Assembly: GCF_002980495.1 (NCBI RefSeq)
Contig: NZ_PVBR01000034.1
Span: 1 to 33,129 of the forward strand
Origin: Phyllobacterium phragmitis
Lineage (GTDB): Bacteria; Pseudomonadota; Alphaproteobacteria; Rhizobiales; Rhizobiaceae
Length of the DNA stretch: 33,129 nt
Direction: 5' to 3'
Numbering within the stretch: position 1 is the stretch's first letter; the number at the start of each line of letters is the position of its first letter. The position numbers and the translations under genes are program-made. Shown piece by piece: positions 1-33,129 of this stretch. Under the pieces are notes generated by a model. That model saw only the letters and a program-made list of their open reading frames with translations, had not been told where the DNA came from and did not search any database.

Positions 1-2950
1 CCATCGTCTGGCTGGCGATGTCCTTGGCAGCGATGGTCGAGCCCGGCACCTGGATCGTGGGCGCCTCCAGATCGCCCACTGTTTGCGGCCCGGTCTGCGC
101 ATTGCCGATCGGGCCGGCCTTGAAGGGTCTGGATGTCGGCTGCGGCGATTGCCACACGGAACCCGAGCTCTCCTGCGACGACAGGTAGACCAGCGTGTTG
201 CCGCTCGACTTGAGCGCCGCATAGGCCACGTCGATGCCCCCTTCCGGCTGGCCACCGATCGTCCCCTCGTAGATCACCCGCTCGTTCAGTAGCAGGACGG
301 TGTCGAAGGTGCCCAGGCCGTACGGACTGCTCGTCGGAATGATCACCTTGAAGCTCGGCCTGTCCGTCGGAATGGGCAGGTTGTTCGCCGACTTGTCGAG
401 CTCGGGGATCACTGGCGGCGGCAGTTGCGGTGACGTCACAAGGTCGGAGACCAACGCCAGAGCCAGCCGTGCCGAAGGGCCATCCGAGCGGCCGGGTGCG
501 TTGGCATTGAGCATGATGTCGGCCATCCGCCCCGAGGCGATCCGGAACGAGGCCACGCCGCCCACGGGCTGTATCGTATAGGCATCGGGGTTCTGCCCAT
601 CCCTCGCCAGTTCCTGCGTGCCGTCCGCGGTGTACATCTTCACCCATGTCGTAGTCCCCAGGTCGGGATTGGTTGTCGTCAGCAGGATCGTCGTCGGCGG
701 CGGCGAACCGCCCACCTGCACATGGCATTGGATGATCTGCGCCTCCAGGGTGGGGCGGAGCTGGCCCGTCAGGTTCGTACGCGCCAAAGGCTTGTCGATC
801 TGCACGCCCAGCAGCCCGGAGGGCGGCGGCGCGGTCTCGAAGCTGCGGGTGGTCCTCTGGAAGTCGTTGCTCCCGGTATCCGGATTGAAGGCGCTCACAT
901 GCAGGATCGCGCCCAGCAGGTCGGTTCCTGCCGTGCAGTACACCTGGTTGGACGAACTGCCCGAGGCATCGGTCGTCGTCGGATTGGGATCGACAAACTG
1001 GACCCGGTCCGACGGCAGGGCCGACCAGATGATCTTCCTGTTTGCCAGGGCGGAATTGTCGCTGGCCCGGTATCTCACGCTCACCGGATATGTCTGGCCA
1101 ATGGCCAGCGGTGAAGGCGGCACTTTCAGCGTCAGCTTGCCCCCGTCGGGGAAGCTCACACCACTTTTCTGGAACGTCAGCACCAGATCATTGCTCTCGT
1201 CGGTCTTGCTGGAGGCGAACGGGTTCTGGGCACTCGCCTTCACCGTCGCCGTCGTCAGCGCGGCCGTGCTGTTGCATTGCACGCCGTTGATCGCCACGCC
1301 GTCCTTGTCGGTGTAGGTCGGCGTGGTGGTCGTCAGGACGGCCTTGGGGTCGCCCGCGACGCTCCAGGTCACGGGCTGGTTGGCCAGGGGCGTGCCGTCG
1401 GGCTGCGTGTAGGTCGCCTGGATCAGATGCGTCTGGAGGGACTGCAGCGGATTGCCGTCCAGCGACGTCAGCGCCAGCGAATTGCCGTCTGCGGGAATGG
1501 GCGGCTGCGTCACCGCTTTGAAGGACACCGATCTGTTGCCCGGCAAGATGCGTTTGCTCGCATCCGCATTGGTCTCGTCGCCCGGGTTGATCGAGCGCGC
1601 ATAGACCGTGACGTCGGCCGGATCGTTCGGCCCCTCCACCTTGATCTGCGTCCGCGTCGTGTACTTCCCGCTGTCCGGCGTGGCTTGGCTCGGATTGGGA
1701 TCGAAAGTGACCGTATAAGCCGGATCCGCACCCGGATCCACCGACCACACCACCTGATCGAGCGCCCCGCCGCCCGAATAGGTCCCGTCAAGCCATGCGT
1801 CCGTGTAAAGCGGCAGCGGCTCGTCGCCTTCAACCGTGATGACAATCTCGTTCGATTGAGACGGCGTCAATTCAAACCGCAAAGTGCCGTAGTCTCTTGT
1901 GGCTTTCTGCGGATTGAAGGTGCTTGCCGAGATATAAGCGATAAAGGGCTTATCGCCCGTGTATTTGATCGTGTTTTGAGTCGACCCATTCGTCACCGGC
2001 GTCGTCCGCTTCGTGAACGTAACCTGGTCCCCCGGATAGGCCTCCCACAGGATGTCCGCCCCATCGACAGAATAGTGAGCCGTCAGCTGATTCTGTGACG
2101 CGTCCCAGTCAATGATTATACTTGGCGGAGAGCCAAGAAAAGTGCCGTCCAATCGAATATCCGCTCTGGCGCCATCCGGGGCGACGACCCACAATGGAGT
2201 TCCGTAACCCGACGAATTTGTAGCCAGAAGACAGTTTGTCGTGATGCCGTCCTGGAGTGCTGGCGTATATTTGCTGGCAAGATTGAAGTAAGACCACGAT
2301 GCCCCCACAGGTATCCCCCCCCACTCTATCTCCCCAGAAAGAGGCATGCCATTTTTGTCCACATAGACGGCTCCTATAAGATGATCCGTATCTTCGTAAT
2401 TGGTGCCCGTCCAAAAGGGTGGGCATTCAGGGAAAAAAATCCCAAGCGAGCTCTCCGGTGGATTGTCGACTTCGATGAACTGCAAATCGATGCTGCCGGG
2501 GAGAGGGGGGGTATAATCCGGCGGATGTATATAAACCGCCCGTGCATAAACGGTGACCTTGGTGCCCGTATTTGGCCCAACTGCCATGATCTTTACCGTT
2601 CCCATCCCGGTCTCTAGCGATACAATCGTTTTGGCATTATCAAACATGAATGTATGCCCGGGCTGGCCCTCCGCCGGCGCAGGCTCGTCGGGGCCTGTAC
2701 TCCACACAAGACTGTTGATGTTCTTGTAGTCATCGACCTGCACGGTGAGCTCATTCCACTCATAGAGCTTAAGGGGCCCTGCAGGCCAGATGTGAATTCC
2801 TCCCCCACCGCTCACATTCGTTGGTGCCCTTTGCTTATCGCCGGACGTCTCGGCAGCAGCCTTTGAAGCATTCTGCTCGGAGGCCCTGGCGGTCTCCGGC
2901 TGGTCCTTGGTGCCACTTCCCCGTGGGGGCTTGTTTGGAACTTGTGTCAT
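1..2950 (-). CDS. Large protein of bacterial Ig-like domains, C-terminus beyond the window
   Basis: The minus-strand frame starting at 2950 stays open to position 1, giving at least 983 residues without a stop. The start ATG at 2950 is preceded by AGAGGAAG at good spacing. The N-terminus (MTQVPNKPPRGSG) is hydrophilic, Ala/Ser/Lys-rich and lacks a signal peptide. The rest is a chain of beta-rich Ig-like units. One clear Big_1-like repeat contains 'ATYTQPDGTPLANQPVTWS' followed by a 'TDKDGVAINGVQC' segment, the usual pattern of invasin/intimin-type repeats. Near the left edge a new unit begins with 'DLEAPTIQVPG'. The role is unknown. Such domains usually act as spacers or adhesive modules in surface or secreted proteins, but no export signal is visible here. 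The first ~280 codons are poorer in GC than the rest. It lies downstream of a second Ig-like gene and may be related to it. Confidence 0.8.
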   Translation of the reverse strand, partial: MTQVPNKPPRGSGTKDQPETARASEQNASKAAAETSGDKQRAPTNVSGGGGIHIWPAGPLKLYEWNELTVQVDDYKNINSLVWSTGPDEPAPAEGQPGHTFMFDNAKTIVSLETGMGTVKIMAVGPNTGTKVTVYARAVYIHPPDYTPPLPGSIDLQFIEVDNPPESSLGIFFPECPPFWTGTNYEDTDHLIGAVYVDKNGMPLSGEIEWGGIPVGASWSYFNLASKYTPALQDGITTNCLLATNSSGYGTPLWVVAPDGARADIRLDGTFLGSPPSIIIDWDASQNQLTAHYSVDGADILWEAYPGDQVTFTKRTTPVTNGSTQNTIKYTGDKPFIAYISASTFNPQKATRDYGTLRFELTPSQSNEIVITVEGDEPLPLYTDAWLDGTYSGGGALDQVVWSVDPGADPAYTVTFDPNPSQATPDSGKYTTRTQIKVEGPNDPADVTVYARSINPGDETNADASKRILPGNRSVSFKAVTQPPIPADGNSLALTSLDGNPLQSLQTHLIQATYTQPDGTPLANQPVTWSVAGDPKAVLTTTTPTYTDKDGVAINGVQCNSTAALTTATVKASAQNPFASSKTDESNDLVLTFQKSGVSFPDGGKLTLKVPPSPLAIGQTYPVSVRYRASDNSALANRKIIWSALPSDRVQFVDPNPTTTDASGSSSNQVYCTAGTDLLGAILHVSAFNPDTGSNDFQRTTRSFETAPPPSGLLGVQIDKPLARTNLTGQLRPTLEAQIIQCHVQVGGSPPPTTILLTTTNPDLGTTTWVKMYTADGTQELARDGQNPDAYTIQPVGGVASFRIASGRMADIMLNANAPGRSDGPSARLALALVSDLVTSPQLPPPVIPELDKSANNLPIPTDRPSFKVIIPTSSPYGLGTFDTVLLLNERVIYEGTIGGQPEGGIDVAYAALKSSGNTLVYLSSQESSGSVWQSPQPTSRPFKAGPIGNAQTGPQTVGDLEAPTIQVPGSTIAAKDIASQTM

Positions 2951-3262
2951 CTTCGCATCTTCCTCTTGAATCTCGATGCCGGAGCATGGGTCCGGCTCGT
3001 CTGATGGATCATTCAATGGTATCGATACAGCGGCCTGCCCCCGGTTTTCCTGTTGACAGTGGTGGGTGTAGGCCCTCATCCTTTGGATGGAAATTTGAAT
3101 AAAAAGGTCCTGTTCGCGGGTTTTGAACGCCGCGAAACGAAGGCTATAATTTATGCCCCATCGCCGACTATCGTTGCGCAGCGCCAAAATGCGCCGCGCC
3201 GTCGAAAAGGAGGAGCTTCCCCTGCCCGCGAACATCGCTCGCGAGCAGAACAAGGTGCAAGC
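2951..3262. other. Intergenic stretch between the two Ig-like genes
   Basis: 312 bp with no convincing gene on either strand. Short open frames here lack ribosome binding sites and family resemblance. I see no strong terminator hairpin. The right end of the stretch is where the upstream gene stops (TGA at 3263-3265). The only clear signal is the AGAGGAAG ribosome binding site just upstream of 2950. Confidence 0.5.
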
Positions 3263-4900
3263 TCAGGTGTCCATAGGCCAACCGTTGGGGTATGTTGAAT
3301 AAAGCGCGCTTGCCCCCTTCCCCACCTTATAATCAAACCAAGTACGCCCTATTCTGCCAGATGCAGAGACGGAGAACCCGGTAAGCCAGGCATAGTCGAT
3401 GACTATGGACACCGATTGGGTGGACGAAGCCTGAATAGTAGAGTGAGACTTATCAGGTATTACTGGGTGTGCATGCTTTCCTATTTCCGTCCCTCCCCGG
3501 AAACCATTGATGTAAAGGATGAAGTCTATATCCTCCCCATCTAATTCCGGGTGCTCAGTGAGCGCCTCTATAGTAAGCTGCAGGCCACCACCAGGGAGTG
3601 TAGTGATAGTGTTCTGGGTGATGTAACCGGTACCCGGATCCGGGGTGAGGGTCACTTCCGGCAGTTGGCGCTGCGCATCAGTCAGGTACGGTGGTTGGTT
3701 TTTGAGAGGAGTGGCCAAGTCGAATGCCGTCATATTTGACAGTCCAGCTCGCGTGCCCAAGACGGAACCGCCAGCAGCCTGGGGGATATAGAATACGCCG
3801 TTTCGCCTGCTAAGGTCATGCGACGGCGGTTTGTTATGAGCAGCATCGGTCGGGTCTATCAGACCAGCCAGGGGAAGCGACACGATCGGATTTGACGTTA
3901 GATCACTCCACCTTGCGACGTACGGTACGTCCACAATGGTATACTCGAAACCATTTCCTCCTGAGAAATAATCGGTATAATGTGCTATGCCGATCATGAC
4001 ATTACCCGTTGGATCCGGCTGATGAGCCTGGGGGATAGAATCCGTCGGTATCTGGACATCGAAATATGCAGCGCCGATGGGTGTATGAAGGCCGTCCGAC
4101 CGAAGATCGCCCATTACATCCGGCGCCGTGAAAAAGGGGTTGCTCTGCGTGGCCATTGTCCCGAAAATGACAGTTTTCTCTATCGAGCTTTGAGAACCTA
4201 TCATGGTTGCCGCCAGGTTAAAGACGTGGCTATTGGTGCTCGTGATCCACACAAACGCTCGGCCGTCCGCATCGGTCAGGGTGCAGGGAAGGCCATTAAT
4301 CATATCTGCTAGAACTGGAGGTTTGAACGGCTCCTCGCTGCCCGGGTCCTTATAGAACACGACCTCACCGACCGTGCCCGTAAGAACATTCGGAGATGTA
4401 GACCACTGGATTTGGACGTTTTCCACTCCAACGTTAGAGTCGTCTAATACGTCGACATATGCCATGACCAGTGCGAAAGGATCGTTGGTAAGCCCCGATC
4501 CAAACGCAAACGTACTGCTGATAAACTGAAACTCGGGCGGTATAAGGACCATAAACTTGATCGGCACAGTGATACTTCCGAGGTCGGTCGTGTCGGAGGC
4601 ATCGATCGGCTGGATCGTGGCCGTGATTTCATAATCACCATCGGCAGATGCACTAGCAAAAACTGAATTGAGATGTGGCGCATTAGAATCAGGAGGCGTA
4701 TTGTTACCTTCCACCGTTATAGGTGGAACAGAATCCCAGTGTACTTTGATATTATCCCAGTTGTATCCATCTGGAAGCGCGGTTACTTCTGCAACAAGTT
4801 CGACATTTTTTCCAGTAGGAGCTACTTTAGTGAGTGTTAATATTTTTATAGTACCGAGAGGCGCTGAGATTGATATATTAGACTTAGTAGATGCTGACAT
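3263..4900 (-). CDS. Ig-like domain protein, 545 residues
   Basis: The start at 4900 (MSASTKSNIS) is chosen over an ATG at 4930 because GGAGAG lies 8 bp upstream of it. Residues about 10-110 and 115-240 look like two Ig-like domains; the second contains 'GVENVQIQWSTSPN' and 'LTDADGRAFVWITSTNSHVF', a Big_1-type pattern. Residues about 250-545 form a beta-rich C-terminal domain with no family I can name. There is no signal peptide or membrane segment. The gene is clearly lower in GC than the enzyme genes in the centre of the window, suggesting a different origin. It reads toward the other Ig-like gene with a 312-bp gap, so the two may be co-expressed. The function cannot be given from sequence; a surface, secreted or structural role is a guess. 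Confidence 0.75.
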   Translation of the reverse strand: MSASTKSNISISAPLGTIKILTLTKVAPTGKNVELVAEVTALPDGYNWDNIKVHWDSVPPITVEGNNTPPDSNAPHLNSVFASASADGDYEITATIQPIDASDTTDLGSITVPIKFMVLIPPEFQFISSTFAFGSGLTNDPFALVMAYVDVLDDSNVGVENVQIQWSTSPNVLTGTVGEVVFYKDPGSEEPFKPPVLADMINGLPCTLTDADGRAFVWITSTNSHVFNLAATMIGSQSSIEKTVIFGTMATQSNPFFTAPDVMGDLRSDGLHTPIGAAYFDVQIPTDSIPQAHQPDPTGNVMIGIAHYTDYFSGGNGFEYTIVDVPYVARWSDLTSNPIVSLPLAGLIDPTDAAHNKPPSHDLSRRNGVFYIPQAAGGSVLGTRAGLSNMTAFDLATPLKNQPPYLTDAQRQLPEVTLTPDPGTGYITQNTITTLPGGGLQLTIEALTEHPELDGEDIDFILYINGFRGGTEIGKHAHPVIPDKSHSTIQASSTQSVSIVIDYAWLTGFSVSASGRIGRTWFDYKVGKGASALYSTYPNGWPMDT

Positions 4901-5267
4901 AGGAACTCTCCATTTGTTGGCACGTTTCATGAATGTTTATGATCACGATTCCAATCACGTTGCGCGAATAGAATATGTCTTCACGCGCTCCGGATGCATA
5001 TATTGAAGCTTTAGCAAGTGCCGCATAAGGTCGAATTACGCGTGCATATCGGTCATGATCTGGATTCTAGTGGATTTCGCTAGGTATGCGATTGTTGTTA
5101 CTTTGCAAGCCATGCCTCCCAATTGATACCTCCGGAACGATTTCAAAACACATACCGTCAATTACATGATCTTCTGGCGCGTGTTTTTCTGAAAAACGCT
5201 TATTCTGAGTCGAACTCAACATGACACACAAGTACTTCTCAAGCAATGACGCTACAATAAACAAAGA

Positions 5268-5283
5268 TATTATTGTAATAATA
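5268..5283. repeat. Small inverted repeat TATTATT-GT-AATAATA
   Basis: Perfect 7-bp arms with a 2-bp spacer in AT-rich non-coding DNA. It could be an operator, or chance in DNA of this composition. Confidence 0.4.
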
Positions 5284-5332
5284 CTACATCATATAGTTTA
5301 TATAAGTCATAATACATAAGACACTCAATATA

Positions 5333-5353
5333 GGATATCGGATATCGGATATA
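5333..5353. repeat. Short tandem repeat, three 7-bp units
   Basis: GGATATC occurs twice, followed by GGATATA, head to tail. It lies in non-coding DNA left of the recombinase remnant. No role is evident. Confidence 0.6.
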
Positions 5354-5490
5354 AGAATGCAGGATGGACAGTTCCGAAGGCAGTTCCGGAAGGTGACGGT
5401 TGCTAAGACGCGGATGACCGAGAAGAAGATGTGGGCGCATCAAAACAAAGAAAGCGCGAAACTGAGGCCGTTCAGCGCTGGTAGTTCCAG

Positions 5491-5860
5491 GGCATGAGGG
5501 CATCGATGAGCGAAGCCGAGCTTCACATCCTGAAGACCCGTATGCATGAGGGGCAGCGCGCAAAAGCACGGCGTGGCGAACTCTTCCTGGGGCTGCCACT
5601 CGGCTATGCTCAAGCCCTCGGGGGATGTCGCGCTTGACCCTGATGAGGGCGTGCAACGCGCCATCCGCCTGGTCTTTGCCGTCTTCGAGCGACGGCGCTC
5701 TATCAGTGGCGTGCTGGGTTACCTGGTCGATCACGACATCCAGTTGCCGGATCGTATCCGCAACGGGCCCAACAAGGGTGACGTTTACTGGAACTGCCCC
5801 AATCGGGTCACGCTCTCGGACATGCTGCGTCATCCCGCCTATGTCTTCGGCCGGTTCTCC
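5491..5860 (+). pseudogene. Remnant of a serine site-specific recombinase
   Basis: Two adjacent frames together resemble the middle of large serine recombinases (resolvase/invertase type with a Recombinase domain). The first, from about 5491, reads 'MSEAELHILKTRMHEGQ' and 'RRGELFLGLPLGY'. After a frameshift near 5605 the second reads 'ALDPDEGVQRAIRLVFAVF' and 'GYLVDHDIQLPDRIR'. The N-terminal catalytic domain with its serine is missing and the C-terminal part stops at about 5860, where the antisense transporter remnant begins. The gene is therefore broken by truncation at both ends plus an internal frameshift. It is a scar of an integrated or phage-like element at the left border of the accessory block. 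Confidence 0.8.
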
Positions 5861-5867
5861 GTGTCGC

Positions 5868-6590
5868 TCACCACTGCAGCGACGTGCTGACGAAAAACAA
5901 ATCCCTGGCGCCAGTCTCGGCGCTGTTCTGGAAAATCCTGGAATAGCCGATGTCCGCGCCGATATTGCCGCCGGCAAGCCGCATGCCGACGGTCCAGCCG
6001 GCGATGTCGCCGCCCTCGAGGCCGAAGCGCTCCTCACCGAACACATGGCCGTAGTCGATCCCGGCATAGGGGCGCAGTTCCCCCAGCCGTTTGGCGAGCG
6101 TTGCATTGTCGGCCCATGGCATGGTGCGCCAGGCGATCTCGTTGCGCGTGAAAAGCCCGCTATTGCCGAAGAACACGCTGTCGCGCAGCCCACGCACATT
6201 CGAGTAGCCGCCGAGCGAGATCTGCTCGGCGCCAAACAGATTGTCGGGCGAATATTGTCCGCTGATCATCGAGCTCAGCTGAAGATTCTGGCCGGAGACC
6301 GCGAACGGCCTTGTCACGCTGATCGTACCGGAAAACTTGGAAAACTCCGGATCGGCGTCGCCCGCGCCCGGCTCACCGCGCCCGACCGCGCCGAAAAGGC
6401 CGAGCCCTTGGGCATAGCTCGCGTCGAACACCCAAAGACCACCGAGCATGCGGCGCGAATGCGAAAGCCCCAGATTGGCCACCGTATATTGCCGGCTGCC
6501 CACCTCGATGCGGCTGCCGAGCAGGAAATTGTTGGTTTCCTTGTAGGTCAACCCGGCATTGAGCGTGGTGCGCTTGTCACGTATACTGTT
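5868..6590 (-). pseudogene. C-terminal barrel fragment of a TpsB (ShlB/FhaC/HecB) transporter
   Basis: About 240 residues on the minus strand match the end of two-partner secretion outer-membrane transporters: 'GLTYKETNNFLLGSRIEVGS', 'SPDNLFGAEQISLGGYSNVR' (the conserved G-G-x-x-x-V-R-G loop region), 'PYAGIDYGHVFG', and a natural end at 'FFVSTSLQW', with the terminal aromatic residue typical of outer-membrane barrels. Full members have about 550-600 residues with POTRA domains; these are absent. An upstream ATG at 6647 is open, but residues 1-19 from it lie antisense-frame within the end of the neighbouring hydrolase gene and do not resemble the family. The transporter was cut by the rearrangement that brought in the hydrolase. 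No TpsA partner is visible in the window. Confidence 0.8.
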
Positions 6591-7353
6591 GGAAGGGCAG
6601 TTTCCGCGAACAATCGAGATCAGCGCTTGTTGATGCCGGGGATGCAAGCCGCAACAGCATCTCGGCGAGAGCTTCCGGTTCCGTGATCATGAGGTCGTGA
6701 CCGGAATCGATCTCCCAAACGCGGTCCCCTGCGCGCGCCCGTCGGGCGGATTCGGGAGAACGCACCGTGAATGACCATGAAGCATTGATGTTGGTGCACG
6801 GGATCTTGCGGACTGCCGCCTCGTCCGCCAGCTTCAGCGGTTGTTTATTGCACTTCAAAGGTTGAGGGGTAATCCTCTCCATCATCCACTCAACGTCGCG
6901 CGGATCCGTGATTCCCATGCCCTCGATGAACTCGAGGCTCGGGCCATTGACAAGTTCCACGCCGTCCACAATGCGCCATGTCTTGTGGTCGGCATCAGTC
7001 ACAATCGGATTGGCGTCTATATGCGCCTCGCCGTTGCGAGGATGCGTTGCATCAAGAAACACCAGATGTCCGACACGTGATAAAGCGCGATCAGCCACAC
7101 CCGTGATGACTCCCCCGCTATAGCTGTGGCCGACGAGGATGACATCCTTAAGGTCTTCGAATACCAGGACATTCACGACATCATCGATATGCGTATCAAG
7201 GTTGGTTTCCGGACTGAGAAGATGCCGCCGCTCTCCCAGGCCCGTGAGCGTTGGTGTGTACACTTCGTGGCCCGCGGATCGGAGCAATCTCGCAAGCCGC
7301 TGCCAGCACCATCCTCCGTGGCAACCACCATGAACCAGTACATAGATTGACAT
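6577..7353 (-). CDS. Alpha/beta hydrolase (EstC/methylesterase-like)
   Basis: 258 residues starting at 7353, with GGGAG upstream. Residues 3-10 (IYVLVHGG) carry the oxyanion HGG motif. Residues 75-80 (GHSYSG) hold the nucleophile elbow with Ser77, and His219 in 'IDSGHDLMITEPEALAEML' is the likely catalytic histidine. Order and length fit the EstC/SABP2-like esterase group, soluble cytoplasmic enzymes that hydrolyse small esters. The acidic triad member is not obvious. The last ~10-20 residues overlap the truncated transporter gene, so the natural C-terminus may have been replaced. It is the last gene of the minus-strand enzyme block and is separated from the acyltransferase by IS630 and P450 remnants. 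A role in trimming or releasing an ester in the cluster product is inferred from position only. Confidence 0.8.
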   Translation of the reverse strand: MSIYVLVHGGCHGGWCWQRLARLLRSAGHEVYTPTLTGLGERRHLLSPETNLDTHIDDVVNVLVFEDLKDVILVGHSYSGGVITGVADRALSRVGHLVFLDATHPRNGEAHIDANPIVTDADHKTWRIVDGVELVNGPSLEFIEGMGITDPRDVEWMMERITPQPLKCNKQPLKLADEAAVRKIPCTNINASWSFTVRSPESARRARAGDRVWEIDSGHDLMITEPEALAEMLLRLASPASTSADLDCSRKLPFQQYT

Positions 7354-7384
7354 GCTTTTCTCCCATTGTGCCGCGATTGAAGTT

Positions 7385-7530
7385 TACGCCGGCTGGCACG
7401 CCGCCGACAGGTTCGATTTGCCCGACAATCATGGCGCTGCCACCAAAATGTCCCGAGTTAAGCCAGGTCGAGACTATCTGGCAGTTCATGTGCACCAATT
7501 GGCCGTCGAACCGCATCGTCAGATCCTATG
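7385..7530 (+). mobile_element. IS630-family transposase remnant
   Basis: Plus-strand frames here match the C-terminal end of IS630-type DDE transposases: 'AGWHAADRFDLPDN' in one frame (from about 7388), then, shifted, 'ALPPKCPELSQVETIWQFM' and 'NWPSNRI' (7434-7520). The second part contains the expected Glu of the DDE triad (PELxxVE). Only about 145 bp remain, with a frameshift, so it is inactive. It separates the hydrolase start from the P450 remnant and marks an old insertion or deletion. Confidence 0.8.
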
Positions 7531-7683
7531 CGACTTCGAGTCGTGATGATCTGGAGTTCGAGCAACGCAAGTGCCTGACCTATGCATACGCGCGGCCCAG
7601 TTCCGAAAGGAAGATACGCCTTGGCGGTGTAGCTCCTGTCGAGCCGGAATTCGTTTGGCGCTTTCCGCTTGCGAAGATGGAAG
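7531..7683 (-). pseudogene. Cytochrome P450 heme-binding-loop remnant
   Basis: The minus-strand translation of about 7545-7661 reads 'PNEFRLDRSYTAKAYLPFGT' and then 'GPRVCIGQALALLELQIIT', that is, the meander and the Cys-ligand loop FGxGPRxCxG of a P450. The DNA is nearly the same as 18252-18382 inside the upstream P450 gene, with only about ten differences by eye over ~130 bp. The frame breaks just after the loop (near 7545) and nothing else of a P450 is present. It is a fragment of a third, lost P450 copy, or a rearranged duplicate of the existing gene. Confidence 0.85.
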
Positions 7684-7709
7684 CAACGCTGTCATCTTAA
7701 TGATTGATT

Positions 7710-8492
7710 TTAATATTCCGGCTCCCTCTCTAAATCAAGGCACGCCTTCTGTTGCGCAAGCATATCTAATTCGGCGGCGATAGTGCCATTCAGTATCTCT
7801 TCAAATCTCTTTAGCGCGCGGGCGATGTCAGCGCCGTCCATAACCCTGTGATCGAAATGGATGCGTACTATAACACCGCCGTCTTCCCCCATCACGCCGT
7901 AGTTGAACAGCGTGGTCAAAAACGAAAGAGGATTAGGCGAATCTGCTCCCAAGCCAGAGATCACAGACAGATGAAACGTGCCAAATAAGTTTGCCCGCTG
8001 TTGCCCCAGGTTGAGGCCAATCCATATCAGAGTTCGCCGGATCGGAGCTGGCGCTTGCGCTAACCAAAGCCAGCGCTGAGCTTCCTTGTTCTCAAGAATC
8101 GGACGGGAGCGTGCAGCCTGCAGCATCGCTCCCAGTTCCGGTATAGAGCGTTCCTCCGGGCCTTTGATGCGGGTCATGACAACCACCTGCACACCCTCAA
8201 ATTCGCTTTCCTGAGCGACCGAGGCCACACTCATCGGGTATTCATAAAGGCGCGGCGTGGGCAGCTTGATATAAGCACGCCTCAGTTCCGGCACTTCTTG
8301 GGCAAGGAGCGCGTATCCCTTTAGGAAAAGTACAGTCCAGGAGGGCCTGGGCTCCAAAGCCCCTCTCGCGCGAAGAAGCGGACCGAGTTGCATCCAGCGC
8401 TCTACGGTGACCCTCGGGAACTTCATCGCAAATCCCATGAGGTCGCAGGCAAGGCGCCGAGGTGCCGAAAGCTTCAAGGTTTTGCCACGCAT
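7710..8492 (-). CDS. Stand-alone CAT-fold acyltransferase (2-oxoacid dehydrogenase E2 catalytic-domain family)
   Basis: The start at 8492 (MRGKTLKLSAP) has GGGAG 7 bp upstream. An open extension to 8576 runs into the IS5 remnant border and is unlikely to be used. Its 260 residues match only the catalytic domain of E2 acyltransferases. Residues 215-220 are HRVMDG, the HxxxDG active-site motif with His215 and Asp219. There is no lipoyl domain or E1/E3-binding segment, so it is not part of a dehydrogenase complex. Such free-standing proteins are taken to move acyl groups from CoA to small acceptors, as chloramphenicol acetyltransferase does. In this cluster it could use the arylacetyl-CoA made by the indolepyruvate oxidoreductase; that link is inference. 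It lies downstream of the AraC gene, separated from it by the IS5 remnant. Confidence 0.75.
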   Translation of the reverse strand: MRGKTLKLSAPRRLACDLMGFAMKFPRVTVERWMQLGPLLRARGALEPRPSWTVLFLKGYALLAQEVPELRRAYIKLPTPRLYEYPMSVASVAQESEFEGVQVVVMTRIKGPEERSIPELGAMLQAARSRPILENKEAQRWLWLAQAPAPIRRTLIWIGLNLGQQRANLFGTFHLSVISGLGADSPNPLSFLTTLFNYGVMGEDGGVIVRIHFDHRVMDGADIARALKRFEEILNGTIAAELDMLAQQKACLDLEREPEY

Positions 8493-8578
8493 CGCTACTC
8501 TCCCAGTATAAGTAGGGGATGGACGGGATTGGGACTGCGCCTGGCCAGCCAGCGCAAAAAGACAACAGCGTTTCATCT

Positions 8579-8833
8579 GAGTTGGCCGACAGCGCCTACG
8601 ATCCGCTCAACCTCATGATGGACAAGGCCGCCGTCTATCTCGACTTCGTTATCGAGATCATCCGCCGGTCCGACCAAAAGGGGTTCCAAGTCCGGCCCCG
8701 CCGCTGGCTCGTCGCGCGCACCTTTGGCTGGACGACCCGATGGCGACGCCCCGTGCGCGACTACGAGCAGCGCATCGACGTCTCTCACGCTATGATCCTC
8801 GTCGCCATGGGCGGTCCGGCGCGCATCCGGCGG
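8579..8833 (+). mobile_element. IS5-family transposase remnant
   Basis: The plus-strand frame from about 8579 reads 'ELADSAYDPLNLM', 'FVIEIIRRSDQKGFQVRPRR' and 'WLVARTFGWTTRWRRPVRDY', ending near 'MILVAMGG'. This is the C-terminal part of an IS5-type DDE transposase. The usual catalytic Glu in 'RRWxVERTFGW' is Ala here, so the protein would be dead even if made. The N-terminal two thirds and the terminal inverted repeats are missing. It sits between the AraC gene and the acyltransferase gene and overlaps the end of the AraC gene on the opposite strand. Confidence 0.85.
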
Positions 8834-9765
8834 ATCATTCCAGGCGTGGTGAACCGGTTTTTTCTTAGTACCGTAGTCATGTGGTTTTGACTGGAGAATC
8901 CGGATCGCCTTGCAATTTCCTGTAGCGACAAGTCCGTTTCGCGCAGACACCGTTCTGCTTCATCAAGACGTAACATCAGCAGATACTGATGTGGGGTTTG
9001 TCCGAAAGTTCTGCGAAAAGATGGCAGAAAATGTCCCGTCGAAATACCCAGAACCGCCGCCATCTCCGGAATGGAGATTTTCTGCCCAAAATTGGCTCTT
9101 AGATAATCCTCGATCTTGTGCGCGGCCTGATCGCTGAGCCCTTTGGCTGGCGAATTGGGAGGGTGCTCGCGTAACGTGGTATGATCTTTAATCAGCACAG
9201 TCACCAGGACAGTACGCAGGGCACAAAGATAAGCTTTCATCACAGGCGTGATACTTATCAGTTCCGGCCGTAGAAGATCCACGACCTGCATAATTCTGGG
9301 GTTCACGTATCTGCTCGGCGCGGGAAAGAGAGTTGCAACCTCATGAGCATCTTCGATTTCAAATATATCGGTGATGAGTTTTCTCTCAAGCGTGACGAGC
9401 AAATGCTCATTCCTGGCAGGCCATTTAACCTGCACCTCGCATTGAGGCGGAAAAAACAAAACGGTGCCCGCTGGTGCGTTGAAGGTTTCGCTTTTTCCAC
9501 CCCCCGCCTTCCATTGAAACTCCCTGGCTGCTGTGAGTATTATCATCGCTTTTAAATCATCAAATAGATATTCTTCACCGCAATTTCCGGTAATGTTATA
9601 GCTTATCTCGTCATCCAACACGCTAAATCTGCATTCTGTAAGTGATGCTTTTTCATATGAATAATAATCATCGTATTCACTGCAGTATTTATATGAATCA
9701 TCTTTATTTTTATTATTCATCGGTAATGACATATTAACCAATCTATCCATACTGTAGAATAACAT
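8785..9765 (-). CDS. AraC-family transcriptional regulator with altered C-terminus
   Basis: 326 residues from ATG 9765; ATGs at 9750, 9732 and 9720 are alternatives because none has a clear ribosome binding site. Residues 209-316 are the AraC/XylS double helix-turn-helix: 'ISIPEMAAVLGISTGHFLPS' is the first helix-turn-helix, and 'LQEIARRSGFSSQNHMTTVL' the second with its conserved GFxSQxHM. The N-terminal ~200 residues are a weakly conserved sensor domain. The first ~75 residues are rich in Tyr, Asp and Glu and coded by AT-rich DNA. The last ~15 residues (from about Ile311) are read from the antisense strand of the IS5 remnant, so the original end is lost. The gene follows the glycosyltransferase by 18 bp and probably controls the cluster; effector unknown. 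Confidence 0.85.
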   Translation of the reverse strand: MLFYSMDRLVNMSLPMNNKNKDDSYKYCSEYDDYYSYEKASLTECRFSVLDDEISYNITGNCGEEYLFDDLKAMIILTAAREFQWKAGGGKSETFNAPAGTVLFFPPQCEVQVKWPARNEHLLVTLERKLITDIFEIEDAHEVATLFPAPSRYVNPRIMQVVDLLRPELISITPVMKAYLCALRTVLVTVLIKDHTTLREHPPNSPAKGLSDQAAHKIEDYLRANFGQKISIPEMAAVLGISTGHFLPSFRRTFGQTPHQYLLMLRLDEAERCLRETDLSLQEIARRSGFSSQNHMTTVLRKNRFTTPGMIRRMRAGPPMATRIIA

Positions 9766-9783
9766 ATATTGATAATAATCACA

Positions 9784-11175
9784 TTACGATCTTATTTTAT
9801 ACTCTTGTGTATTATCGAGATATATTGAATCGTTAACTCCGAAATATGGCCAGGAACTTAAACTCAACTCTCGGCTTTGGTGCGTATGGACGCCCTCCAA
9901 TCTCTGTGCCACTTGACCAACGACCCGGAGGACTTCAGCGCGCGTGTCGATTGCGGCGAACTCTTTGGCGATGAGTGATGCATGCTGGCGATAGCTCTGA
10001 GCATCGTCAAGGACGGCTCGAATGGCGTTGCGCAACGCGACTGGCGTTGGCGTGTTCGTGGCAAGGTTGACACCAACCCCGGACCAGGCGACACGTGCGT
10101 TCACGTCGGCTTTGTCCTCGGTCAGCCCAGCGGCAACCAGGGGGATGCCAAAGCTCATGGCTTGGTTGACGCTGCCATAGCCGCCATTGGTGACGAAAAC
10201 GTCGGCTTTGGACAGTATCCATTCGAAGGGGAGATAGCTGGCCAAGCGCGCGTTGGCGGGAATGGGTCTCGGAATGACCTCAATCGGACGGCCGCCCGTG
10301 GTGACGACCACGAGCAGATCCGGCTCGTCGGCGAGCGCCGCCAGGGTCGGGGTAATCAGGAGGTTGAAGTCGTGGTTCGCCAATGTGCCCTGGGTGACAA
10401 GGATCACCTTGCGCCTGCCGTCCAGATCATCCGCCCAGGGCGGCAATGGAGCCTGGTTCGGAATGATGGGCAGTGCCCCGACGAACTGCACCGAAGGCGG
10501 AACGGCGTGCGTGAACTCGAAGCTCGGCACTGAAAGCTGCATGTAAGCATCGGTGAGTTCCACCACCGACTCGAGGAGAGGCTTCGACAGCGGCCCGGCG
10601 CCCACGCCTTCCAAGCACCGATCCAGGTAACGCGTGACAGGGTATCTGACAATGTTGTCGTATTCACGCGTGATGGCCGCGTATTCCTCATGCTGTGCCT
10701 GGGAGATTGCGGGATGTAAGCCGAGGAAGTTCGGTGCTCCGTCCTCGCGATGCCAGTGCAGGATGGTGGTGCCGAAAAGAACGACGGGAGGCCGCGCCGA
10801 TCGTGCCCCGAGAAGCATCGGCAAGACGCCGAAGAACTGATCGTCAGCGATGACAATATCGGCGGGAGCTTCCTGCAGCATTTGTTGCAGGCCCATGTAT
10901 TGAGCGGGAATTTCGTTAATCAAGCCGCACATGGCAGCGCGCAGCCACTCGAACCCTGGGGGCAGGGTTTTCAATTCGGGAAGCTTTGCCTGCGCATCGT
11001 GATCTGCGCTTTCGGGAAGGGGCCAGAATTCTGCGCCGACACTTTTGACGCGGTCCTGATATGCGCTCGCTGTAGAGGCAACGACTTCATGGCCTTCGCT
11101 CAATAAGATGCGCGCTATCCCAAGCATTGGAATGACGTGGCCCAGCGCGGGCGTCGCTGCCATAATGATTCTCAT
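9784..11175 (-). CDS. MGT-type glycosyltransferase (GT1 family)
   Basis: The start at 11175 (MRIIMAATPALGH) is supported by AGGGAG 9 bp upstream; an ATG at 11259 is open but lies inside another small frame. The 463 residues show the GT-B fold of the macrolide-type UDP-sugar glycosyltransferases. The N-terminal acceptor domain starts with 'ATPALGHVIPMLGIARIL'. The C-terminal donor domain has 'FVTNGGYGSVNQAMSFGIPL' and then an 'EDKADVNARV' segment, matching the family nucleotide-sugar signature, with Lys in place of the usual Gln. The enzyme should transfer a sugar to a hydroxylated small molecule in the cytoplasm. The donor sugar cannot be told. The last ~30 residues are coded by AT-rich DNA. 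The gene is 18 bp upstream of the AraC gene and 22 bp downstream of a small ORF. Confidence 0.9.
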   Translation of the reverse strand: MRIIMAATPALGHVIPMLGIARILLSEGHEVVASTASAYQDRVKSVGAEFWPLPESADHDAQAKLPELKTLPPGFEWLRAAMCGLINEIPAQYMGLQQMLQEAPADIVIADDQFFGVLPMLLGARSARPPVVLFGTTILHWHREDGAPNFLGLHPAISQAQHEEYAAITREYDNIVRYPVTRYLDRCLEGVGAGPLSKPLLESVVELTDAYMQLSVPSFEFTHAVPPSVQFVGALPIIPNQAPLPPWADDLDGRRKVILVTQGTLANHDFNLLITPTLAALADEPDLLVVVTTGGRPIEVIPRPIPANARLASYLPFEWILSKADVFVTNGGYGSVNQAMSFGIPLVAAGLTEDKADVNARVAWSGVGVNLATNTPTPVALRNAIRAVLDDAQSYRQHASLIAKEFAAIDTRAEVLRVVGQVAQRLEGVHTHQSRELSLSSWPYFGVNDSIYLDNTQEYKIRS

Positions 11176-11197
11176 ATGAGGACTCTCCCTGAACGGC

Positions 11198-11308
11198 TCA
11201 ATGCGCAGCGCAAATGCTCGGGTCGTCGCGTCGCCGCTGGTTGGCTTGCGCTCCGCCATCGGCGTGCGTTATCGTGACCACGGTAGCGCAATACTTGGGT
11301 TTCGCCAT
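11198..11308 (-). CDS. Small ORF, 36 codons, in front of the glycosyltransferase
   Basis: ATG at 11308 is preceded by GGAAG at 6 bp, and a -10/-35 pair lies about 35 bp further upstream. The peptide begins MAKPKYCATVVTITHADGG, is basic in the middle (RRR), has cysteines at 7 and 33 and ends CAAH. The stop lies 22 bp before the glycosyltransferase start. I do not recognise it. It may be a leader peptide, a small structural or precursor peptide, or a chance frame within the leader of the glycosyltransferase mRNA. Confidence 0.35.
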   Translation of the reverse strand: MAKPKYCATVVTITHADGGAQANQRRRDDPSICAAH

Positions 11309-11326
11309 TCTATACTTCCATCAATC

Positions 11327-11352
11327 AATATATAATATGTATATTATATATT
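11327..11352. repeat. Perfect AT-only palindrome over the -10 region
   Basis: Arms of 12 bp (AATATATAATAT and its exact complement) are separated by GT. The palindrome covers the -10 box and the likely transcription start of the promoter at 11343-11371, so it could be an operator as well as an RNA hairpin. It lacks the GC stem expected of a terminator. Confidence 0.6.
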
Positions 11353-11371
11353 ATTAATAGAATATGTGCAA
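11343..11371 (-). promoter_or_regulatory. Likely sigma-70 promoter for small ORF/glycosyltransferase
   Basis: On the minus strand TTGCAC (11366-11371), a 17-bp spacer, and a consensus TATAAT (11343-11348). Transcription would begin near 11336, about 28 bp before the small ORF. It lies directly downstream of the stop of the oxidoreductase gene and would split the cluster into two transcription units. Confidence 0.5.
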
Positions 11372-11379
11372 GTTTATTT

Positions 11380-14300
11380 TTAATTAAATTGCAATTCCTT
11401 AGAGTTGGCATGGAGAACCCTGGATGAGCGGTTCTTCGCAACAGATTTCTCCCTCTCTCCACAGGTTGGAATCTGGTCAGAATGATCCTTTTCCAAGCTA
11501 TCGAGGAGGCGTAAGCGCTCCTGTTCTGCCTTCCCGGCATTTTCTTCCTTTACATGGCCAAAGCCACGGATCAGAAAAGGAATGGAGGCGAGTTCGGTAG
11601 CAATTCTAACCCTGCCTGGTGCAAGAACACGCTCGATGAGATCGAGATCAGCCTCGTAGCGAGCAAGAAGCCGGCGCTCCATGCGTCGTTCCGCCGTGCG
11701 GCCGAACGGATCGAATGCCGTACCGCGCAGCCGTTTCAGGCGGGCCAAAACCGAAAAGCCCTTTATCATCCAATTGCCGTAACGCGTTTTCTTGAGATGC
11801 CCATCGGCATCCTGCCGGGCGAAGATGGGTGGCGCCAGGTGAAACTCCAACCGGTCGAAGCTCTCGAACTCCGCTGCAAGCTGCCGCCGGAAGGAACCGT
11901 CCGTGTAAAGGCGCGCCACCTCATACTCGTCCTTGACCGCCATCAGCTTGAAGAGATTGCGCGCCGCTGCCTGCGTCACGGCGGTGGAGCCGGGGACGAT
12001 CTTGTCCTCCACCGCGCGCAGCCGCAGGATGCGGGCACGGTAGCGCTCGGCATAGGCCCGGCCCTGATAATCCGCAAGGAAAGCCGTGCGGCGAGCGATG
12101 ATCTCGTCCAGCGTCTGCTCCGTCCGATCGTCGGCCAAAGGGGTGGAGCACTTCACCAGCCCGTGCACATATTGCGGGTCGTGGGCGGCACGGCGGCCCC
12201 AACGGAAGGCCGCTATGTTCATGGCCACCGCCTGCCCATTCAACGCGATCGCCTTTTCGATCGCCTCCACCGACACGGGCAACCCGCCGAGCTGGCAGGC
12301 CATGCCGAGCATGAACATGTTGGCCCCGATGGAATTGCCGAACAGCACAGTGGCGGTCCGGGTGGCATCGAAAAAATGCACCCTAGCCTCGCCCGCCGCA
12401 TCGCGAATGGCCTTCTTCAATTGTTCTACGGGTAGCGAAAAATCCGCCGAACGGGCGAAATCACCCGGCATCACCTCCGCCATGTTGGCGAGAAACAGCG
12501 TGTGCCCCTCGCACACGGCGGCAAGCACTTTTCTGGAACCGGAGACCACGAGATCGCAGCCCAGCACCAGATCCGCCTTGCCGGCTGGCACGCAGATAGC
12601 CTTGATATCGCAAGGCGCGTGGGCAATGCGCAGATATGAGAAGACCGCGCCGCCCTTTTGAGCAAGCCCGGCCATATCGATGATGCCCGAGCCCTTGCCC
12701 TCCAGATGTGCCGCCATGCCCAGCACGGCACCGATGGTGACGACACCCGTCCCGCCAATGCCATTGATGACGCCGGACCAGCCATGATCGAGCGGAAACA
12801 GGCAAGCTTCCGGTACGCCGGCTAACGGATCGGCGTCGCCCACCGTACCACCGAGCTTTTTCACCTTGGCCCCATGCACAGTGACAAAAGCGGGGCAGAA
12901 GCCGTTGACGCAGGAAAAATCCTTGTTGCAGCTCGACTGGTCGATGCGTCGCTTACGACCGAATTCCGTGTCCAGCGGCTGCAGGGAGGCGCAATTGGAT
13001 TTGATGCCGCAGTCGCCGCAACCCTCGCAGACGAGTTCATTGATGATCACCCGCCTGTCAGGATCGGCCAAGGCGCCACGTTTGCGCCGGCGGCGCTTTT
13101 CTGCTGCGCAGGTCTGATCGTAGATGAGCACGGAGACGCCCTTCACCTCCTGCAAGCTTCGCTGCACCTGGTCGAGATCGTTGCGGTGCTGAATGGTGGC
13201 ACCGGCGGGAAAGCGCACGGTACCGTCATATTTCTCCGGCGCATCGCTGACGACCGCGATGCGCGACACGCCTTCGGCACGCACCTGCTCGGCGATCATG
13301 TCCACCGTCAGCCCGCCTTCGTGCGACTGTCCGCCGGTCATCGCGACGGCATCGTTATAAAGGATCTTGTAGGTGACATTGACGCCAGCGGCGATGGCAA
13401 AGCGCAGCGCCAGCGAACCGGAATGATTATAGGTGCCGTCACCCAGATTCTGGAAGACGTGCTCGCGCCTGGAGAATGGCGCCTGCCCGACCCACTGGGC
13501 TCCCTCCCCACCCATGGTGGTAAAGCCGACCGTGCCGCGATCCATCCACAGCGCCATGAAATGGCAACCGATGCCGCCGCCGGCGATCGCGCCTTCCGGC
13601 AGGCGCGTGGAGGTATTGTGCGGGCAACCGGAGCAGAAACCGGGTGCACGACCGGCAATATCCCTGATGCTGGCCAGCCGAGCCTGGAGCTGGTGCAATC
13701 GCGCCACCCGTGCGGCGATCTCGTCCGATGGGCCAATGATTTTAAGCACCCGCTCCCCTATGGCGATAGCGATATGGTTCGGATCGAGCGACCCCATGGG
13801 CGCAAACAGCTGATCGCCATATTCATCCTTCTTGCCGATGATGGTGGGCTGCATGCGGGTGCCATAAAGGTTTTCGCGTAGTTGCACCTCGATCAGCGGC
13901 CGCTTCTCCTCGACAGCGATCACCGTTTGGAGGCCGCGTGCGAAATCCTTGATATGCTCGCCATCGAGCGGCCAGGGACAGGCGATCTTGAACAGCCTGA
14001 TACCGAGAGCACTGGCGCGTTCTTCATCGATGCCCAGATCGGCCAGCGCCTGGCGCACGTCGAGATAGCTTGCACCAACGGTGATGATGCCCAATTGCGG
14101 CTTCCTGCCGCCGGACCAGATGATGCGATTAAGCCCGTTCTCGCGCACGAAGGCGGCCGCCGCAGCCCGCTTATAGGCATGCAGCCGCTCTTCCTGGCCG
14201 AGCTGGTTCACCTCGTGGCGGATGTTCAATCCTCCTGGCGGCATGTCGATATGCGGAAGTACGATCTTCAGCCGTTCCTGCGTCACGTCGACCGAAGCTG

Positions 14301-14925
14301 TCGATTCGATGTTGTCCTTCGCGCATTTGATGGCCGTCCAGGTGCCGGCAAAGCGCGACAGCGCATAACCATAGATGCCGTAGTCGATAAGCTCCTGGAG
14401 ACCCACCGGATTGAGGATCGGCACCATGGCATCGACAAAGGCGAATTCACTCGCATGCACGACGGAAGAAGATTCAGCCAGATGATCATCGCCCATCAGC
14501 GCCAGCACGCCGCCGTGCTTCGACGAGCCGGCCAGATTGGCATGGCGAAAGACATCGCCAGTGCGGTCGACACCTGCCCCTTTGCCGTACCAGAGGGCGA
14601 AAACGCCGTCATGACGCCCCTCGCCCAAAAGCTCCGTCTGCTGTGAGCCCCAGCACGCCGTTGCCGCCAGTTCCTCGTTCAGTCCCGGCTGAAAGACGAT
14701 GTCGGCGACCGACAACTGCTTGCCAGCTTTCCAGAGCTGGTGGTCGAGCCCGGCCAGAGGCGAGCCGCGATAGCCCGAGACGAATCCGGCCGTATTCAGC
14801 CCGGCCCGCCTGTCCCGTTCGCGCTGCATCAGGAGCATGCGCACGATCGCCTGGGCGCCTGAGACGAAGATACGCTCCTTGCCAAGGTCATATTTATCGC
14901 CAAGAGAGACTTTATGGCAGACCAT
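11380..14925 (-). CDS. Indolepyruvate:ferredoxin oxidoreductase, fused single-chain type
   Basis: 1181 residues, starting 11 bp after the preceding gene, with an AGAGG site overlapping that gene's TAG. The N-terminal thiamine-diphosphate pyrimidine domain has 'GFVSGYRGSPLAGLD' (48-61). The central ThDP-binding domain has 'CSGCPHNTSTRLPEG' (431-445) and 'GDGTYNHSG' (495-503). A cysteine-rich Fe-S segment follows at 633, 636, 639 and 645, with more cysteines at 666-677. The gamma-type domain starts around 718 with 'INGIGGTGVVTIGAVLGMAA'. The enzyme family oxidatively decarboxylates aryl pyruvates (indolepyruvate, phenylpyruvate) to arylacetyl-CoA, passing electrons to ferredoxin. In catabolic settings it serves aromatic amino acid breakdown. 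Here, among P450s and acyltransferases, it may supply an arylacetyl-CoA building block and reduced ferredoxin. No ferredoxin gene is in the window. Confidence 0.93.
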   Translation of the reverse strand: MVCHKVSLGDKYDLGKERIFVSGAQAIVRMLLMQRERDRRAGLNTAGFVSGYRGSPLAGLDHQLWKAGKQLSVADIVFQPGLNEELAATACWGSQQTELLGEGRHDGVFALWYGKGAGVDRTGDVFRHANLAGSSKHGGVLALMGDDHLAESSSVVHASEFAFVDAMVPILNPVGLQELIDYGIYGYALSRFAGTWTAIKCAKDNIESTASVDVTQERLKIVLPHIDMPPGGLNIRHEVNQLGQEERLHAYKRAAAAAFVRENGLNRIIWSGGRKPQLGIITVGASYLDVRQALADLGIDEERASALGIRLFKIACPWPLDGEHIKDFARGLQTVIAVEEKRPLIEVQLRENLYGTRMQPTIIGKKDEYGDQLFAPMGSLDPNHIAIAIGERVLKIIGPSDEIAARVARLHQLQARLASIRDIAGRAPGFCSGCPHNTSTRLPEGAIAGGGIGCHFMALWMDRGTVGFTTMGGEGAQWVGQAPFSRREHVFQNLGDGTYNHSGSLALRFAIAAGVNVTYKILYNDAVAMTGGQSHEGGLTVDMIAEQVRAEGVSRIAVVSDAPEKYDGTVRFPAGATIQHRNDLDQVQRSLQEVKGVSVLIYDQTCAAEKRRRRKRGALADPDRRVIINELVCEGCGDCGIKSNCASLQPLDTEFGRKRRIDQSSCNKDFSCVNGFCPAFVTVHGAKVKKLGGTVGDADPLAGVPEACLFPLDHGWSGVINGIGGTGVVTIGAVLGMAAHLEGKGSGIIDMAGLAQKGGAVFSYLRIAHAPCDIKAICVPAGKADLVLGCDLVVSGSRKVLAAVCEGHTLFLANMAEVMPGDFARSADFSLPVEQLKKAIRDAAGEARVHFFDATRTATVLFGNSIGANMFMLGMACQLGGLPVSVEAIEKAIALNGQAVAMNIAAFRWGRRAAHDPQYVHGLVKCSTPLADDRTEQTLDEIIARRTAFLADYQGRAYAERYRARILRLRAVEDKIVPGSTAVTQAAARNLFKLMAVKDEYEVARLYTDGSFRRQLAAEFESFDRLEFHLAPPIFARQDADGHLKKTRYGNWMIKGFSVLARLKRLRGTAFDPFGRTAERRMERRLLARYEADLDLIERVLAPGRVRIATELASIPFLIRGFGHVKEENAGKAEQERLRLLDSLEKDHSDQIPTCGEREKSVAKNRSSRVLHANSKELQFN

Positions 14926-14936
14926 GTTCTCGTCCT

Positions 14937-15734
14937 CTATATGTAGGAGCCGTATTCGGGCGCGTTCACCGAGGTCACGGTACGGAGCCGGGCTAGGGAA
15001 TATTGGCGGGAAGTGCTATTCAGCAAGATACGACTGTCCCACCAGGACCGATAGTTCTCGGCGAGGCGCGACATCTCGCTATTGAACCTTTGCAATCGCA
15101 TGAACCGCGCCTTCTCGCCCGCAAAGCTCGTCAATGCCAGAACGCTCCCGTCATCCTCCGCCCCCTCCATGAGCGAAAAAGATCCGAAAGAAGCAAAAAG
15201 CCGGTCGATTTTGAAGCGGACAATGGGAGCCATAACGATCTCGTGCTCTTCGCCTGCCTCGCTGTGAAACAGAAAATGAAGGACCACCATCAACTGGCAG
15301 AGCTCCGCAACCAGGCTACGGTTCGCTCTGAGCTTCGGATCGATCGTGAACCCCCCGGTATAGGAGAGCTTGTCGGGCCTGTGTTCGAACCTTCGAACAA
15401 GATCCTCCATCGCTTCGATATGGCGCTCGCAGCTGGACTGATTGCATAATGATTGCGGGGCAAATGGCATGTGGTGCCTGCGATATTGCTGCAGCGTCGC
15501 CCGCTGAAAGCCCATAATGGGTCGAAGCCCATCTCTCTCCTCGCAAATCAAGAAATGACTTGCGAACCAGCACGAAGCGTCGAATGGGATCACGCCTTCC
15601 GGATATTTGTTGCCGTAGCCGTTGATCCTGAGCGTAATCGTCCTCTCCAGGAGTTGCCGGACGAACGGGTCGTGCCACTGTTCAAGCGCACTATCCAGTT
15701 GGATGAGAATGTAGGATTCGGGAAGGGTCGACAT
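14937..15734 (-). CDS. GNAT-like protein, possible N-acyltransferase
   Basis: 265 residues; the start at 15734 has GAGGTGATCC directly upstream. I do not recognise a named family with certainty. Residues 30-90 ('ITLRINGYGNKYPEG', 'FDASCWFASHFLICEE', 'IMGFQRATLQQYRRH') resemble the N-terminal half of autoinducer-synthase-like or FeeM-like GNAT acyltransferases. Residues 124-190 ('TGGFTIDPKLRANRSLVAEL', then 'FASFGSFSLMEG') follow the GNAT order of beta4, alpha3 and a late Gly-Phe. The N-acyl-amino-acid synthases of this fold attach acyl groups to amines. It sits between the methyltransferase (18 bp upstream) and the oxidoreductase (11 bp downstream), so it is surely in the same operon. An acyl transfer using the arylacetyl-CoA made next door is an attractive but unproven idea. 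Confidence 0.6.
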   Translation of the reverse strand: MSTLPESYILIQLDSALEQWHDPFVRQLLERTITLRINGYGNKYPEGVIPFDASCWFASHFLICEERDGLRPIMGFQRATLQQYRRHHMPFAPQSLCNQSSCERHIEAMEDLVRRFEHRPDKLSYTGGFTIDPKLRANRSLVAELCQLMVVLHFLFHSEAGEEHEIVMAPIVRFKIDRLFASFGSFSLMEGAEDDGSVLALTSFAGEKARFMRLQRFNSEMSRLAENYRSWWDSRILLNSTSRQYSLARLRTVTSVNAPEYGSYI

Positions 15735-15752
15735 GGATCACCTCTGTATGGT

Positions 15753-16538
15753 CTATCGCTTGATTGCGCTGACGATGAACTTGTTGAAGAAACTCACCGA
15801 ATGTGGATCGGCCAGGCATTCGAGATAGTCTTCGCGAAAGCGCTCCCATTCCTGGGCTGAACCGATAACGCGCTCGAAAAAGGCGGATGCATTCGCAAAC
15901 CTCTCCCGCATCTGGCCGATCTCGCTTTTCTTTTCGGCCCCGCGAAACTCGGTGGTCTCGATGGCCCAGGAAATCGATGCAAGGCCAGCATTTGAAAACA
16001 GGTGAGGAAGTTTCCGGCCGACGAAGAGATCCACCTCGTCTGTCGCGGCAAGCTTCTTCAGGCCTTGCTTCACACTGAACGTCTGCGGATACAGGTTGAG
16101 GATGATCCCATCGACATCAATGATAATTAGTTTACCTGCCGGTTTGAGGACACGCACCAACTCGGAGATAATACGCTCCTGACGCTCGCAGCTTTGATGA
16201 TGCAGAACAAAGCGGGAGACGATCAGATCGAATTGAGAGTCTTCGAAGTCGAGCTCGAAAAGATTCTTCTCCTCAAAGCTCAAATTGTGGACATCTTTGG
16301 CGCGTTCCCTTGCCTCGCGCAGGATCGGCGCAGAATAATCGCAGGCTATGATCCTTGATCTGGGAAATCGGCCCGCCAGATAGCGACTGACGATGCCCGA
16401 CCCGCAGCCCGCATCGAGAATGCAGGCTCCATCTTTGACCTCGATCCCCTCCAGTTCCCTTTGGTAGTCATAGGCGGGCAAGGCGGACTGCCTCTCCAGC
16501 CGCTCAAATTCGCCGGGATGTTCCAGGACATACGACAT
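15753..16538 (-). CDS. SAM-dependent class I methyltransferase
   Basis: The start at 16538 (MSYVLEHPGEF) is preceded by GGAGAG at 8 bp; a longer open frame to 16679 overlaps the P450 gene and is not likely. The protein has 261 residues. Residues 39-48 (CILDAGCGSG) are motif I of the SAM pocket, 'IIACDYSAPILREAR' (63-77) carries the acidic residue after strand beta2, and 'FDLIVSRFVLHH' (103-114) is motif II. The C-terminal half is a lid specific to substrate and gives no named match. It should methylate a small molecule on O, N or C. It begins 32 bp after the P450 at 16571-17938 and is followed after 18 bp by the GNAT-like gene, so translation is probably coupled to a common transcript. Confidence 0.88.
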   Translation of the reverse strand: MSYVLEHPGEFERLERQSALPAYDYQRELEGIEVKDGACILDAGCGSGIVSRYLAGRFPRSRIIACDYSAPILREARERAKDVHNLSFEEKNLFELDFEDSQFDLIVSRFVLHHQSCERQERIISELVRVLKPAGKLIIIDVDGIILNLYPQTFSVKQGLKKLAATDEVDLFVGRKLPHLFSNAGLASISWAIETTEFRGAEKKSEIGQMRERFANASAFFERVIGSAQEWERFREDYLECLADPHSVSFFNKFIVSAIKR

Positions 16539-16570
16539 GGCTTGATCTCTCCGGGAGTTTCTGGCTTGTA

Positions 16571-17938
16571 TCAGTGCTCGCGAGCGTGAACAGGACACGC
16601 ACTGTGGGAATGCTCGGCGGTTTCCGAAATTGCGGCGGGTTGAAGCGCCGAACGACAAAGTTCGGGCTGGATCGCCCACAGCTTCGTTCGGTCGCGCCCC
16701 TCCATGAGCATGGACGGTGGTGTGAGATGTACCGCAGGAAGCGGCGCGCCTACCGGTCCGACAAGTGAGAGTTGTAGACTGGAAGCGACTTCCAGCGCGA
16801 TGATCTCAAGCTCGAGCTTCGCCAGCGCCGCGCCGACGCATACGCGCGGCCCCGTCCCGAATGGAAGGTAGGCTTTCGTGTTATACGTCCTGTCGAGCCG
16901 GAACTCCTCGGGGGCATCCCAGAAGCGCGCCGAATGATGGAGCGTCCATGGCGACACCATGATGGATGTGCCGCGGCGCAACCTCCGGCCGCCAAACTCC
17001 ATATCCTGCCTTGTGCCACGCGCAAACCAATAGGCGGACGGATATAGCCGCAGGACTTCCTGGGTTGCGGCCAGAGCCGTGCTCGCCGAAGACAGTTTCG
17101 CATAGTCGAGATCACCATTCTCATCGCGCACCGTGGCACTTTCAGCCGCAATCCGGTCGGCGAGCCCCGGCACGGTCGCCAAGGCGTGGAGAAGCCAAGC
17201 CGTGGCGGAGCCCGTGGTGTCCGAACCGATGAGCAGAAGCGTCAGTATCTCGCTGGCAGTATCACGATCGGAAAGATTCAGCTCATCCAGAGAACGGCTC
17301 ATCCCCGCATCGGGAGCCCGTTCACGAACGCGGCGGACTATCAGCTCCATGGTCTCCTTGGCGGCTGCCCTGCGGCGCTGCCGCTCCGCGCGCTTCCATG
17401 GCAGGAATGGCGCAGATCGAAATATCTCGTCGGCCAGATCGTTCTCCACCTGCCTGAGGGCTGCGATGAGTTGCTCCTCTTCGGCCGGAGAAAGGGCTCC
17501 AGGGCCGAACGCCACGATACAGATGAGGCGTAGCGCCAGACTCGCGCCGAACTGACGAGCATCGAAATGTCCCGTTCTCGTCACGTCCGCTATTGCCCGG
17601 CGCACCTCCGAGGCCAGCACCGGCGTCAACCGCTCGACAACGACACGCGCCAGTGTCGAATGGTACACAGCATGCCGCCGTTTACGCTCCTCACCTGTCA
17701 GAACGATGATATTGTTGCCGGTAATTGCGCGGAACTTTGCGGTCATCGGACCCTTGTCTATCAAGTCCTCCGACGTCTTCAAAAGCGGCTTGATGTACTC
17801 CGGGTCGGCAAGCAGGTATACGGGCCGAAAGCCAATATTGAGCGGGACCAGAGGCTCTGTCGCCGCATCTGCTTTATCCACAAGACAGGCCAGCGGATCA
17901 CGCCGGAATGCTGGAGTGTCCGAGAACATATGTTTCAT
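16571..17938 (-). CDS. Cytochrome P450 (second of two paralogues)
   Basis: 455 residues from ATG 17938, with AGGA about 10 bp upstream. The I-helix oxygen-activation motif is LIGSDTTGSATAW (236-248). ExxR is EVLR (294-297), and the heme loop is FGTGPRVCVG with Cys367. There is no membrane anchor, so it is a soluble bacterial class enzyme that takes electrons from a ferredoxin or similar partner; none is encoded nearby. It begins MKHMFSDTPAFRRDPL, closely like the neighbouring P450, and both end in a variable tail carrying CPVHA, so they arose by duplication. It likely oxidises the product of this cluster. It follows its paralogue after 87 bp. Confidence 0.95.
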   Translation of the reverse strand: MKHMFSDTPAFRRDPLACLVDKADAATEPLVPLNIGFRPVYLLADPEYIKPLLKTSEDLIDKGPMTAKFRAITGNNIIVLTGEERKRRHAVYHSTLARVVVERLTPVLASEVRRAIADVTRTGHFDARQFGASLALRLICIVAFGPGALSPAEEEQLIAALRQVENDLADEIFRSAPFLPWKRAERQRRRAAAKETMELIVRRVRERAPDAGMSRSLDELNLSDRDTASEILTLLLIGSDTTGSATAWLLHALATVPGLADRIAAESATVRDENGDLDYAKLSSASTALAATQEVLRLYPSAYWFARGTRQDMEFGGRRLRRGTSIMVSPWTLHHSARFWDAPEEFRLDRTYNTKAYLPFGTGPRVCVGAALAKLELEIIALEVASSLQLSLVGPVGAPLPAVHLTPPSMLMEGRDRTKLWAIQPELCRSALQPAAISETAEHSHSACPVHAREH

Positions 17939-18025
17939 GACAGAAAATCCTATCGCTGACGGTTATATCAAGATCGCTTCGTCGTTGGCGGCACCTCAGC
18001 CTTCATGGGAGCACGCGCCCTCACT

Positions 18026-19390
18026 TCACGTCCCCCCGTGAGCGTGAACAGGACACCCGCTGCGGAAAGGCTCGGCCAGTTCTGAAGATGTGAACTCATC
18101 CGACGCGAGCCCAGAATTCTTGGATGGGCTTGTCCGAATACTTTGTCGCTCGCGGGCTTCCATCGGAATGGCGGGAGGGGAAAGATGCACCCCCGGTACC
18201 GGCGCGCCGAGTGGCTCCTTGGCCACGAGCCGCATGGCCGACGCCACCTCGAGCGTGATGATCTGGAGCTCGAGAAACGCAAGCGCCTGACCAATGCATA
18301 CGCGCGGCCCAGTTCCGAAAGGAATGTACGCCTTGGCGGTGTAGTTCCTGTCGAGCCGGAATTCGTTTGGCGCCTCCCAGAAGCGCGAGCAGCGATGGAA
18401 AAGCCACGGCGATACGATGATGGCTGTGCCGCGGCGTAATTTTCGACCGCCAAACTCGACATCTTCTCGCACACCGCGCCCAGTCCAATAGCCGGGCGGG
18501 AAGAGCCGGAGTACCTCGCGCACGGCTGCGGTGGTGGTCGTAGCCGATGCAAGTTTTGCGAAATCGATCTCGCCCTCATCGTCGCGGACGGCATCGGCCT
18601 CAGCCGCGATCTGATCGGCCAATTCCGGCATGGTCGCCATGGTGTGGCAGAGCCAGGCAACGGTAGCCCCTGTCGTGTCGTGGCCCGCAAGGAGAAGTGT
18701 CAGGATTTCGTCTGCCGTATCGCGGTCGGAAAGTCCAAGTTCGCCGTAGCTGCGGATAATGGCGGATTCCGGTGCGCGCTGGCGAACGCGGCGTACGACG
18801 CCGATCATATCCTGTTTGAAACCCTCGATCCGGCGGCGCTGCGCGAGATATGCCCAGGGCATCTGCAGGGGGCCAAAGATTGTGTTAGCGAGTTCGACCA
18901 TCGCCTGTCGGAGCGCTTGAATGACAATTTCTACATCCTCCGGGGAAAGGGCGTTGGCGCCGAACGAAACGACCGAGACAAGACGCAACGCCACACTCGC
19001 GCCAAATTGGCGTGCGTCGAATGTTCCGTCTTTCATGACTTCCGCGATCGCCATGCGGGTTTCACGTGCCAGCATCGGTGTGAGACCTTCCACCGCTGTA
19101 CGCCCCACGACCGAATGCAACACGGCGCGTCGGCGCTTGTTTTCCTCGCCTCCGAGAACAGTGACGTTGTTGCCGGTAACAGCGCGGACTTTCTTGACCA
19201 TCGGGCCTTTGTCCATCACCTCTTCCGGCATTTTCAGCAGCGGCTTGATGTAGTCGGGGTCGGTCAGCAGGAATAAGGGCCGCATACCGAACGCCAGAGG
19301 CATCAGGGGCTCGGTCGCCGTCGTTCCACGCTCAACCAAAAAGGAGAGCGGATCACGCCGGAATGGCGCAACATCTGAAAACATGCGCAT
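18026..19390 (-). CDS. Cytochrome P450 (first of two paralogues)
   Basis: The start at 19390 (MRMFSDVAPFRRDPL) is chosen because GGAGG lies 8 bp upstream; an ATG at 19405 is in frame but poorly placed. The 454 residues contain LLAGHDTTGATVAW (I-helix, about 233-246), EVLR (292-295), and FGTGPRVCIGQALA with Cys365. Soluble, no signal peptide. The C-terminus ends CPVHAHGGT, matching the CPVHA tail of the paralogue at 16571. The heme-loop DNA also occurs as a remnant at 7531-7683. It starts 65 bp after the sulfotransferase stop. It is expected to hydroxylate or otherwise oxidise a hydrophobic intermediate before glycosylation or sulfation. Confidence 0.95.
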   Translation of the reverse strand: MRMFSDVAPFRRDPLSFLVERGTTATEPLMPLAFGMRPLFLLTDPDYIKPLLKMPEEVMDKGPMVKKVRAVTGNNVTVLGGEENKRRRAVLHSVVGRTAVEGLTPMLARETRMAIAEVMKDGTFDARQFGASVALRLVSVVSFGANALSPEDVEIVIQALRQAMVELANTIFGPLQMPWAYLAQRRRIEGFKQDMIGVVRRVRQRAPESAIIRSYGELGLSDRDTADEILTLLLAGHDTTGATVAWLCHTMATMPELADQIAAEADAVRDDEGEIDFAKLASATTTTAAVREVLRLFPPGYWTGRGVREDVEFGGRKLRRGTAIIVSPWLFHRCSRFWEAPNEFRLDRNYTAKAYIPFGTGPRVCIGQALAFLELQIITLEVASAMRLVAKEPLGAPVPGVHLSPPAIPMEARERQSIRTSPSKNSGLASDEFTSSELAEPFRSGCPVHAHGGT

Positions 19391-19455
19391 CGTTGAATCC
19401 TCCATGTGTTTGGGGTAGCACCCGCGACTTGACCTCAGAGGCGACCGGGGTATTC

Positions 19456-20640
19456 TCAGTTAAATCCGTGCTCTTTGCGGTAATCTTCATAGAGGTCGCG
19501 AAGCTCGGTGGATGTGATCCCCCACTTGTCGCCTGCGTATTCGTGCGGACCGTTCTTCGTGGTCGGACTGGCCACGATCCACTCACGCATGTTCTGCTCG
19601 GCAAGCGGCGAAAGCGTCAGTCCGAAATATCTGTAGATGGAACGCACCGTCCCCAATGCGTCCGCCTCGAAATCGCGGTGATCGACGTCGAAGAATTGCG
19701 AGGCGCGACCCCGGCGGGCTTCATCCGCCCTATCCAGAGCTTTGCGCCAAAAGGGAGCTTCCCTGGGCCCGATAGCCTCAGGTCGTGCATTCTCCCCATG
19801 AATGGCGTGCTCGAGCATGTACCAAAGGCTGCATAGGGACGGTATCGTCTTGAGCGGATCCCTATGCGTCTGGATGATGCACGCGTCCGGGAATATATCG
19901 AACAGATTATCCATTTCGGTCATGTGGTAATTTTCCTTGAGGAGCCAGCGCCGATCCGGCTCACCACTCCCGATAAGGCGCAGGATATCCGCATAGCGGC
20001 GATAGGCGGCCAGATGGCTGTGCGTTTGATAAAATCGGCCATATGAGCGGAGGAATGGAGCCAGTTCATAGCGCAAGAAGCTCTGGCACAGCGCCTTTTT
20101 GCACTCCTCCACCTCGTCCGCGAGAATGTCGTGCGCCTTAATCATTCCCGGCATGTGGGATATCATCATTGTCGAATGAGCGACGGCGGCGCGGTATGAA
20201 GGGTTGGTCTTCCAGCTCTCGCGCGGCGGACGGATCTGGGGCTTTTGCGCGAGCCAGAACTCCACGCCCTGGAACTGTGGATCCATTGAGAGAAGCCTGT
20301 GGAGCGCGGTCGTTCCACTGCGTGGAAGGCCAATGATCACGACGGGCTTTTTGATCGGCATCGACAGGACGTGAGGATTCTCCGCCCAGCCTTTTTCCGC
20401 GTATAATCGCGCAGTTAGCGGGCTAAGAAAGTAGTAGTTGTAGACAAATTCCAGACCACGCTCACTGACCTTCACGTCAGTATCGAATCCGTCGAGTAGC
20501 GCGCGAAACGCGTCGCGGTAGGCCGGATCGCCAAAGTCATGCAGACCCGTCTGAGCAATGGCGGCTTCGTGGAGATCATCCTCGCAATCCGAGAGTTTTC
20601 TTTTCACGGCAATCGCATTAGTCATTGTTACAGCAGTCAT
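19456..20640 (-). CDS. Sulfotransferase family protein
   Basis: 394 residues from ATG 20640, with GGAGGAAGG just upstream. Residues 99-111 (PVVIIGLPRSGTT) form the 5'-phosphosulfate loop for PAPS. 'IIQTHRDPLKTIPS' (255-268) carries the 3'-phosphate-binding Arg/Ser segment. Size and motifs fit the Sulfotransfer_3-type bacterial enzymes, which move sulfate from PAPS to hydroxyl groups of lipids or small molecules. It is cytoplasmic with no signal peptide. This is the first gene of the central block, with a promoter about 300 bp upstream. It would modify a hydroxyl made by the P450s. The substrate is unknown. Confidence 0.9.
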   Translation of the reverse strand: MTAVTMTNAIAVKRKLSDCEDDLHEAAIAQTGLHDFGDPAYRDAFRALLDGFDTDVKVSERGLEFVYNYYFLSPLTARLYAEKGWAENPHVLSMPIKKPVVIIGLPRSGTTALHRLLSMDPQFQGVEFWLAQKPQIRPPRESWKTNPSYRAAVAHSTMMISHMPGMIKAHDILADEVEECKKALCQSFLRYELAPFLRSYGRFYQTHSHLAAYRRYADILRLIGSGEPDRRWLLKENYHMTEMDNLFDIFPDACIIQTHRDPLKTIPSLCSLWYMLEHAIHGENARPEAIGPREAPFWRKALDRADEARRGRASQFFDVDHRDFEADALGTVRSIYRYFGLTLSPLAEQNMREWIVASPTTKNGPHEYAGDKWGITSTELRDLYEDYRKEHGFN

Positions 20641-20659
20641 CAGCCTTCCTCCAGTTCCG

Positions 20660-20869
20660 CTATCGCGCTACGCCTTCACGGCCAATGCAGGTCCCGCGGG
20701 TGCCGGCATCGTTTGACGACACGATCATTTGCAACAGGCTCTCTCCGGCGTTTGATGACGACGGCGATATGATTTCCCGGCGACGGCCGCCATCCATCGA
20801 TGGCTTGGCCGACCAAACGTCCAAATGCATCAGCAGAATATTAGGCGACGAAGTTAAATATAACTCCAC
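20660..20869 (-). CDS. Possible small ORF in the sulfotransferase leader
   Basis: A 69-codon frame from GTG 20869 (or an internal ATG at 20827) ends 19 bp before the sulfotransferase. It lies in the long leader downstream of the predicted promoter. There is no clear ribosome binding site and no family I know. The 3' two thirds have coding-like GC, the start is AT-rich. It may simply be non-coding leader. Confidence 0.2.
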   Translation of the reverse strand: MELYLTSSPNILLMHLDVWSAKPSMDGGRRREIISPSSSNAGESLLQMIVSSNDAGTRGTCIGREGVAR

Positions 20870-20940
20870 CCCAAGGGATAAAGTTTACACGAAGTAAGAC
20901 ATCATTCGACGTCATTGTTATTCATTTCTGTGTTTTTCTA

Positions 20941-20969
20941 ACTATACTTACTATAATTTAATACTTCAA
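20941..20969 (-). promoter_or_regulatory. Likely sigma-70 promoter of the biosynthetic block
   Basis: On the minus strand TTGAAG (20964-20969), a 17-bp spacer, TATAGT (20941-20946). The start point would be near 20934, giving a leader of about 295 nt to the sulfotransferase ATG. The -35 box overlaps an inverted repeat. Confidence 0.5.
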
Positions 20970-20985
20970 CATATAAATAGTTGAA
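20965..20985. promoter_or_regulatory. Candidate operator TTCAAC-N9-GTTGAA
   Basis: Perfect 6-bp arms with a 9-bp spacer. The left arm coincides with the -35 box of the predicted promoter. The position suits a repressor or activator site. The regulator is not identified; the AraC protein of the cluster is one candidate, although AraC sites are more often direct repeats. Confidence 0.4.
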
Positions 20986-21015
20986 TTTATACATCATTAC
21001 TGGTTGTGTAAGATT

Positions 21016-21027
21016 TTGTAATTACAA
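21016..21027. promoter_or_regulatory. Perfect palindrome TTGTAATTACAA
   Basis: A 12-bp perfect palindrome about 50 bp upstream of the predicted -35 box of the cluster promoter. It is a possible second binding site, but AT-rich DNA makes chance palindromes common. Confidence 0.35.
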
Positions 21028-21051
21028 CTATTTTATATAATGTCCGTGGCG

Positions 21052-21315
21052 CGCAAGCGCAGAGATCCTCGAAGGCCACCGAGCGCGACCTGGCCCGCAT
21101 TCAGGCGCGGGTCCGCCGTGCGAGAAAGCCACTTGCGGGCGCCGCCATAAGGCCAGGCGGTAGGCGCTGAGGCTTCGGGTTCGACGGCATGCACCAGCGT
21201 CGCCGCCGACGCGCTGAGCGCCGGTGAGACGGTCCAGACCTACAAGGATTTAGAGCGGGTGGAACGCGCCTTTCGTTGCCTGAAGACGGTCGATCTCGAC
21301 ATCGGCCCGATCCGG
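21052..21315 (+). mobile_element. IS1634-type transposase remnant
   Basis: Plus-strand frames match the C-terminal half of IS1634/IS4-like transposases: 'SSKATERDLARIQARVRRAR' (about 21064-21123), then, after a deletion and frameshift, 'ETVQTYKDLERVERAFRCLK' and 'TVDLDIGPIR' (about 21228-21315). The YxxLxxVERAFRxLK segment holds the usual catalytic Glu. Only about 260 bp are left. It marks the right border of the central enzyme block, just upstream of its promoter region. Confidence 0.8.
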
Positions 21316-21330
21316 TGCGTGTCCAGCAAC

Positions 21331-21374
21331 GCAAAACCCTAACCGGCGGAAAACACCGCCGGTTAGGGTTTTGC
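21331..21374. terminator. Strong bidirectional hairpin, probable terminator
   Basis: Perfect 18-bp arms (21331-21348 and 21357-21374) with the 8-nt loop GAAAACAC. The GC-rich core is flanked inside the stem by AAAA on the left and TTTT on the right, so an RNA from either strand would end its stem with a short U run. It lies 280 bp downstream of the autotransporter stop and could end that transcript. Confidence 0.55.
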
Positions 21375-21406
21375 AGTCTCCGATCACTCGAACTTTGGAT
21401 TAGAGC

Positions 21407-21510
21407 GGTTCCTGTTTTGATGGAAACGTCTAGCCATACACCATTCTGCTCCATCGGAACTGTGGAGATGACGAGGCATGGATTCCTGTGACAAGCACAG
21501 GAATCCATGC
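21407..21510. repeat. Dispersed intergenic repeat with hairpin
   Basis: Begins with AGAGCGGTTCCTGTTTTGAT and ends with a hairpin (arms 21476-21490 and 21496-21510, GCATGGATTCCTGTG and complement, loop ACAAG). The module 'GAGGCATGGATTCC' occurs again at 32404-32417 on the other side of the autotransporter gene. Elements of this kind are common between genes in Hyphomicrobiales. Confidence 0.6.
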
Positions 21511-21651
21511 TCACCGATGCCGCGGTTGCTACGGTTGGAATAGGGTGTTTGCCACCGTCAAGATTGAGGAACGCCTGAACGCAGCGGTTCCGGTCTAAGC
21601 GGGCACCGCTGCCGTGGTGCTATTCCGATCAGCGCCCGGTTTGTCTGCCTG

Positions 21652-24600
21652 TCACCATCTGATGCGCATGCCGACATTGCCCGAGAGGATGTGGCTGTCG
21701 CCGAAACTGTCGATGCTGGTGCGGGCGAGCGCTTCGCCGTAGACGGAGTATCTGTTGTCGTCCCAGTTGTAGCTGCCGCCCAGCCCGACGCCGCCCCACA
21801 GCGCCTCGTTCTCGGTGACGAACCGGGTCGAGGCGACGTCGACGGTGGAGCCGTTGTCGAAGTCGTAATAGAGGTTGGCGAGGCCGTAGACATGCATGCG
21901 GCGGGTCTTGCCGAGCCGGTCCTGCCATTCGCGCTCATGATCGAGGGTCAGGCCCATGCGGCCGAGCAGGCTGTCGCCGTCGTTGAGCGTCACCGTGGCG
22001 TCAAAGCCGTCGGAGAAGCCGTCGAAGTCGACGCGCGACCAGGCGAGCTGCGCCTGCGGCGTCACCGACCAGCTCGGCGCGATCGGGATGCGCTTGCCGG
22101 CCTCGATCGACAGGCCGTAGCCCGTGCCGTCATTGCCGGAGACGAGGCTTTGTCCGGCGGTGGCGGAAGAAAGGTCGCTGTCATACCAGGTGGCGCGCGC
22201 CTGGCCGTCGAGATAAAGCCCGTCATTGCCATACCAGGTCAGCGTGCCGGCGAGACCATAACCGGTCGCGTCGATCTTGCCGTCGCCATGCGGCGAGGCG
22301 ATGTCGGCTGCGATGGTGCCATAATGCAGGCTGACGCCGCCGATCAGCCGGCCGGTCGCGGTCTCGTAGAGCTGGCTGTCGACGCCGGCCTCGATCTTCC
22401 ACACCGCGGCATCGTAATCGCTGGCGCTGGTCGAGCGCTCCGGCCGGTAGCGATGGTCGGCGGCCTGGATGCTGCCCCACACGCCGAGGCTCTGCCCCTT
22501 GGCGCCGTATTCCGGGGCGACCTCTTCGGACAGACCGTCGGCGCCCTGCGCCTCGATCGTCCAGGAGCGGTTGCCGAGGCGGTGCTGCAGCGTGTCGAGT
22601 TGGTTGAAGCTCTGCAGCACGCCGGCATAGGCCTCATAGAGCGGCACGCCGGCCTGGAACTGCGGATTGTCGCCTTCCAGAAGGCTGGAGCGCAGATACC
22701 AGTCGCCGTCATCGGGCGTGGTGAGGCCGTTCTGGTAGAGCCGATAGGCATAGGCGCCGGCGACCAGCGCCTGGTCGCCCTGGAAGGTGTAATCGCCGGC
22801 CAGCGTGAATTGGCCGTTGGAGGCGCCGTCGACCTCGACGAGGCGGATGCCATTATCGGTCTGCGCCCCGCCGCCGCCGGCATTGGTGACGGCGAGCGTC
22901 GTGGCGCCCGAAGTGGCGCCCTTGACATGCAGGCGGTCGGTCTTGGCATTGTCGCCCTCGAGCTTGGTGGTGAGCGCGACGATGCCGCCGTCCTTGGCCG
23001 CATAATCGCCATTGACGGTGAGGGTGGCGCCCGGGGTGGCGCCGCCGAGGCTGACCTTGCCGGCATTGGTGAGCGCGCCGACGCTCTGGTCATAGCCCCT
23101 GAGATCGAGCGTGCCTGATGCTCCGACATTGAAGGCGGAGGCCGGGCTGAAGACATTGGCCCGGCCTGCGGCAAGCGTGCCCGATTTGACGAAGGTGGCG
23201 CCGCCATAGGTGGTGGTGGCGGAGAGGATCAGGTCGGCCGCGCCTGTCTTGGTGAGCGCGCCTGCGCCGGAGACCAGGCCGGTCAAGGTGAGATCCTCGC
23301 CGGTCTGGAAGGTGCCGCCATTGGCGTCGAGCGTCACGTTGCGGGCGGTGGAGAAGGCCGCGGTGTTGGCAAGCGTGCCGCCGTCGAGCGCAAGCCCGCC
23401 GGATGCGGCGCCGAGATTGGCGTCCTTCGCGATCCGCAGCGTGCCGGCATCGACCAGCGTGCCGCCGGTATAGGAATTGGCGCCGGTGAGCACCAGCGTG
23501 CCGAAATCGGTCTTGGCCAATTGGCCGGCGCCGGTGAGTTCTGAGGCGATGGTCGCGATATAGGCGGCGCTGTCGTCGGTGTGCTCGCCGACACGGATGC
23601 CGGTGCGCCCGGAGGTCAGCGTGATGGCGTCGCCCTTTATCGTGTAGCCGGAGACGGCGAACTGCATGCCGGCGACGCGGATGGCGCCGAGGCTGTCGTC
23701 GACGGTGACCGTGCCGGGGGCGCCCATGAACACCGGAACGCTGTCGTCGGCATAGCCGGCGGTGACGGTGCCGGCATGGTTGGTCCAGTTGGTGTTGCCG
23801 GCCGCCGCCTGCCAGACGCCGGTGCCGCCGGCGGGGCCGTTGCCGGTGGGCACGCCGCCAGCGTTCCAGAAGCTCAGCGCCTCGCCGGCGGTATAGGCGA
23901 GATTGACGCGGCCGGCCACCGAGGTCTGCACCATGAACTGGTCATCGGGCATGGCGCCGAGCGTCAGGCCGCTGCCGGACAGCGCGCCGCCATAGCGGAT
24001 GAGGCCGTAGATTCCGGCCTCGAAATCCTGGCCGGAATTGTTGGCGACGTTGAGCGTGCCGTTCAAGTCGAGATCGCCGCCGACCTCGATCATCAGCGCG
24101 TCATGGTCGCCATTGGGGGATTGGCCGTAGAGGTAATTGAGGCTGCTGCCGGGATCGAGCGCCAGGCTGCCTTTGATGGTCAGGGCGTTGAAGCCGCTGT
24201 CGCCGGCCACGTCCTCAGCCGTGAGATCGGCCCCGGCGGCGACGGTGACATCGCCGCCGATGGTGCCCTTGCCGGAGAGCGTGCCGGCATTGACCATGGT
24301 CGGGCCGGTGGCGGCCGACTGGTCGCCATTGACGTTGAGCCTGCCGGACGAGACCGTGGTCGCGCCCTTGTAGCTGTTTTTGCCGGTCAAAGTGGTGACG
24401 CTGGCGGGGCCGCCGGCCTGCGTCAGCGCGCCGGCGCCGGTGACGAGGCCGTCATACTGATAGGCGTCGGCGCGGTCGAAGACGAGCGTGGTGCCGCCGG
24501 CAAGCGCGACGCTGCCGGTGTCGCCGCCCAGCGTGCCGCTGCTGCCACCATTGCCGACATGCAGCGCGCCCGAGGCAACGTTGAACGTGCCCGCATAGGT

Positions 24601-27600
24601 GCTGTTGTCGGCGGTCAGGATCAGATTGCCGGCGCCGGACTTGGTGAGATTGCCGGGTGTGCCGGCGGGGCCGGAGATGCTGCCGGCGAGCGTCAGGTCG
24701 GCATCGGTCTTGAAGGTGGCGCCGCTCGCATTGACGGTGACCGACCGGGCGCTGGTGGTGAAGGCGGCGGTGTTCTCGAGCGTGCCGCCATTGAAGGTGA
24801 GGCCGCCGGCATCGGCGCCGAGATTGGCGTTGGCCTTGACCGAGACCACGCCGGCATTGAGGAACGTGCCGCCGCCATAGCTGTTGGCGCCGGAAAGCGT
24901 CAGCGTCGCCGCACCCGTCTTGGTCAGCGCACCGCCGCCACCGATGGTGCCGGTCAAGGTCAAATTGGCGTCGGTCTGGAAGGTGCCGCCCGCGCCGTTG
25001 AGGGTCACCGGACGGGCGCTGTCGATGGCGGCGCCTGTGTTGGCAAGCGTCGCGGCCAGGGCGGCGGTGCCTTCGAAGGTGATAGCGGTTGTAAGCCCGC
25101 CGCTTGCGTCGGCGCCGAGGTTCTCGTCCCTGGATATCTGCAGCGTGCCGTCGTCGATGAGGGTGCCGCCGGAATAGGTATTGGCGCCCGACAGCACCAG
25201 CGTGCCGACATCCTCCTTGACCAGCATGTCGGTGCCGGCAAGCACCGAGGCGATGGTCACGACATGCGAGTTGGAGGCGCCGGAGCGGTCGCCGACGATG
25301 ATCGAGGTCTGGCCCGCCACCGTGTTCTCGACGCCGGTCGGATTGGCCAGCGTGATCGGATCGCCCTGGATGGTGTAACCATCGACGAGGAACTGCATGC
25401 CGGGGGTGGTGACGCCGCCCGTCACCGTCACGATGCCGGGCGTCGCGCTGAATATGGCAAAGAAGGACGCCTCATAGTGACCGTTGCTGTTGCCGTCAGT
25501 CATGGCCCAGTTGGCGCTCTCAGCGCCGGTCTGGGCCATCGTCCATTCGCCGGCGCCGCCGGCAATGGAGTTGGGGGCGCCGTGCGGATCCCACCAGTTG
25601 CGCTCGCCGACGCCCAGATTGACGAGATAGATGTTGTTCGGGACCACCCCCTGCTGCAAGGTGAGGCCGAATGGGGCGAGCGTGCCGCCCGCCTGCAGCG
25701 TGCCGGTCCTGCTGCCGGAATAATGGACGATGCCGTAGGCGCCGGGGCCGAAATTGTCGCTGGAGGTATTGGTGACATTGACCGTGCCGTTGAGCTCGAC
25801 ATCGCCGGTGACATCGACCATCAGCACGTCCTGGTCGAGATTGGGATTGCGGCCATAATCATATTGCAGGAAGCTTGCGGCATCGACGGTGAGCTTGCCG
25901 GTGATCGCCAGCCTGTTCTGGCCGTCGGCATTGTCGTCATAAGCGTGCAGCGTGCCGCCGCTCTCGACCGTCACGTCGCCGGTGATCGAGCCGCGTCCGG
26001 CAAGTACACTGGTGGCGCCGCTGACCGTCGTGGGCGAAGTGATCGAGCCGTTGACCTGCAATGTGCCGCCGTCGACCTTCGTCGGCCCGCCATAGCTGCT
26101 GGCGCCCGAAAGCGTCAGCTTGCCGGCGTTCGTCTTGGTCAGTCCGCCGGTGGCGCCGGTGATCTGGCCGGCAAACGCGGTATCGACGGTCTGGTTGAGC
26201 CTCAGCGTGCCGGCGCCGAGCTTGACCTCGCCGCCGGCGGTGCCGGTGGTGTTGCGCAGCGCGGCGAAGGTCATGTTGTTACCGCCCAGATCGGCGATGC
26301 CGCCATCGACCGTGAGCATGCCCGTGACGGCGCCGAAGGCGGTGGCGGAGCCGGCCTGCAGCGTGCCGTCCTTCACCGTGGTGCCGCCGGTATAGCTATT
26401 GGCGCCAGCGAGGATCTGCGTGCCGGCGCCGTCCTTGACGAGGCCGCCTGCGCCGGTGATCTGGCCGGAATAGGTGGTGCCCATCCCGGCGTCGATGGTC
26501 AGCGTGGCGGCGCCGAGCGCGACGATGCCGCCCGGCGTGGGAGCGCCGGCGAGGCCTGCCACCGTGATCGAATGGCCGTTGAGGTCGGCGGTGCCGCCAT
26601 CGACGGTCAGAACGCCTTTGCCGAAGGCTGTGAGGGAGCCGGCCTTCAGCGTTCCCTGCTTTACCGCCAGCCCGCCGAGAAAGCCGCCATTGTCGCCCGA
26701 CAGCGTCTGCGTGCCGGTACCGTCCATGACGAGGCTGCTGGCGGCCGTGCCGGTGATCTTGCCGGCATAATCGGGCGCGGCGGGGGTGGTCTGGTCGAGC
26801 GTCAGCGTGCCGGCGCCGAGCGCGACGGTGCCGCCATTGCCGGCAAGCCCAGCCACCTTGATCGCATGGCCGTTGATATCGGCGATGAGGGCATTGACCG
26901 TCAAAAGGCCGGTGCCGAAGGCGGTGTCGGAGCCCGCGATCACCTTGCCGCCATTGACCTTCAGCCCGCCCGAGAAATCATTGTTGCCCGACAGCGTCAA
27001 CTCGCCCGTGTTGCCCTTGACGAGGCTGCCGGTGCCGGTGATCTTGCCGGCATAGCTGGTCGTGGCGGTCTGGTCGAGTGTCAGGATCGAGGGTGACGTC
27101 GTGCCGAGCGAAACCGTGCCGGCGCTGGCGCCGGCAAGGCCTTTCACCGTCACGTTCTTGCCGTTGAGATCGGCGGTGCCGCCATTGACCGTCAGCAGGC
27201 CCGCGCCGAAGGCATCGTCGATGCCGGCGATGAGTTTGCCGGCGGTGACCGTCAGGCCGCCGGTGAAACTGTTGGCGCCGGACAGCGTCAGGTCGCCAGC
27301 ACCTTCCTTGACCAACGCGCCCGTGCCGGAGATGATGCCGGCAAAGCTGCTGGTGGTGCTGACGGCCTGATTGACCGTCAGCGTGCCGGCGCCGGGCGTG
27401 GCCGTGCCAAGCTTCACCGCGCCGGCCCCCGAGAGACCGGTCACCGTCTGGGCGAAATCGGCAAGATCGGCGATGGCGCCGGAGGCGACCGCGAGCGCAC
27501 CGCCGCCGAATGCACCGGCGGCGCCAGCCGTCACCGTGCCGGTGTTCACGTTCAATCCGGAGAAGGCGTTGCTTCCATTGCTGAGGGTGAGCGAGCCGCC

Positions 27601-30600
27601 CGCGAAGGTGAGCGTGCCTGTTGTGCCGGTCATCTTGCCGGAATAGGTCGATGCGCCTGTCTGCGTGACCGTCAGGTCGCCCGCGCCGAGCGTGACCGCG
27701 CCGGCGCCCGAGAGCCCGCCGACCGACTGGTCGTGACCGGCGAGATCGGCGGTGGCGTTCGTGGCGACCGCGAGCGGGCCGGAGCCGAACGCCCCGGCAG
27801 CGCCGGCGATGACGGCGCCCTCGTCAACATTCAAGCCGCCCGTGAAGGCGTTGCTCCCATTGTTGAGCGTCAGCGTGCTGGTCCCGGTCTTGGTCAGCGC
27901 GCCGCCGCCGTCGACGATGCCGTTCAGCGTCATCGCGGCATCGGTCTGGAAGGTGCCGCCCATCCCATCGAGGGTCACCGCACGACTGGTGTCGATGGTG
28001 GCGGTGTTGGCAAGCGTCGCGACGTTGCCGGCGGAGCCGGCGAGCGTCAGCCGCTGGGTGGCCGGGCTCTGGCCAAGGGCGCCGTCCGCCGCGATCTCGA
28101 TCGTGCCGTCCTCGATGCGGGTGCCGCCGGTATAGCTGTTGCCGGCATTGTTCAGCACCAATGTGCCGGCGTCGGTCTTGGTGATCCCGGTCGCGCCGGT
28201 CAGTTCCACATTGATGGTGGCCGTATGGACCGCATTCCCCTTCTCGCCGACATCGATCACGACATCGGTGGCGCCGCCGGTCGGCGCGAGCGTGAGCGTG
28301 TCGCCCGCCGTCAGGGGATCGAGGATATAGCCGTCGGCCATGAAGGTCAGGCCCCCGGCGCTGACCGCGCCCTTGGAGTTGTCGACCTGCACCGTGCCGC
28401 CGGTGGCCTGGAAGATGGCGGGACCGACATTGATCCACGGGCCGTTGATATCGCCGTTAATCTCGGCCCAGTTGGAGTTGGCGCCGGACCCATTGGCCTG
28501 CCACACGCCGGAACCGCCCGAGATGATGCGATCGTCCGGCGCGCCGGCTCCGTCCCAGAAATTGGCGCCAAGACCGGTGGTGTTGACGAGGTTGATCGCG
28601 CCGGCCACCGCCGTCTGCAGATAAAGCCCGGCGGGAATCGTGCCCTCCACCAGCGCCACAGTGTTGGTGCCGGTGGTGTTATACGTCATCAGCTCATAGA
28701 CCTGGCCCGGATCGAAGCCGGAGCCATTCACGGTGAGCGTGCCGGCCAGGTTGACATTGCCGGTGACATCGATCGACAGGCCGTCGGGATCGACATTGGG
28801 CGTCGTGCCGAAATCATAGGTCAGGCTCGACCCGGCCGCCAGCGTCAGATTGCCGCCGACATCGAGCGAACGCCCCGCCGCCGGAACGTTCGTGGCCACC
28901 AGCGTGCCGCTCGATTCCACCGCCACGTCGCCGCCCAGCTTGCCGCCGCCGCCAAGTGTCGCGCCGCTCTTGACACTCGCCGCCCCCGTCCCCGTCTGGG
29001 TGCCATCGACATAAAGCGTGCCCGCCGAAACCGTCGTCAACCCGCCATAGCTGTTGCTCCCGGAAAGCGTCTGCGTCCCCGCTCCATCCTTGGTGAACCC
29101 GCCGGCGCCCGAGATGACACCGGCAAAGCTTAGGCTCTCCCCCGTTCCCGGATTGACCGTCAGCGTGCCCGTGCCAAGCGTCACGCTCGCGGCGCCTGCC
29201 CCTCCATTATCGACAAGCCCGGAAACCGTCTGGTCGAACCCGTTGAGATTGGCCGTCGCCCCGTCCAAAACCGTCAGCAGCCCGGAACTGAACGCCCCGG
29301 CAATCCCGGCCGTCACCGTGCCCGCGTTGACATTCAACCCGCCCGTGAAAACATTGGCGACGCCAAGCGTCAGCGTCCCCGCCCCAACCTTCGTCAGCGC
29401 ACCGCTGCCCGAAAGCTGCGATGCAGCCGTCACATCGAAACCGTTGCTGTCAACAGTCATGCCACTGCTGGCACCGGTGCCATCAAGCACGAACTCGCCA
29501 GCCGCGAAGCCGCTGATGAAAATCGTGCTGGCACCGAGCGCCTTCAACGTGCCGTTGTTGAAGGTGACAGATTTGGTCCCGACGCGACCGACCACCGAAA
29601 GGGTTTCCAGCACGCCAGCCGAGTTGACGATGAGCGTACTGTCCGTATTTGTGCCAGACGCCAGATACGTTGCGCCAATCGTCACCATGCCGCCAGTGTC
29701 GATGGTGAGCGAACCGGTGCCGCCTCTGCCGATATCGAGCCACCCGGTAATATTCCATGCCGAGTCCTGCCCCGAGACGGTCGCATCGCCGGTGCCGGCT
29801 TCGTTTGGCTGGCTGCCGCCCAGCCAGGCATTGCCTGTGCTGTTCAGCACGCCGCCACTCTCGACCAACAGCGTGCCATTGCCTGATATCCGACCGATAC
29901 CCGTGTCGCCAGCCTTGACATCGACAGTGGCCTTGTCGGAAATCGTCAGGGTGCTAGTACCCGCACTGTAACCGACGGTCAAACCGTTGCCGTTGATCGT
30001 CCAGTTCGAACCCTGATTTTTAACGGTGACATCGCCGTTGCCGGGTCCGACAAGGACATAGCCCGTGTTTGTCAGCGTGCCGCCGTTCTGGATGGTGACG
30101 GTGCCCTCCACACCAGCAGTGGCGCCGACAGCCATATTGCCACCAACGGTCACCGCGCCGCCGGCATTGGCGGCGCCGATGCCGCCGATGGTCAGTTCAC
30201 CCTTGCCAACATTCCCGACAAGAAGATCGCCACCAACGCCCCATTTGGAGTTCGCTCCCGAGACCGTCGCATCGCCGGTTGCGGTGCCGGTCTGCCCTCC
30301 AATGTATCCGATCGTCGTGGTCGTGAGCTTGCCCCCGCCCGTAATCTTCAAAGTGCCGCTGCCAGTACCTTGACCAAGAATGGTATAGCCTGTGGTTGTC
30401 ACCTCTCCATTGTCGAAAATGTTGAGGGTTCCATCGCCATCATGGCCAACGATGAGCGAGATGGTGTTGTTGAGCGTCAGCTTGGTGCCCGCGCCCGTGA
30501 CGGTCGCGACGCTCGTTCCCCCTCCGCCGGCCACGACGCGGAACAAGCCGGCAGTTGTCACCTTGGCGCCATTCTGCATCGTGAAATCGGCCGTGTTTCC

Positions 30601-31923
30601 CGTACCCGGAGTGAGATAAACATGGCTCGACCCAAGGTCCAACGAACCGCCGTCAACAACGACAGTACCGCGATTCACATCCAAGGCGCCTGTAAACGTG
30701 CTGGCGCCCGTCAGCGTCAACGTGCCGGTGCCGTTCTTCGTCAGCCCGCCGGTGCCGGTGATAGCGCCGGCATAGGTGGTGTCGCTGTTTTGATTGAGCG
30801 TCAGCGAGCCGCTGCCGAGCCTGACCTCGCCGCCCGTACCGGCAAGCGCTGCGAAGGCCATGCTGAAATTGTTGAGATTGGCTATCGATGATCCCGTGTT
30901 GACAGTGAGCACGCCCGTCGCCAATCCGAACGACGTGGCAGTACTGGCGGTCACCATGCCGCCACTCACGGTGAGGCCTGTAAAGGTGTTGGCGGCGAGG
31001 AGGCTGAGAGCGCCATTGCCGATATGGGTCAGCACGCCGACACCGCTCAACTGCGAATGCACTGTAACGGTGCGCCCTCCCTGGTTGGCAATGGTCAACC
31101 CGCCGGCCATGATGTTCAACTCTCCGGCGCGGAAGTTGCTGATGCTGTTCGATGTTGCCGTGCCGGTAAATGACGCGCCGTCGAAATTGACCTGTGCGAC
31201 ACTGCCCGCGCCGCGTGTCAACGCATTGGTTGAAAGGTCGCTGCCGCCGCTGATATTGAGTATGGCGCGCTCGCTTGCTGTGTTCGCAAGGGTGAGTCCG
31301 CCGCCGACCTGCCAGGTCGACACGCCGGATATCGTGACCGTCCCGCCTCCGACTTTCCCGCCAATTCTGCCATAGCCATTCGTGACCAGTTTACTTCCAC
31401 CTTGGATAAACAGCTTGGTCGTTGAATTGTCGTTTTGACCGATAACGGTAGTCCCGTTGGTCGTGAGCGAGCTGGCATTCTGAATGGTCAACTGACCTTG
31501 CCCGCTGCCGGGACCATCGCTGGCCATGCCGAAATTGTTGATCACAATAGTCTCGGCCGTGGTGGCGCCAAGCACCACTGGATTACCGAGAACCGACCTG
31601 ATCTGCACGCTATCAGTGGTTGCCGGCACCCCGGCGGGAGACCAGTTGGTACCGGTCATCCAGTCTGTGCTCGTTGGGGATCCGGCCCAACTTTTTGTCC
31701 ATGTCTGCGCCACCGCAGGCCTGGGCGTCATCGTCGCCAGGGCGAGTGCGAGCGCCAGCACCGATGTCGTCGCCAATGCGGCGCGGAAGTAGCGCGAGGT
31801 CTTGCCCGTCTTCGGGTCTAAAACTGCGCGCCGCCCGCCGTCCTGATGCATGCCGGTCTTGAATGCAAGTTGATCCGTATCGGCTATATTGCCGATTGGC
31901 GCCCCGATGATTTGCCGCATCAT
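21652..31923 (-). CDS. Giant type Va autotransporter, 3423 residues
   Basis: Start 31923 or 31920 (ATGATG after GAGGGG); an ATG at 31851 is another choice. An extended basic N-terminus leads to the hydrophobic segment at 48-64 and a likely signal peptidase site after Ala72 (AVA|Q). Residues about 130-800 hold T5SS/PEP-CTERM-associated repeats such as 'TVSGANSKWGVGGDLLVGN'. Beyond this are many passenger-associated repeats of the 'LTKTGAGTLTLSGANSYTGG' type, forming a long beta-helix. Three larger modules each end in a Trp-rich cap, at W1123, W2110 and W2686. Residues 3145-3423 (from 'SLGVWGSIQAADHRY') are the autotransporter beta-barrel, ending in MRIRW. It should be exported by Sec and display its passenger on the cell surface, probably in adhesion or aggregation. 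It stands alone between repeat-rich intergenic regions. Confidence 0.93.
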   Translation of the reverse strand: MMRQIIGAPIGNIADTDQLAFKTGMHQDGGRRAVLDPKTGKTSRYFRAALATTSVLALALALATMTPRPAVAQTWTKSWAGSPTSTDWMTGTNWSPAGVPATTDSVQIRSVLGNPVVLGATTAETIVINNFGMASDGPGSGQGQLTIQNASSLTTNGTTVIGQNDNSTTKLFIQGGSKLVTNGYGRIGGKVGGGTVTISGVSTWQVGGGLTLANTASERAILNISGGSDLSTNALTRGAGSVAQVNFDGASFTGTATSNSISNFRAGELNIMAGGLTIANQGGRTVTVHSQLSGVGVLTHIGNGALSLLAANTFTGLTVSGGMVTASTATSFGLATGVLTVNTGSSIANLNNFSMAFAALAGTGGEVRLGSGSLTLNQNSDTTYAGAITGTGGLTKNGTGTLTLTGASTFTGALDVNRGTVVVDGGSLDLGSSHVYLTPGTGNTADFTMQNGAKVTTAGLFRVVAGGGGTSVATVTGAGTKLTLNNTISLIVGHDGDGTLNIFDNGEVTTTGYTILGQGTGSGTLKITGGGKLTTTTIGYIGGQTGTATGDATVSGANSKWGVGGDLLVGNVGKGELTIGGIGAANAGGAVTVGGNMAVGATAGVEGTVTIQNGGTLTNTGYVLVGPGNGDVTVKNQGSNWTINGNGLTVGYSAGTSTLTISDKATVDVKAGDTGIGRISGNGTLLVESGGVLNSTGNAWLGGSQPNEAGTGDATVSGQDSAWNITGWLDIGRGGTGSLTIDTGGMVTIGATYLASGTNTDSTLIVNSAGVLETLSVVGRVGTKSVTFNNGTLKALGASTIFISGFAAGEFVLDGTGASSGMTVDSNGFDVTAASQLSGSGALTKVGAGTLTLGVANVFTGGLNVNAGTVTAGIAGAFSSGLLTVLDGATANLNGFDQTVSGLVDNGGAGAASVTLGTGTLTVNPGTGESLSFAGVISGAGGFTKDGAGTQTLSGSNSYGGLTTVSAGTLYVDGTQTGTGAASVKSGATLGGGGKLGGDVAVESSGTLVATNVPAAGRSLDVGGNLTLAAGSSLTYDFGTTPNVDPDGLSIDVTGNVNLAGTLTVNGSGFDPGQVYELMTYNTTGTNTVALVEGTIPAGLYLQTAVAGAINLVNTTGLGANFWDGAGAPDDRIISGGSGVWQANGSGANSNWAEINGDINGPWINVGPAIFQATGGTVQVDNSKGAVSAGGLTFMADGYILDPLTAGDTLTLAPTGGATDVVIDVGEKGNAVHTATINVELTGATGITKTDAGTLVLNNAGNSYTGGTRIEDGTIEIAADGALGQSPATQRLTLAGSAGNVATLANTATIDTSRAVTLDGMGGTFQTDAAMTLNGIVDGGGALTKTGTSTLTLNNGSNAFTGGLNVDEGAVIAGAAGAFGSGPLAVATNATADLAGHDQSVGGLSGAGAVTLGAGDLTVTQTGASTYSGKMTGTTGTLTFAGGSLTLSNGSNAFSGLNVNTGTVTAGAAGAFGGGALAVASGAIADLADFAQTVTGLSGAGAVKLGTATPGAGTLTVNQAVSTTSSFAGIISGTGALVKEGAGDLTLSGANSFTGGLTVTAGKLIAGIDDAFGAGLLTVNGGTADLNGKNVTVKGLAGASAGTVSLGTTSPSILTLDQTATTSYAGKITGTGSLVKGNTGELTLSGNNDFSGGLKVNGGKVIAGSDTAFGTGLLTVNALIADINGHAIKVAGLAGNGGTVALGAGTLTLDQTTPAAPDYAGKITGTAASSLVMDGTGTQTLSGDNGGFLGGLAVKQGTLKAGSLTAFGKGVLTVDGGTADLNGHSITVAGLAGAPTPGGIVALGAATLTIDAGMGTTYSGQITGAGGLVKDGAGTQILAGANSYTGGTTVKDGTLQAGSATAFGAVTGMLTVDGGIADLGGNNMTFAALRNTTGTAGGEVKLGAGTLRLNQTVDTAFAGQITGATGGLTKTNAGKLTLSGASSYGGPTKVDGGTLQVNGSITSPTTVSGATSVLAGRGSITGDVTVESGGTLHAYDDNADGQNRLAITGKLTVDAASFLQYDYGRNPNLDQDVLMVDVTGDVELNGTVNVTNTSSDNFGPGAYGIVHYSGSRTGTLQAGGTLAPFGLTLQQGVVPNNIYLVNLGVGERNWWDPHGAPNSIAGGAGEWTMAQTGAESANWAMTDGNSNGHYEASFFAIFSATPGIVTVTGGVTTPGMQFLVDGYTIQGDPITLANPTGVENTVAGQTSIIVGDRSGASNSHVVTIASVLAGTDMLVKEDVGTLVLSGANTYSGGTLIDDGTLQISRDENLGADASGGLTTAITFEGTAALAATLANTGAAIDSARPVTLNGAGGTFQTDANLTLTGTIGGGGALTKTGAATLTLSGANSYGGGTFLNAGVVSVKANANLGADAGGLTFNGGTLENTAAFTTSARSVTVNASGATFKTDADLTLAGSISGPAGTPGNLTKSGAGNLILTADNSTYAGTFNVASGALHVGNGGSSGTLGGDTGSVALAGGTTLVFDRADAYQYDGLVTGAGALTQAGGPASVTTLTGKNSYKGATTVSSGRLNVNGDQSAATGPTMVNAGTLSGKGTIGGDVTVAAGADLTAEDVAGDSGFNALTIKGSLALDPGSSLNYLYGQSPNGDHDALMIEVGGDLDLNGTLNVANNSGQDFEAGIYGLIRYGGALSGSGLTLGAMPDDQFMVQTSVAGRVNLAYTAGEALSFWNAGGVPTGNGPAGGTGVWQAAAGNTNWTNHAGTVTAGYADDSVPVFMGAPGTVTVDDSLGAIRVAGMQFAVSGYTIKGDAITLTSGRTGIRVGEHTDDSAAYIATIASELTGAGQLAKTDFGTLVLTGANSYTGGTLVDAGTLRIAKDANLGAASGGLALDGGTLANTAAFSTARNVTLDANGGTFQTGEDLTLTGLVSGAGALTKTGAADLILSATTTYGGATFVKSGTLAAGRANVFSPASAFNVGASGTLDLRGYDQSVGALTNAGKVSLGGATPGATLTVNGDYAAKDGGIVALTTKLEGDNAKTDRLHVKGATSGATTLAVTNAGGGGAQTDNGIRLVEVDGASNGQFTLAGDYTFQGDQALVAGAYAYRLYQNGLTTPDDGDWYLRSSLLEGDNPQFQAGVPLYEAYAGVLQSFNQLDTLQHRLGNRSWTIEAQGADGLSEEVAPEYGAKGQSLGVWGSIQAADHRYRPERSTSASDYDAAVWKIEAGVDSQLYETATGRLIGGVSLHYGTIAADIASPHGDGKIDATGYGLAGTLTWYGNDGLYLDGQARATWYDSDLSSATAGQSLVSGNDGTGYGLSIEAGKRIPIAPSWSVTPQAQLAWSRVDFDGFSDGFDATVTLNDGDSLLGRMGLTLDHEREWQDRLGKTRRMHVYGLANLYYDFDNGSTVDVASTRFVTENEALWGGVGLGGSYNWDDNRYSVYGEALARTSIDSFGDSHILSGNVGMRIRW

Positions 31924-32340
31924 CCCCTCATCATCATATTCCAGCGCAATGCTGGTGCTGCCTAATTCAGTTCACGCACGAACCACAATCGAATCACAAA
32001 ATATTGCTTTTTCAAGAAAAGCTATACTAGGCCATTTCCTTCCACAATATTAATATTGAAATACAATGATTCTGATCTGGTAGATTTGCATGAATAAGGA
32101 TGTTTTTACATCATGATATGTAATATCTTACCGCTGCATCGACCGAGCATCTGATTGATATTGCTAGGTGATAACCACGACAGCATGTAATTTGCATCGA
32201 TGCGCGGCTTTCAGGGAGTCTATCCCGGACAGTCCCCATATATTGATGGCTGTTATTCTTTCCCGCACAGCGCGGCGTTTTGGCAACTTTCATCGTCCAC
32301 GCCTTGAGCCGGGGCCATGTCCTGACCACAGTGAGCAACC
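31924..32340. other. Upstream region of the autotransporter gene
   Basis: No gene is supported; short frames on both strands lack ribosome binding sites and resemblance. The AT-rich part at 31980-32110 should carry the promoter, but no -35/-10 pair with proper spacing stands out. A small hairpin (GCTTTT...AAAAGC) lies at 32006-32022. Confidence 0.5.
32045..32058. repeat. Perfect palindrome CAATATTAATATTG
   Basis: A 14-bp perfect palindrome about 120 bp upstream of the autotransporter start. It is a possible operator; AT-rich context lowers the weight. Confidence 0.4.
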
Positions 32341-32417
32341 TTTGAGCCGCTTCCCGGTTTCATGGAATCGCTGGATTTTGAGCCATTGTGCGGTGGAGAG
32401 GGCGAGGCATGGATTCC
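32341..32417. repeat. Second copy of the dispersed intergenic repeat
   Basis: A degenerate copy of the element at 21407-21510: GAGCCGCTTCCCGGTTTCAT corresponds to the start of the other copy, and GGCGAGGCATGGATTCC to its end. The hairpin of the other copy is not complete here. Same orientation as the other copy. Confidence 0.5.
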
Positions 32418-32480
32418 GTCAAAAAGTGAACCGCTCCCAGAGCATTTCATATTGAATTGGCAACGCCGGGTGAGACAGGA

Positions 32481-32640
32481 CCCCCCTCTGTCCTGCCGGA
32501 CATCTCCCCCGCAAGGGGGGAGATTGGCTGACATGATCCTCAATGTCCATTCTGAAACATTTGCGATTGGTACTGAGCGTCCATGAAGGCTTAATCTCCC
32601 CCCTTGAGGGGGAGATGGCTGGCAAGCCAGAAGGGGGGGT
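32481..32640. repeat. Pair of inverted C-rich/G-rich palindromic elements (RIME-like)
   Basis: The first element (32481-32529) contains the stem ATCTCCCCC-GCAA-GGGGGGAGAT. The second (32591-32640), read on the opposite strand, has the same order: a run of C, a short variable hairpin, then ATCTCCCCC and GGGGGGAGAT. The two face each other across about 60 bp. This layout and composition match intergenic mosaic elements common in Rhizobium, Mesorhizobium and Brucella relatives. Confidence 0.75.
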
Positions 32641-32662
32641 ACTGCCCCACCAGCGATTCTAT

Positions 32663-32706
32663 TTAAAGATGAACCGCTCCTAGATTAAAGATGAACCGCT
32701 CCTAGA
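32663..32706. repeat. Perfect 22-bp tandem duplication
   Basis: Positions 32663-32684 and 32685-32706 are identical and adjacent; each contains GATGAACCGCTCCTAG. The second copy includes the stop codon (32702-32704) of the barrel gene. The GAACCGCTCC motif also occurs at 32428-32437, so this may be part of the dispersed repeat family. Confidence 0.85.
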
Positions 32707-33129
32707 ACTTCCCGATGATGTTGAGGAAGACGCCCTTGTCGTCGAGGGTGAGGTCTCGGAGGTCGTCGGAGAAGGAGCCAAAATTGTAGCCGGCGCCGAT
32801 CTTGAAGTTGTCGCCGACATGGCGGTAGACGGCGACGAGCGCGCCGTAATCGGTGGTCTTGGCCTCGGGCATGTGCATGACGCGGCCCTCGAACAGCGCA
32901 TCCCAGTTGCGCACGACGTGCAGGTCGGCGCGGATGATGCCGAGATGGGCGGAGGACGAATACCATTCGGAGAAGCTCTCGCGGTCGCCGTCGAGCAGCC
33001 GTTCGCGGACCTGGCCGTAGCGCATGCCGTATTTGCCGCCGACCGACAGCCAGGGCATCAGGTCATAGGTGAAGTCGGCCGACAGGATATGGCTGCGCTG
33101 CGCCGGGCCGTATTCGTCGCCCGTGATGG
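32702..33129 (-). CDS. C-terminus of a large outer-membrane barrel protein, start beyond the window
   Basis: About 141 residues are visible, open to the right edge, ending 'DDKGVFLNIIGKF'. Alternating hydrophobic/polar beta strands ('FTYDLMPWLSVGGKYGMRYG', 'LVAVYRHVGDNFKIGAGYNF') and the terminal Phe are typical of a beta-barrel closing strand. The ending resembles that of very large Hyphomicrobiales surface proteins with repeated ectodomains and a C-terminal barrel, but the ectodomain is not in view, so the assignment is by resemblance of the end only. It is transcribed toward the repeat-rich region upstream of the autotransporter gene; the two are separate units, 778 bp apart. Confidence 0.75.
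   Translation of the reverse strand, partial: ITGDEYGPAQRSHILSADFTYDLMPWLSVGGKYGMRYGQVRERLLDGDRESFSEWYSSSAHLGIIRADLHVVRNWDALFEGRVMHMPEAKTTDYGALVAVYRHVGDNFKIGAGYNFGSFSDDLRDLTLDDKGVFLNIIGKF

Follow-up and report, generated by a model that had tools for sequence, protein, structure and literature searches.

Six genes in one orientation, which lead from a sulfotransferase to an indolepyruvate ferredoxin oxidoreductase (IOR) on a contig of Phyllobacterium phragmitis, most likely form a putative operon of tailoring enzymes without a classical synthase. Judged from sequence comparisons, we see about an even chance that this is a mosaic operon, acquired by horizontal transfer, that builds a small molecule. 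The window, i.e., the whole stretch of DNA analysed here, is one entire contig (C34), 33,129 bp long, from a draft genome of 5.6 Mb. The assembly gave no 16S match; similarity to plasmids of Rhizobium and Mesorhizobium suggests Hyphomicrobiales. The contig holds 14 main genes: two ORFs of adhesin type (their Big_1 matches stay below cut-off), a transporter gene fragment, ten cluster genes and a gene for an autotransporter-like protein of 3,423 aa. The ten cluster genes, the transporter fragment and a transposase remnant are the following:

19456..20640, minus strand: sulfotransferase (Sulfotransfer_3, Pfam E 7.2e-36), first core gene, with a good ribosome binding site (RBS)
18026..19405, minus strand: cytochrome P450a, I-helix AGHDTTG (Pfam E 1.8e-44), sister of P450b, in a LuxI-linked clade
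16571..17938, minus strand: cytochrome P450b, I-helix IGSDTTG (Pfam E 1.4e-45)
15753..16538, minus strand: class I SAM methyltransferase (Methyltransf_25, E 4.3e-24), start taken at the ATG at 16538
14937..15734, minus strand: orphan protein of 265 aa, no family match, candidate joining enzyme
11380..14925, minus strand: fused indolepyruvate ferredoxin oxidoreductase, 2-oxoacid to acyl-CoA (NF009588, 1675.6 bits vs a cut-off of 952)
9784..11175, minus strand: MGT/UGT-type glycosyltransferase, short start (EryCIII-like_C E 1.6e-16 and UDPGT E 6.9e-12, on the longer ORF)
8785..9765, minus strand: AraC-family regulator (HTH_18, E 1.2e-17)
8581..8814, plus strand: 3′ remnant of an IS5-family transposase gene (84.8% identity with an IS5 transposase annotated in Mesorhizobium huakuii)
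7710..8495, minus strand: CAT-fold acyltransferase-like gene (2-oxoacid_dh, 21.0 bits vs a curated cut-off of 23)
6577..7353, minus strand: alpha/beta hydrolase (Abhydrolase_6, E 9.5e-21), its 3′ end abutting the truncated transporter gene
5867..6570, minus strand: 3′ fragment of a two-partner-secretion transporter gene (TpsB; family name read by eye), 5′ part missing

Profile searches bore out the families that the first-pass annotation had read from the sequence for the sulfotransferase, both P450s, the methyltransferase, the IOR, the MGT glycosyltransferase, the AraC regulator and the alpha/beta hydrolase. For its CAT-fold call there is a motif, read by eye as HxxxDG, and a profile match that stays below the curated cut-off. 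As it had also stated, polyketide, peptide and terpene synthases are absent from Pfam scans of the contig's main ORFs. For the formation of a scaffold, no classical synthase appeared among the ORFs scanned with Pfam and NCBIfam, and the orphan protein is at most a candidate; a ferredoxin gene was likewise absent among the scanned ORFs.

We take the sulfotransferase, P450a, P450b, methyltransferase, orphan and IOR genes as a tight core block and putative operon. Calculated from the coordinates and assuming the methyltransferase start at 16538 (a longer GTG ORF would overlap P450b), its successive gaps are 50, 87, 32, 18 and 11 nt. The short gaps noted at first reading thus apply to the core and to the 18 nt between glycosyltransferase and AraC genes, but not to the ~204 nt between the IOR gene and the likely glycosyltransferase start at 11175, nor to the 356 nt between CAT and hydrolase genes. 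This glycosyltransferase start is the probable one because the three best plasmid relatives align only from residue 24–28 on. The RBSs, which had been called good, were by eye good at the sulfotransferase, orphan, IOR, glycosyltransferase (short start) and hydrolase genes; those of P450a, of AraC and of the CAT gene at its long start looked weak. Promoter-like sites are located upstream of the sulfotransferase (20977–20941) and of the glycosyltransferase (11370–11343; 10/12 matches), with 14 such sites in the region vs a mean of 6.5 in shuffled sequences. The glycosyltransferase and AraC genes are likely a second unit with the glycosyltransferase as its first gene. The common orientation, although true, is weak evidence for a unit because the minus strand carries every one of the contig's 14 main genes, including the flanking adhesin-type genes.

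The truncated TpsB gene on one side and an adhesin-type gene on the other border the core block and the glycosyltransferase–AraC unit, and mobile elements have left scars there. Intact TpsB copies of about 580–600 aa exist on another contig of the same genome (C49) and in two related genomes (G003, with two copies, and G004); the fragment shares 79.7–83.8% DNA identity with them over 704–716 nt and appears to be the left edge of a foreign segment. The IS5 remnant (DDE_Tnp_1, E 0.0056, below cut-off) includes the last ~10 codons of the AraC gene and separates the CAT and hydrolase genes from the rest, and a recombinase-like fragment (Resolvase, E 0.062, also below cut-off) is found near the block. 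The CAT ORF opens at 8576, but the gene probably starts at the ATG at 8495, because DNA similarity to a Rhizobium relative (7767–8493) stops there. Its relatives are encoded in 31 plasmid records, all from Ensifer, Rhizobium, Sinorhizobium or Pararhizobium, with identities of 58–66% among the 15 listed of these 31, and in the two regions read they adjoin genes for an isoprenylcysteine methyltransferase (ICMT) and an SDR, i.e., an unrelated gene set. Because of the IS5 remnant in between, we set the CAT gene aside as a member of the putative operon; CAT and hydrolase are probably neighbours of other origin. What had been described as a single 14-kb unit is therefore better viewed as a mosaic, and the proposal of a synthase-free tailoring cluster remains most likely for the stretch from sulfotransferase to IOR, but probably does not extend to CAT and hydrolase.

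The first-pass annotation had suggested a search for genomes in which these genes stay together. No second genome carrying the block was found among the genomes, plasmids and contigs searched, so a joint function has no comparative support. The sample of relatives was broad: the order was represented by at least 25 families and the host's family by at least 32 genera. P450 matches at E<=1e-40 occurred in 10 of 297 genomes of the order (own genome included), and the nine other P450 neighbourhoods (stretches of 17–20 kb) contained no other core gene, with AraC matches of 23–24% in one. Among the best 80 of 129 confirmed P450 loci in genome contigs, none had the sulfotransferase, methyltransferase, orphan, IOR, glycosyltransferase or CAT gene; a hydrolase match (30–36% identity) was present in eight and an AraC match (24%) in one. 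These contig scans rely on short peptide patterns, by which distant relatives would be missed. The window was the only locus, among those numbered up to L124, with more than one P450 place. A sulfotransferase match at E<=1e-50 was restricted to the own genome among 385 genomes of the class, and glycosyltransferase relatives with 62–63% identity came from Bradyrhizobium and Microvirga. Where relatives of glycosyltransferase, CAT, sulfotransferase and IOR occur on plasmids and in genomes, the surrounding regions lacked all other core genes. Within the scope of these searches, the idea of a conserved neighbourhood is refuted, and the first-pass annotation had named scattered homologues without such a neighbourhood as evidence against its cluster; a recent or rare assembly remains compatible with these data, and the parts of the block appear to have separate histories.

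Such scattered homologues with unrelated neighbours, as well as the IS5 remnant, the recombinase-like fragment and the truncated TpsB gene around the block, speak for a chance accumulation, between the scars of mobile elements, of transferred genes and gene remnants that share no pathway. We consider this rather unlikely: none of the six core ORFs is interrupted along its full length, they are spaced by gaps of 11–87 nt and several have good RBSs. Furthermore, P450a and P450b are a tandem pair of diverged duplicates (58–60% identical) that both kept the heme Cys, the ExxR motif and an Asp at the acid position of the I-helix, which suggests selection on these genes.

The IOR of the putative operon is a full-length second copy. 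The native copy (G000:C10:157101-160493) is 72% identical to it. In the genus, four genomes of six searched had copies; these agree with each other at 91–94%, but with the window IOR only at 70–72%. In a quick tree (SH-aLRT support only), the window IOR grouped with copies from other genera of the family and from Mesorhizobium plasmids. From these identities and this grouping, it is a xenolog, i.e., an extra copy from another lineage; a recent duplication within the own genus was unsupported by the same tree. IOR matches at E<=1e-200 are common in relatives, with 39 of 61 genomes having one when the host's own is counted, and the enzyme may be catabolic.

This wide distribution would fit a catabolic or detoxifying island, in which the P450s hydroxylate plant aromatics or a xenobiotic, the products are conjugated with sulfate, sugar or methyl groups, and the IOR performs a step of arylpyruvate breakdown. 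P450s, sulfotransferases and UGT-type transferases are classical conjugation enzymes, and small aromatics are often the signals for AraC regulators. However, no ring-cleavage, CoA-ligase or uptake gene was detected among the ORFs scanned, and the genome already possesses a native IOR; we therefore regard such an island as improbable. A precedent for a different role comes from Phaeobacter, where, according to passages of PMC5577590, Ior1 makes phenylacetyl-CoA for tropodithietic acid. By analogy to what these passages describe, it is plausible that the window IOR supplies aryl-acetyl-CoA for a secondary product.

The orphan protein was described at first reading as GNAT-like. Its strand–helix pattern could, by eye, fit a GNAT, but this call found no profile support: the best Pfam E-value was no better than 0.22, NCBIfam yielded no match, and membership in the GNAT/AHL-synthase superfamily was not indicated by any profile. 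An AlphaFold2 single-sequence model had a mean pLDDT of 35, i.e., an unusable fold. As a candidate AHL synthase the protein was rejected, as hhalign against 46 LuxI rows returned a probability of 0.1, which lies inside the span obtained with 10 shuffles (0.1–1.1), with 0.1–0.3 for four other window proteins; ten of 56 LuxI rows had been left out (nine copies of kept loci, one over-long ORF). Similarity to a 303-aa protein encoded near the native IOR was tried as well, without a convincing alignment: BLAST aligned 7 residues at E 3.2, and hhalign gave 0.1. Within 61 genomes of relatives the orphan was restricted to its own, and no relative was confirmed in genome contigs, plasmids or viral contigs; eight weak matches besides its own at E<=0.05 (E 0.017–0.035, 13–16 bits, five with internal stops) were treated as chance, and the two PDB matches (E 0.49 and 0.94) were at chance level.

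The two window P450s share a clade with 46 further P450s, most of which, judged by record title or kinship, belong to Hyphomicrobiales with few exceptions; the clade as a whole has a support of 100/100. In 44 of these 46 members a LuxI (AHL synthase) gene is located directly upstream of the P450 gene, and a divergent LuxR gene is present in 44 of the 46. All six LuxI proteins of the clade that were scanned scored above the Autoind_synth cut-off; five of them are complete, and the sixth is probably truncated where its contig ends. The exceptions are L080, cut at a contig end, L018, located near a contig end and without LuxR, and L081, which has LuxR and in which no LuxI was found. LuxI and LuxR genes were also located near four more distant P450 genes, in records assigned to Marinimicrobia and Rhodospirillaceae, whose P450s have the usual acid. 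The clade tree left out loci numbered below L014 as well as L024, L015, L016 and L023 (either pieces of the window or duplicates of genomes retained under other numbers) and L115 (<250 residues). This AHL-synthase-linked lineage could not be seen in the first reading of the window. Directly upstream of P450a, LuxI is absent and the sulfotransferase gene stands in its place; Pfam and NCBIfam identified neither LuxI nor LuxR among the ORFs of the window block.

The I-helix acid residue of P450s takes part in oxygen activation. At this position, all 46 clade members have His and both window P450s have Asp, vs Glu in 39 and Asp in one of 40 other P450 rows. When the I-helix motif was masked, P450a and P450b joined an uncultured Neomegalonema P450 (L046; support 100/99) inside the clade, in a tree that left out 34 of 88 rows, including L018 and L080 and otherwise mostly near-copies. 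A placement of the pair just outside the LuxI-linked rows was not rejected by the AU test (p 0.127), after which we weakened its nesting within these rows from sure to unsure. The acid of the window pair could be ancestral and kept, or regained; the nested tree favours regain.

For a marine strain in whose genome a P450 homologue was noted, modification of AHL chains by P450s has been put forward as a hypothesis (PMC5479921); the passages concerned do not link this homologue to luxI. That the block hydroxylates, methylates or sulfates AHLs from one of the host's two LuxI proteins (the genome has two Autoind_synth genes) would agree with this hypothesis and with the LuxI linkage of the P450 clade, but appears very doubtful, as neither host luxI is on the window contig, the block ORFs include no LuxI or LuxR, the I-helix of the window P450s differs from that of all 46 clade members compared, and the IOR and the orphan would be left unexplained.

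The small-molecule operon is our preferred reading. Here, the IOR would make an acyl-CoA from a 2-oxo acid with an aryl (or branched) side chain, and the orphan, or an enzyme encoded elsewhere, would couple this acyl-CoA with an alcohol or amine. P450a and P450b, recruited from the AHL-linked lineage, may hydroxylate the joined product, possibly with electrons from a ferredoxin reduced by the IOR, before the methyltransferase and sulfotransferase cap the hydroxyls. The glycosyltransferase would glycosylate the product or protect the host, and the AraC regulator would control the putative operon. A more specific proposal, to which we attach little credence, is that of an aryl-acyl signal or effector of a new kind: the orphan would be an unrecognised acyltransferase replacing LuxI and fed with aryl-acetyl-CoA by the IOR, whose reduced ferredoxin would drive the P450s, and their lineage would have regained the canonical oxygen-activating Asp on moving from signal tailoring, where the His form may perform other chemistry.

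If the small-molecule operon works, it represents a pathway that synthase-based cluster finders would miss and that has no relative in the species searched. In the titles and abstract starts of the open-access literature searched, we found no description of a LuxI–P450 operon or of the window gene set, in agreement with the initial statement that no described pathway with this gene order is known. An alphaproteobacterial P450 clade whose genes nearly always come directly after an AHL synthase gene, and whose I-helix lacks the usual acid, hints that some AHL signals carry a modification not yet recognised. This LuxI-linked His-form clade is the most testable result and may matter more than the operon itself, and the window P450s, having the I-helix acid, are its natural comparison.

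Several known systems resemble single parts of the block. In Paraburkholderia sprentiae WSM5005, a sulfotransferase 39% identical to that of the window is encoded in a region that contains no other core-block gene; unlike in the window, it adjoins the PAPS-supply genes cysDN and cysQ. The native IOR locus of the same genome encodes the same fused enzyme family, but belongs to a separate lineage and has other neighbours, with no other core-block gene found there. In the tropodithietic acid pathway, as described in passages of PMC5577590, an IOR likewise feeds aryl-acetyl-CoA to a secondary product, whereas the enzyme set of the window consists of P450s, a methyltransferase and a sulfotransferase. 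The LuxR–LuxI–P450 triplets of Hyphomicrobiales and kin (46 loci) share their P450 clade with the window pair; in contrast to them, the window block is without LuxI and LuxR, has its P450 genes in tandem, carries Asp instead of His in the I-helix and contains extra enzymes.

Outside the window pair of P450s, the clade to which that pair belongs has 46 members, 44 of which were found by neighbourhood comparison to have LuxI directly upstream, and motif comparison placed His at the I-helix acid position in all 46. LuxR-LuxI-P450 triplets occur at loci L014, L017-L022 and L045-L083, for the most part in Hyphomicrobiales.

The host carries a luxI region of its own:

C6, 11000-27000 (L135): luxI and an adjoining LuxR-like ORF

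Three ORFs downstream of this luxI were read by eye, two as resembling EPSP synthase and one as resembling asparagine synthetase. The region is possibly another unstudied locus for a signal or metabolite.

Large ORFs and a putative recombinase fragment lie in the window:

2-4930: two large ORFs with Pfam Big_1 matches under the cut-off
5485-5890: putative site-specific recombinase fragment, read by eye (Resolvase, E 0.062, under the cut-off)
21652-31923: autotransporter-like protein of 3,423 aa with 15 PATR stretches (Pfam)

The truncated TpsB gene adjoins the putative recombinase fragment, and a 1,171-aa ORF antisense to the autotransporter-like gene had no Pfam match. As for the CAT-fold gene, a small set encoding an isoprenylcysteine methyltransferase, a CAT-fold protein and an SDR is present on Rhizobium and Ensifer plasmids (L034, L036).

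Near the native indolepyruvate ferredoxin oxidoreductase gene on C10 lies one further ORF:

L133, 3475-4386: 303-aa protein, judged GNAT-like by eye

BLAST and hhalign found no relationship between this protein and the window's 265-aa orphan. The window oxidoreductase is 71-72% identical to its relatives on two Mesorhizobium plasmids (L132, L141), in both of which a type III secretion gene cluster contains or adjoins the relative.
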